A DNA stretch of 64,000 nt, from NCBI RefSeq assembly GCF_039555335.1, contig NC_092631.1:2542001-2606000 (forward strand), in the 5' to 3' direction. The translations under genes and the position numbers were made by a program. Positions 1 to 64,000 of the stretch are shown here, piece after piece; within the stretch, counting starts at the first letter, position 1; every line of letters starts with the position of its first letter. This DNA comes from Amphiura filiformis (lineage: Eukaryota; Echinodermata; Ophiuroidea; Amphilepidida; Amphiuridae). Under the pieces are notes generated by a model, which worked only from the letters and a program-made list of their open reading frames with translations, searched no databases and was not told the origin of the DNA.

Positions 1-414
1 CTCTCCGTCGGACAAGTTTCTCAAACCGCGCACCTGAAAATCCTGATCAGTTGACTTTCCGAACCAATCAGCTTCCTGACTGACGGTGCTTATACGCGCT
101 GAATACAATGGAGAACTTTACAATAACAACTTAAGTGTGGTACAAAAAATACCTTGATGTGGCCGCAAAACACGTGATAATTTGGCTTGCAAAATAATGG
201 AAAAACACGCTATTTATAGAGGGGAAATCCCGTTACACTAGTGACACTTCTCTAGTGGCGCAAGTTAACTGTGAGTTTACATTCCGGGTTTACATGTAGT
301 GTGTCACACACACACAAATACCCCCACATGACTGCTGTCTGATACAGGTGGTCTGATACATGTAGTTTTTACCTTCAGGAGTTACATGTTCATGGGGTAT
401 GGGTCTTTGCAGTA
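1..414. other. No gene recognised
   Basis: Open frames here are short and show no motif I recognise. The stretch is AT-rich sequence with a short (CA)n run near 305-318. It may be intergenic or part of an unrecognised repeat. Confidence 0.4.
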
Positions 415-535
415 AAGTGTACGGTTGGTTGGTTGAGTTGGGTTGAGTCTTTGAAATGTCAACTGTGTGGGGTGGGGTTTGGTAGGGTGGGTGTGTATAG
501 GGAGAGCGGTGTGTGGTGTAGTGTAGTGAGTGAAC
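415..535. repeat. GT/GGT-rich low-complexity tract
   Basis: The plus strand is almost entirely G and T, with runs of GGTT, GGGTT and GTGTGTGG. The long open frames here on both strands are products of this composition and I do not regard them as coding. Confidence 0.75.
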
Positions 536-663
536 TTTGACCATTGACCTTCACTTTCTACAATTGTATCATCAACATGCCATAAAATTATACCCAACGA
601 CCCATTTTTATATAAATAGGCTCCTTAAAGCAATGCCAGTAGGCAGATACCTGTCACATCACA

Positions 664-885
664 CCCCCTACCTCCGGGCATGGACTCTGACCGAGTCCGG
701 ACTCGAGTCCGGACACGGGTCTTATTTTTGTTGGACTCGGACTTGGCTCGGACTCGGCACCCCTGGACTTGGACTCGAGTCCGGACTCGGACACAAAAGG
801 ATTCGGACTTGGCTCGGACTCGGATACAAATGGACTCGGCTCGGCTCGGACTCTGACAAGCTGGACTCGGGTACAAGTCAGGTCA
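664..885. repeat. Hexanucleotide minisatellite, GGACTC/GGCTCG variants
   Basis: The sequence is a degenerate tandem array of six-base units, mainly GGACTC with GGCTCG variants, broken by short spacers such as ACACAAA. The six-base period keeps frames open on both strands, which explains arginine/serine-rich and Leu/Gly-rich open frames of about 80-120 codons. I do not call them genes. Confidence 0.85.
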
Positions 886-1340
886 TTATATTTTAATCTG
901 TTTCATTTTGGAGATAATTAATGTCATTCAAGCCCTAAAGTTGTTGAAGTTCCCAGACGTCCCATTTCCACCCAAGTTTAATGGCAAGTCTCATATTTTA
1001 CCATAAACAAACTGCAGGGGACCTAGTGTTTATTCCTGCCAAAAACTAGCCATATGCACCTTGTATTTTTGCTGTTCTCGGACATTTTAAATACGTGCCT
1101 TTGATGTAATTTAAAAGGTCCGCCTTTTTGCGTGATTTGGCAATGTCCCGAGTCTATTGATTGTATGCCAATGCCATTACGTAATCAAGTATACGGTATC
1201 ATTTACACTTACACGTAATGGTTTGAAAGACAAAGGTACAGTCTTTATGTGATCAAAAAGAAATTCCATCCAAATATTCAATATATGGGGTAAAAGGTAA
1301 ACTCTTATTACATACTGAACCACCCTCGTACGTAGGCTAT

Positions 1341-2518
1341 TTGCCCGGGGGGGGGCACTGAATTTTTTTGGTAGGGTGTGCCACCGCCAGTTTCGAACTT
1401 GAGGTCTAAGGAACTGATCGGCCAGCCAAAAAGGAGGGTCTAGGGAACTGATTGGCCGGTCAAAAAGGGGGGTCTTGGGAACTGATTGACTGGCCAAAAG
1501 GGGGGTCTTGGGAACTGATCGGCCGCCAAAATCTAAAAAATCTCGGAAACTAAACCCGCAGGCCAAACCAGGGTTCAATTTTGTTGCGTTTTGCCACAGA
1601 TTTTTGAAGGAATCGATTTCACTTTGAATTGTGCATTAAATTATTAATCAGGAAAATCATTAATGCAAAATAGGTCTGGTTTGGCCCATACGATGGAAAC
1701 CTCAACAAAGCAAAACAGCATTCAAATCAAAATTACTAGACCCTGTAGACCTACAATCTATGCTATTAGCCTACTGATAATTATAGCAGCATTACAAAAG
1801 CCCACCATAAAAACAAACCCACAAGAATTATTTTTTTCAGTGCCGAATAGAAAAACATTTAGACTACATTGAACTGTCATGCTTTATACCATGAGATGAT
1901 TGAGTGAAGTGTGCAGAATTTGACAGCCATTCCACTCCCGATTTTACTAGACCAGTAGATCGTAAATTACCTTTTAATTCATTGTTTATGGAGAGCTGCA
2001 AGGATGTGTACATAATTATTAAGGTACTTTTCCTCATATTTGGCAATTTTATTCCAAAAAGAGATCTCAAAATCATTTATTTCTAGCTAAATGTTCACCA
2101 GCTGGACTCTCGCGATCGGCATTGCTGCAATGTTTATTTATTATCAGTCAACCAGTGTTGCCACTACTAAAGGAGCCCAAAATCCCACCCAAAGTTCACC
2201 TTATTCCTTACAATGTGCTTCAATGGGGAAGAAATTAATGGAAAATTCCCTTTGAAGTTTTTGGGCTCGCAAAAGTAGCTTTTGGGTCTGCTTTTGGGCT
2301 TGAAATAGTAGGACAGAAAACACGTCTCTCAAGATGCCGATGAGAGCGGAAATCAACGATCTGAGGGTCTATGGAACGGCTAGAAAAATTTTGGGGCTTC
2401 AGAGCGGGCAAACAATGAATTCAGAGGGTCTAAGGAACGGCCAGTGGCTCTGAAAAAGGGGGTCGTCGCCGCGGCACATACCCGTATAGCTGGGAAATGT
2501 GAGTGCCCCCCCGGGGCT
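1341..2518. mobile_element. Inverted-repeat element with CCCGGGGGGGCAC termini
   Basis: The left end runs inward from a GCCCGGGG...GGGCACTGA block into four or five imperfect units of about 50 bp (core GGGAACTGATTGGCC) ending near 1575. The right end, read on the minus strand from about 2518, starts with CCCCGGGGGGGCACTCA and also leads into a TCTAAGGAACGGCC unit. The opposed ends suggest one non-autonomous element of about 1.2 kb. No transposase frame was seen between the ends. The interior (about 1580-2330) is otherwise featureless and could be a later insertion. Confidence 0.5.
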
Positions 2519-2572
2519 ATTTGTTCTCGTTCATTTTGCCAAATCTTACCCTTTCTCCCTTTGATAAGGCGC

Positions 2573-3545
2573 GTGAAAGTCGATTCCGAGTTTATCGTCC
2601 CCCGCCCGCGTCACTTTTTGGAAACCAAAAATACCCGCGTCAAATGTTCAAAAATGCCAAAATAATTCATTATTTTCAAGGTATCAGTATTTTCTCCAGT
2701 TTTAGCAATTGGAAACATATAATATTTTTCTTTGTAAAACATATGTGACCGTCCACGGCGAATGAGCCGTAAATTCCTCCCCGGTCAATTTTGTTTTATT
2801 TCGTGTTTAAAAAATAAACATCATAAACTTAAAAATGGTATATAATTTGACTTCAAACGATATCCAGAAGCGGAGTTATGGTTAGTTAAACTTTGCTCCT
2901 TCAACAAAATTATAGTTTTTTCGTTTCTATGTGTGTCTCTTTTTCCACATTACTGGCAATAAATATCAAACAGTCATAATTGGCGGTCATTTCAAATCAT
3001 CCACAAGTCAACGAGGTTTAAGGGTTCTCTCATTGTTAATTGTTGGTTATGCATGCCTATACAAATAACCCACCACTTGAAAAGGATTTAGCAAAAGCAA
3101 ACAAAGACCAGAGCTATTAAAAGTTCTATAGCCATCTAAGGTAGAAGCTTATTATCCACTTCAATAATAGGATTATTGATTGGTGTTGTGACTATCAAAA
3201 TAAGACAGATGTCGCGTCAGCTTAAGTGACCGATGAATACGACCTTCGTACACATTTTGCACCATAACTCAGAATACAATTTAGGGAATTTACGGCTCGT
3301 TTGTGCTGCCGGGTCACATATATTCATAACTTGGAAGCAAAACCAGGCTCTTTTTAACTTTTCTAGTCCTTACCCATATAAAAAACATGTTTATAAATCA
3401 CATGTATGAGTCTGGCTTTAAATCAACACGCATTTTAGGTCAATAATGAAATCTGATGAAATAATGAAAAATGAAAAATGAAAAAGTCACCTCACCAACC
3501 TGGAAAAAAAAAAGTGACGATAAACTCGGAATTGACTTTCATTGG
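2573..3545. mobile_element. Inverted-repeat element hosting a nested MITE
   Basis: The segment GAAAGTCGATTCCGAGTTTA near 2575 recurs in reverse complement near 3520-3545, where the match is AATTCCGAGTTTATCGTCAC. Between these ends lies a complete copy of the TGTGACCGTCC family (2744-3322), so this looks like a nested insertion. No coding capacity is visible. Confidence 0.5.
2744..3322 (+). mobile_element. MITE family 1, full copy (TGTGACCGTCC termini)
   Basis: Starts with TGTGACCGTCCAC and ends with GGGTCACAT, so the ends are inverted repeats. The interior carries a conserved block (GGTCAATTTTGTTTTATTTC) and a GATATCCAGAAGCG motif found again at 14.5, 19.2, 21.6 and 49.2 kb in this window. 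About 580 bp and non-coding. Length and termini fit a non-autonomous DNA transposon. Confidence 0.75.
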
Positions 3546-3944
3546 CCTAAAGCATTGCAGTATAGAACTACCGTTGTGTAACGTAGCATATACTAAACCA
3601 GAGATGATGCGAATATTCTAATCTTCTCTGACTAGACACTTACCTTGTTTTAATTAAAATGTTCAAAATTGCTCGGTTATGGTAATATATATCATGACAA
3701 TGAACATGTAATTATTTCCATGGCACTTGATTGACGATTCCTATATGATCACGACTATTGCGTATATGAAATTAATTATGATACGAATCATGTGCACGAT
3801 ACATGTACGTTAGGATGTTCTATTCAGCCTGAGTCATAGTTTAAAGTTCATGTACTTCAACAGTTCAATTTAAAGCGACACTATCAGGATGTAGCATGGT
3901 AGATAGGCATATACAGTGAAATTGAAGAAGAAGTGAAAGCATTT

Positions 3945-4190
3945 TTAAAAACGTTTGAAACTTAAAAAAAACCCACTGCAACAACTTTTTAAAAATGTTG
4001 TCAAAATATCATAGCAAAATAGTTTTTGGTAAACCTTTTTGGAAAATGTTTTGTCAAATCTTAATAACATAATGTTAGAATGTTTTGCACTAGGTTTCCT
4101 GAATGTTATTAAAACGTTTCATACCCTTTATATAACTCAACATTTACACGTTTTCTGTATAAAACGTTCTGTGTTTGCTGGTGACTTAAA
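3945..4190. repeat. AAAACGTTT-rich interspersed repeat
   Basis: The segment has several imperfect inverted motifs built on AAAACGTTT/AAACGTTTT and AATGTTTTGCA, typical of a decayed short inverted-repeat transposon found in many invertebrate genomes. This rests on resemblance only; terminal repeats were not resolved. Confidence 0.4.
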
Positions 4191-4785
4191 CAAGGACCCA
4201 TAAACTTACTGGAGCTTACAACGTCCCGGGACAACTTCTTAATAGAGAGCTTGCGGAATGAAGTTACTTTAACTTTAACTTTAACGTCTAGAGGATTATA
4301 GAGGATTATGTATTCAAAACCACTCTGCCATTAAAGCCGCTTGAAGTTAAAGTTAACGCGAGAATCTATAGTGTGCCGTAAATTATGATGAAATACGTCA
4401 TACTTTAGAACAATAGTTTGCCTATTTCCTCATAGACTACATAATTACCACTTATGTATTATCTAGTTAATAGACCAATTATTGGAAATCTAATTTGGTT
4501 TGGGTAAAAAACATGCTACATGTTGCTGAAAATTACTGATTGAATTAAATCAAAATAAATTTTGTTCAAAACGTCACACTTGATATATAAATGTGTGTGT
4601 GCTCATGACGTACACCAAATCAGCTTGCGGAACCAAGTTTTTGGCTTGACTTCAACTCCAAGGGGAAATGGTCTAGATATATGTTGCGAGCGTAGCGAGC
4701 AGGAAAATTTGCATATTAAAGCGTTTCCGTACTGTTTTCCTAAGCCTTTTTAGAGCGTTTTATCTAAAAGGCGCCCCATGAATGT

Positions 4786-4882
4786 GTGCCAAAAATCGCT
4801 TGCCCCCCCCTCTCGGCTGGCCAAAATTGCTTGCCCCCCCCTTTCGGCTCGCCAAAATTTCTTGCCCCCCCAATTTTACCCT
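4786..4882. repeat. Short tandem repeat, GCCAAAATTGCTTGCCCCCC unit
   Basis: Three consecutive imperfect units of about 33 bp share the core GCCAAAAT(C/T)GCTTGCCCCC. A related C-rich block with TTGCC-AAAAA-TCTCTTCCCC appears at about 54310-54380. It seems to be a fragment of a dispersed repeat. Confidence 0.55.
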
Positions 4883-5430
4883 CCCCAGGGCTCATAATTA
4901 TTGCACAGCCCCTTAGTGGTGTGCTGCCCCAATGGAACATGTAGTATGAATTGAGGGAATCATTCTAAAAATTGTCAATTGATCAGAATTTTCAGCAGTA
5001 GGCCTATTGATCAGAATGAAATGGGGGAAATGATAAGTACAATCAAGATCGCTAGTTCTTATTGACAGAACGAACTCATAAGAGTCATAAGTTCTGAATA
5101 TTGGGGAAAATATCTCAGGTTTGGGCATATAGCCACAAAAAATGGTATTTATAAACAAGCAACAAGTTAATAATAGGTCATCACTGGAGTGATTGGTTTC
5201 TGGCCCCTAAGTAAACCATATAATAACAAAGCTATTGTGGCACTCGACTGCCCATCTATATGCTTGTTCAGACGATCGCTTGTAAAGTCGCTTGTAACTA
5301 CATTCAAATGTAAACTTGCATGTAGTGCCCGTCTAAACGCACTCGCATGTAGCTACATGCAAGCATTCAGAGTCTATGATGCAAGTTACAAGTGACGATT
5401 TTACATGTATGATATCTTACATGTAACGAG

Positions 5431-5861
5431 CCCGGGGGGCACTCCCACTTTGGAGGTCACGTGTATGTAGGGCTGTTAAGACCCCATTTTTCAGCGTCGC
5501 TCTACCCAAAAACCCCATATTTTTTACGAACACATGTTCTGTCACCCGAAGGCCCTTATTTTTCCATTTGATCTGTCACCCAAAGACCCTTATTTTTCAA
5601 TTTGAACAGCAATTTTCATTTATCACTGATTTTGTTACCTATTATTTGACAAAACAAAGAAATTTGAAGCCTTTTTGAACTAAAAATTTGATTTTTGAGG
5701 GTTTTTTGACACTGTTTTGGCTCTCACCCAAAGGTTCCAAAAGTCATGTTCTCACCCAATGACCCCATATTGTTTACATTTTGCTCTCACCGAATGCCCC
5801 TTACTGCGAAAGTGCCAGCCCTACACCTATATCCATTTCATATTGAAGTGCCCCCCCGGGG
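5431..5861 (+). mobile_element. MITE family 2, full copy (CCCGGGGGGCAC termini)
   Basis: The left end CCCGGGGGGCACTCCCAC and right end GAAGTGCCCCCCCGGG are inverted repeats. Internal sub-repeats of the type GTCACCCAAAGACCCTTATTTTT and CTCACCCAATGACCCCATAT recur four or five times. The element sits inside another repeat: sequence with TGTAACTACATTCAAATGTA-like motifs occurs on both sides (5270-5420 and 5865-6130). Relatives are at 59917-60420 (inverted) and 50310-50456 (partial). Confidence 0.75.
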
Positions 5862-6717
5862 TAGCGAAGTACATTCGAATGTAAGGCCAGTGTGAACAAG
5901 ACTTGCTTGTAAACTCGCATGTAAGCATGACCTTGATGACCCAATTCTATTCTGATTGTGCATAATCATGGCATAATTTACCAGTGAAGGTCACTCTTAC
6001 TTTTGAGTTGGCTCATATACCATGTTGGCTTACAAGTAAGTCCCGTGTGGACACACACTCCCTTGCAGCCTAGTCTGACTTCCCTGACATAATTTAATTG
6101 CCGGCTTGCTTGTAAGTAGGCTACCGTCTAAACACACTAATTTGCAGTTGGTGGTGCAATAGGAAAGGTTTTGGGAAGGATATCAGCCTTTGGTAGGGCA
6201 TTAGGCACAACTAACCACCAACATCCTAACAACCAAGCCCCAACCCCACCTCATCCCCGCCCCATCCAGAGTTACAACAGCCATCACAGAAAAAACCTAC
6301 GATATATGTGGCTCTAGTTTTATTTGGCATGTATACCAGTACAACGTCAACTTAGCTCACTTCCGGTATTTTTTACCGGTTGACCTCACAAAATGGAATA
6401 CGCGAGTCATTTCTCGCTTAATTCCCGTATTGAGCCCATAGATAAAATTTGAAACATGAGTATAAACCTAACAATAACTTATAAAAGTTGAATTATTGCG
6501 GAAAACATTAATGTTAATGGTGCGCGAATAGCTTAAAACTGAGAAAAATGTATGTCACGATCACTAAAATGGTTATATCTACAACTGTGCGCAAACGCGG
6601 GCAAACGCTTTTCTGTAACTTTTCTAACTTCAGCTTGTACTAAATTTTCAGCGAAAATTATTGCTGTAATCATGGTATAATCGAGTCGTAGTCTGAAAAG
6701 TTGCTTTCAAAGAGGCT

Positions 6718-7555
6718 TCGTGTCGTAATCATGCGTGATCATTGGTGACCAGTGCAGTGTCATGTCACCAGGAAAATTAGCTAATATTAGCAGCCGGCCC
6801 TGTCCATGTATCGAATAATAATCATCTAGTGATGTTTATCTATTAATGCAAAACACTGCTTTGTCTTGCAAAATATTGAAGTCAATATAAAAAGCAAAAA
6901 TTATATCACCTCATTACACGGAAGTGAAATCAGTTTTAAAAGGATTGTTATTGTGTGAGACTCTGAATAAGAAACAGGGTTGCAAAAAAGCACCAATATT
7001 TTGTAGCAGGCTGTTGTGGTGAAGTGGTTGACACTTTTGCCTTTAGTGCCAGAGGTTGAAGGTTCGAACCCCTACCGTTTTGGTTTGGAATCTTTTTTCT
7101 CTCTTGTTTTGTTAATGGGTTGAGGGTGGGTGGGTGTCATTTATAATTATTTTGCAATATCAATGCAATACATTTTTTAACACTGTCTTCCCTTCAATTT
7201 TTACTATGCTTTTATCAAATCATGAGATTCAGCCATAAATGCACGAATGATTTTTCCTTTCAAATCTGATTTTATGGCATATTTGTCATTTCTTGGAATC
7301 AGCCAAATTTGAGAGCCTCTTTGATGTCTTATTAAGACATTAAATTCCCCGTAGAACAGCTGCAGTGGTCAACATAATTGGTGTTTTCTTTTTCTTTCAT
7401 TTTATCTGCTTCAAATGACCAGAAAAACTTCATGGCACAAAATAACAAAATTGAAATACTAAGGCTTTAACGAAATTATAAAACCTAGGATTAAGAAAAA
7501 ATAACAAATAAAACCGAGTTAAAATAAAATCAAAAGTAAAATAGAATAGTGTAGT
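6718..7555 (+). repeat. Left arm, segment 1, of a long inverted repeat
   Basis: Reads as the reverse complement of 12970-13812, with small differences and shifts in the poly-T tracts. Outer ends pair through CATGCGTGA(T/C)CATTGGTGACC. A tRNA-like block is embedded at 7007-7077. With segment 2 (8150-8470) it forms the left side of an inverted repeat around the duplicated FAMeT exons. It may be a large foldback element or an inverted duplication of a dispersed repeat. Confidence 0.75.
7007..7077 (+). repeat. tRNA-like sequence (probable SINE head)
   Basis: Contains an A-box-like stretch (TGGTGAAGTGGTTGA) followed at usual spacing by a perfect B box (GGTTCGAACCC, 7061-7071). Acceptor-stem pairing is poor, so it is not a functional tRNA gene by eye. 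The same sequence occurs inverted at about 13495-13562 inside the right arm, so it moved with the arm. Confidence 0.55.
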
Positions 7556-7689
7556 CAAAAATCTCAATTCCGTGACCATTCTGACTAGTAAGGTTTGACG
7601 ATTGATTTGACTTCTATGGACTATTTAGAAAAAAATTAGCCCCCATGTCCCTCGCGAAAATCCCGGCATTTTTCGCTAGAGGCCAAAAT

Positions 7690-8145
7690 ACAAAATGGCC
7701 GCCGCCAAAAAAAAAAAAAAATTAAGTTTTGAACCAGAGCACCTATAATCATGTAGAAAGACACTTTTCGGGTGTGTCGAGCACAAGGATTCCGATTCTG
7801 ACATTAGTTTGACATTACGGCATCATTTTCACCCAGAAATCCAAGATGGTGGCCGGCCCCATCTTGAAAAATTTAGTTTTGAACCAGAGGACCTAAAATC
7901 GTGTACAAAGACACTTTTTTGGATAAATCGACCACAAGGATTTCAAATCTGACATTACTTTAACATTACGACCTCATTTTTACCCAGAAATCCAAGATGG
8001 TGGCCGCCGGCGCAATCTTGAAAAAATAAGTTTTGAACCAGAGTACCTAAAATCGTGTACAAAGAAACTTTTTCGGGTAAGTCGACCTCAAGAAATGCAA
8101 ATCTGACATTAATTGGACGTTATAACATAATTTTTGCCCAGAAAC
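7690..8145 (+). repeat. Three tandem units of about 155 bp
   Basis: Three successive units share TTTTGAACCAGAG(C/G/T)ACCTA, then TGTA-AAAGA-ACTTTT, then CCCAGAAATCCAAGATGGTGGCCG (cited as landmarks, the last split by unit differences). The array occupies the gap between the two left-arm segments and is absent from the right arm, so it was added on one side only. Confidence 0.75.
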
Positions 8146-8149
8146 GTTT

Positions 8150-8470
8150 ATTTATCATGTTTATAAGGAAAACAATCAGCCGTATAATATAAACGGGAGC
8201 GATCACTAAAACGGGAAGAATCACTGAACAGGTCACCTAAGACTGTGGCGATTTATATCATACAGTTTTTCTACTTTTCAAAATGAATCAAAATTTAACT
8301 TTTTTTTTTAATTTTGACCAAAATTGTGGATATTTTAAGGTATTTTAAAACGATTTGAGACAACCTGGTCTAGTTTTGTGTCTTTAGAACGCAAATATGC
8401 AATTTTCGTCAATTCGGATATTTAGGGTGGACCGAAAAAAATTGGCATGGAAAATCAATTTTGGCGCTTT
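8150..8470 (+). repeat. Left arm, segment 2, of the long inverted repeat
   Basis: Nearly the reverse complement of 12385-12725. Shared landmarks are AATCAGCCGTATAATATAAA near the outer end and AAATTGGCATGGAAAATC near the inner end. The inner ends lie about 3.9 kb apart and enclose the two tandem copies of the FAMeT exon pair. Confidence 0.75.
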
Positions 8471-9065
8471 TTTCATAAACTGGTCGTTTTGCAAAAATCT
8501 TCCGTGCTAGTTGGATTCCTGGCATCATTGCCTTTCTGAAAATACTTTTATGTAGTTATCGATCATCATTACTTTTAAAGATACAATACAAAACAATGTC
8601 TAAAATTTCCCACTTTGAGTGATCCTACCTGCCCCTTAATGTATGGTTTTGGGACTGGTAAGTTTATGATATTAATATGGATCTTGCTTAGTGTAAGTCG
8701 AGAAAAATATTCTTATGTTGGTGTAAGCCTACAAATACCAAGGCTTGGATGGGTACTAATTACGATGGGACACCCTGCTTGGTCCACCTATAGCTATTTG
8801 AACATCCCTAGACATGGATCACCAAATACACTATTGAATACCTAGTGGAAAAAGTGCCCAACTCTACCATTTCACAATAATGACATGAATGAGTAAGATC
8901 CAGCATTTTATCGCTAGGAGAAAGTTCTTCCTTTGGTGTGAAAGAAAGGCTCAAATCCACTTTCTAAATATTCCAGTACACTCGATCATGGTTTTCATGG
9001 AAGAAAGGCCCAACTCCATGAAGTAGGGCCTTATTGAGAATAATGAGAAGGAGTTAAGCCCTTCT
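8471..9065. other. No gene recognised
   Basis: This segment lies downstream of the last recognised FAMeT exon in the direction of transcription. I looked for a terminal exon but saw no conserved continuation, stop-bearing exon or clear polyadenylation signal. The downstream exon may lie elsewhere or be too divergent to see. Confidence 0.35.
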
Positions 9066-9212
9066 TGCTTCTAGGTATTCATTGCATGCCTGGATGTCAC
9101 ATGTTTATATTATGCGCCATTCCAAAAGCATGCAGAAAACATCAATAACCATACTGTATTTTTTGTTGTAGAAAAAGCCTTTTCAAACGTCTGACAATTC
9201 AAGTACTCTTAC

Positions 9213-9497
9213 CTTGCGTGCTGCAAAATTCCCATTGAGTGTTGCTACTACCCCAACCAGATGCTATACCAACATATTTCACATCCTCGGGTTTCACATC
9301 CTCTGAACAATACGGCGTGGATATAAATGGATCTTGCCCAACTCGACCAACTTGTAGTAGATTAGTGCCGGGAACAAATTCAACGAAAAAATCTCTTGCC
9401 TCGGTTGTACTCAACACATTGGGAGTGTCGAATCTGGTCCATTGCTGGTGTGAATTACACAATACTGCCGATCCTTGATTGTTCCATCCACCAATAA
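9213..9497 (-). CDS. FAMeT-like domain exon B1 (C-terminal half of module 1)
   Basis: Encodes the second half of a farnesoic acid O-methyltransferase-like domain (Pfam Methyltransf_FA). The exon opens with VIGGWNNQGSAV, has STTEARDFFVEF in the middle and ends with KYVGIASGWGSS, the family's IGGW and YVGxxxGWG signatures. It starts after a minus-strand AG and ends at a GTAAGAG donor; 285 bases, phase 1 at both borders. Joining exon A1 restores the reading AAA ATA GTT ATT GGT. Such modules occur in animal extracellular proteins and the enzymatic name is historical, so catalysis should not be assumed. Direct duplicate of 11035-11319, differing at a few residues. No terminal exon was found. Confidence 0.85.
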
Positions 9498-10072
9498 CTT
9501 AAGACAAAAATAACAATAACAATAATAGTCCATAACATTTATAATGTGCAGAATAGAAAGGTTTCTAAACGGAACCCACTAGTAGTGGTTACGCCACTGG
9601 CAACGATCCGTTATATTTGCCGCAAATTGAACGTTGAGACTACAGGCTGTGACTAGACGAGATTACAAGCAGATGACAGTTCAAACATGGCTGATAGCCT
9701 GCTACTGAAGAAGATCCTCGATTTCAGCTGTTTGAAGAAGATTTTGTTGCCAGTTCTTACAGTAAAAGCAGCAAGAAAGAAGGGACGTATAGTGAGGCTA
9801 ATTCCGGTGTATGATGACCTTTTGAGTTCCCATGCAATTTTTTAACTAATCAATGAACAAAACATATATATAAATGAAGGATATAAAAAATATAATGCTT
9901 CTTTCGAGGCTCTGTGTTAAGACTATTGGTCTTTGGTGACATAAATTCCCAGTTACCTCGGGCCAATAGCTTTAACTACTTTTTTTCTCAAGCCAGTATA
10001 CTATTGCCGCCAATTAGACCAATTCGAATACTAATCGACACGTGATGAAATATTTCACCTCATACAACCTAC

Positions 10073-10288
10073 CTATTTTTATTACACCTTTGTCTTGTTC
10101 TCTGTCATTGGGTAGACCGTCGTTTGTCGGGGACAAAATAATGTAAGCATCATTGGGTGCTGTGACTTTAAAGGTAATCCGTTCAGTACCAGGAGGAAGT
10201 TGTGGAAAGGGATATTGAAAATCCGAGTTCTGTACCCTTCTGGACCCATAACTTTCGATATCTTGTTTTAAGCACGTTTCAGCACTTG
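10073..10288 (-). CDS. FAMeT-like domain exon A1 (N-terminal half of module 1)
   Basis: First half of the module: the translation runs through SAETCLKQ, then YPFPQLPPGTERITFKVTAP, then NDAYIILSP, ending KGVIKI. The FKVxAxNDAxIxLSP block is the hallmark of the first strands of Methyltransf_FA domains. An acceptor (TTATTACAG) and a GTAGGTT donor give a 216-base exon with phase-1 borders, joining exon B1 in frame. One cysteine near its start may pair with one in exon B. Near-identical copy at 11922-12143, which begins six bases further upstream. A (TATAA)n tract sits directly upstream in the intron. Confidence 0.85.
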
Positions 10289-10310
10289 CTGTAATAAAAT
10301 ATATAGAGAG

Positions 10311-10467
10311 AAATATAATATAATATAATATAATATAATATAATATAATATAATATATATTATATTATAATATAATATAATATAATATAATATAATATAA
10401 TATAATATAATATAATACTAAATAATAATATAATATAATATTAACTAATAATAAAATATAATATAAT
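10311..10467. repeat. (TATAA)n microsatellite
   Basis: About 160 bp of TATAA units with a short inversion of the unit near 10355-10370 (TATATATTATATTATAA). It lies about 20 bp upstream of exon A1 in the transcribed direction. A matching tract sits at the same position relative to exon A2 (12161-12312), so it predates the duplication. Confidence 0.9.
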
Positions 10468-11034
10468 GTCACCACTATATAAAAATAACATAAATAAAAC
10501 TTACACAATTTGAATTCAATATCTGTTCCAGTTAATGTTCTTATTTGTTGTATGAGGTCTACTTTTTAAAGAAACAATACCGAAATTTATAATACATTTT
10601 ATCAATGTCCATGAAAAAACATTTTGTCTGTTGGTTGGGGTTAGGATCCCAAATTTGTAAAGACCCCACCTATAGACAGTGAGTAATGCACGTGTACGTA
10701 CGCAAGATGCGTCACCACTGCTTGTTATATGTGACAGAAGAGGCATTTTGAAGTCAGGTCCCATAGCTGAAGTGGCTCCTAAATGACCTTTGACTCCAAT
10801 TCTTTGTACAACATATAGACACGGGCTAGAGCCGATATGTGCAAGTGCCAGTATTGTACTATGTAATTTGCGGAAGCAGCGCCATCTTCCTCTTAGGTAT
10901 TCATTGCTTGCCTGGGTGTCACATGTTTATATTATGCGCCATTCCAAAAGCATGCAGAGAACATCAATAACCATACTGTATTTTTTGTTGAAGAAAAAGC
11001 CTTTTCAAACGTCTGACAATTCAAGTACTCTTAC

Positions 11035-11319
11035 CTTGCGTGCTGCAAAATTCCCATTGAGTGTTGCTACTACCCCAACCAGATGCTATACCAACATATT
11101 TCACATCCTCGGGTTTCACATCCTCTGAACAATACGGCGTGGATATAAATGCAGGTTGCCCAACTCGACCAACTAGTAGTAGATTAGTGCCGGGAACAAA
11201 TTCAACGAAAAATTCTCTTGCCTCGGTTGTACTCAACACATTGGGAGTGTCGAATCTGGTCCATTGCTGGTGTGAATTGCATAATACTGCCGATCCTTGA
11301 TTGTTCCATCCACCAATAA
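11035..11319 (-). CDS. FAMeT-like domain exon B2 (C-terminal half of module 2)
   Basis: Same structure as exon B1, displaced by exactly 1822 bases, with the same splice sites, 285-base length and phase-1 borders. The protein differs from B1 mainly at a Gln-to-Leu change (TNLLLVGRVG) and a GQPAFIS segment where B1 has GQDPFIS. The YVGIASGWGSS signature is intact and the frame is open throughout, so it is not an obvious pseudogene. It could be spliced in series with module 1 or be an alternative to it. Confidence 0.85.
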
Positions 11320-11921
11320 CTTAAGACAAAAATAACAATAACAATAATAGTTCACAACATTTACAATGTGCAGAATAGAAAGGTTCCTAAACGGAACCCA
11401 CTGGTAGTGGTTACGCCACTGGCAACGATCCGTTATATTTGCCGCTAAATTGAACGTCGAGACTACAGGCTGTGACTAGACGAGAGTACAAGCAGATGAC
11501 AGTTCAAACATGGCTGATAGCCTACTCCGGGAGCCTACTACTGAAGAAGATCCTCGATTTCAGCTGTTTGAAGAAGATAAAACAATGGATTTTGTTGCCA
11601 GTTCTTACAGTAAAAGCAGCAAGAAAGAAGGGACGTATAGTGAGGCTAATTCCAGTGTATGATGACCTTTTGAGTTCCCATGCAATTTTTTTAACTATCA
11701 ATGAACAAAACATATATATAAATGAAGGATATAAAAAAATGTAATGCTTCTTTCGAGGCTCCGTGTTAAGACTATTGGTCTTTGGTGACATAAATTCCCA
11801 GTTACCTCGGGCCAGATAGCTTTAACTACTTTTTTTTTCTCAAGCCAGTATACTGCCGCCAATTTTAGCAATTCGATTACTAATTGACACGCGATGAAAT
11901 ATTTCACCTCATACAACCTAC

Positions 11922-12143
11922 CTATTTTTATTACACCTTTGTCTTGTTCTCTATCATTGGCTAGACCGTCGTTTGTCGGAGACAAAAGAATGTAAGCATC
12001 ATTATGTCCTGTGACTTTAAAGGTAATCCGTTCAGTACCAGGAGGAAGTTGTGGAAAGGGATATTGAAAATCCGAGTTCTGTACCCTTCTTGACCCATAA
12101 CTTTCGACAGTTTGTTCTAAGCACGTCTCTGCAGTTTCTGTTT
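11922..12143 (-). CDS. FAMeT-like domain exon A2 (N-terminal half of module 2)
   Basis: Second copy of exon A1 with intact acceptor (ATTGCAG) and GTAGGTT donor. It is 222 bases, six longer than A1, because the acceptor AG lies two codons further upstream; it begins TETAETCLEQ. The ND-x-x-IxLSP block is present (YILLSPTNDG) and the exon ends KGVIKI before the phase-1 donor. The region around it is duplicated from about 10885 to 12380 relative to 9066-10540. Confidence 0.85.
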
Positions 12144-12160
12144 CTGCAATAAAATGTATA

Positions 12161-12312
12161 TAAAATATAATATAGTATAATATAATATAGTATAATATAA
12201 TATAATATAATATAATATAATATAATATAATATAATATAATATAATGCAATATAATAAAATACTAAATAATAATATACTATAATACTAATCAATAATAAA
12301 ATAAAATATAAT
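12161..12312. repeat. (TATAA)n microsatellite, second copy
   Basis: Paralogous to 10311-10467 but without the internal inversion. It forces long Tyr/Ile/Leu-rich open frames on the minus strand that are not genes. Confidence 0.9.
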
Positions 12313-12384
12313 GTCACTACTATATAAAAATTAAAATTAATAAAACTTACACATTTTGAATTCAATATTTGTTAAAGTTATGAG

Positions 12385-12725
12385 AAAAGCGCCAAAATTG
12401 ATTTTCCACGCCAATTTTTCGGCCCACCTGGGGTCCACCATAACAACTTACCCTAAATATCCAAAATCCAAAATTGCATATTTGCGTTCTAAAGACACAA
12501 AACTAGACCAGGTTGTCTCAAATTCGTTTTAAAATATACCTTAAAATATCCACAATTTTGGTCAAAATTTTTTTTAAAAAGAGCTAAATTTTGATTCATT
12601 TTGAAAAGTAGAAAAACTGTATGATATAAATCGCCACAGTCTTAGGTGACCTGTTCAGTGATTCTTCCGTTTTAGTGATCGCTCCCGTTTATATTATACG
12701 GCTGATTGTTTTCCCTATAAATAAA
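12385..12725 (-). repeat. Right arm, segment 2, of the long inverted repeat
   Basis: Reverse complement of 8150-8470. It starts within a few bases of the end of the duplicated FAMeT segment. The stretch 12726-12965 between right-arm segments has no counterpart on the left. Confidence 0.75.
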
Positions 12726-12969
12726 CGTTGTTGGTCATCTACCTTGAAAAAAAATGCTACCAACGTTCAAACAATTTTAAAGTCAGCATAAATGTTGGTA
12801 TTACATTATTTTGAAAATTTTTAATTAATTCCAGAAATATTATACACGAGTGAGCCACTGAGTGACAATAAGATTGCTTTGAAACCCAATTTAGCCTCTC
12901 GTATGGCTTAGCGGTGGACGCTAAAACCATACACTCCTGGTTAGAAACCCCGGTAGGGTATTTCTCTTT

Positions 12970-13812
12970 TACTTTTGATTTTATTTTAACTCGGGTTTTT
13001 TTTTTTTTTTTTTTATTTTTTTTTTTCTCTGGTTTTTTTTTTTTTTTTTCTTAATCCTAGGTTTTATAATTTCGTTAAAGCCTTATTTCAATTTCGTTAT
13101 TTTTGGCCAAAAATTATGAAAATATCTGCCATGAGGTTTTTCTGGTCATTTGAAGCAGATAAAGTGAAAGAAAAAGAAAACACCAATTATGTTGACCATT
13201 ACAGCTGTTCTACGGGGAATTTAATGTCTTAATAAGACATCAAAGAGGCACTCAAATTTGGCTGATTCCAAGAAATGACAAATATGCCATAAAATCAGAT
13301 TTTAAAGGAAAATCATTCGTGCATTTATGGCTGAATCTCATGATTTGATAAACGCATAGAAAAAATTGAAGGGAAGACAGTGTTAACAAATGTATTGCAT
13401 TGATATTGAAAAATAACTATAAATGACACACAAACACCCTCAACCCCATAACAAAACAAGAGAGAAAAAGATTCCAAAACAAAACGGTAGGGGTTCGTTC
13501 GAACCTTGAAGCTCTGGTACTAAAGGCAAATGTGTTAACCACTTCACCACAACAGCCTGCTACAAAATATTCGTGCTTTTTTGCAACCTTGTTTCTTATT
13601 CAGAGTCTCACTCAATAACAATCATTTTAAAACTGATTTGACGTCCGTATAATGAGGTGATATTACTTTTTATATTGGCTTCAATATTTTGCAAGACAAA
13701 ACAGTGTTTTGCATTAATAAATAAACATCACATGATCACTAGACGATTATTAATGGATATGGACAGGGCCGGCTGCACTGGTCACCAATGGTCACGCATG
13801 ATTTCGACACAG
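12970..13812 (-). repeat. Right arm, segment 1, of the long inverted repeat
   Basis: Reverse complement of 6718-7555, with expanded poly-T tracts at 12998-13050. It carries the inverted tRNA-like block at about 13495-13562. Its outer end at about 13812 adjoins the palindromic minisatellite. Confidence 0.75.
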
Positions 13813-14236
13813 TTTTCAGTCCGACACGCCGTCAGTCCGAATCCGAAATACACTGCGCTAGTCCGAATTTGGAAAACACTTCTTCAGTCCGACACTGCGC
13901 TAGTCCGAAACTAAATACCATGGCGCTAGTCCAAAACTGAAAACTACAGTGCTCTCCTGAATCTGAAAAACACTGCGCTAGTCCGAATCTGAAAAACACT
14001 GCGCTAGTCCGAATATCAGACTAGCGTAGTGTTTCCACAATTCAGATTCGGACTAGCTCAGTGTTTTTCAAATTCGGACTAGCGCAATGGTTTTCAGTTT
14101 CGGACTAGTGCACTACTTTTTAGTTGCGGACTAGCGCAGTGTCGGACTGAGGGAGTGTTTTCCAGATTCGGACTAGCGCAGTGGTTTTCAATTTCGGACT
14201 AGCGCAATGGTTTTCATTTTCGGACTCAGTGCACTG
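13813..14236. repeat. Palindromic minisatellite (CACTGCGCTAGTCCGAA units)
   Basis: About six units of 25-35 bp with core CACTGCGCTAGTCCGAA run rightward to about 14013. They are followed by the same number in reverse complement (CGGACTAGCGCAGTG) to about 14236. The centre of symmetry is near 14017 (TCCGAATATCAGACTAGCG). The whole block could fold into a cruciform with arms of about 200 bp. Confidence 0.85.
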
Positions 14237-14473
14237 CTTTTATGAAGGCACCATGTCAACAATGCCTAGAAAAGTTGCTTTTTGCCTTGTAAAAGTACGT
14301 AATTTTTTCGCCACTTCCTGCTATCAGCATGGAAGCATGTCGATTCGGCCAAACCAATTCGTCCCCAGTTGACTTGGCCATATGCCAATTCATGCATTTG
14401 GCCCCAAGCTAAGTCAGCCACAAAACAATTCGATATTGACCAAAAGGGATAAACGATTTAATATGTTAATGAA

Positions 14474-14640
14474 TATATGTGACCGTCCATCACGAAACAG
14501 CTGTAAAGTCGGCTCGCGGTCAATTTTGTTTTATTTCGTGTTTAGAAATTAATATATCATAAGCTTTAAAATGAAAAATCATTTGACTCAAACGATATCC
14601 AGAAGTAAAAAAAAGAGGATTAAGTGCACAACGTACAAAA
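14474..14640 (+). mobile_element. MITE family 1, left-end fragment
   Basis: Begins TGTGACCGTCCATCACG and keeps the GGTCAATTTTGTTTTATTTC block and GATATCCAGAAG motif, then diverges into the tandem repeat that follows. Confidence 0.65.
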
Positions 14641-15210
14641 AAGTGACTATATCTCATTAACCGATGATCATACAGATATGCGACCACTGACTTTTTTCTT
14701 CCCTTATGACCAGAGGAAAAGTTCGACATATGGCACGACTCGAGGATATTTGGTTAAAAAGATAGAGGGTTAAGTGCACAAGTGACTATATCTCATATTA
14801 ACCAATGATCCTACAGATATGCGACCACTGACTTTTCTGTTCCCTATGACCAGAGGAAAAATTTGACATATGGCACGACTCTCTAGGATATTTGGTTAAA
14901 AATATTTAAAAAAAAGTGACTATATCTTATTAACCAATGATCCTACAGATATGCGACCACTGACTTTTTTTTTCGTTCCTTATGACCAAGGTTATTAATA
15001 GACATTCCACAGTTCACACAAGTCAATTTCTTGGCCAAATTTAACTATTTCGTGATTTTCTCCACTTTTAAGCCCGTGTTGTGAGGGCCACAAACTGCGG
15101 CTACGTACAGAAACGCGAACGCTGACTTGTTTTGTTCTTTATGACCAGAGGAAAAGTTCGACATATCACACGACTCTTTAGGATATTTGGTTTAAAAGAT
15201 AGAGGGCTAT
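14640..15210 (+). repeat. Tandem repeats of about 140 bp
   Basis: Three to four degenerate units share GTGACTATATCT, ACAGATATGCGACCACTGAC, TATGACCAGAGGAAAA and CGACATATGGCACGACTC. Units start near 14640, 14772 and 14923, with a partial one at about 15125. They grew out of the MITE fragment at their left. Confidence 0.7.
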
Positions 15211-15958
15211 TGCACAAAGTACAACGAATTGGTTTGTGACCGAATGCAAGACATCAAATATACAGATTTGGTTATGGAGAAAATCATTTGGCCAATTTTT
15301 TGTACATCAATATACAGGGTTCGAATTGGCATGTGGGCGATTTGGTTTGGGGCTGAATAGTATCGATATCGATATTGATATTTTTACAGAGCACGTGATA
15401 TTTCGATATGATGATTCGAATTGTCACGTGATCGTCGAGGTGTCAGTTCTGCAGGAACTGACACAAAAAAATCCTGAAGAAGGCTAGAGACTGGACCTTC
15501 CTGATGGATGAGGAGCACAAGGTGATCTTAGACTAACCACAGACTATTCGATGCAAACCTTAAAATGCGTAACAAACGTTAATAATTAATTGACGGGTGT
15601 GTGCATCCTAGGTCGCCGGTCGAACAGTAGCGTGACCGGGGTCTCGACATTGCCTTATGAACTCTCGCCCTCCTGATAATAACCTTTAGACACTGGCAGG
15701 AAATGACAGGAACTCACATGACAGGAACTCACATTTCCTGTCATGTGACAGGACTGACTCACATTTCATAATGACCTTTGTATGACCTTTGAACTCCAGT
15801 TGGTAACTTAATATTTATGGCTCGTGTCACATGTCAGGTTTGGATCATTGATGCTGGTTTTTCTATCAACCACGATCATTGCAATAGTTTATCTTTGTAT
15901 TAACCGTTCCAGCCACATAATTTTTAAAATAAATATCAAGAGTGTTATCACGACTTAC

Positions 15959-16234
15959 CTGGTTCAAGGTCCCAGTCCCCACAGAACTTAAAGCTGCCTT
16001 CGCTTCCCCAGCCAGTAGATATTCCGACATAATTAACGTCAATGCTGCCTGTGTTTTGGAAGCTCATGACAGATGTCTCATCACTAAATACCTCCACCAA
16101 ATCGTCTCCAAATGACACACGAAACTGACGATATTCTGTGGCGCTCAAAATCGCGGGGGTATTCGGAAAGACTAGGTTTTCGCATTGTTTGCAAAGACGA
16201 ATAGATGATTTCTGGTTTCCCCAACCTCCAATTA
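15959..16234 (-). CDS. FAMeT-like domain exon B3 (C-terminal half of module 3)
   Basis: A 276-base exon between a TTTCTGCAG acceptor and a GTAAGTCG donor, phase 1 on both sides. It starts VIGGWGNQKSSIRLCKQC, continues SATEYRQFRVSFGDDLVEVF and ends NYVGISTGWGSEGSFKFC then GDWDLEP. All Methyltransf_FA signatures are present. Cysteines in the LCKQC and FCGDW segments may form disulfides, fitting an extracellular module. Duplicated at 20335-20610. Confidence 0.87.
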
Positions 16235-16806
16235 CTGCAGAAACAATGAAGGAAATATATTATTGTATCCTGTCGTAAAAAATATTGGTTATTCTCTCTC
16301 AAAAAGTGATAGGGAATAGGGATTATAACATTTTATAGATATGTCTGCATAATTGGTAGCCATCAGTTTACAGTGAACAATGAGGGGAATATTAGTCGTT
16401 ACAATAATCATGATAATTGATCAATCTCTCTCAAAAAAGTGATAGGGAATATGGATTATAAACATTTTATAGATATGTCTGCATACAGGCTGTATCAAAA
16501 TGATTGGTACCCATCAGTTTCCAGTGATATGGACATGACTGTCACAGCAAAATGCAACATAGGATTCTCATAATTTGTTGATTAATTAAACAGACATATA
16601 GGGCCTAACTACGGTATATATTGTGATCATTTCAAGAAGACTCTGTACTGCATTTGGAAGAAAGAGACTTTTCAATAACCATCAAAACTGACTGGTACTA
16701 ATCACTTTCATACAACCTGTACTTCCTCGAAGCATGAGAACTCTATTGCTGTTGAACTCTATTTTTATACCCAAACGCAGAAAAAGTCCGCTGATTTTCA
16801 ACCTAC

Positions 16807-16965
16807 CAATTTCATACATGGTCTCGGCATCTCCTTCGATCGGCGACAAGGCGATATGTACATCGTTGTTAGCACGAACACTAAACGTAAAGCTCGTCGC
16901 TCCTTCTGGTACAGGCCCCAGGTATTGGTATTTATAGTCATTCGGTGTGTTAATGGGTTGGCAGT
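16807..16965 (-). CDS. FAMeT-like domain exon A3 (N-terminal half of module 3)
   Basis: A 159-base exon encoding CQPINTPNDYKYQYLGP, then ATSFTFSVRANNDVHIALSP, ending AETMYEI and joining exon B3 in frame as MYEIVIGGW. It ends at a GTAGGTT donor, phase 1. The acceptor is odd: compared with the duplicate (21113-21271), about 55 bp were inserted directly upstream of the AG in the transcribed direction. The insert (about 16968-17024) looks like a LINE 3' tail with GAATGAAATAAAGATTGATT on the plus strand. It displaces the original pyrimidine-rich tract, so splicing may be weakened. Confidence 0.82.
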
Positions 16966-17160
16966 CTATTGCTGTTGTTGCATTGTTGTATTTTTGAATG
17001 AAATAAAGATTGATTGATATTATTCAAAGATAATCAATATGAAAAATGCGAGGGGGAATCATCATCAAAATTCATATGCATTGGTGCACAAATGTCACAG
17101 GCCTACTCCGATTTGGGGTCAACGGTGTTTCATGGGACATTTCCAGTCATTAACCAAATA

Positions 17161-17668
17161 CAGTAAACCAAAAATTTAAGGTACCAGCTGTGTTCACCTC
17201 CTGTATATCCTAAACAAAGACATATATGTCATAATTGGAACCAACAGCTAATAGCTGCATCTTTCAGCAAAAGACCTCATTCGTTGAAATTGTTCAAGAA
17301 ATAAAGACACAGCGATCCCAAAACCCAAGGACGATACCAATTTAAAAGTTGCAGTTTGCTGCATTAAAAGGCCCTATTGATTTATACACAAAGTGTTCGT
17401 GGACGAGAGAACAAGTGCTGCTCTTCCATTAACTAGCTAGTGTCGTGCTTTCATTGATTAGAACACAAAAGTGCAACTTTTGATTTCGTTTCTTCATTAG
17501 GTTTTAGATCACCGTTTCTTTAATTCTCAACCAATTTCAACAAATAAGGTCTTAAATCAGAGCTAAAGAGGACAGGTATTGACTGCTTGTTTTAATTTTG
17601 ACATATTTGTCTTTATTTAGGATATACAGGGGTGACCATAACTGATACCTTAATTTTTTGGCTTACTG
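17161..17668. mobile_element. mariner-like MITE with TA target duplication
   Basis: Begins CAGTAAACCAAAAATTTAAG and its right end is the imperfect reverse complement (CTTAATTTTTTGGCTTACTG). Similarity between the ends continues for about 70 bp to a TCCTGTATATCCTAAACAAA motif. TA dinucleotides flank both sides. The paralogous segment at about 21405-21412 has the uninterrupted target ACCAAATACTTTC, an empty site. Length about 508 bp, no transposase frame. Terminal sequence and TA target suggest Tc1/mariner mobilisation. Confidence 0.85.
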
Positions 17669-17673
17669 TACGT

Positions 17674-18034
17674 TAGGCAAAAAAAAAAATATTGTTGTGT
17701 TGCCCTCAAGTGGGAAAATGGGAAAGTTGGGTCGGACGGTCGTATTTTTTTTTTTTTTTTAATTTTTTTTAAACCTTCAGTTTTTAAAAATCCCTCAAAT
17801 ATTAAATAATGCTTCTTCAATTAGGGACATTTGTCAATTTTGACTTCTGGATACCTGTTAGACATCAATTAAAGACTAGTCTTTCAATAAAATATTAATT
17901 TTAAGTGAAAAACATTGATTTTTTGAACAAATCTGTAAAAATCATCATTCCAAAAAAAAAAATTGCGACCCTGATTTTTCAGGATTTAGGGTCGGACGGT
18001 TGAGGGCAACACAACAATTTTTTTTTTTGGCCTA
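17674..18034. mobile_element. Second inverted-repeat element (TAGGCAAAAA termini)
   Basis: Left end TAGGC then poly-A then TATTGTTGTGTTGCCCTCAA; right end is the reverse complement TTGAGGGCAACACAACAAT then poly-T then GGCCTA. GGGTCGGACGGT also appears near both ends. About 360 bp, abutting the mariner-like MITE, and absent from the paralogous segment at 21.4 kb. Confidence 0.7.
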
Positions 18035-18594
18035 ATTTTGGACTATATAAAACAGTGTCAAAATGTATTATTATTATAGTATACAACATTACGTTTGGGT
18101 TTTGGAAAGAACCTTCTGTTAAATCATGCATGACTCAATTACAAATCTCTACATCCCTTTCTTCTTGTCTATTGATATTTTGAATAGTGTTTATCTTTCC
18201 CTAATAGATAGCGCCCTGATCGATTCTTCCTGCATATCAATATGCTTCATTTACATTACATTACAGAGATCGAACACTAATCCCTACCATAACAAACCAT
18301 GTATACAATGATCACATATATTACAGGTGATATAACAGGTCTATTAGATTAGTAAACTATGATCTATTTGCAAGTATTATAATATATTGATTGAGCAGGA
18401 AAGATGTGATACTATTTTTTGTATAGTAGTCTAGTTGCCGGCGTCAGGTATACATAGAATGGTTTTTTTTATGATGATGACATGTATGATGCAAACTCAT
18501 AGGTGTTGTGCGTTTGGCAATTTGGGAGGGGTGGGGTTCAAAATGACCCCATAGGATTATAAAATCAAAATTTCAATTGCTCAAATACCTCTTT

Positions 18595-18629
18595 CAAATA
18601 TATCAATTTTTTACATAAATAAACAAAAA

Positions 18630-18660
<31 letters not shown>

Positions 18661-18785
18661 ACGAACAAATTGAACAAATTGTAGCGTAGCATTAAAATCA
18701 TAAATATAACCATTGCTGGCAGGAGGACTCGAACCAACGATATTGACATCAGCAGTCTGATGTTCTACCATTGAGTTATGACAGC
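18595..18785 (-). repeat. tRNA-derived SINE with (TTTA)n tail
   Basis: On the minus strand a 71-base tRNA-like head (18785 to 18715) has pairing ends GCTGTCA and TGCCAGC, a D-arm-like ACTCAATGGTAGAAC, an ACATC/GATGT stem around the anticodon position and a B box GGTTCGAGTCC. A short body and a (TTTA)n tract (plus strand 18631-18660) follow. The loop is one base too long and the T stem is mismatched, so I read it as a SINE rather than a working tRNA gene. Confidence 0.6.
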
Positions 18786-19066
18786 ATCTAGTGATGAGGG
18801 TCGAGTTTTTAGCTTATATAGTGTTTGTCTGTGATAATGCCGCCTCGTGAAAGAAATAAATATAAAATCTCAATTTTTAATTTAAATTGATTTGATAATT
18901 TTCTAACCTATATTTTCTTCAGAGCAGGGACAAATATTTCCCCTTTTATCCAATTTGACCGCTAAATAAGAATCTATATACTTCTTTTATTACTAATTTA
19001 ATTCCGCGATTTGTTCCATTAAGCAATATCAGAGATTAATGTCAAGCATCTCACAGCAGATATTTA

Positions 19067-19133
19067 GTTGGCATAGTGGTTTTGCACAGTGCTTTTTAAC
19101 CGGGAGGTACCGAGATCGATTCCCACCTCTGCC
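19067..19133 (+). repeat. tRNA-like sequence, possible SINE head
   Basis: TTGGCATAGTGGTTTTGCAC resembles an A box and GAGATCGATTCCCACCTC a degenerate B box and T arm. Cloverleaf pairing is incomplete. A fragment of MITE family 1 follows about 55 bp downstream. Confidence 0.4.
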
Positions 19134-19187
19134 TGTAATTTTTTTAAAGACTGGGAAATAATAACCTGACATTCGCCGCTGACATTC

Positions 19188-19505
19188 GTACTGCAGAAGC
19201 GGAGTTATAACTTGTTAAACTTTGCTCCTTCCGTAAAAGGGTACATTATTTTGGCACTTCATTATTTCTTTTTTTCCACATTGCTGGTATTAAATATCAA
19301 ATGGTCATAATTGGCGGTCACTTCAAATCACCCCCAACTGAACGAGGTTCAGGAATGTCCTCTCATTGTTAATTGTTGGTTAGCCCACCACTTGAACAGG
19401 ATTTAGCCAAAGCAAACAAAGACTTAAGCTTTTTACTAATGCTATACATAAGTATAAGCTTATTATCCTCTTCAACAATAGGATTAAAGATTGGTGCTTG
19501 ACTGG
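19188..19505 (+). mobile_element. MITE family 1, internal fragment
   Basis: Starts at the CAGAAGCGGAGTTATAA motif and continues through TTTGCTCCTTC, TTCCACATTGCTGGTA and CACTTGAACAGGATTTAGCC, in the order seen in full copies. Neither terminal repeat is present. Confidence 0.7.
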
Positions 19506-19763
19506 AATTACGTGCTAGTGTCATTGGTTATTGTTAAAAGGCAATAAGGTGTGTAATTGCAATATTTCCTCTGAATAGGACAGACTCTCTACATCGAACC
19601 ATGGATGCTGAAGGTTCGCAATACTGTTATTAGCTGTTATTTAGGGGAAGGTATCTTCCAACCCCAATTTCAAATGAATATTGAATGTTTATGAGATCAC
19701 TGCGTCGGGTGTATCACACACTAGGTTCTCTTGAATTTTTGACATTTCTGAGAAAATTGGTGT

Positions 19764-20109
19764 TATCGTTCTTTTTATGGAGCTCTTCCAATTCAACAAA
19801 TTACATACCTCAATTTTTCCTAAATAATTAGTTATAAAATGTTAAACTAGAACTAGTTATAATTTTTATAATTTTCGTATTTCACATATTGAACTATCTT
19901 AGATAATTCGGTATGTGAAAACTATGATTTTCCTGATATCGTTCTTTTTATGGAGCTCTTCCAATTCAACAAATTACATACCTCAATTTTTCCTAAATAA
20001 TTAGTTATAAAATGTTAAACTAGAACTAGTTATAATTTTTATAATTTTCGTATTTCACATATTGAACTATCTTAGATAATTCGGTATGTGAAAACTATGA
20101 TTTTCCTGA
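19764..20109 (+). repeat. Two tandem 173-bp copies
   Basis: The block starting TATCGTTCTTTTTATGG at 19764 repeats at 19937 with no difference I could find across 173 bp. A third partial start (TATCGT) closes the array at 20110. Identity implies a very recent duplication or an assembly duplication. Confidence 0.9.
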
Positions 20110-20282
20110 TATCGTATTTAAAGTGCATTTCATCTAGAGATAGACCAGTATGCATGTATGTGATGCGTATAAAATCACGTCACCTTTCGCGAAATCGAGA
20201 TAGCCCCAAGATAGGCCAGTATTATGATGAACATTTATATGGGATAGACCGAGATAGAACTGTATGCAACGTTATCATTAAT

Positions 20283-20320
20283 CACTCCTGATATTTATTT
20301 TTCAATAAATATCAGGAGTG
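20283..20320. repeat. Perfect hairpin at the duplication edge
   Basis: Arms CACTCCTGATATTTATT and its exact reverse complement AATAAATATCAGGAGTG are separated by four bases (TTTC). The right arm is the first part of the duplicated FAMeT segment (15930 has AATAAATATCAAGAGTG), so the hairpin straddles the duplication breakpoint. Confidence 0.85.
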
Positions 20321-20334
20321 TTATCACGACTTAC

Positions 20335-20610
20335 CCGGTTCAAAGCCCCAGTCCCCACAAAACATAAAGCTGCCTTCGCTTCCCCAGCCAGTAGATATTC
20401 CGACATAATTAACGTCAATGCTGCCTGTGTTTTGGAATCTCATGACAGATGTCTCATCACTAAATACCTCCACCAAATCGTCTCCAAATGACACACGAAA
20501 CTGACGATATTCTGTGGCGCTCAAAATCGCGGGGGTATTCGGAAAGTCTAGGTTTTCGCATTGTTTGCAAAGACGAATAGATGATTTCTGGTTTCCCCAA
20601 CCTCCAATTA
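20335..20610 (-). CDS. FAMeT-like domain exon B4 (C-terminal half of module 4)
   Basis: Duplicate of exon B3 with the same 276-base length, splice sites and phase-1 borders. Differences are few: VMRFQN for VMSFQN, FMFCGDWGFEP for FKFCGDWDLEP, and an Asp where B3 has Val in the ENLxFP segment. Family signatures are intact. With exon A4 it is the most upstream module found in the direction of transcription. Confidence 0.87.
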
Positions 20611-21112
20611 CTGCAGAAACAATGAAGGAAATATATTATTGTATCCTGTCGTAAAAATTATTGGTTATTCTCTCTCAAATAGTGATAAGGAATAGGGATT
20701 ATAACATTTTATAGATATGTCTGCATTATTGGTAGCCATCAGTTTACAGTGAACAATGAGGGGAATATTAGTCGTTACAATAATCATGATAATTGATCAA
20801 TCTCTCTCAAAAAAGTGATAGGGAATATGGATTATAAACATTTTATAGATATGTCTGCATACAGGCTGTATCAAAATGATTGGTACCCATCAGTTTCCAG
20901 TGATATGGACATTACTGTCACAGCAAAATGCAACATAGGATTCTCATAATTTGTTGATTAATTAAACAGACATTTGGAAGAAAGAGACTTTTCAATAACC
21001 ATCAAAACTGACTGGTACTAATCACTTTCATACAACCTGTACTTCCTCGAAGCATGAGAACTCTATTGCTGTTGAACTCTATTTTTATACCCAAACGCAG
21101 AAAAAAACCTAC

Positions 21113-21271
21113 CAATTTCATACATGGTCTCGGCATCTCCTTCGATCGGCGACAAGGCGATATGTACATCGTTGTTAGCACGAACACTAAACGTAAAGCT
21201 CGTCGCTCCTTCTGGTACAGGCCCCAGGTATTGGTATTTATAGTCATTCGGTGTGTTAATGGGTTGGCAGG
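21113..21271 (-). CDS. FAMeT-like domain exon A4 (N-terminal half of module 4)
   Basis: Duplicate of exon A3, 159 bases, encoding CQPINTPNDYKYQYLGP and FTFSVRANNDVHIALSP and ending MYEI before a GTAGGTT donor. Here the acceptor region is uninterrupted (pyrimidine-rich, ending GAATAG), so A4 probably shows the ancestral arrangement. Upstream exons carrying a signal peptide are expected but were not recognised between here and 25.8 kb. Confidence 0.84.
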
Positions 21272-21613
21272 CTATTCAACGATAAACAATATGAAAATTT
21301 TGAGGGGGAATCAGCATCAAAATTCGTATGCATTTTACGCTATTATAGGCCTACTCCGATTTGTGGTCAAAGGTGTTTCATGGGACATTTCCAGTCATTG
21401 ACCAAATACTTTCAATAATTTGGGCCGATGTATAAGAGTGTCAAAATATCGTTAAAAGAGTACAATTTTGAAAATCGTTGGGAACAAATTACAAAACTCT
21501 GGTCAATTTTTAAGAAAAAGGGTGGGTGGTCTATATTCGGTGAGAGCTTGTCTCACATGAATCTTTTCCTGCATATTGCATTGTACAGTGGTGAGACTTT
21601 CACATATAATATT

Positions 21614-22142
21614 ATGTGACCGTCCACCCCAAACCGCTCGTAAAGTCGGCAAATTGTATTCTGAGTTAAGGTTGGTGCTACATGTTTCTCATTTTGCTAG
21701 TTCCAGTCAAACACCTTTTAATCCTATTGATGAAGAGGATTATTAGCTTCTACTTATGTATAGAATTCGTAAATAGCTCTAGTCTTTGTTTGCTTTGGCT
21801 AAATCCTGTTCAAGTGGTTTGTTAACCAACAATTAACAGTGAGAGGACATTCCTGAACCTCGTTGACTTGGAGATGATTTGAAGTGACCGCCAATTATGA
21901 CCATTTGATATTTAATACCAGCAATGTGGAAAAAGAGAAATAATGTAGCACCGAAATAATGTACCTTTTTGCTGAAGGAGCAAAGTTAAACAAACCATAA
22001 CACCGCTTCTGGATATCGTTTGAAATCAAATTATATATCATTATTGTAAAGCTTATGATAAATTATATATTGTCTAAACAAGGAAGAAAACAAAATTGAC
22101 CAGGGGCCGACTTTACCAGCGTTTCGTGGTGGACGGTCACAT
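21614..22142 (-). mobile_element. MITE family 1, full copy, inverted
   Basis: Bounded by TGTGACCGTCCACC and GTGGACGGTCACAT, the best-preserved ends in the window. The interior reads as the reverse complement of the 2744-3322 copy. Length about 530 bp, no coding capacity. Confidence 0.85.
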
Positions 22143-22647
22143 ATACCTTGACTTAAACAGTCCGGTCCGACTGACTGCCCAGGAAACATTGCTGGGCCAG
22201 GTAAAATATAGATTTTGGTAACTCTTCCGAATTGGCTAAGGTGATTTTATAAAAGATCGGCGAATATTTTACTTGTACACACATGAGCTATATATAATTT
22301 GCCCATTTTTCACCGGGAGAAATAAAATTTCACCGGGAGGAAAATAACTTAAACACCAAAACCATTTCTAAAGGTTTTTTGAAAATTTAATTTAAATATG
22401 CAAATTACCTTTATTCTAATTAAAATTGATGAAAAAATACCACTGATTGTACATCTATTGACAATATTATGTATTTTACCTACTTCTTTATTACAAGAAA
22501 TAACGATCTATTAAAATATTCTATTTGAAATAGAGCATTGCATTGGGGGATATCATAGGCCTATTGCCTGCCCGGGCAACATCACGAATACATCGCCCTT
22601 ATTGCGAATACCGAGAATTCAACAACAGAGGCCTATAAACTTTTGAA
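22143..22647. other. No gene recognised
   Basis: AT-rich intron or intergenic sequence with a short local repeat of TTTCACCGGGAG near 22308-22340. No exon with flanking splice signals and a conserved motif was seen. Confidence 0.35.
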
Positions 22648-22852
22648 GTACTTGGATATCCAAAGATTGTGACCGTGACTTATATGGAGTATCTCACAGC
22701 AGAACTGGAATTTAGTACTTGTCTGGAAAATAAAAACGAGACTCAAATTTATCTGAAAAAATATGGTTGAAAAAAAAAGTATCTGGATATCCAAAGATGT
22801 GACCATGAGGTATTATAGAGTATCTCGCGACAGAGCTTGAGTTTAGTACTTA
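22648..22852 (+). repeat. Two imperfect tandem units of about 130 bp
   Basis: TGGATATCCAAAGAT(T)GTGACC, GAGTATCTC and TTTAGTACTT recur in the same order at 22655-22722 and 22787-22851. The second unit ends at the left terminus of the following inverted-repeat element. Confidence 0.65.
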
Positions 22853-23832
22853 AGAAATAAAGGGTGCAGCATTATCCTTTACATCAAAATAATGTGTCCG
22901 AGGCAGTAAAAACGTGCGCCTCACCCATTATTTAAACGTTTTTACTGCCGAGGTAGACTTCTCCGTAGTCCACTTGCCCATTTTGCATACTCTGGCTATT
23001 ACATTTAAGCATAAAACTCTGATTTATATTGATTTGTGTGCAACTGATAGATTTTCACATCTGTATCTGATCTTTTCAGTCACCACACTCCCTCTCTTTT
23101 GTTAGCTTCCCAAGTGGACTACTGACTTTGCCTTGCGGTTAAGATTTTTAACACGGGACTCTATGGAGAGTTAGGCCAATTTCTGGCCTAACTAAAATTG
23201 GCCATGATGTAATGCATCTTTAAATGGATCTGCCTTATGATTGGTCGCCCATATCTCGCTATGGTTTAAATCTTCCGGGCCCGCGCCATTACCATTAACT
23301 AAATTTACACCGTACACAACTATATGTGGTATTTGCGGCGCTTTTGTGTTGACGCGAAAGTTAATCTCTCATCAAGCATCTAGCGCGTCTTGTACTATAC
23401 CATGCTTAGTACTTGTGGTTAATGGACTGATAAACAAGTATGCTTGACAGTGTGTTTTTAGAGAGCAAAGTCCCGGGGTAAAGTTCTGCTTAAAATTCAC
23501 CATAGTCGGATTTTCGGGGTTCGCTATCAATAAACTGGTAGATTCCAAAATCAGAATTGTTCAGTATTAAAGTGAGCCATTATAATTATGCAAGATAATG
23601 TTGCATTCAATTACTTTTATTGTCACTAATCATCTGATATTTTTAACTCTTTATGACCATTTTACTATTGAATACTTTAATTTTAATAAACATCAGTATA
23701 ATTTTGAGTTCAACGAAATGGGTTCATCATGACTAATAATAACATATTTTTATTATTTTTCGACTATGGCATAGTCTACTGCCGAGGACACATTATTTGC
23801 GTGTAAAGGATAATGCTGCACCCTTTATTTCT
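22853..23832. mobile_element. Inverted-repeat element, about 980 bp, AGAAATAAAGGGTGCAG termini
   Basis: Terminal repeats of about 50 bp start AGAAATAAAGGGTGCAG and continue with CATTATCCTTTACA and AATAATGTGTCC. The right end (ACTGCCGAGGACACATTATT onward to CTGCACCCTTTATTTCT) is the reverse complement. An inner palindrome built on GAGGCAGTAAAAACGT lies at 22899-22955. No transposase frame, so probably a non-autonomous DNA transposon. Confidence 0.8.
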
Positions 23833-24194
23833 ATTCTATTACCAGAAAATAGTGCGATTTAAAGAGAAAATATCATTTTTGGCACAAATATTTTAAGTTG
23901 TTTACTTCAAGGTGGAGCGCGTACGCGTAAGTGACAATGCGTATCGCGGAAATATTGCACGCGTAACCAAGCGTAATGTTGTGCGTAGAATGTGTTACGG
24001 CGCTTGCCCCATTATTGCAGAATAATGGGCTCTCACGTGACGTGTAATCACAGTGCGCGATTTTGAACAATGGGTCGCAAGAGTAATAGAATAAAAATAA
24101 ATGTTTAATTCCGGAGGCAAGCCGTAACAGGTGCTTGCTATTGCACGTGCTTCAGTACAAGGTTTACAGAAGGTTTGAAACTGCATTGTCCAGA

Positions 24195-24430
24195 CTTAAA
24201 GTACTCGTACCCGTACTCGTACCCCAATTTCCGTACCCGTACCCATGCTCCGAACGCGTACTTTTCACAGACCTGTATCCGTATCCTTACCCGTACCCGT
24301 ACTCGCGCCCTATTTTGGCTTCGGACCCTTACCCATAAACATACCCCGGACGTGGACCAGTACCCGTACCCTCATAGTACCCGTACTCATGGCCTTGGAC
24401 TCGTACCCGTACGAGTATCGGATATGGGTA
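24195..24430. repeat. GTACCC hexanucleotide minisatellite
   Basis: A tandem array of six-base units, GTACCC/CGTACC with CGTACT variants. It keeps several frames open with Tyr-Pro or Thr-Arg dipeptides, which are not genes. The unit differs from the telomeric CCCTAA by small changes. Confidence 0.85.
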
Positions 24431-24499
24431 CCAGGCACACAGTGCTCAACTCAGGAATCAATGCATAACTAGGAGAGTGACGATGGCCGTATTTGCCGG

Positions 24500-24540
24500 A
24501 AGCCCTAACCCTTACCCTATCCCTAACCCCAACCCGTTCA
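24500..24540. repeat. Interstitial telomere-like tract
   Basis: About six degenerate units of the type CCCTAA (CCCTAACCC, TTACCC, TATCCC, TAACCCC, AACCC). It lies 70 bp from the GTACCC array. A second telomere-like tract is at 29290-29345. Confidence 0.6.
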
Positions 24541-25790
24541 GTTCTCGGGCTCCATAAAATCATAAATTTAAAATATATCAACGTTATAACTTAATCCACG
24601 TTTACAATTTAAATAAACATGTAAGATATTAGTTGATTTAAATCTGAATTAGTTGAATGTCAATTATTTAAATATTTTTATTATTAAAATATCATCGAGG
24701 AACATCATACAGAGAGCGTTTGAATTTTAACATTTGTCAAAGAACACGTTAAATATGTCTACTTTAGAGAAGGTTGCCACAATAAGTATCAGTCCGAATC
24801 GTGGGTCAAATCATCGAAGAAGTCGCATTTATTGTTCTCTTTACCATTAGTTTCTCTTGCACAGTGTTTATCAATAGTTACGGGAACCAATGTCGAAAAT
24901 TCATAGTGCAGTGTCGTCCACGGCAAATTCACCGTGACCTTTCCAGCCATAAACACGCTTATTGCAGATTAAACCGATATATGCAGTACTAAACCATTAT
25001 ATAATAATCTATTGTCCAATGCAAATTTATTACCACCTGATAATATTGATCCAATGAGCGACCGAATTGTCCGCTACGGACGACTAATCCAATCGATAAT
25101 GACGCTATTGACATGTACGAGCGGAGCTCCACTGACTAAGTTTTGGGGTATTTTTCACTGAAAGGCAGCTGTGTGCTGTCATTTACTCATCAAGGCGGAC
25201 CACCGTTATTATAAGGACTATGCCAATTATTTAAAGACTGACATGTAGAGAATAAGCCATAATTGATTGACAGAGAGTACTAAATTTGTACCTATGGCGG
25301 TTTTATGACACCAATCTTCCAATACGACCAAAAAAATGGCTGCCCGGTGAAGCAAAATGTGCATTGGAATAACACGGCGAGTTTGGATAGATGGTAGGAT
25401 TTCTTTTTAATAAAAATGTATGTTCCCCGTTATTAAAGCTTGTACCGGGCTTGAAGATTCAGATATTTGGAAAAGAATAAGTAATTGAAACATAGAGCAA
25501 GTACTAAAATCATAGCTTTTATACTTTTTGATATATGATGCTAACTAGTTCATCCCGTATATCTACAACACAGCGCTACCAGTAGGGTTCAATTGCCTAT
25601 TGTGAGTGCCCCTGTGTTGTGTGCATACATGTAGTTAACAGTAACTGCATGATGTCACAATCTTGTTGTTTCAAGAAGCAGTCTCACATCTCGGGAAGTT
25701 TTAAAGGAAACATTTGATGGATATGAATAACACTGAAATCTGTTATTCCTTTTCGAAATATTAAAAAATTACCAAAATAATATAATTCAC
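24541..25790. other. No gene recognised
   Basis: No exon with conserved motifs was found. If the promoter at 25.9 kb drives the FAMeT locus, this stretch is its first intron. Confidence 0.3.
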
Positions 25791-25796
25791 ACTTAC

Positions 25797-25871
25797 CATG
25801 ACAACGGATTGAGGTGATTCAGATGCTTCGTCGAAAACAAAGATCCGGGACAAAGATGTTCCAACTAAACT
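25797..25871 (-). other. Putative first exon ending in ATG then GTAAGT
   Basis: Read on the minus strand from the predicted initiator at 25871, the sequence runs 75 bases and ends CATG directly followed by the consensus donor GTAAGTGT. The only ATG is the last codon of the exon, an arrangement used by some animal genes. The product is unknown. The nearest minus-strand coding sequence is the FAMeT exon set 4.5 kb downstream; the border phases differ (0 against 1), so at least one further exon must lie between if they are linked. Confidence 0.4.
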
Positions 25872-25900
25872 GAAGCTGGTTATATGCAGTGATATTTATA
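25865..25900 (-). promoter_or_regulatory. TATA box plus initiator
   Basis: On the minus strand TATAAATATC (plus 25891-25900) is followed by TTCAGTTTAG (plus 25865-25874), matching an animal TCAGTT initiator. The A of the initiator lies 29 bases from the first T of the TATA box, the textbook distance. A GTAAGT donor 75 bases downstream supports transcription start here. Confidence 0.5.
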
Positions 25901-26159
25901 CGAATAAAACTGGAAATAATTTTTATCAGGTTTTCGACGTCACTTCATTTTTGACCAATAAGATGGGTCGTTCTTTCTTACCAAACAGTCTTCTGCATGA
26001 AACTAATTACCCCATTGGCCAGGTCTTTACCGTTTACTGAGAGTAATGTACCCTATAACCAGATGAACCATTCTTGCATAATTTATGTGCTGTATTAGTT
26101 ACAATTAGGAAACATATGTTTCACGTCCTTGTTGTTCTGATTTTTACTTTCCGTAAGGG

Positions 26160-26282
26160 ATGAAATCAAAACTCGACCATCGGTTTCCCGCAGATTCCGC
26201 CCGGTTTCCATTGTTTAGAACATTAGAAACCAGATGAAATCGGACCGAGCCGGCGGTTAACCGCCGCGGATCGAGTTTTGAT
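26160..26282. mobile_element. Small palindromic element, about 120 bp
   Basis: Ends AATCAAAACTCGA and TCGAGTTTTGATT are exact reverse complements, and inner GGTTTCC/GGAAACC-like motifs add partial symmetry. No target duplication was resolved. Confidence 0.5.
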
Positions 26283-26484
26283 TAGGTTAAGGTACATTGT
26301 TACGACTTAATTTGTTTTCTGTCGTTTCTTTCTTTGTTTCTCTTCTCCTGTGAACGCTTACATTTTGCTCTAAACACACACCCACACCCCCAATACACAC
26401 ATCCACCACCCCACGTACTTTATATTAAACTATCCAAAAGCGGACGTGTTTTCTGATTTCCCGGGTCTGATTTTTTTAACCTGG

Positions 26485-27545
26485 GACTTATTTATTTTAT
26501 TTTATTTATTCGTTATTTATTCAGGAAATTCCATCAATACAAATGTACTGGTCTCCCTGGAAGACCTGATTAAAATTATATATATACATAATACATGAAC
26601 ATGATAATAACAAAATAAGAAATATATATATTATACAAAATGAAAGAACCAAACATGCATGATACAAAACAAAATGCAGCAATGTTGAGCTCAAAATATA
26701 AATACAAAACTTACAGACCAATATTGCATTTTGAATCCACCCAAACTCATTGAATTAAAATTGATACGAAGATTTGGAGGAAGATTGTTCCAAGCAACTG
26801 AAGATCTGTAAAGGAAAGTTTTCTTTCCAGAAGAGGTTTTCCATATTGGAACAACCAAACTGTTTTGAGACTGACCCCTTGTACATTTGGAATGCGTAGA
26901 ATGAGTGAAAGTAAAATGAGACGAAAGATAATGAGGAGCAATTTGTGTGAGACATTTAAAAGTTAAAATAAGTAATTGATGCTCCCATCTACAGCCAAGT
27001 TTAACCCAGTCTAGGTCCCTCATCATATTGTCTACTGAAGTTCTAATGTCTGCAGAGAGCAAAACACGGGCTAGCCTATTATGCAAAATTTGGAGCTCAT
27101 TTTTGTGACAGGCACTGAAATTGGACCAAACAGAACTGCAGTAGTCAAAATGAGGAAAGACAAGGGCTTGCGAAAGCATTTTGACAGTTTTCCATGGAAG
27201 GTATTGCTTTACTCTACGAATAACTCCTATACGCTTGGATATGTTAGAAGATAAATAATTTACATGTTCATTCCATGATAGATGTGAATCAAAGGTAATT
27301 CCTAAATATTTATACTTTTCCACTCTTTCAATTCGTTCATTTCCATAGACAAGAGAAACATTGATAAACTTATGAAGAGCTTGTCTTGTTCCAAATAACA
27401 TCAGTTTAGTTTTCTTTATGTTAAGAGTTAAATTTTTGGCCTGGAACCAATCAGCAATGTTATTCAGGTTAGCATTAAGATCATTTTGCAGAATATTGGG
27501 ATCAGATGAACTAAGTAAAAGAGTTGTATCATCAGCATACATTAC
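26485..27545 (-). mobile_element. 5'-truncated LINE, reverse transcriptase C-terminal part
   Basis: A 283-codon open frame (27542-26691) starts at the catalytic YADDT motif and continues with NIADWFQAKNLTLNIKKTK, YLGITFDSHLSWNEHV, an FDYCSSVW segment and LQILHNRLAR, the fingerprint of CR1/L2/jockey-type LINEs. All upstream RT motifs and the endonuclease are missing, so the copy is truncated at YADD. The minus-strand 3' end has an AATAAATAACGAATAAATA-type tail (plus 26488-26521). The frame is intact over 280 codons, suggesting recent insertion. It cannot mobilise itself. Confidence 0.9.
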
Positions 27546-27589
27546 ACACTTACAGTGATTTCTATATTAACAATAGATACTTATGCTAT

Positions 27590-27975
27590 ATATGTAATGT
27601 GTGGAAGGAGTAGCATTTTAGTGAAAAGCACAAAAATCACGTTTTTGGCCATAATATTTTTGTATGACCTTTGACCTCGAACTGTTTACGTGACATTTGT
27701 GCCACCAGCCGATGCTTTTATAATCAAGTAACATCATCGTACTATGTATTTGCGGAAGCAGCACCATTTTGTATTTAGTAACATACCAGAAATGACCCCA
27801 AAATGACCTTTAATCCCAATAAAACCTGATGCATGTGAGTGATGTCATTTATATGTCATGTAATTATGTGGAAGGAGTAGCTTTTTGATTGAAAATCATG
27901 TTTTTGGTCATAAGGATCTGGACATGATGGGTGACATTTTACCCCGAGTTGTCATGTGACATTTTCCCCCTACGC
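27590..27975. repeat. Tandem fragments of a dispersed repeat
   Basis: GTGGAAGGAGTAGC followed by an AAAATCA(C/T)GTTTTTGGCCATAA-like stretch occurs at 27601 and again at 27870. The block TATTTGCGGAAGCAGC with ATGACCTTT also occurs at 10780-10880. Non-coding. Confidence 0.6.
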
Positions 27976-28578
27976 AATCCTATAGACGAATCCAACGAGC
28001 CAAGTGATGGTCAGAATTCAGTCGGTCATTACTGGGTCCCGTCTGCACCAAACTGGTGTTGTTACTGCCCAATTGGGTGGGTGGATTAACTTCACTTAAA
28101 AATCGATGTTGAATTGTACTTGTGTTGTAAACTTTCATCATTCTTTTGTCTACGTGTAACACGGGTGATTGAATGCAATTCAATATCCCCGCCAAGGCCA
28201 TATCATTCATTTCACATTAATTAGGTGGAATAGACCTAAGGGGGGACCCAGCTATGGCTGCCATTGAGGTGTAGGAATGCATGAAATTGGATTCGTCTAT
28301 AGACAAATCCGATTCCACGCATTCCTACACCTCAATGTGCATTTGGGACATCCCACCTGAAATGTGATGCAGGCTTTGCGGGAATCTTAAACTGTGTTCC
28401 ATCACCCGTGTGACAAAAGGATGCTGGAAGTTTACAATGCAATACAATATAAGATTGATTTTGAACCAGCCCTTTTCCACCCAATTGGACAATTACAACA
28501 ACAGATTTGTGCGGCTGGCCCCCAGTAATGACGGAATATATTTTGACTATCACTTGGCTCGTCGGATTAGTGTATAGT
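27976..28578. mobile_element. Long palindromic foldback element, about 600 bp
   Basis: The left arm (27976-28288) is imperfectly repeated in reverse complement by the right arm (28289-28578). Outer ends pair through ACGAATCCAACGAGCCAAGTG and CACTTGGCTCGTCGGATT. Inner ends pair through TGAGGTGTAGGAATGC and GCATTCCTACACCTCA around a CTATAGAC centre. Probably a foldback MITE. Confidence 0.82.
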
Positions 28579-31500
28579 GACCAATGGTCAAGCTGGATTT
28601 GGCAACGGATTCGGCTATGAGGGTACGTTATGTGATAAACAGTGAAAAAAGACGAAAGAAGAACCCAGCAAAAGCAGACCTATAGCAAAGCTTTGCTAAA
28701 AAAATAGTTCCAAATGCTTTCAGTATGTTTGTCCCAGAAGGCCAGATGCCGGGGCCAGATGCTGCCATATAGAGGTTATTAGTGTATCATGTTTATATCA
28801 AACAAGTCGGCGGTTTCTCTGGTTTAATAATCGATATCACAGGTGCAAATTAATTGCCTTTGCGTGCGAATGGTAATGGAAGTGGTTTCATTTCAAAGTC
28901 CCTAGTATGCAAATTAGGTTAATGGATAGAAACGCAAAGCTACACTGCACATCACACCTGGCAATAGACCATTTAGGTAATTCCCGAAAGCCTTTGCAAA
29001 TTTAACGTGAATACGTCATCACCGCATATCGTTACCACGCAGTTCAACGTATGCGCAGTAGCGATGTGTGCATCACCGAAAAAGTACTTTGCAAAGGATT
29101 ATGGGAAATTCCCCAAAAGGTTAACAGCGGCGCAAACGCGAAAGAGCATTGACGTCACTACCAAACTTGAGGTGAACCAAATTATATACGGCCTTCAAGA
29201 TTGTACCAGCAGCGGCCACTTATTTTATACCCATGTGAGAATGGGAAAATGAAATCGAGAAGTGTTTAACAGTACTAAGCACCCACTTATCTTAACCCTA
29301 ACTCTAACCCTAATCATAATCCTCACTGTAATCCTAAACTTTAATACCCTAAACAGAGCCGGATTTACCATTGGGCACAGTGCTCTCACCATTGACGTGT
29401 GACCTCTGCAAACAAACAGTGTATGTTAGAGGTGTAGGGCATTTCCTAGTTAACGTCACTGTGTGAAAAATTACCGGCCAATATTTTTTGTATTCTCTGA
29501 AATTCTAGAAAATATAGTTTTGTAACATGTCCTAAATTTTTAGCTAATTTAGATGTTTGGAAATATTTGCACTTTGGTGTTTTAGTAAGGAAGGGCACGG
29601 CATGTGGCCTGCAAAATTCCCTGTGTAAATCGAATGCAACTTTTAGTGACTATCATTCACTTGTAGACCGCTCTCTTCCGAAGGGCATTAAAGCTAAACC
29701 ACTTGACGGATATTTTTTGTACTTGCTGTCAATCAAGAATAATGTATACATTACATGTTGGCTAAAAACTGAGTAGGTGGGGCATCTGCAAATGTTCGTA
29801 CCTCCCTGATATGTAAATGACAGATAACAGCAAAAACAGCTCCCATATCTGTCCATAACTTTGGTCAGTGCAGCGAGTCAGGGGATTTCAAGTGGGTGAT
29901 TATTGATTGGCAAATGTCATATTTGGGCATAAGTGCAGTCCACCATTCAATGTGGAGGGTAGACTAGACTTTATCGATTGATTTTACTGGAGTAGTTTCC
30001 TGTTAACCAGGTTTAAGTTACTGCAAAGGTCGAATCATGTTTGCTGTGCAGCATAACTGCACTATGCCCAATAATTGGTAATTACTGGTAATTACCCCCT
30101 TAACTAGTGTCACTTCCACTGTACTGTCACCTTGTGCTTGATCTCTGTTACTGGTCTGGTTAGTTAATTGCTCATTGCCTCAAGGATGATAATTGTTGAA
30201 TTAGTGGTCACACTTCTAAGCCCTTGATGATAGCTTATAGAGATCAGCAGGGGTACAATTTTATGTCCTTTTTTCATAGAGCAACTAAACTATACACATT
30301 TAAAATAGAATGCACTCATGGAATGACCTGATATTCGGTTTTTAAAGGAACCATATGTCATGATTACTGCGTACTTTGGAGGACTATTAATGTATTAATA
30401 ATTCAATAATGTAACATTTGCGCGGTAATTTCTAACTTACGCCATTTTTCAATGAACGGGATTCTTTGGAGCGTTAATGGATATCGATCATTCCATATGT
30501 TATATTTTGTGTTTTTCATTTTATTTTCAAAAACACATGTGTTGACATTTTGCTGACAATCATATTTTCGAAGTCTAGCTGCTATGATTAAACATGTTTC
30601 GTCTTGCTAAATGCCCTGTGTGCTAGTCATAGGCTTCAACATAAAAAGTCCCAAGCTTATATTTTCTCAAAATATCAAGCGCTATCTCGAGAACCACTGA
30701 ACCAATACTAGGCTTGTTTGTATTCATTTAATGCATTTTTCATGCCGATTCCAAATATGGTCATGATTTTTTTTTAAATTTGAAACTAATCGTCTGTAGT
30801 CGACACCCACGTGGAAAGAGTTAAAAGAGTTGCACTGCAAGTATGATGTGAAATTATCTGATGAACCTTTCTCCAGAAAGTAGGCCTATTTTTTGCCTTT
30901 ATCTCAATTTCAAATTTGCCGCCTTTGAAATCAAAAGCATGCTGTACCAGTCAGGCGGTGAATGAATTGATAGAGCCGGCAACTTGTGAAACCGCCCGGC
31001 CGTATGGCATTTTCCGTATACTCGGTTTGTTTTGTGGGGTTCATTATCGAACCCCAACGGTTTTAGCTTGTATTTATATTATTTATCAACATAGGCCTAT
31101 TTGTTTGTGATACTTCAAGCGTTTTAAAATTTCAAAATAATCCCATTCAATTACACGGTTGACGATGAAAATTTACTGAATTTAGAGAATGCAATGCGAC
31201 CACCACCTGGTACCAGTGCTGTCCTGAATTAGGCATCGCCATCTGGTGACCAGATCAGATATTAGTCTTTGTTCCAGCCGCCTTGTTCTCCTTCGTGACG
31301 AATCAGCACAATCCAGTTTGGAACCGAGACTAGCAATATCTAAAGCCGTTTTGAACGTCGTGTCAACGCACGTGCCACGCACCACGTACGTAACATCGCA
31401 AACTCTCTACTTTAATGAAAGACAAAGACAGAAAGACTTTATCGCGTTTGACGTCATAATCTCGAACACGGTTTGTTTACAAGTGTCGTTATGATGACTT

Positions 31501-31800
31501 GCTGATAACTCGGCGGTATAACCGGGCGCCTTATTGTTAATTTTGCACCTTCAAACATACAAACCATCTCAAAAGTTAGGTCTTAGTAATAGGAAACTTT
31601 CTTTCCCGAAGGCACCATGTCAACAATGCCTAGAAAAGTTGCTTTTTGCCTTGTAAAAGTACGTAATTTTTTGCCATTTTCTGCTATTCCTTTTCTCTGA
31701 TCGGCATCAGATAAATCAGCCTTCCTTTTACGTATCATATGGAATTTGATTGACAGTGACGACAGACGCGATAAAGTCTTTTTATCTCTGTGTTTTATTA
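28579..31800. other. About 3.2 kb without a recognisable gene
   Basis: Open frames up to about 80 codons show no conserved motif and codon composition like surrounding non-coding DNA. A palindromic CRE site (TGACGTCA) occurs at about 31449 and a CTGGTGACCAG palindrome at about 31242, with no adjacent gene start seen. The block GGCACCATGTCAACAATGCC at about 31610 also occurs at about 14246 and marks a dispersed repeat. Confidence 0.4.
29290..29350. repeat. Interstitial telomere-like tract
   Basis: Degenerate units CTTAACCCTAACTCTAACCC followed by TAATCATAATCCT and similar. Roughly six to eight units. Confidence 0.6.
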
Positions 31801-31809
31801 TATGTCTTG

Positions 31810-31996
31810 TCAAAGACCAGTGGCTTGGCAACTAACATCCCATAATTTCTTTGCTAATCCGTCATCACAAGCCAATTTAGACTCCTTAGATACACGACAA
31901 TTGTCAAAATAACGCCCTGAAAAGTGCGTTATAGACTCCTCAAGAGCGCAGTAAATGGTCGTTTGTGCTCCGGCTCTCTCATCACTTGCAATAAGC
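31810..31996 (-). CDS. Retinol dehydrogenase-like SDR, terminal exon
   Basis: Encodes the C-terminus of a classical short-chain dehydrogenase of the RDH11/12/13/14 group. It reads LIASDERAGAQTTIYCALEE, then SGRYFDNCRV, then AKKLWDVSC, ending ATGL and a TGA. GAQT-x-YCA, SGxYF-x-(D/N)C and A-x-x-LW-(D/E)-x-S are typical of that family, whose members use NADP(H) to interconvert retinal and retinol or related aldehydes on endoplasmic reticulum or mitochondrial membranes. The acceptor TTTTGCAG at 31997-31998 joins the 34719-34929 exon in frame, restoring a Trp codon (FNW-LIASD). AATAAA on the minus strand (plus 31794-31799) lies about 11 bases past the stop and would give a very short 3' UTR. Confidence 0.88.
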
Positions 31997-32376
31997 CTGC
32001 AAAATAAAGAGAGCAAAATAAGCAGATAAGGTTATTTGTCGGTTAGTTTTGTTACGAGTCTTAATGACTCAAGTCCAAAATCACCTTTTACCCGAATTCA
32101 CATGAATGCACAACAAAAATACAGTTTGATTTAGTTAACAAAATCTAAGTCTTTAATTGAAAGTAAAATATGATTGATACATAACAACAATTGCATATAC
32201 AATATCATCCAACAATCATAATCTTAACTATCAGTACTTAACCAGCAGTTTTAGTATTCATAGAGTTCTTGCAATGTTCTGGACGGCTGGTGTATAATTC
32301 ACCAATCACTCTCTTTCTGCACTGCTCCACTTTATTGACAGGTGTTTTGTTTTATAAACCAGACTCCAGCAAGTCA

Positions 32377-32640
32377 ACAGAAGAACTTTAATCCTTTGAT
32401 GAGAAGGAGCACATTCGTGTACTCAAAATCTCCTTCGTTGCTGTATTAAAATAGCACATTATTGGCTCTGTATAAACTGGTTTACGAAGGTCAATAGCAC
32501 AGTAGTCACCAGAGCAGGTAGAAAAGAGTCCCTCTCAACGGTTAACAAGTCAGCAGAAGAACTTTAATCCTTTGATGAGAAGGAGCACATTCGTGTACTC
32601 AAAATCTCCTTCGTTGCTGTATTAAAATAGCTCTGTATAA
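32377..32640 (+). repeat. Tandem duplication of about 170 bp in the SDR intron
   Basis: The block AAGTCAACAGAAGAACTTTA through AAAATCTCCTTCGTTGCTGT at 32377-32448 recurs at 32548-32620 with near identity. Neighbouring sequence (CACAGTAGTCACCAGAGC) recurs again at 33174. Confidence 0.75.
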
Positions 32641-32857
32641 ACTGGTTTAAATATACCTCTTTTTGACGACCAACATATTACAAACTCTCGTGATATTCTG
32701 GCCAAGAGCAAACCAAAGCTGGTTTAATAAATGCATCAGGATCGGTAGAGTAGACTCAGTAACCAAAGTTCTTGATATCTGATACAGAAATTGCACTTAC
32801 TTTGTGTACGTTTCAGCAACACTGTTGATTTTGTCAACACTTGATGACGAGTAATTC

Positions 32858-33085
32858 CTACTGGCAACCGACGCTAGATGTATCTCCAGCGTAGGTCTTG
32901 GTGTTGCCCGTTGATTTTCCATTTGGGGATTTTCTTGATCCCAGTTCTAGAAACTCATCAAAAATGTGTGAGAGTTGATACTGTCCATCGTCTCTGTTCA
33001 TGGTGGTGCCCCTCTTCTTTCTAATTTCTATAGCTTCCTTTATGCAGCGTGTGAATCGTTCTTGTTCAGTGCCAATGATCTCAGC
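32858..33085 (-). pseudogene. Penelope-like retroelement C-terminal fragment
   Basis: The minus strand encodes an open stretch of about 75 residues ending in TAG: RFTRCIKEAIEIRKKRGTTM, then NRDDGQYQLSHIFDEFL. EAI-x-IR followed by a few residues and NRD-x-G-x-Y-x-LS is the tail typical after the GIY-YIG endonuclease of Penelope-like elements. The rest of the polyprotein is missing and a poly-C tract (33089-33105) borders the upstream side. Past the stop come 3' sequences with GTTGCTGAAACGTACACAAA. Assignment is from motif memory and needs a search. Confidence 0.6.
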
Positions 33086-33238
33086 GCCCCTCCCCCCCCC
33101 CCCTCCATCCTATAACATGGCTCAGGAAGAAAATTTGGTACGCGGCTTGATGAATAAGTGGAGAAGGTCAACAGCACAGTAGTCACCAGAGCTGGTAGAA
33201 AAGAGTCCCTCTCAACGGTTAACCATGTTAACAAGTCA

Positions 33239-33400
33239 GCAATAACAGATCACGTAGTCGACGGGCAACACCAAGACTACGCTGTAGATACATCTAGCGT
33301 CGGTTGACAAAGGCAACAGTGTTGCTGAAACGTACACAAAGTAAGTGCAATTTCTGGATCAGATATCAAGAACTTTGGTTGCTGAGCAAACCAAAGCTTT
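33239..33400 (+). repeat. Inverted second copy of the Penelope-like 3' end
   Basis: GGGCAACACCAAGACTACGC, CATCTAGCGTCGGTTG, GTTGCTGAAACGTACACAAA and ATCAAGAACTTTGG occur here on the plus strand in the order found on the minus strand at 32765-32905. The opposed copies form an inverted repeat with a spacer of about 330 bp. The head-to-head or tail-to-tail arrangement is common in Penelope-like insertions. Confidence 0.65.
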
Positions 33401-34324
33401 CCCATTTTTATACCCCTAAAAAAACTATGATCTATTAATAGACCATTCTGTCATTCACTTCCTGGGGGTTTCCAAAAATGATGTCATCATAATCCATTTT
33501 ATATTATCAGAGATTCCCCTAATGGTGCAATACACTTAACTTTCTGGAATACTGAGGGTTTTCCCAGATTATTAATAACTCTGATCGAGTTTGTTTACTG
33601 TACCCAAAGGGGTTTTCCCTAAAACATGTCATAACACACTAACTCTTGGTTTTCCCTTTCTATTATTTCTCATGACATAGCTTGAAGTAGTAAACAAATA
33701 TAAATAATCAAATTAAATTACTCAGGGCACATCACACACCTTTGTTTCCAATGGACATTTTATTGTGAAATTTCATTGTACAAGGAATATATTTAAAAAA
33801 AATTATTTAGTTATCTTTGTAATCACTCAAAATATATACCTTAATGGTTATGGAACAAAGGTGCACAGTTGGTTAGTTAGCCGTAAGGTCTTTGCGGTGT
33901 GTTAGCACACCCTCCAATAATTTGGTTTGCCAACTCAAAGAAAATTTCAACGTACCCCCTATAAAACTGAAAATTGGCCCCAAACACATTTATTTGGGCT
34001 AAAATGATGTAAAATTGACAATTGGCCGAGTTAACACAAAATGTCACCTTTATTTCACCTAAAATAGCTAGTGTAAAAGTGACAATTTAGTTATTTTGTT
34101 TGTTGGTTGCTTAGTCTTGGCCCTCTTATCAATATAGATACGTCACTGGCTTCCTTGGGCTCATCTGTTTGACCAAACAGTCAAGACAGGTGTTAAACCA
34201 AATGAGCTATTTACCCTATGCCAGAAATGCTAGAGAACTTTAGCCGTTTGTAAATTACTCATTCTAATTAAAAAAACAGAAAGCCTATACCACACCATGA
34301 AATTTACTGTTATTCTTCAAGATC

Positions 34325-34705
34325 AGAAGTAGCGTAGCCAGCGATGCTCCCCCAACAAAAAATGAAAAAGAAAAGGGCCTTTCTGACCAAATATGAAAGA
34401 GAAAATAGGCAAAGGCAAAGAAAAAGGGCAAGGAGCCCGTTTCCCATGCACTAACATTCACCCCCAAATAATTGTTTTCCACATTATTTTCCAAATAAAG
34501 CCCTTTTTAGAAGCACGAAGGCTTTTATTTACATGTACAGCTTTAAAAGAAACACCGTAATATGTGTAAAATTTAAAAAAATGACACCGATAATACCAGG
34601 TCAAAATGATACAACCGGGCATTTTTTTCGGCTTTGCCCACTAAATTTTTATTTTGCCTCCTCTCCACCCTGACCAAGAATGCTGGCTACGCCCCAGAAG
34701 ATCAG
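34325..34705. mobile_element. Short inverted-repeat element (GCGTAGCCAGC termini)
   Basis: TAGCGTAGCCAGCGATGC at the left and GCTGGCTACGCCCC at the right are inverted. The interior is rich in GAAAAGAAAAGGGC-like purine tracts. GTAGCCAGG termini of this type recur (for example near 50279). Its right end overlaps the donor side of the SDR exon by proximity only. Confidence 0.5.
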
Positions 34706-34718
34706 ATGCTATACTAAC

Positions 34719-34929
34719 CAATTGAAGAGACTCAATAAAGGTAACCAATAGGGTTGGGACTTCTGGGTAGCCTCCTTCATCGTCGCAATACCACTAGACT
34801 GTATAGCACCCGGATGTAACGAATATGTAGTGACACCAGATCCTTCAAGTTGCCGCGCAAGTTCTTTGGTAAATAATACGTTAGCCAGTTTACTTCTTTC
34901 GTACTCTCGTAGACCAGGATATATTCGAC
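34719..34929 (-). CDS. Retinol dehydrogenase-like SDR, catalytic-Tyr exon
   Basis: A 211-base exon between a TTTATCGCAG acceptor and a GTTAGT donor. It carries [19 protein letters not shown], then [20 protein letters not shown] and [13 protein letters not shown] is the YxxxK active site of SDR enzymes, and [16 protein letters not shown] and YSLHPG are near-diagnostic for RDH11-14-like proteins. The split codon at the 3' border matches the terminal exon. The intron of about 2.7 kb contains Penelope-like debris. Exons for the TGxxxGIG cofactor motif and NNAG were not found upstream, so they lie beyond very long introns, are unrecognised, or the gene is broken. Confidence 0.9.
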
Positions 34930-35371
34930 CTGCGATAAACGGGTGATAAATTCATATGGTCTTGTTATTCAAAAGTATTAAAGTTGGAAAATTAGTTTGA
35001 ATATGTTACATACGTCAATGCATAGGCTCATTAGAGTAGAAGTGTAATGAAAAAAATCATTCTTTTGTACCAGTACTTTCATTATAGACCTTAGTCGCCA
35101 AGCTCCGATTTCTCGAAGCTTGGCTAGAGGTCAGGTTTCCTAAGCCCTACCAATCGAATCCATTTTACTGAAATTTCTTTCTAGATGATGTACGATGTGA
35201 AATTGAAAGCATTGGTACATGCCTTGCTTCAAGAAACCGGCCCCAAGCGTTCACTCCGGCCAAAGATCCTTGACCTTTGCTCCGGCTAGCTAAGGCGATT
35301 AAAGTAGTCGACTAAAAATCGCAAAGGACATGGGCGCTGACATAACAGCGTCTATAGACATGAAGTATGAT

Positions 35372-35722
35372 CCCGGGGGTCACTCCCATTGTGGCCTGTA
35401 CACCATCCGCGATAATGAAAACGCGTAAAAAGGGTAGTTTTTCGTGGGTAGGCACGATACGCGCGTAACGCATTTAGGGTGTCAAAAACATGAAAAATTG
35501 GAAAAAAGGGTAGCAAATTACAATTGTTAATACGCGGAAATGAAATTTAGGGTATGAAATTTGATGCAAGGAATAAAATCCCTGTTTAGGGTGTGAAAAC
35601 ACCTGTTTAGGGTATAGTTTTAGCCAAGGGTTAAATCCTGGTTGAGGGTGCTTTTCAAAAGTTGATTATCGCGGATGGTGTACAGGCCACAATGGGAGTG
35701 ACCCCCCCCCCCCTCCCCCCGG
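35372..35722. mobile_element. MITE with near-perfect 40-bp inverted termini
   Basis: The left end CCCGGGGGTCACTCCCATTG continues TGGCCTGTACACCATCCGCG. The right end is its reverse complement, followed by a long poly-C run. The interior repeats GGGTGT(C/G)AAAA and TTTAGGGTGT motifs. About 350 bp, related at its tips to the CCCGGGG family. Confidence 0.85.
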
Positions 35723-35843
35723 AGTATGATAAAAGACCTTCTGCACAGTGTGTAGTCTTCCTCTAGATTTGAATAGAAATATGTAATGTTATTGTAAGAG
35801 TTTCTGTCGAAATTTATTTTTTAACGTCGGTGAATACTTTTAA

Positions 35844-35973
35844 AATCAGAATCTGTTAATATTTAATCACTTTATAATGATATTATTTTAGTCAATAGTA
35901 AGTTTCCTTATAGCGGCATTCATGGGTCACGTGCGATTTTTTTTAATACATCGAGTCAGCATTCAACTGGCTT
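35844..35973 (+). repeat. Direct repeat, copy 1 (no element inserted)
   Basis: The block AATCAGAATCTGTTAATATT through GCATTCAACTGGCTTAA is repeated at 36278-36409. This copy runs on into TTCGCTATCG, while the second copy is interrupted after CTTAA by element B. Confidence 0.85.
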
Positions 35974-36277
35974 AATTCGCTATCGTAGTCCGACGTCACT
36001 TCCTGCCGAGGTCACAATTACTTCCGTAGTGATGGGTCAAGCGGTTGCATGATGACGACAAGATTTAGCCATTTCTTATGGGTTTCACCGGTACCGCCTA
36101 GTAAGCTTTTGCAAGATGTTTTCCTTCTGAAATCACGAGGTTTCAGGTCTTACATATGACTGGTAATTAAAAAAAAATGATATACACTAAGCCAAAAAAG
36201 AAACTTATAACTTTTCACAAGGTCGTATCTTAAAATTCTGTCCATCAAAATTAACCAAAATTACACACAGGATTTAA

Positions 36278-36409
36278 AATCAGAATCTGTTAATATTTAA
36301 TAACTTTATAATGATATTATTTTGGTCAATAGTAAGTTTCCTTATAGCGGCATCCATGGGTCACGTGCGATTTTTTTTAATACATCAAGTCAGCATTCAA
36401 CTGGCTTAA
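36278..36409 (+). repeat. Direct repeat, copy 2 (element B follows)
   Basis: Near-identical to 35844-35973, ending GGCTTAA immediately before the B terminus GGGAGCGCAACACTAAAT. It gives the non-array flank of the leftmost B copy. Confidence 0.85.
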
Positions 36410-36882
36410 GGGAGCGCAACACTAAATCACTACGCATTTTATGTAAGAACGAAATTCGGCTAATATAGTCCATAGTGAGTATGAGATTGTAGCGACCATA
36501 TCTACCGACATGTTCACTTTAAATCACTCAATATCAGCTCATATGAATTCGACAAGTGTCTTCAATGATAACATGCAGAAAAAACCGGACATTTTATCTC
36601 AAAAGCAATTCTCTGTGGCGGATGAAGACAACTTCCGATTTTGAAATGTGAGTGGTGAATTTAGTATATTTTTAGGCCATATTTTTTTTTTTTTTTTTTA
36701 GCGAAAAAAAGTCAACGGTCATCGATATATGCCGACAAAAGTTTTGGAATCTACAGAAACAGAGCTTTAATTTGATACTAAATTTATTTTGCCAAGTATT
36801 GCAGGGACGCCAGGAATGGCGCTCGAAGTAGGCCAAAATCACACGTTATCCTATGGGACGCTTATTTAGTGTTGCGCCCCCC
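36410..36882 (+). mobile_element. Element B, copy 1
   Basis: Inverted-repeat element of 473 bp with ends GGG(A/G)GCGCAACACTAAAT and ATTTAGTGTTGCGCCCCC. Non-coding, with a variable poly-T run near 36685-36700. The left flank is unrelated to the array unit and the right flank is the start of unit A1 (TTGTAACGG). Confidence 0.9.
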
Positions 36883-38174
36883 TTGTAACGGCCGTCATTA
36901 TGAACGCGTTCTTTTTACATTCTTCGCGTAAAATAAGAAATGCGCGTCATGAAATGTGTTCTATTTCAATCATGATGATAAACAAGAACTACGAAAAGTC
37001 ACCCTGATGAATTATAATTGGGAAAAATGCTTTATTGGCCGAGCAGGGGCCTGCAAAGTCTAGAAATTGTATCCAAAAATCTTCAAAAAGGCTCAAAAAT
37101 GGGTTTTAAAGTTAATAGGCATTGTTAATCTGCATGAAGCCGTTTTGTTGCATATTCAGTAGGCCTATGCAAAAAGATCATAATTGTTACTACTGAAACA
37201 GGGGTGGTGATTGTACTTCACACTCATTAACAAGTGCTTTCCAAAACAAAATGGCAAGACAGTTAATCTAGAAAAGAAATTAAACTTGGTTCAAAGACGT
37301 GCTTAAATTGTTGTCTGTCACTAGTTTTAGTGAGTTTTGTGCAAACTCTCGCATATTGGAGGAAAAGTCGAAATATTCGATTTTCCGCGTTTCGGCACTG
37401 ATCTTTAAAACAACATATCTCTTGAACGAAATGTCGCAGAGACATGAAATTTTCGGTGTTGAGCTACAAATTTTCTCTAATTTAATTAATAAGTGACAAA
37501 TGTGGATTTTGAAAACTTTTAAATCCTTGTAACGGCCGTCATTATGAACGCGTTCTTTTTACATTCTTCGCGTAAAATAAGAAATGCGCGTCATGAAATG
37601 TGTTCTATTTCAATCATGATGATAAACAAGAATTACGAAAAGTCACCCTGATGAATTATAATTGGGAAAAATGCTTTATTGGCCGAGCAGGCGCCTGCAA
37701 AGTATAGAAATTGTATCCAAAAATCTTCAAAAAAAAAAAAAATGGGTTTTAAAGTTAATAGGCATTGTTAATCTGCATGAAGCCGTTTTGCTGCATATTC
37801 AGTAGGCCTATGCAAAAAGATCATAATTGTTACTACTGAAACAGGGGGTGTTTGTACTTCACACTCATTAACAAGTGCTTTCCAAAACAAAATGGCAAGA
37901 CAGTTAATCTAGAAAAGAAATTAAACTTGGTTCAAAGACGTGCTTAAATTGTTGTCTGTCACTAGTTTTAGTGAGTTTTGTGCAAACTCTCGCATATTGG
38001 AGGAAAAGTCGAAATATTCGATTTTCCGCGTTTCGGCACTGATCTTTAAAACAACATATCTCTTGAACGAAATGTCGCAGAGACATGAAATTTTCGGTGT
38101 TGAGCTACAAATTTTCTCTAATTTAATTAATAAGTGACAAATGTGGATTTTGAAAACTTTTAAATCCTTATAAA
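36883..38174 (+). repeat. Array units A1 and A2 (about 645 bp each)
   Basis: Two directly adjacent units start TTGTAACGGCCGTC at 36883 and 37527 and end GAAAACTTTTAAATCC. They differ at scattered bases and in a poly-A run (37732-37742). Each unit contains the same overlapping 60- and 65-codon frames on opposite strands. These repeat because the DNA repeats and I do not call them genes. Confidence 0.92.
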
Positions 38175-38645
38175 GGGGGCGCAACACTAAATCACTACGC
38201 ATTTTATGTAAGAACGAAATTCGGCTAATATAGTCCATAGTGAGTATGAGATTGTAGCGACCATATCTACCGACATGTTCACTTTAAATCACTCAATATC
38301 AGCTCATATGAATTCGACAAGTGTCTTCAATGATAACATGCAGAAAAAACCGGACATTTTATCTCAAAAGCAATTCTCTGTGGCGGATGAAGACAACTTC
38401 CGATTTTGAAATGTGAGTGGTGAATTTAGTATATTTTTAGGCCATATTTTTTTTTTTGCGAAATAGCGAAAAAAGTCAACGGTCATCGATATATGCCGAC
38501 AAAAGTTTTGGAATCTACAGAAACAGAGCTTTAATTTGATACTAAATTTATTTTGCCAAGTATTGCAGGGACGCCAGGAATGGCGCTCGAAGTAGGCCAA
38601 AATCACACGTTATCCTACGGGACGCTTATTTAGTGTTGCGCCCCC
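38175..38645 (+). mobile_element. Element B, copy 2
   Basis: 471 bp, same termini as copy 1. Left flank AAATCCTTATAAA, right flank TTGTAACGG. The uninterrupted A-A junction reads AAATCCTTGTAACGG, so the flanks suggest a target duplication TT(A/G)TAA. Confidence 0.9.
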
Positions 38646-39294
38646 TTGTAACGGCCGTCATTATGAACGCGTTCTTTTTACATTCTTCGCGTAAAATAAG
38701 AAATGCGCGTCATGAAATGTGTTCTATTTCAATCATGATGATAAACAAGAACTACGAAAAGTCACCCTGATGAATTATAATTGGGAAAAATGCTTTATTG
38801 GCCGAGCAGGGGCCTGCAAAGTCTAGAAATTGTATCCAAAAATCTTCAAAAAGGCTCAAAAATGGGTTTTAAAGTTAATAGGCATTGTTAATCTGCATGA
38901 AGCCGTTTTGTTGCATATTCAGTAGGCCTATGCAAAAAGATCATAATTGTTACTACTGAAACAGGGGGGGTGATTGTACTTCACACTCATTAACAAGTGC
39001 TTTCCAAAACAAAATGGCAAGACAGTTAATCTAGAAAAGAAATTAAACTTGGTTCAAAGACGTGCTTAAATTGTTGTCTGTCACTAGTTTTAGTGAGTTT
39101 TGTGCAAACTCTCGCATATTGGAGGAAAAGTCGAAATATTCGATTTTCCGCGTTTCGGCACTGATCTTTAAAACAACATATCTCTTGAACGAAATGTCGC
39201 AGAGACATGAAATTTCGGTGTTGAGCTACAAATTTTCTCTAATTTAATTAATAAGTGACAAATGTGGATTTTGAAAACTTTTAAATCCTTATAA
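38646..39294 (+). repeat. Array unit A3
   Basis: Full unit followed by element B copy 3. It has a one-base deletion in the ATTTTCGGTG stretch (ATTTCGGTG), which shortens the plus-strand frame seen in other units and argues against protein-level constraint. Confidence 0.92.
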
Positions 39295-39763
39295 GGGGGC
39301 GCAACACTAAATCACTACGCATTTTATGTAAGAACGAAATTCGGCTAATATAGTCCATAGTGAGTATGAGATTGTAGCGACCATATCTACCGACATGTTC
39401 ACTTTAAATCACTCAATATCAGCTCATATGAATTCGACAAGTGTCTTCAATGATAACATGCAGAAAAAACCGGACATTTTATCTCAAAAGCAATTCTCTG
39501 TGGCGGATGAAGACAACTTCCGATTTTGAAATGTGAGTGGTGAATTTAGTATATTTTTAGGCCATATTTTTGCACCGCGAAATAGCGAAAAAGTCAACGG
39601 TCATCGATATATGCCGACAAAAGTTTTGGAATCTACAGAAACAGAGCTTTAATTTGATACTAAATTTATTTTGCCAAGTATTGCAGGGACGCCAGGAATG
39701 GCGCTCGAAGTAGGCCAAAATCACACGTTATCCTACAGGACGCTTATTTAGTGTTGCGCCCCC
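39295..39763 (+). mobile_element. Element B, copy 3
   Basis: 469 bp. The central poly-T seen in copies 1 and 2 is replaced by TTTTTGCACCGCGAAATAGC. Flanks match copy 2 (CCTTATAA on the left, TTGTAACGG on the right), so copies 2 and 3 probably spread by duplication of an A-B block rather than by independent insertion. Confidence 0.9.
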
Positions 39764-42106
39764 TTGTAACGGCCGTCATTATGAACGCGTTCTTTTTACA
39801 TTCTTCGCGTAAAATAAGAAATGCGCGTCATGAAATGTGTTCTATTTCAATCATGATGATAAACAAGAACTACGAAAAGTCACCCTGATGAATTATAATT
39901 GGGAAAAATGCTTTATTGGCCGAGCAGGGGCCCTGCAAAGTCTAGAAATTGTATCCAAAAATCTTCAAAAAGGCTCAAAAATGGGTTTTAAAGTTAATAG
40001 GCATTGTTAATCTGCATGAAGCCGTTTTGTTGCATATTCAGTAGGCCTATGCAAAAAGATCATAATTGTTACTACTGAAACAGGGGGGTGATTGTACTTC
40101 ACACTCATTAACAAGTGCTTTCCAAAACAAAATGGCAAGACAGTTAATCTAGAAAAGAAATTAAACTTGGTTCAAAGACGTGCTTAAATTGTTGTCTGTC
40201 ACTAGTTTTAGTGAGTTTTGTGCAAACTCTCGCATATTGGAGGAAAAGTCGAAATATTCGATTTTCCGCGTTTCGGCACTGATCTTTAAAACAACATATC
40301 TCTTGAACGAAATGTCGCAGAGACATGAAATTTTCGGTGTTGAGCTACAAATTTTCTCTAATTTAATTAATAAGTGACAAATGTGGATTTTGAAAACTTT
40401 TAAATCCTTGTAACGGCCGTCATTATGAACGCGTTCTTTTTACATTCTTCGCGTAAAATAAGAAATGCGCGTCATGAAATGTGTTCTATTTCAATCATGA
40501 TGATAAACAAGAATTACGAAAAGTCACTCTGATGAATTATAATTGGGAAAAATGCTTTATTGGCCGAGCGGGGCCTGCAAAGTCTAGAAATTGTATCCAA
40601 AAATCTTCAAAAAGGCTCAAAAATGGGTTTTAAAGTTAATAGGCATTGTTAATCTGCGTTAAGACGGTTTGTTGCATATTCAGTAGGCGTATGCAAAAAG
40701 ATCATAATTGTTACTACTGAAACAGGGGGTGTTTGTACTTCACACTCATTAACAAGTGCTTTCCAAAACTAAATGGCAAGACAGTTAATCTAGAAAAGAA
40801 ATTAAACTTGGTTCAAAGACGTGCTTAAATTGTTGTCTGTCACTAGTTTTAGTGAGTTTTGTGCAAACTCTCGCATATTGGAGGAAAAGTCGAAATATTC
40901 GATTTTCCGCGTTTCGGCACTGATCTTTAAAACAACATATCTCTTGAACGAAATGTCGCAGAGACATGAAATTTTCGGTGTTGAGCTACAAATTTTCTCT
41001 AATTTAATTAATAAGTGACAAATGTGGATTTTGAAAACTTTTAAATCCGCCGTCATTATGAACGCGTTCTTTTTACATTCTTCGCGTAAAATAAGAAATG
41101 CGCGTCATGAAATGTGTTCTATTTCAATCATGATGATAAACAAGAATTACGAAAAGTCACCCTGATGAATTATAATTGGGAAAAATGCTTTATTGGCCGA
41201 GCAGGGGCCTGCAAAGTCTAGAAATTGTATCCAAAAATCTTCAAAAAGGCTCCAAAATGGGTTTTGAAGTTAATAGGCATTGTTAATCTGCATGAAGCCG
41301 TTTTGCTGCATATTCAGTAGGCCTATGCAAAAAGATCATAATTGTTACTACTGAAACAGGGGGGTGTTTGTACTTCACACTCATTAACAAGTGCTTTCCA
41401 AAACAAAATGGCAAGACAGTTAATCTAGAAAAGAAATTAAACTTGGTTCAAAGACGTGCTTAAATTGTTGTCTGTCACTAGTTTTAGTGAGTTTTGTGCA
41501 AACTCTCGCATATTGGAGGAAAAGTCGAAATATTCGATTTTCCGCGTGTCGGCACTGATCTTTAAAACAACATATCTCTTGAACGAAATGTCGCAGAGAC
41601 ATGAAATTTTCGGTGTTGAGCTACAAATTTTCTCTAATTTAATTAATAAGTGACAAATGTGGATTTTGAAAACTTTTAAATCCTTGTAACGGCCGTCATT
41701 ATGAACGCGTTCTTTTTACATTCTTCGCTTAAAATAAGAAATGCGCGTCATGAAATGTGTTCTATTTCAATCATGATGATAAACAAGAATTACGAAAAGT
41801 CACCCTGATGAATTATAATTGGGAAAAATGCTTTATTGGCCGAGCAGGGGCCTGCAAAGTCTAGAAATTGTATCCAAAAATCTTCAAAAGGCTCAAAATG
41901 GGTTTTAAAGTTAATAGGCATTGTTAATCTGCATGATGCCGTTTTGCTGCATATTCAGTAGGCCTATGCAAAAAGATCATAATTGTTACTACTGAAACAG
42001 GGGGGGGTGTTTGTACTTCACACTCATTAACAAGTGCTTTCCAAAACAAAATGGCAAGACAGTTAATCTAGAAAAGAAATTAAACTTGGTTCAAAGACGT
42101 GCTTAA
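39764..42106 (+). repeat. Array units A4 to A7, last one truncated
   Basis: Units start at 39764, 40408, 41049 and 41684. The A5-A6 junction lacks TTGTAACG (reads AAATCCGCCGTC). A7 stops after TCAAAGACGTGCTTAA at 42106, where unique sequence begins. Units look well above 95 percent identical by eye. Confidence 0.9.
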
Positions 42107-43125
42107 GTTCCCGTAAAATGGTCTGGTTTTACTTGAGCCAGCAGTGTACGATACTTCTGGAAGAGTAAATCAGGTGCATAACATTTTTATATATAACATG
42201 TCATAGGTTGTGCCTGGTAAGAGAGAGAGAGAGAGGGGTAGGGAGGAGGAGAGGAGGGCATTGGAAGTGGACAGGGAGGTGCTTTGCTGGTAGCCAAGGT
42301 GTGGGGGGGCTCCCCCGTGGGACATCTTCTCTTCCTTCTTGACCCTTCCCTTTTGGATGCTGGCCGCCGTGATATTTTACGCTTTTAGGCCTTTTTCTGC
42401 CATTTTAAGCCCATTTTTGTAAAAACGTTTCCCTTTGAGAATCGGCCCACGCCCTCCTAACAGAAAAACCCTGACAAAATCACTGTGGAGGGGGAAACAG
42501 GAGTGCGAGTGGGTAATTATAGGGGGGTCAAGTTTGAGAGAGCGAGTACAGATAGAGGGGAGAAGGAGGGAAAATAAGGAGAATGTAGGGAAGGGGAAGC
42601 AGGAGGGGGGGGAGAGAGATTCAGAAGGAGGGAAAGAAATAAAGAATATGTATTTCATTAGGCTTTGCGAAGTAAATTGGAATATGAAATTGACAAAGCT
42701 GACGAGCCTTTATTAAATAATATTATATATATATAGGCCTATAACTATCGTAAGAATATTAATTGAAACGTATAGGGCCTAGCTAGTTTCAAAATAATAT
42801 GATAAGGAGATTAACGCTGGGTCCCGACATAATCCATGTTGAGTGGTATCGCGAGTTCATTCATGTTTACTCAAACGAAGCTCTTAAGGTAGAGTCTTTT
42901 GTCTTGAAGTGGGACTAATAACCACTTGACTAAACAAAGGAGAGACATTTGGATGTATTCGGTTACAAGCTCTTACACATGCCCTTCTTTTGAACCCACT
43001 TTGATACACATGTCCCGAGTTTAAGCGACAAGACGCTGTTGTTGCAGTAACCAACCATACGTTCGCGTTGGAGTAAATTTGAGCAAGAAATCCAATCGAT
43101 ATTTCTGAAGTTGCCGTTCCAGTTA
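42107..43125. repeat. GA-rich tracts and unannotated sequence
   Basis: Purine-rich stretches (GAGAGAGAGAGAG at 42219-42235; GGAGGGAAAAT-type at 42485-42640) dominate the left half. A 93-codon frame on each strand there results from this bias. The remainder shows nothing recognisable. Confidence 0.5.
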
Positions 43126-43493
43126 AGGTTATTAATTATTTTAAACTGTTGTGATTTGGTAGTTCACAGCATCTTACGAATGGTAGTGAGCTTTGGCAAA
43201 AACTGCATTGCTCAATTCATAGCGAGGGTGTAGAAGAATTAAAATATCACAGATATTATAGGTGCTGCGGTTTTTGAGTTACGTTGTTAAGAGGGCTGAA
43301 ACAACAACACTTTTGTAAAACGTACATAACTCATTAACAACAATAAATTAAGCAAGTTTGCAAAGTGTACGATTTGTAGAAAGAACTTTTGCAAATCATC
43401 AAGGTGTTATTTTTCAATAATATATTGATCTAGATAATGAAAATCGATTTTTAGGTTGCTTCGACCAACAATACCTCGTCTACCCTTAAAGTA
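43126..43493 (+). repeat. Dispersed repeat R, copy 1
   Basis: Runs from TTTTAAACTGTTGTGATTTG through GGCTGAAACAACAACACTTT to CGTCTACCCTTAAA. It is repeated in the same orientation at 48416-48772. No terminal inverted repeats seen. Confidence 0.75.
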
Positions 43494-44795
43494 ACTTCTT
43501 TCCGCAAACTCTCTAATATATTAGAGCCAGATACGTGACTCCAGTCACGGTCCGACGATCTCTGCCCAATAACAAGCATCAGTCACCAATCCCTCTTCCA
43601 ATCCATCAACCGAATGAACTTATGTTTTGACAGAGAAGATGAGAAAAGGTTTGAGTACCCGTTTAACTCTCTTCATCAAGATTATAATGTTCTAATTAAA
43701 GATACACGAGTGAAAAATCCCGTTTGGAATTGATTATATAAGCTTATAGTTTGAGGAAAAACAACAATCTTGGGAGAGTCGTACCAAGTGTTGTGCTGTG
43801 ACATGTGAAACTTTAAGCTACGCGCTCTGGACTGCTGTCATTATACAAAATAGTACTTGAAACCAAGTTAAAGTAGCCGAGGTGCCACTAATTTGGCCAC
43901 TGAATGAGATTTAGGATTACGCTTAAAGTGCGTATCTTCCCCAAAACGGGATTTTATATTGGCTCTTCTTTCGACGTGCTGAAGTCTAGTTTATGATACA
44001 ACGCGTCTGTCAATAAATTGGAATAGCCCACGGAAACTGTTCCCAATAGAAGAAGAGGTGCATACCGTTCTGGAGAGAGTCACCTGTACATGTATATACA
44101 AAGACTTTTGTTTAAAGGATATATGTTTTGTCTTTAAGTCTACAATGGACCCCGGCAATGGACTTCGCTGGACAAGTTGACATTGGAATATTAGAGTCGT
44201 CTGGGCTTGGTTAAGATGAGAGGTGTCCTCGAACAACATATAGCACGCCACAGACCATGCATATCTTTCTGTCCTACATGGCCATTCCAAAATCCATAAC
44301 ATCCAGTCCAGTGTCTTGTTTCAATACTACACGTACGACATATGTTAGAGGGGAGAGGAGGTCTACCAGGTCTTTCTCTATCAAGGTCTTTACATATGAT
44401 CCATGCTTAACATCCATAGGTCAGTACTGATTCAACGGTATACAGCAGCAAATATACAGAACTTGGGGGAGTTGACCTCCAGATTTTGCATTTCAAATAT
44501 TTTTCTATTTATTTTAAAAAGTATTTAGGAGGCCCTATATAATGTGCAAACTATACTTACGTGAAATATTCATTTTTTTCTTCTTTGAAACCTCCAATAT
44601 AATGGTTCTTCATTAGAAAATATATTTCTGAATAAATATAATTAATCGAATCATATACCTTCCTTTCTAGTCCCAACATTACCATAATTATTTGTATATG
44701 ACTACGACTGTGTATTTTTACATTTATCCACATTTCAATCTCCTTCCAAAAAGATTGTAAAAAGCTGGAGGGTTGCAATGTCAGATCATCCACCT
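43494..44795. other. No gene recognised
   Basis: A 103-codon minus-strand frame at 43991-44302 has no motif I recognise and lacks supporting splice or codon evidence. The rest is AT-rich. Confidence 0.35.
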
Positions 44796-46790
44796 ATTTC
44801 CAACAACTAGAAGTAGAATTGTGAGCAGCATCGTTTATGAGAATCTGAAAACCAATGGGACCGAGTTTCGTGCCCTGAGGTACTCCCCCATGAAGTGGAA
44901 CATAATCTGACAGAGTGTCATTAAAGCGAACACATTGCTGCCTATCATGAAGGAAATCACAAATCCATGGAACGATGGACCCACCGACTACCTAGCGGAT
45001 TATTTTATCAACAAGGATGGTATGGTCGACCAAGTCAAACGCTTTGGAAAAATCCGTTAATACCACCGTTCCAACATTGTGACTTCCTTCTGCGCCTTGA
45101 TGCAGATGGTGAAGAAGGCTAACAAGGTAATGGGATGTTGAGACACCTTTAACATTGCCAAATTGGCGCTCGTCAATTTTATGCTGAATATCATCGAGGA
45201 CCCACCCCGCAACAAAACCTTCGGCAACAGAGGTGAGTGACACTGGTCTCAGTTTTTCAGTAGTGGGGGGGTAGTTGCTTAGGAATAGGCACAACTATTG
45301 CTTGTTTCCATTGTTTTGGAACTTAACCTTCTGAGTAAGAACTATTTATTATATCAGTCAGGGGCACACTCAGTTCATATACAAACTCTTTTACTAACCG
45401 AGGAGGAATTTGATCGGGCCCCGCAGCTTTTTGTGTTTCAACCTGTTGTGAACACTTGGCTTCCACAGGATACACAGATGGTCACTCTTACCAATTGGTG
45501 ACAAAGGAACAGGTTTTTTTGTAGTGAGTCTTGAGCATGTGGTTTGTAGGTAAAAGGTCAAGGGTTGCATCCCCTCTAGTTGGAAAGTCAGTAAGCTGAT
45601 AAGTCATTGCCATTAACAATTTGCTGTATATTCATTCTGTTAAAGTCACCTAAGATAACTATACCAATATCAGGATAACTATACCAATATCAGGATACTT
45701 TGTTCTTAAATAGTCAACAGTCTTTAACAAATGCATCTTAAGTAAATCCTGATAGGGGGAGTCGGTTACAATAAAAACCCAGGAGGGTGAAAGTGCATAG
45801 GAACAATGCCGGAAACTACGTCACGCTATTGTTCGACTTAAACTACATCATTTTTAACCCCTTCCGTTTCCGTTAATACAGCTTTAGTCTCCTCCACCTT
45901 CGCAACACGGTACGTGGAGTGACTGGAATCACAATGACAGCGGAGGAGAATACTGGCTGGTCAGACAATTTAATTCTATCAAGCATATGTGATGCGATCA
46001 AGCAAAATCAGTCGGAACTCGGAAATATTGATTTTGAGATATAGCCAAATAAAAGAAATATTTCCTTTTGTTTCTTCTTGTTTTGGAAACTCTTTAATTG
46101 CTCATATATTTGGAACTGGTTGTTCAATTTCAATGGGGTTTTCTGCAAAATCCAGCTTTGTAAATGTTTTTTACTATCCTGTAAGAAACTGAAAATTTAT
46201 TATTGCCGAGTTCCGACTGATTTTGCTTGATCGCATCACATATAATACCTGAACAATCACCGTCATTTGATCGATTTACTACAGAATATATTGTATACAC
46301 AAAATATAATTTTAAAATTGTAAACCTGTTAACTTATATACTTGTGTACTAAAGTATAAGGACACGTGAATAAAATCATGTAGAAGACAAAATGGCCGCT
46401 AATCCGCCTATTGTCTAGACTTAAACTACATCTTCCGGTTTGTTACGTAATACTAGGATGCCCATCCCTTTGTATCGATCCCTGATAAACCGCGCAAATT
46501 GCTAAAGAAGAAATTCCACGGAGCAGTCTATTAGGGCGAATGTTGACCCAGAGGCATTCAAGTTCATTAGGAACAGGAACATCAATCTCTTTGGCAGGTA
46601 ACTCAGTACTCACGTAGATAGCAACTCCGCCGCCACGTCTTCTGTCCCGACATTGTGAGAACAAATTGTAACCACTTATGCTCAGCTGTTCATCAGGAAT
46701 GTTCGGAGAAAACCACGATTCAGATACAACACCAATGTCCACCTCTTGTTGATCAAATATTATCTCCGCTTCCTCAAATTTCTTCACCAA
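44796..46790 (-). mobile_element. Broken LINE with endonuclease and reverse transcriptase
   Basis: In transcript order: an endonuclease N-terminal part (46790-46443) with DIGVVSESWF, RRRGGGVAIYVS and ELECLWVNIRP; after an interruption, a GIVILGDFN motif near 45650; then RT with AAGPDQIPPRLVKEF, VPKQWKQAIVVPIPK, LRPVSLTSVAEGFVAGWV, TDFSKAFDLVDHTILV and HGGVPQGTKLGP. The order is that of CR1/jockey-type LINEs. It is dead: a stop falls inside the SYSEG-VPKQ segment, another after DKIIR (44992-44994), the YADD region is missing, and about 640 bp at 45800-46440 interrupt it. Part of that interruption is a MITE. Confidence 0.88.
45988..46240. mobile_element. MITE with 36-bp inverted termini and TA flanks
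   Basis: Starts TGTGATGCGATCAAGC and ends GCTTGATCGCATCACA; pairing continues through AAAATCAGTCGGAACTCGG. TA lies on both sides (45986-45987 and 46241-46242). 253 bp, non-coding, inside the interrupted LINE. Confidence 0.9.
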
Positions 46791-47685
46791 TGACTGTGCA
46801 TTTGTTTAAAAGATGGATGGGAGTAATGTTTTGTTTTCAGATGTGACCGGTTGGGAGTGGGATTGATTGAGTGTACAGGGGATATGAACAAGTGATGATG
46901 GGCGAGTTTCTTCACAAGCATAAGCATTATGAGCTAGTAGTGGGGGATGACGATTTCCGCATACAAGAGTGATTTTTTTTGGCTTGTACATGTGTTTTTC
47001 TTTTTGTATCAAACCTAACATTCATTAGAAAATTTGGTCGTTTACCAATTGCCATTAAATTAAACAAACACCAAGGAGTTTTACTCGAGAAGATTCTCGA
47101 TCAACATGTATATCAGTACATAATTTATTTTCTTCATAATTGTATTATATGACACACAAAAAAGCAAGACAATTTAATGAAAGAATATATTTTATAGATA
47201 AGCTTATCGTTAGCAAAATAATTATATTAATTTTTTTCTAATATAATGTCATCAAATTGACATTTAAAACTTGATTAATGAATAATGATTTTAACTTTCT
47301 TGTTATAAACCATCTATTCCAAAATATAATTTCATATTTACACGGATGGAAATTGTTACAGCCTTAACAATGTTGACATGATCTAAACAGTTCACCACAA
47401 AGCTGGAAACGTGGTAGTAAAGTTTGTCAGAGTGCTAGATGCTTTAATTAAGAATCAAGAATGGCATGGGTAATTCCATTGTTTTAAATCATTGGGCCTG
47501 CGTATAAAGGATCATATCAGGGGATGAGTGCCGAGCATCGCTGGGGCATGGACAGTTTTGGAAATAAGTCGGGCCCTCGCCCCTCGGATCAGATGCTCGT
47601 GTATATCCTACCGCCCTTATACGGTGATGCCATTTTGTTGATTTATGAGTCTGACGTCAAAAAAGTACAGTCAAAATGTGTAATC
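46791..47685. other. No gene recognised
   Basis: AT-rich sequence upstream of the LINE endonuclease; it could include a decayed ORF1 region, but no zinc-knuckle or coiled-coil frame was recognised. Confidence 0.3.
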
Positions 47686-47689
47686 CATA

Positions 47690-48010
47690 GCATCATCCCC
47701 CATTTTTCTCAATAAAAGTTGAGATTTTTATACCATTGGAAACCTCTAGCTACATAATGTTTATGTACAAAAAATTTCTTGCAGATTAATTCGTTCTTGC
47801 AGATTAATTACGTTCTGGAACACCAGAACGAAATTACAACACATTGTCTATGGAGCAGTGTAACACACATAATCATGCTGAACTCGCAAACGCAAAATCA
47901 GAATCAACTGAAATTTTGAGAATAAGCTTTTTTTGTGGATATCTACTAAAAAAATGTCATAAAGAGAGGATGCTAGGATCACAAAATGCTCCTTATATTC
48001 GGACTCCTAC
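47690..48010 (+). repeat. Dispersed repeat S, copy 1
   Basis: AAAAGTTGAGATTTT, CTACATAATGTTTATGTACA, TTCTTGCAGATTAATTCGTT and GGAGCAGTGTAA occur in the same order at 55745-56060. The copy here has a short internal duplication of TTCTTGCAGATTAATT. Confidence 0.75.
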
Positions 48011-48185
48011 AAATTGATGAGGCTTCGTAGATTTGTAGACCTACCATGTCTACGGGCCAAAGTGGCCCTGGGGCTGGGCGTATAAAATTATTAACAGATG
48101 TCGGGAAAAATTAAAACATTCAGCCTCCGAGAGAGGTTGGTTTCTGAATAAACTCCCGTAGATCATGCCTTGATAAATTTAATGT

Positions 48186-48337
48186 TTACTCTTTCTTGCT
48201 TCCAGTATTTTCTTTGAGATAAGTCAGTAGATCAGCCCTTTCTTGCTTGTCTTCTTTCAGGTCTTTGAATACCATCTTAGTTCCAGGTATATGTGGTCCT
48301 GTGAAGAATTGCCATAGAGTTTTATCGCCCCAAATAC
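48186..48337 (-). CDS. Cytochrome c, terminal exon
   Basis: Encodes IWGDKTLWQFFTGPHIPGTK then MVFKDLKEDKQERADLLTYL and KENTGSKKE. PGTKM supplies the methionine heme ligand and ERADLLTYLK the C-terminal helix. Trp59 (IWG) is kept. Compared with typical animal cytochrome c, the loop before PGTKM is two residues shorter: NPKKYIPGTKM becomes TGPHIPGTKM, so the Lys72-Lys73 pair is gone. One residue is also missing between Ile57 and Trp59, and one is added near residue 86. The acceptor TTATGCAG joins the upstream exon inside the Gly56 codon, the intron position I recall for vertebrate CYCS genes. Confidence 0.92.
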
Positions 48338-48415
48338 CTGCATAAAATATAAATAAGAACATGATATAATTACATATTAACAAGATATAATTACTGAAAA
48401 TTCTGCTTGCCTATG

Positions 48416-48772
48416 AAGGTTAGCAACTATTTTAAACTGTTGCGATTTAGTAGTTCACAGCATCTTGCGAATGGTGGTGAGCTTTGGCATAAATTGCATT
48501 GCAAGTGTGTAGAAGAATTCAAATGTCACATATATACTTTTGTAGGTCCTGTGGTCCTTGAGTTATGTGGTAAAGAAGGCTGAAACAACAACACTTTTGT
48601 AAAACGTACATAACTTATTAACAACAATAAATCAAGCAAGTTTTCAAAGTATATGATTTGTAGAACTTTTGCAAAACATCAATGTGTTATTTTTCATTTC
48701 AATAATATATTGAGATAATGAAAATCGAATTTTTTGGCTGCTTCAACCAACAATACCGCGTCTACCCTTAAA
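48416..48772 (+). repeat. Dispersed repeat R, copy 2
   Basis: Same order of motifs as 43126-43493, with small indels. It lies inside the cytochrome c intron. Confidence 0.75.
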
Positions 48773-49219
48773 CATGCATGACACAAGCGGTGCGGTGTGT
48801 AGATGATTTTGAGTAGAGTATTTTGTATAAATCAGTTGCGCTTTCTGTTATTTCTTTGCATGCAAGTAGATTATAACACATGCAGAAAATACCATACCAT
48901 TCTTGAATTTAATTCACTTTAAAAACAAATAATACCATTATCTTGTGATCTGATGAGATTATAACATCTTTTTAAAATTTTAATTCTATTCGCCAACGAG
49001 GCTAAAGCTGAGACTTGGGGAGGGGAGGGTGAAATGTGCAGTCCACTCTCAGATGGCACTTTGACGAGCAGGCAAATGGCCCTAATCTGGCTGCACATTA
49101 CCTGTCGATCGCACAGTGCATTCATTAATTGCTTTGATTAATCTTCAAATCTCACAACAAATAATTTAAAACTCGCTGCAGATTTACGGGGTATTTCATG
49201 TTAAACAATACACAAAACA

Positions 49220-49803
49220 GATATGTGATCGTACACAACGAATCAGCTGTTAAGTCGGCACCGGTCAATTTTGTTTTATTTCGTGTTTAGAAAATATATA
49301 TCATAAGCTTTAAAATGGTATATCATTTGACTTCAAACGATATCCAGAAGCGGGGTTATGGATTGTTGAACTCTGCTCCTTCAACAAAATGGTACCTTTT
49401 TTCGGTTCTACGTGTGTCTCTTTTTCCACATTGCTGGTAATAAATATCAAACAGTTATAATTGCTGGTCATATCAAATCATCCTCAAGTCAAAGAGGTTC
49501 AGGAAAGCTCTCATTGTTAATTGTTGGTTATCTAGACAAAATACACTGCTTTGTAACCCTCCACTTGAACAGGATTTAGCCAAAGCAAACAAAGACTAGA
49601 ACTATTTAATGATTCTATAGAAATGGGTAGAAGCTTATTATCCTATTCAGCAATAGGATTATTGATTGGTTTAAACGGTGTAAATGAGATACTTGTCGCA
49701 ACAAATTGAGGTACCTATGAATACGACCTTCACGCACATTTTATATTGTAACTCAGAATACAATTTGCCGACTTTACGGCTCATTCGTAGTGTACGGCCA
49801 CAT
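49220..49803 (+). mobile_element. MITE family 1, full copy in the cytochrome c intron
   Basis: Ends are TGTGATCGTACAC and GTGTACGGCCACAT, a decayed version of the family termini. The interior keeps GGTCAATTTTGTTTTATTTC and TATCCAGAAGCGG. Confidence 0.75.
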
Positions 49804-49980
49804 TTGATCAAAGATACCTCAGAAGACCTGCTAGTCAGAGAGTCCGCTCGTCAGAATTTTGTGAGTCGCGGGGCTGCTGAGTACTGGGCTTTCTGCCATT
49901 TATTTTATAGTATAGATAATTATATAAAAGTGTACTTCAAGGACCAGTGTAATCCCCCACGGATGTGACAGTGAACCTAC

Positions 49981-50189
49981 CTTTCTTTTCATCAGATTGT
50001 ACATATTTGAATCCTGGTGCTGATCCAGCTTGTCTACCCCATAATCCCCATAGGTTTGGACCTCTTTTGTGTCCCCCTTTCTCCTCTAAGCTGTGACAAA
50101 AGGCACAATGTTCTTTGAAGATTATGGCTCCACGTTTGGGGTCACCCACCGGCGCGTCGTCATCGAAAGTCATAGTAGTGGCTGAGATT
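49981..50189 (-). CDS. Cytochrome c, exon with start codon and CXXCH
   Basis: The likely start ATG is at 50173 (MTFDDDAPVGDPKRG), eight bases of context after a TTTTTTCAG acceptor and a short leader, so at least one non-coding 5' exon is expected upstream. The exon encodes GAIIFKEHCAFCHSLEEKGG and HKRGPNLWGLWGRQAG then SAPGFKYVQS. CAFCH binds heme covalently with His as axial ligand; GPNL and Arg38 are conserved. His33-Gly-Leu-Phe36 is replaced by Trp-Gly-Leu-Trp. The mature protein would be 114 residues and would shuttle electrons between complexes III and IV in the mitochondrial intermembrane space. A GTAGGTTC donor ends the exon. Divergence suggests a paralogue, possibly tissue-specific. 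Confidence 0.92.
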
Positions 50190-50309
50190 CTGAAAAAAGA
50201 CAGAAACATGTTGTCTATATCATATCATAGGCTTACAAACTACGGTATGAATTGAATATGTATACTGTACAGCAGAGTCGTAGCCAGGGCCCCGGTGGGA
50301 AAATGTGGC

Positions 50310-50456
50310 CAATGGAAAAATATGGGGTCTTCGGGTGACAGAGCATGTGTTCATAAAAAAATATGGGGTCTTTGGGTGACAGCGACGCTGATGAAAAGGT
50401 GTCTTTACAGCCCTATACGCGTCACCTCCAAAGTGAGAGTGCCTCCCCCCGGGGTG
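50310..50456 (-). mobile_element. MITE family 2, partial copy
   Basis: TATGGGGTCTTCGGGTGACA, CATGTGTTC and CACCTCCAAAGTGAGAGTGC, ending TCCCCCCGGGG, match the right half of 59917-60420. The other half is missing. Confidence 0.75.
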
Positions 50457-50681
50457 ACGACCAGGCACTCTAGCAACAAAAGCAACATTGTCAATTGGTT
50501 TCGGTGCAACTTTTGAATGAGCATCTTTTTCATTCAAAGGGTCACCATGGCAACAAATTTTGGGCTATTAAGACACATGAGGCGTCACAATTTGTAAAAT
50601 AAGACTGGGTTTTCTTTTGTCATGTTTGTTATTTCAGTTTTAAAATTTTTAGTTATTATCTCATAATAAGAGGGGTAATTA

Positions 50682-51687
50682 GGGGAGACCGGGGATGGAA
50701 GTTACATGGGGAAGTTGTTACACCTCTCAATGTGCCAAGCTGGAATAAGAGAGGGCAGGCTAACTGACATCCATATGTTGCCTATACACATCACAGGGGT
50801 ATACTGCCAATCGCGAGCTTTCTCCATTGTTCTACTAAAAAGTTAAGTCAAAAAAACTTTTTTTGTCCTTCCCTAGTAACTTTCTGACAAAACTGTAATA
50901 TTGTAATAACTCCAACAACTGGAGGTGCATAATGCTAGCTTGATATGGTAAATATAGTATGTGTAGGTTACTAATATATCTCCGAGTCATGACCTGTAAT
51001 TCTGCCTCAGGGTTGTGTTATAATGGCTTATGTGTTCAAAACTCCCTATGGGGATAGTTGTTACACCGTAACAACCTACCCCATGTAACAACCTACCCCA
51101 ATTACATTTTACATGTGTTGAAATCAATTTTATTTCAATTTTCAGTTTAAATATTTCATATGTTAACTGTGTAGTTTGCTTTACCTAGAGCTGCAAATGC
51201 TCTACTGTTAAAGATGCCAAGGACCTGGAAAAGGAAGACAGAGAGGGGGAAAACACCTCTTAATATAATGTAAATGGAGGCTGCTGCCCTACGTGTGTTG
51301 GAATATGGTGATTCTCTGCGAGTTGCAGCGGCTGACCATAATATAAGAGCATCATAGTTTAATATAAATGAACTTATTATAAAATAAAAATGATCTAAAT
51401 GCTTCTAAAGGCCTATAAAAGGTCCATAAAAATTTGTAACATTGTAACAACTTACCCGGCATGGTGTAACAACTTACCCGGTATGCGGGGTAAGTTGTTA
51501 CAAAAAAATTACCTTCATTAATTAATTAGTAGTTAATTAGTTGTTTGATGTTTTCATGTTTTGTATGCCCCAAGTTTTAGTAAACATAATGGGCTAACCA
51601 CAGACCCAAGATGGAGTGTTTGAGTTCTTTCATTGGAATTATATGGGGCAAAATGTAAAATTTGTAACGTCCATCCCCGGTCTCCCC
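50682..51687. mobile_element. 1-kb inverted-repeat element with TA flanks
   Basis: Left end GGGGAGACCGGGGATGGAAG, right end CCATCCCCGGTCTCCCC, with about 24 bp of pairing and TA on both sides. The interior repeats TGTAACAACTTACCC and GGGGTAAGTTGTTACA several times in both orientations (50705, 51055-51105, 51440-51505), which would add secondary structure. No transposase frame. Confidence 0.85.
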
Positions 51688-51689
51688 TA

Positions 51690-53625
51690 CTTTTTGGTAG
51701 ATGTTTATAAAAATGATCAGTATGTTAAAAACTCTTTCACTTATGAAGGACAATACCGTGCATATTAGCCTATTATCTATGGATGACCTTTGTTTATGCT
51801 CTTATTATCTGTTTTCCCTTGAACAGGTTTCCGCTTCTTGTCTCATATCATGCATATCTTTGGTCTGAATTATCTGTTTCCTCTGCATGACTGTAGGCAC
51901 AAGTATGTACTTTAATAGTAAAGTTGTACTAATTAATATTATTAGGCATTATAACAATATAAAATCAACTCCTATTATTTTCTTTGTTTTAAGACAAAAT
52001 GTAGATTTTGTGTTTTGATATGAACAATTTTATAAAATTCCGAAAGTATACAGCGCGACTTGTTGAGTCCAGTCTGGAGATGTGTTTAATAGACATGTCT
52101 TAATTCGTCTTGGCATAAGTGGTTAGTCAAAACGTTATGCTTAGTAGAAATTATGTCTATAGTTAAATTGCGCTAAGACATGTCTTGATGAAATCAAAGT
52201 TATTATTTCAATCTTATGTCTTTAATAGGTCATGAAGTATTATGTCCATTCTATACCTATAATTAAGGCATTACTGAAGTCTAGCTACATACCTTTTTCA
52301 TGCCATATAGCTATGTCCTTTAAATTAAGAAATTGTGCATGTTTCGTCTGTCGATACGACTTTATGTCCCCATATGCAAGACATGACTTGGGGAATTGCA
52401 TGAGGAAGTGGCCCAAAAACATCTTCAAAGACGCGTCTTACAATATTTATGCAGTGCAGTTAACAAGGAAAAGGAAGACGAAGAACATAGCAAAGAAAAC
52501 CACTTCCAACAACCAACTAAACAATAATTTACTCTCATAAAAAAGAGGAGAGGGTACGGGCCAATAATTGAATTTTGAATTTTATTTAACAGGTGCCCTA
52601 GCTCGAGATTCTCTAGCTAAAATAAAGGTTTACATTTCATGATTTTACTTTATCTTACATTATCTTGCTGTATTGTATTTCAGCTAGAGCGCCATAAATA
52701 GAAACAAGAATAGAGTTTTTCAAAAAGACACAGTTCACGGATCAGGTGTATAGTAATTTGTTCTAACTTTCCATTTTCATATCTAACCTACTCTGCACTG
52801 ATCTTACAATAAATTAGTGATTTGAGGCATAATGATACCTACATCCTGACTCTGGCTTATAACTCTCCATCCAGCAAGAAACTCATTGAAATACAAACTT
52901 TCAAATCAATAGGCCTATCACTATCATGGAATTCAATTAATATACCATGCATATAATAACCTTGGTCCAATAATTATTTAGGTTCCAATAATAAGATGAG
53001 CAAACATTACCGGGTAGATAACAAGAACTAAATTGTGTCAGTTGGAAGTATTAAATTGAGTAAATCGCCTGTATCAAAATAGCAGTGTTATTTGTCATAT
53101 ACATGATATATGCAGTAATATGCTCAGCCTTATCCCAAAATAAACAATAGCATTGACCTTACCCACCAATCAGTAAAGCCTATTATAGTAATGGCTCAAT
53201 CCAATAGTAAACATGCTTAGAAAAAAGGCAAAAAAATAGTCCTGGCTGCCATTGTCTCAATACAAGATAAGATGTGCTAAAAAGTCCTTGTCATGTGGGG
53301 CAAGATTAGATAAAGGGATACACACCTGGGTATGAGACATTAGGAATTATTTCCTAGCCTCTTAACCATGGGTTGACGGGCTGCAATAGTTATTCAAGAC
53401 ACAGTGTATGTAAGGGATAAGCTGTGCATATGAGATATGGGTTCAAGTGGGGGGAAATGTTCACTCCGTGAACAAAAACGAGTTTTTTTCTGAGAACAAT
53501 ACAAACAATCTTATCATGACTACAGTGACGCGACCTCGATGGCCTATCAAGACAGATGAGGTATCAAAATTGTTTTTGCTATTTCCGTTTTTAAATTTGA
53601 TGCAACAGAAATTAAGGGGTGGGGT
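51690..53625. other. About 1.9 kb without a recognisable gene
   Basis: The longest frame (102 codons, plus strand, 52232-52540) is lysine-rich at its end but has no motif or codon support. AGACATGTCTTAATT-like motifs recur at 52090 and 52178. Confidence 0.35.
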
Positions 53626-53627
53626 AT

Positions 53628-54258
53628 GAACGTTTGGACAGTATTTATTGTGGGACATTAGAGCACATAAGACATATCGAATTGCATTCTGAATACGAAG
53701 AATGTCCTTCTGATATCAAATAATTTTGATTTTTGAAATTCGCAATGTAATACACATTTTATGGCAAATGATTAAAATTGATATTTTTGGTATTTAACAG
53801 TACTCGAAGTAAACTTTATAAATCTGATGATTTATAATTTAAGTGTATGTAGGGGGGATGAAAAGCCGACGATCAATTGAAAATTTTGACTTTTCTTATT
53901 GAAGATATGGATTTTTTTTCCCAAAACACCAAAAAAAAAAAGGTCTTTTTGGGAAAAAATCCGTATCTTCAATATGAAAGGTGAACATTTTCAATTGATC
54001 ATCGGCTTTTCCTCCCAGCTACACACACTTTAAGAATATGTCATTAGATTCATAAAATTTACCTCGAGGACTTTTATATATCAAAAATGTGAAAAATATC
54101 ACATTTTAATAATTTGTCATAAAATTTGTATTATATCGTGAATTTCAAAAATGAAAATTATTTGATATCAGAAAGACATTCTTCGTATTCAGAATGCAAT
54201 TCGATATGTCTGATGTGCTCTCATATCCCACAAAAAATACTGTCGAAACGCTCAAAAC
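53628..54258. mobile_element. Foldback MITE, about 630 bp
   Basis: Two arms of about 300 bp pair across a centre near 53932. Outer landmarks are GAATTGCATTCTGAATACGA and its complement TCGTATTCAGAATGCAATTC-type sequence; inner landmarks are TTGAAGATATGGATTTTTT and AAAAAATCCGTATCTTCAA. Nearly the whole length is palindromic. Confidence 0.9.
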
Positions 54259-54785
54259 GCTCATTCCAGATCCCTTAACACAATAGAGGACGGGCTCGTG
54301 TCTCAGGTGCCCCATAAATGTTGCCAAAAAATCTCTTCCCCCCTTTATTTTGTCTTGCCAGAAATATCTTGCCCAGTGGCTCCGGAACCGGGGGGCCCGC
54401 CGGCCCCCTCAATAATTTTGGTAATGGGGCTCGTGTAACCTAGGGCCCTCCCAAAAATCTGAGGTAAAATTAATAATTTTAGGGTAAAATTAAAAAAAAA
54501 GGATAAAATTCATAATTTTAAGGTAAACTAATATTCATAATTTTAGGTATGCCTTTAAGCACTGGAGGTGCACACCCCCTCTCGCACCCACCCCTTCAGC
54601 GTTTCGGAGCAGGCCTAACATTTTGCCCCCCCCCCCCCTAAATATTAAAAATCCGTAGCCTCTGTTGCTCCTCACCCTTTTGACTGTCAAAAATGTCTCT
54701 TGCCCCCTTTTTTATAATTATGATGATGTCTATGCACCCCTCTAATCCTAAAAGAAATCCTGGCGGGCCTGATTGCTTCCCCGGA

Positions 54786-55260
54786 TAATATATAGCTACG
54801 TACCTGGAAACTTCTTAACACAGAATTTGTGATCACACACACTTCCACCTGTTACAGCAGCATCAGCAGCAGCAGCAGTAGTATAAGGATTGTATGCATG
54901 TAGGCTACTACGAACAGCTTTTAACGCAACCTTTGATCACGCAAAACTGGTTCTGATGCAAATCGTGATTGTATGTAGATTTATTTATTCACTACATTTA
55001 CCTGTCATGACATTGAACATGTAGTATAGAAGCTTACTATACACTGAGTAGTCCGCTATGAGATTGTTGCTAGAAATAGTATTACACACACTATTATCTC
55101 CTTCGAAGGCTATACAAAACGCTATAGACATTTGACCTGCTACGACATTTGCACGTACGCCACTCCGTTGAATTAACGTGCAGTTGAGACACGTGTGTAC
55201 TAATGTACACTTACCTTGCCTTGGATTGCCTTGCAAAATATCATTTCGTGATCCACAGCA
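54786..55260 (-). other. Possible upstream exons with strong donors
   Basis: Two minus-strand donors stand out: AAGGCAAG followed by GTAAGTGT (exon end at about 55216) and TTTCCAG followed by GTACGTAG (exon end at about 54805). The second follows an open stretch with an alanine run and the residues GGSVCDHKFCVKKFPG. TATAAATAT motifs precede the first. These could be 5' exons of the cytochrome c transcript or of another gene. The phases do not permit coding continuity into the cytochrome c exon, and no family was recognised. Confidence 0.22.
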
Positions 55261-55382
55261 TATTTATAATAAAGACATATTTATAATTATGTATAGGATG
55301 ATTGAATCCAGGTTTTGACACCAAAGACACCAAGACACAGAGCAAAATCACATGGGATTTATATTATAAAGAGACATAATAT

Positions 55383-55640
55383 TTGTGACCCTCAGCACAA
55401 CTGAGCCCTGAAGTCGCCAATCATCATTTTTGAGATATTCAACCAAAATATTCTGCTTGAAATTAGCTTTAAAATGATGTATATCATGTCTATAGTACTT
55501 GACATTTAAGTAGTGAAAAATCAATAAAACAGTCAATAAATCCTTTGTTTCCTATTGTTTATTGTTAAGTTCGATGGAGCATATCTCAATAGTGGCACTG
55601 GCGACATGATCCGGGCTCAGTTGTGCTGAGGGGACACATT
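55383..55640. mobile_element. Short inverted-repeat element (CTCAGCACAACTGAGC)
   Basis: Left end GTGACCCTCAGCACAACTGA and right end TCAGTTGTGCTGAGGGGACAC are inverted, with GAAGTCGCC/GGCGAC adding to the pairing. About 258 bp. The tip AGCACAACT also contains a local palindrome. Confidence 0.75.
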
Positions 55641-55744
55641 TATATAATACTTGAATCTGGAGGTGGGACACCATACATTTAATAAAGGTTTTGTAAATTG
55701 CCCCCCTATTCAAATGTTTACTACGGAAAAAAGTTCGCATCCCG

Positions 55745-56060
55745 GGCATCATCCCACGATTTTCTCAAAAAAAGTTGAGATTTTATTCCACTGGAATCCT
55801 CTGGCTACATAATGTTTATGTACAAAATGTTTCTTGCAGATTAATTCGTTTCGCAAAAATATCGTGAAATTTGAATTACGTTCTGGTATACCAGAACGAA
55901 ATTACAACAGTGGCCTATGGAGCAGTGTAATACACATTTATCATGCATAACTCGCAAAATGGGAATCAACTGAATTTTAGAATTAGGAATAAGCTTTTTC
56001 GCGAATATCTACTGGAAAATGTCATAAAAAGAGGATGCTAGGATCACGAAATACTCCTAA
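55745..56060 (+). repeat. Dispersed repeat S, copy 2
   Basis: Second copy of 47690-48010. It contains a perfect 20-bp palindrome, CGTTCTGGTATACCAGAACG, of which the first copy has a slightly decayed version. Confidence 0.75.
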
Positions 56061-56439
56061 GCATAATTAAAATTGAGCAAAAAATCGTTTTATTTTAATA
56101 TAACTTTTATTTATATGACTAATTTGTTGCTGAAAAAATTAAATGTAAATTTTGACAATTTATTCAATATAAAAGATTAACGCCACATAAAATTAACAAT
56201 TTGTTTCACGTCCTCACTTTTTGGAAAAGTGAGGAGGGAGTGAGGTGTTTTTTGTTGCTATCAATTGCTTTTTGTCCTTGCCTCTTTCTTTCCCTGTGAA
56301 AAGTACAAGAGTAAAAATCAAGAGTAAACAGCAAATATATAACTGTTCCTTTTTTTTTACTTTTTTTTCTTTAACCACAATCTGATACTTGCTAACTACA
56401 ATTTGCTGTGTATAAATGAGTGACATGACAATTCAAGAA

Positions 56440-56625
56440 AGTCAGTGACGACACCAGGATTATTATCTTTGAACCAAAGGAGAGGAAAATCCAAGAGGAT
56501 GGGTGTACACTCAGTCTGTTTTGGCATGGACATCTTAGAAAATTCATTTATATATAAACAAAAGAGGATAGGGGACAAAACACAGCCTTATTTGACACCT
56601 TCTTCCCTCTTATGCCTATTGTTTT
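56440..56625 (-). pseudogene. LINE reverse transcriptase fragment
   Basis: The minus strand reads REEGVK, a stop, then GCVLSPILFCLYINEFSKMS. GV-x-QGCVLSP-x-LF-x-LYIN(D/E) is RT motif 4 of several LINE clades; the Gln codon is a TAA here (a CAA to TAA change). Only about 60 residues are left. Confidence 0.7.
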
Positions 56626-56899
56626 TCTTTATGTACGTTTTTTGATACTAGAGACCCTATCATTATTAATAATGTCGGATAAGTTACAGCGGTTAAATGA
56701 GGATTGAAGTGAGAAACAAAGGTACTCAAACTCATTCAATACCTCGTGAACATGCTGCTAAAAAGTTTTGACATCTAATTAATTATTTCAGTCCGACTGT
56801 CTTAGGTTTCCAAACCACGGAAATCAAATTTAATTAATTACTTCCTGTAATTGATTCCTTCTTAGTATTTTCAAAATAATTTAAACTTTATTGCAACAT

Positions 56900-57370
56900 G
56901 AAAAAAGATTTCTTAACGACAACACGAAAAAATACTTTCAACTTCACCGCAACACGAAGAAATATTTCAAACTTCCTCAAACACGAAAAAAGATTTCAAA
57001 CTTCAACGTAACACAAAAAATATTATTTGACACGATTAAAGATTACACAAAAAAATTTCAAACTTCCCCAAACACGAAAAAATATTTCTTAACGACAACA
57101 CGAAAAAAATATTTGACACGATTAAAGAGTACACGAAAAAATATTTAAAACTTCAACGTAACACGAAAAAATATTTGACACGATTAAAGATTACACGAAA
57201 AAATATTTCAAACTTCAACGTAACACGAAAAAATATTTCCGTTTTTACCGCAACACGAAAAAATATTTTACACAAATTTTTTCAACGTAACACGAAAAAA
57301 TATTTCCGTTTTTACCGCAACACGAAAAAATATTTTACACAAATTAAAATTACACGGAAAAATATTTCAA
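56900..57370 (+). repeat. Modular minisatellite, ACACGAAAAAATATTT core
   Basis: About 15 units of 26-36 bp alternate a conserved core (ACACGAAAAAATATTT) with spacers drawn from a small set: CAAACTTCAACGTA, GACACGATTAAAGATT, CCGTTTTTACCGCA and TACACAAATT. The same spacers recur in shuffled order, with a higher-order pair near the right end. It encodes repetitive TRKNIS-type peptides in two different frames and is not a gene. Confidence 0.85.
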
Positions 57371-57482
57371 ACTTCTTCGTTAATATTCATGCTAATTAAC
57401 CACGCCTGTTTCCTGAATATGCAAATTAGCCACGCCCACTTCATTAATATTCATGAGGTCATGAATATTCATAACGTCGATA
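57371..57482. promoter_or_regulatory. Cluster of ATGCAAAT and TTAATATTCATG motifs
   Basis: TTAATATTCATG occurs at 57380 and 57446, ATGCAAAT (octamer) at 57419 and CCACGCC at 57401 and 57431; ATGAATATTCAT forms a palindrome at 57461. The motifs resemble POU/homeodomain sites but also a common dispersed repeat tip, and there is no adjacent gene. Confidence 0.25.
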
Positions 57483-57837
57483 AAATCTGCCCTACTACTT
57501 AAAAAATGTGTTTTTTCATATTATTGTTTCATGTGAAATTAAAAATATACATTATAATTATTACTTTCAGTGAAACTGTTGCATGTTGATGAATCCTTAA
57601 TTCCGCCTCTGCAAACATAAAACAGCAAACACATTTATAAATTATTCATATTTTTCTATTTTTGTTTTCAAAATACAATGGTTTTAAATTGAGTTGTTCG
57701 TATATTTGATCAGATTAAATCTACAAACAGTTCAAATACAATCAAGTTGTTTTTAAAACAAGTACCGTCGGATCCGTAGCGGTCGCTGCGGGACAAGGAA
57801 TTCAATTTTGCAGTTATGGTGTCTTACTTCAAAAAAC

Positions 57838-58140
57838 AAATAAAAAAAAAAAAATTTCGGAAAAAAAAAATTTCGAAAAAAAAAATTATTAAAAAAAAAA
57901 AAAAAAAAAAATTTTGAAAAAAAAAAAATGTCGAAAAAAAAAAATTTTGGGAAAAAAAAATTTCGGAAAAAAAAAAAAATTTCGAAAAAAAAAAAAAAAA
58001 TTTCGAAAAAAAGATTTCGGAAAAAAAAATTTCGGAAAAAAAAAATTTAAAAAAAAAAAAAATTTCGAAAAAAAAAATTTCAAAAAAAAAAAAAATTCAA
58101 AAAAAAAAATTCAAAAAAAGAAAAAAAATCTCAATTTCCC
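57838..58140. repeat. Poly-A tract punctuated by ATTTCG
   Basis: About 20 runs of 8-18 A are separated by ATTTCGG, ATTTTG or ATTC. The long Lys/Phe-rich frames on both strands are products of this composition. Confidence 0.9.
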
Positions 58141-58311
58141 TTAATTCTCTTCAATTTCCCTTAACTTCCCTCAATTTCCCCTCATTTTCCCAAATTTCGG
58201 GACAAAACTCTTTTCCAGTATGGGGCCGGTATAGGCCCTCCCCCTCACCAAGTACCATAGCCATGCGACAAACAATGTAGACGTAACAGCATTTTTTAGC
58301 GTTTGTTACTA

Positions 58312-58366
58312 ACGGACTAACGGACGCACGGACGGACGGACGGACGGACGGACTAACGGAGAGACA
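58312..58366. repeat. (GGAC)n microsatellite
   Basis: Tandem ACGG units flanked by ACTAACGGA at both ends. Confidence 0.85.
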
Positions 58367-59916
58367 TGGTGACTTATAGAGCTGCTACCCGCAGCTAAAA
58401 ATGCACTTTAACCTCACACCTTTCATAAATGTAGCCTCTTACCAATACCATCAGAGGTATACATGGCTAGCCCACACAGACATTGTATTGATCACGACTA
58501 GGTCTGAAAGATGTATTACACCAAGATGATACATGGTCCTGTGTCACAACCTGGGGTACCTTTGTGTTACATAGTAAAAAAATGAAATGTTTCAAACATT
58601 TCACCTACACGTCTCATTTGAAGTGGTTCATCCTCCTGAGCATTTTGACACCTTTTTTATGGATATCGGTTAAAAAACGAGAGAGTGCGGGCAAAAACAA
58701 TCACAAAGTAGGTGGGATTTAACCCCACCTCTTTTTTCCACATTTACAATCATTCTGAGCAAGTATTAGTCTTTTACATGACCTCTGTATTTATTTACTT
58801 GGTTTAGATGTCTGGGAGTTAATTTAGACATTTTTTTACTAGATTCAAATTTTTAATGGGGGTTTTAGATCAAATTTACGATACGAATCCCTCCTCCTAA
58901 TCCTCCTCCTCCTAATCCTCAACCACCCTTGGCACATTTCATGCCAAACGTCATAAGAAAATAATTATAAATTATTTTAAAACAGGATAAAAACATGAGT
59001 AATATAGAATAAATTAGTCTCAATTTAAGACCTAATTGAATCTTCTAAGTGAAGGAATACTCAAGCGACACTGTTTTGAAGTCCAAGCTGCACATCAAAA
59101 TGTAACAAAACCCCCTTTTTGGGTACCCCAGTATATGACACAGGATCACATAATAAGCACTGTTGACCAAAGAGCTTTTAATAGAAATAGAGTGGCAATA
59201 GATTATGTAATGCTTTGTTCGTTTGATGCCGATTAGAGTTTGCGACAGGCTATTCATAAAAGTGGTACCATTGTTTCGAACAAAGGGGTTCCGCCATTAA
59301 ATTGGTCACTGATCCGGCATCATATTAACGCTCTACACAACAATAAGTGACCACAATACAGTCATGTGTAAGGGTAGTCATGTGTAAAGTGGTACCATTG
59401 TTCTCATGTATCCCAAATGTGTGCGTGTTTGGGTCTGGAGTCTACAAGGGAGGCTTTAGCTGTCGATGCAATCATCTTTACCACCCACCTGACTTTAGGC
59501 GCTTCATTTAAATAAATTGAATGCTTTTGCTGATCGATTACACATCTGAATGTATTAAGGCTGCCATGTCCATATATCTGTAATGGTAATCGCTATACGT
59601 ATGCATGTAAGTATAAGGGTTATTTGGTGGGAACTGCTAAAAGAATTAGGATCATTGGGTGGTGTTTTAAATTTTCAAAAATATTATATTTTTCAATTTC
59701 AGTCCAAAATGAAGATGAATTTGGGCATTTTGCAATGTTACCCTATTTTGGTCTAAAACATGTTGTAAAGCCTATTTACATGGGCTCAAAACTGGAAGGA
59801 TCCATTGAAATAATGAAGACCATTATGTTGCTCGTGAAATTTGCCACATTTTATTACCAATGTCAATACACTTTGAACAAGATTTATATGCTCGTTAGCA
59901 TTTGGGGCACTGTGGG
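58367..59916. other. About 1.5 kb without a recognisable gene
   Basis: Contains a TCCTCC/TAATCC run at 58888-58925 and two near copies of GTGGTACCATTGTT at 59261 and 59389. Frames of up to 117 codons at 59.6-60.0 kb run into the neighbouring MITE and lack motifs. Confidence 0.35.
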
Positions 59917-60420
59917 CCCGGGGGGGGCAATTCAATATGAAATGGATATAGGTGTAGGGCTGGCACTTTCGCACTAAGGGGCATTCGGTGAGAGCAAAAT
60001 GTAAAAAATATGGGGTCATTGGGTGAGAGCATGGTTTTTGGCATTCGGTGAGAGCAAAATGTAAAAAATATGGGGTCATTGGGTGAGAACGTGACCTTTT
60101 TTTTAAAAGGAATCTTTGGGTGAGAGCCGAAACAGCGCCGCAAAAACCTCGAAAATCGAATTTCCAGTTCTAAATGGCTTCAAATTTCATTGTTTTTTCA
60201 AAATAAGTAACAAAATCAGTGATAAATGAAAGTTGCTGTTCAAATTGAACTTGTAAGGGTCTTTGGGTGACAGATCAAATCCAAAAATAGGGGGTCTTCG
60301 GGTGACAGAGCATGTGTTCGTAAAAAAATATGGGGTCTTTGGGTGACAGCGATGCTGAAAAGGGGGGTCTTAACAGCCCTACATATACGTCACCTCCAAA
60401 GTTGGAGTGCCCCCCCGGGC
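59917..60420 (-). mobile_element. MITE family 2, full copy, inverted
   Basis: Reverse-complement relative of 5431-5861, bounded by GGGCCCGGGGGGGGCAA and GAGTGCCCCCCCGGGC. It has an internal duplication of GGCATTCGGTGAGAGCAAAA (59981 and 60040) absent from the 5.4-kb copy. Confidence 0.85.
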
Positions 60421-61329
60421 TGTGGGCTCATGTATGAATGTTTAATACTTAAAGGTTATCAGTGTATCGACTTAGGACCCGGTGACTGCTTTATTTGCTA
60501 AGATACGGCCCGGGTGCGATATATAATTTATTTGTAAATTTTGATTCCCCCGTTTTTATAATTCAACACGGAATACAGCAAAACTCAGTAAAAATAAAAA
60601 AATTTCTGAAAAATATATCGCGGTCCGGACATAGATAACTAGACACAAGAAATACAATATGCCCTATTGCCCTGTTTCCCGGGCCGCATTTAAGAAGAAG
60701 GGATAGACTAAAACACAACAAATGCAATAGCTATATATGTCCCGTTTGCACAGGCATGTATAGATATTAATTTGTCAATCAATCAAGTAAATGTGTTTTT
60801 GTCATAATTAGTACTCACGCGTACGAACGTATCAGCAAATTTAAATGCGATTAAGCCTATAATATCTAGGTATCTCAGCATATTATCATCAAACCATGAT
60901 AAGTAGTAAATATGTTAATTTGATAATATCACAAATACTGTAATAACACTTTGCAAGATAAGAAACAAGGGTATGCAATATTGAGAGGAAATGCATAATT
61001 TTTGTAATTTAAACCATTTTTGACAACAATAAAAATTTACCTACTGAATTTTTGGAAATATGAGATACCGGTAGTTGGAAATAAATCACACCGATGTATT
61101 GATATGACTGTGTTAACAAAATCATACTGACAACTTCGTGAAACCAAGGATTTTGAACTATGACTTCTTGAAAAGGTTGTCACGAAAAAGATGTTTCGTA
61201 TTCCACACTTTTAACATTTTTTTTAACAATTGGAGCATTCGTTTGTTATGTTTTACTAAATAAAATCACCAAAAACCATGTCTCAAAAACTTGGTTAAAT
61301 TAGTAATATTATTATGTCGTATTTGCAAA
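60421..61329. other. No gene recognised
   Basis: AT-rich sequence with no motif, splice-bounded exon or clear repeat seen by eye. Confidence 0.35.
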
Positions 61330-61575
61330 ACGTTGAAATTGCTGTATCACATAACGACGTATTTGCCGATCATCTATACTGCGCAAACCCAGTATGTCAA
61401 TTAGAAGAATTGCTGTTTCACATAGTGACGTATTTGCGCGACTTTATCATTGCACGGTAAAATTGCTGTTTTGTCCTAGCGCATCTGTTTCACATAGCGA
61501 CGTATTTGCTCGACGTATTTGTCATTTGAACGGCGAAATTGACATTAGTCCTTTTCACATAGTGGCGTATTTTAT
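61330..61575 (+). repeat. Degenerate repeats with TCACATAGYGACGTATTTG core
   Basis: Four occurrences of a CACATA(A/G)(C/T)GACGTATTTG-like block lie at about 61348, 61418, 61490 and 61555, spaced 65-75 bp, interleaved with AATTGCTGTTT. Each contains a GACGTA half-site resembling ATF/CREB targets. It lies about 0.8 kb past the sulfotransferase stop; a regulatory role is speculative. Confidence 0.55.
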
Positions 61576-61907
61576 TTAATATTGACTTTTTGCAGAATAA
61601 GTTATGCTCTAATAGTGATAAGTGAATTACATTGAAAATATGGTATACATGGTATATTTGCATTACTTTTAACCAGGCTTTAATCGACAACAATGTTTTA
61701 ATCAAGAGAATGCAGCAAATGAAAATCGCTAAATTTTCACATTTTTTGGCTTTTGGCAGATCGCTTCCTTAACATTCCTAAAAAGAGGTTTAAAAAAGAA
61801 AAAAGAAGCTTAAAATCAACAACAGGTGGCAACACCAAATTGTCACGGGTAAATGAACAATTTTGCTCCGATACCGCAGCGATCTATCAATAACCCTCAC
61901 TCAACAG

Positions 61908-61940
61908 GAGGAGGAGGAAGAGGAGGAGGAGGAGGAGGCC
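61908..61940. repeat. (GGA)n microsatellite
   Basis: About 11 GGA units with one GGAAGA interruption. Confidence 0.85.
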
Positions 61941-62216
61941 TTCACCCTATGGGCAGCAGAGACATACAATTATGTAATCAAAAAGTTTATCTCAAAATCA
62001 ACACCATTTTAACAGTTCAATGACCAATTGTGACACATCTTACACATTTATGGAGGACAGCATTAATAATAATCACTCGTTTCATGCAGTGACGGATGTT
62101 TGACGTATGGTATACAAAAGACGTTAAAAGTTCCGTATAATACAGAGTGATTTCACACCATTAAATAGAAATACTGTTAAGTCCACGCTAATTAATAATT
62201 ATTAGTCATAGGGTAT

Positions 62217-62222
62217 TTTATT
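62217..62222 (-). terminator. Polyadenylation signal AATAAA of the sulfotransferase
   Basis: The plus-strand TTTATT gives AATAAA on the minus strand, 85 bases after the stop codon. Position is plausible for a short 3' UTR. Confidence 0.45.
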
Positions 62223-62306
62223 TAGGACATCGGTACACATCACAACGTGGAAATCAGGAAATGTAGCTTACTGTTGTTGCCTTGCAACCCGCCTTGCAAC
62301 TGCTGT

Positions 62307-63680
62307 CTACTGTATAGTTATATCTCTTCCTAATGTGTTCAATCCTTGTGATGGAACTGTAAAATCAAGTAAGAATTTTTCTTTAGCTAAAAGTTTGTAG
62401 CCAAGTAACTCCATAACATCTGCGCATACAGATTGTACCTGCTGTAATTCTTCATTGTTCAAGTAGCGACGCCAATTTGATGCGGCTTTTACGGAGTTTT
62501 TAGAAAGTCCCATGTTGTTATCATTCTGGTATGAAGCATTTGTATTGGTGTTCAGCCATTGGATGACAACCTCTGGGGTCTGAAGTCCAAGAAAAGAGTA
62601 GAGTTCTTTAGCGATACGCTTCGGGTTAGCAGAAAAATCCTCGTACCTTATCAATTTATATCGATTTCTAAGTACATTCGGCTGAAGAAGTGCAAGTTGA
62701 ATGTCGTCATGTAATTGATCACAATACTCATTAATTGATCCTGTCCGACCGATTCGCTTCAAAATATTCAAACTTTTCAATTGAGGCCTTACTTTCAATT
62801 CACCCCGTAAGTATGATTCAAAGTCCATGACAGCAGATCGCCCATAACTCATCATTCGTCGCGAGTTTGCCACACCCCGCGGGTCTCTCACATATTGGAT
62901 GATCTTCACATTTTCATGGTGATCGGTGTTCTCTAGAAACTGTACGACATCTTTTAAAGTAGTTCGAATGGTTTTCGTAGCAACATAACCCTTGTAACTT
63001 AAACACATTTTTCTAAGCATCTGTGCTTGGCTATCAAATTTGGTGTCAGCATTAACTCTAACGACAGAAAGATTTTTTGTAAAATGAACTCCTACATCAA
63101 AGTTAAGAAAAGAAGAAGTAAACCGCTCGGAAAATTCACAGCGAAGAATCCGCTCTAGTAATTTTGCACTTGTATTTTCATAATTCTGATGTTGTCCGTT
63201 GATATCTGCTAAATTATTAAAAACTTTCAATGGTTCGAAAATATAAAACATGTCAGGATTCTTATTGAATAATTGTCCGATGAATGTTGAACCAGTTCGA
63301 TATTGTGCCAAAATGATGACAACTGTCGAGCTGTTTACCAAACCTCTGCTGCTTGGCGTTGCGGATGTAGTCAACCTATCATGTGAAGATAAATGTCGCT
63401 GTAGATTGATGTCGTCATTATCATACCGACCCTGAGTTAGTGTCATTTTACCCAATTCTTGATTCTTGGAAATCCACCATGTTGCAGATATGAGAAAGAG
63501 TATAATTAAGATGGGAATTACCTTTTTTGCCCAAATCATTTCGTAGTTTGTAAATTTCGCAGACAGTTTACTTTTCATGTGGTTTAGCCTGTAGCGAAGT
63601 CTTGATGTGTTATCAGCAACAATTATTGTGAAATTACACCGTAGTGCGGATACGACACACACGGCAACGCAAACCATCAA
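62307..63680 (-). CDS. Carbohydrate sulfotransferase (CHST/Gal-GlcNAc-GalNAc 6-O type), intronless
   Basis: A 457-codon open frame. A better start may be Met35 (63578), which gives the usual type II topology: short cytoplasmic tail, one membrane span (residues 54-71, VIPILIILFLISATWWIS), stem, then a Golgi-lumen catalytic domain. Residues 126-133 (QYRTGSTF) form the 5'-phosphosulfate loop of the PAPS site, with FEPL at 148-151. Residues 262-274 (QYVRDPRGVANSR) form the 3'-phosphate site with Arg265 and Ser273. YEDF (346-349) and the C-terminal SNWRRYL with LGYK are also family features. NSS, NTS, NLS and NAS sequons fit a glycosylated lumenal protein. It should transfer sulfate from PAPS to a sugar hydroxyl, likely position 6, on keratan or chondroitin-type glycans; the acceptor cannot be read from sequence. 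Vertebrate relatives also often have single-exon coding regions. Confidence 0.93.
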   Translation of the reverse strand: MMVCVAVCVVSALRCNFTIIVADNTSRLRYRLNHMKSKLSAKFTNYEMIWAKKVIPILIILFLISATWWISKNQELGKMTLTQGRYDNDDINLQRHLSSHDRLTTSATPSSRGLVNSSTVVIILAQYRTGSTFIGQLFNKNPDMFYIFEPLKVFNNLADINGQHQNYENTSAKLLERILRCEFSERFTSSFLNFDVGVHFTKNLSVVRVNADTKFDSQAQMLRKMCLSYKGYVATKTIRTTLKDVVQFLENTDHHENVKIIQYVRDPRGVANSRRMMSYGRSAVMDFESYLRGELKVRPQLKSLNILKRIGRTGSINEYCDQLHDDIQLALLQPNVLRNRYKLIRYEDFSANPKRIAKELYSFLGLQTPEVVIQWLNTNTNASYQNDNNMGLSKNSVKAASNWRRYLNNEELQQVQSVCADVMELLGYKLLAKEKFLLDFTVPSQGLNTLGRDITIQ

Positions 63681-64000
63681 TCGGTTATAATAATGAAAAT
63701 AATTATCGACCTAACGTTGGTGGCCGCCGTCAGTTTTGCGAATTGTGCCTGTTTTTTTTTAATAATAGGGCAAAGCGCCACCATACGAGTTTGACAAAAA
63801 CCGGAAACGGCGAACTTCTGTGTCCCGTAAGCCATTATATTGGTTGTCGAGAAACTGTCTCCTAATTATTTGATACGGGAAATACTATTTGAAATAGTAA
63901 TGTCGAATTACGACGGAAATGGGTGAAAAAGTATAGGGTCCAAAATCATGATGTGCACGAAATACTTAAAGGACCCAAGGCCCATTTATCCCTAAAGTGT
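63681..64000. other. 5' flank of the sulfotransferase
   Basis: No TATA box at a suitable distance was recognised. Several CpG-containing motifs (GGCCGCCGTC, CCGGAAACGG) occur at 63720-63810. A CCGGAAA site resembles an ETS-type promoter element but is unsupported by other evidence. Confidence 0.25.

Follow-up and report, generated by a model that had tools for sequence, protein, structure and literature searches.

The window, as we call the whole 64,000-nt stretch of DNA that was analyzed, carries on its minus strand a two-exon gene for a 114-residue cytochrome c in which the loop leading to the Met ligand is shortened and has no lysine at position 72 or 73. From its sequence, we think it reasonably likely that the product is a functional, long-diverged mitochondrial-type cytochrome c that docks poorly on ordinary oxidase or vertebrate-type Apaf-1, and that serves another redox partner, or has a slow or regulated role as electron acceptor or peroxidase, beside a canonical copy. 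An earlier note on this DNA had pointed out the unusual loop and proposed a functional paralogue with altered partner binding; its observation was confirmed and its interpretation was partly supported.

A cytochrome c gene with two coding exons

The product matched PDB chain 1ccr, which we take to be rice cytochrome c, at E 2e-31, and scored 42.8 bits against PF00034, above the curated cut-off of 21.3. Together, these values indicate that the cytochrome c match is not due to chance. Identity was 54% to 1ccr and 52% both to 2aiu, presumably the mouse testis-specific cytochrome c, and to 2b4z, which we assume to be a mammalian cytochrome c. In two trees, the protein grouped with eukaryotic rows against 30 bacterial rows with support of 99/96 and 98/96. 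As the earlier note had stated, both heme ligands are intact in the sequence. The CAFCH motif includes His18, and the predicted sixth ligand is a Met in the usual PGTKM context (HIPGTKM). The protein shares with canonical mitochondrial cytochrome c (human 1j3s; plant 1ccr) the PF00034 domain, the CxxCH motif and Met80 within IPGTKM, together with Trp59, Arg38, Tyr48, Phe82 and Arg91, and it is 52-54% identical to the plant and mammalian rows. It differs from the canonical protein in the length of the loop, the lack of lysine at 72/73, the residues at the oxidase contacts (I/E/H/E) and a lower net charge.

Splicing of the two coding exons (Table 1) yielded a single open frame of 114 aa that ends in TAA. 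The vertebrate cytochrome c gene has an intron in the same (Gly56) codon. Within the final 55 bases of the intron the only AG is the acceptor used, and each of the eight other AGs within 150 bases of that acceptor leads to an early stop. The splice sites are intact, as had been claimed. A shifted junction could not restore residues 72 and 73, because both lie well inside the last exon, and this explanation for the deletion was ruled out. The likely acceptor just 5' of the ATG points to a probable non-coding upstream exon. On the other side of the gene, no AATAAA was found within 800 bases 3' of the stop codon; the same 800 bases contain two ATTAAA hexamers, one nearly abutting the stop. A six-frame CxxCH scan detected seven sites in the window, and this one alone was cytochrome c-like, so the scan revealed no second cytochrome c there.

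Table 1. Features of the cytochrome c gene, with positions counted from the first base of the window.
Feature	Position	Strand	Description
Likely splice acceptor TTTTTTCAG	50174..50191	-	AG at 50190-50191, 16 bases before the ATG; predicted from sequence
First coding exon	49981..50173	-	193 bases, running from the ATG at 50173 into the split Gly56 codon (one base); product MTFDDDAPVG...SDEKK
Heme-attachment motif CAFCH (Cys14, Cys17, His18)	50093..50107	-	Identified in the sequence
Intron	48338..49980	-	1643 bp, GT-AG, phase 1, within the glycine equivalent to Gly56
Interspersed repeat copy in intron	49214..49782		80-89% identical to further copies at 2736-3298, 21719-22144 and other sites
Interspersed repeat copy in intron	48416..48772		Other copy at 43125-43490, 83% identical
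Last coding exon	48186..48337	-	152 bases; the remaining two bases of the split Gly56 codon, followed by IWGDKTLWQFFTGPHIPGTKMVFKDLKEDKQERADLLTYLKENTGSKKE and a TAA stop ending at 48186
Trp59-Met80 stretch	48273..48332	-	20 codons vs the usual 22; Lys72-Lys73 gone, His at 74

Other features of the window

Farnesoic acid O-methyltransferase domains (PF12248) are encoded by repeated minus-strand exons at 9202-9498, 11024-11320, 15951-16259 and 20327-20635. These form two pairs within duplicated stretches, one pairing 9057-10534 with 10878-12380 (92% identical) and the other 15920-16597 with 20297-20973 (98%). An array of long direct repeats, 97-99% identical and bearing the same open reading frame fragment, spans 36407-42106; two open reading frames of this array had no Pfam match. 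There is also a perfect tandem repeat of two copies with a 173-base unit at 19764-20115. Probable LINE fragments lie on the minus strand at 26694-27566, 44995-45294 and 46446-46805, corresponding to reverse transcriptase twice and an endonuclease-like piece, with the fragments at 44995-45294 and 46446-46805 falling under the Pfam cut-offs. Finally, a single-exon sulfotransferase open frame occupies 62310-63710 on the minus strand, with PF00685 and PF13469 both above their cut-offs. Taken with the LINE and farnesoic acid O-methyltransferase domains, it suggests that the DNA comes from an animal. Scans of the window for tRNA genes and Rfam families were empty.

The loop before the Met ligand is two residues short

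We counted the residues from Trp59 to Met80 and found 20 in the window protein vs 22 in all 33 comparison rows, which consisted of 1ccr, 2aiu, 2b4z and 30 bacterial homologues (31 rows counted by script, and two bacterial rows missed by its pattern counted separately). The bacterial rows came from searching 398 genomes from a single phylum (that of Shewanella) with a profile, which gave matches in 254 genomes; the 30 loci were drawn from the best of these, and this control leans accordingly to the closest bacterial homologues. When the comparison was made from Trp59 to the C-terminus, all of the best 60 of the 89 PDB rows matched, which are mostly variants of a few species, were one residue longer net than the window protein. 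This difference fits two more residues in the loop and one fewer near position 88.

Alignment to the human, 1ccr and 9msz sequences placed the gap best at positions 72-73 (scores 68/63/64). The next best placement (65/60/61) puts the His at 72 and drops 73-74. Because both placements leave no lysine at 72 or 73, the loss does not depend on the choice between them. The claim that the loop lacks Lys72-Lys73 and is two residues shorter thus stands, and the further claim that position 58 is missing is borne out by the alignment, in which one residue of 57/58 is gone. One residue is added at 87/88, making three indels in total, all in frame.

In a review that aligned 31 sequences from five kingdoms, the highly conserved residues around the heme include both Lys72 and Lys73 (PMC7697256). 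Likewise, work that used 209 metazoan sequences describes Lys72 as conserved through all Metazoa (PMC4445527). This metazoan feature is absent from the window protein. We found no description of an animal cytochrome c with this deletion in the open-access literature searched.

Changes extend across the docking face

When cytochrome c is crystallized together with mammalian oxidase, its contact residues are Lys8, Gln12, Lys13 and Lys87 (PMC5286356). The window protein has I, E, H and E at positions 8, 12, 13 and 87, so the canonical basic residues at 8, 13 and 87 are replaced by I, H and E. The chain 1ccr has Lys at all three of these positions, and 9msz has Lys, Arg and Lys. With 72 and 73 included, six positions of the docking face are altered (8, 12, 13, 72, 73 and 87), two of which, 12 and 87, are now acidic. 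The net charge (K+R-D-E) is +2, vs +5 for 1ccr, +8 for 2aiu and +9 for 2b4z, where the 1ccr and 2b4z rows are partial.

Activation of Apaf-1 has been linked to lysines 7, 8, 13, 25, 27, 39, 72, 86, 87 and 88 (PMC4445527). Three of these ten positions are lysine in the window protein (27, 86 and, by this alignment, 88) and seven are not. We considered whether missing lysines at 7, 25, 39 and 88 should all be counted as losses and rejected this, because 1ccr has no lysine at these positions either. The clear losses among the ten are thus 8, 13, 72 and 87, besides Lys73.

These comparisons indicate that the change to the docking face is wider than the earlier note saw. That note had described the missing lysines as used in binding the oxidase and Apaf-1. 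Lys72 is on the published Apaf-1 list (PMC4445527); in the crystal complex, however, it reportedly lies far from the oxidase (PMC5286356). The phrase "used in binding the oxidase" fits Lys8, Lys13 and Lys87 better, and all three are lost too. The proposal of altered partner binding is supported by inference from the changes at 8, 12, 13, 72, 73 and 87, which go beyond what was claimed. A lack of any role in apoptosome assembly would follow only if the animal's Apaf-1 homologue uses cytochrome c at all.

Tryptophans and core residues

The protein was also said to carry unusual Trp substitutions around the heme face. Trp33 turned out to be ordinary, and we rejected it as a special feature, because the testis-specific chain 2aiu carries WGLFGR. 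Trp36 and Trp65 do differ from the few sequences compared. Mouse has a testis form alongside the somatic form (PMC3196546). The likeness to 2aiu lies in Trp33, whereas the loop of 2aiu is full-length (NPKKYIPGTKM) and its net charge is far higher.

We scored 32 core positions, from a list drawn up after the alignment was seen, and found that 24 are kept. Usually conserved residues that have changed include Asn52, Tyr67, Leu68, Asn70, Tyr74 and Gly84, and changes at these sites could mean relaxed constraint. Replacement of Tyr67 by Phe is tolerated in rodent cytochrome c, for which PMC12248545 reports an oxidase turnover of 15.16 vs 13.28 per second and a Km of 0.6 vs 1.1 micromolar.

Neutral controls argue for selection

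Two neutral controls were used to evaluate whether the gene could have kept its structure by drift. In the first, a mammalian sequence was drifted by substitutions to 53% identity in 4000 simulations. A mean of 16.8 of the 32 listed positions was kept; at least 24 were kept in 4/4000 runs, and at least 24 with no stop codon in 0/4000.

The second control drew its clock from the intron, where 926 of the 1643 bases are interspersed repeats that are 80-89% identical to copies elsewhere in the window. The two exons, by comparison, had no matching copy in the remainder of the window. Six repeat alignments, some of which overlap in part, were pooled and their divergence was halved; for each copy this gave about 0.07 substitutions and 0.012 gap openings per site. 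Assuming that 25% of indels are in frame and that the repeats entered after the gene existed, an open frame with its start and stop was kept in 202/20000 simulations, and CxxCH, Trp59 and Met80 were kept as well in 87/20000. The two controls thus both favor selection during most of the time that the gene has existed, and recent silencing is compatible with them. As for the earlier note's view that the gene appears functional, the open frame, the kept core and the two controls speak for it at the level of sequence.

Origin and alternative explanations

The gene is likely a paralogue, and it could have arisen either as a fast-evolving animal duplicate or as a deeper paralogue. The best tree joined the window protein with two plant rows at a support of 96/85, and a tree that held one plant row gave 99/88. 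Its N-terminus is plant-like, and Gly25 and Gln39 are common to the window protein and plant. These results would fit a gene whose lineage separated earlier than the animals, or one acquired from a plant-like or protist donor, which we nevertheless regard as improbable. Placement with the animal rows was not rejected (p-AU 0.39), nor was a grouping with yeast and the animals (0.18) or a position outside every other eukaryotic row (0.13). The window protein's branch is long (0.71), and the tree held only six other eukaryotic rows, two of which (yeast and Arabidopsis) were provisional sequences. Moreover, the shared Gly25 and Gln39 may be ancestral states. A scan of a genome-contig collection with the protein gave three loci that matched just around the heme motif; none was a hit at E 1e-8, and a cytochrome c profile found nothing at E 1e-5 in the genomes of two of them (0/2). 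Viral contigs yielded no relative. Because these collections are not meant to hold animal genomes, the scans say nothing on rarity among animals.

The gene might instead be a duplicate that diverged under some selection and was recently silenced or is unexpressed, leaving a young pseudogene with an open frame by chance. Of the 32 listed positions, eight have changed, Asn70, Gly84 and Tyr67 among them, and the poly-A signals are poor. The open frame, the clean splice sites and three indels that all preserve the frame speak against this explanation, as do the outcomes of the two neutral controls (0/4000 and 202/20000), with which a recent silencing is still compatible. We consider it unlikely, but deserving of some weight. 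It is rather improbable that the gene encodes the only or main respiratory cytochrome c of a fast-evolving lineage, in which oxidase, bc1 and other partners have changed to match. This idea is consistent with the CxxCH scan, which found no second copy in the window. On the other hand, a plant, mammals, the 9msz chain and the 30 bacterial homologues all share one loop length, and an essential carrier would be unlikely to swap much of its docking face. Lastly, the deletions could have been created by sequencing or assembly error, given that there is a single source sequence; but three indels that all preserve the frame (two codons lost, one codon lost and one codon gained), accompanied by many contact-site substitutions, are unlike read errors, and we find this scarcely credible.

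Discussion

The heme-binding parts of the protein are kept and many docking parts are not. The simplest reading is that electron exchange was retained and efficient docking on the ordinary partners was not. According to our favored model of a functional, long-diverged cytochrome c, heme lyase would still attach heme and Met80 would still ligate the iron, leaving a protein able to carry or accept electrons in the intermembrane space. Its heme-edge face, with I, E, H and E at 8, 12, 13 and 87 and no residues 72-73, would dock poorly on ordinary cytochrome oxidase, and the same changed face would dock poorly on vertebrate-type Apaf-1. The protein may then serve another redox partner or function, slowly or under regulation, as an electron acceptor or a peroxidase, presumably with a canonical cytochrome c encoded elsewhere in the genome.

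Firm ligation by Met80 is not to be assumed, because a crystal of yeast K72A has Met80 off the iron (PMC4962053). By analogy, Met80 in the window protein may be more labile than usual. In the yeast variant K72A/K73H/K79A, His73 replaces Met80 in a pH-dependent manner from pH 5 to 7.5, and His73 ligation at slightly alkaline pH turns on pseudo-peroxidase activity on an electrode (PMC8398203). This laboratory variant and the window protein both lack lysine at 72/73 and carry a histidine in the loop that leads to the Met ligand. In contrast to the variant, the window protein is natural, retains Lys79, and has its His at 74 in a shorter loop. A His74/Met80 switch like that of the yeast variant is possible in the window protein, as a matter of speculation. 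The fuller version of this idea, an old second cytochrome c, kept beside the normal one, that lacks oxidase and apoptosome docking and is dedicated to redox or peroxidase work in the intermembrane space, with His74 vs Met80 as its pH-dependent switch, seems to us distinctly unlikely.

Few proteins illustrate conservation in textbooks as cytochrome c does, and PMC4445527 describes Lys72 as conserved in all Metazoa. A natural protein with the heme site but without the shared docking face would tell the requirements of the fold apart from those of the partners, and would do so in nature and not by mutagenesis. With such a protein, one could test directly how far the length of the Met80 loop is constrained, and which functions cytochrome c has beyond respiration and apoptosis.
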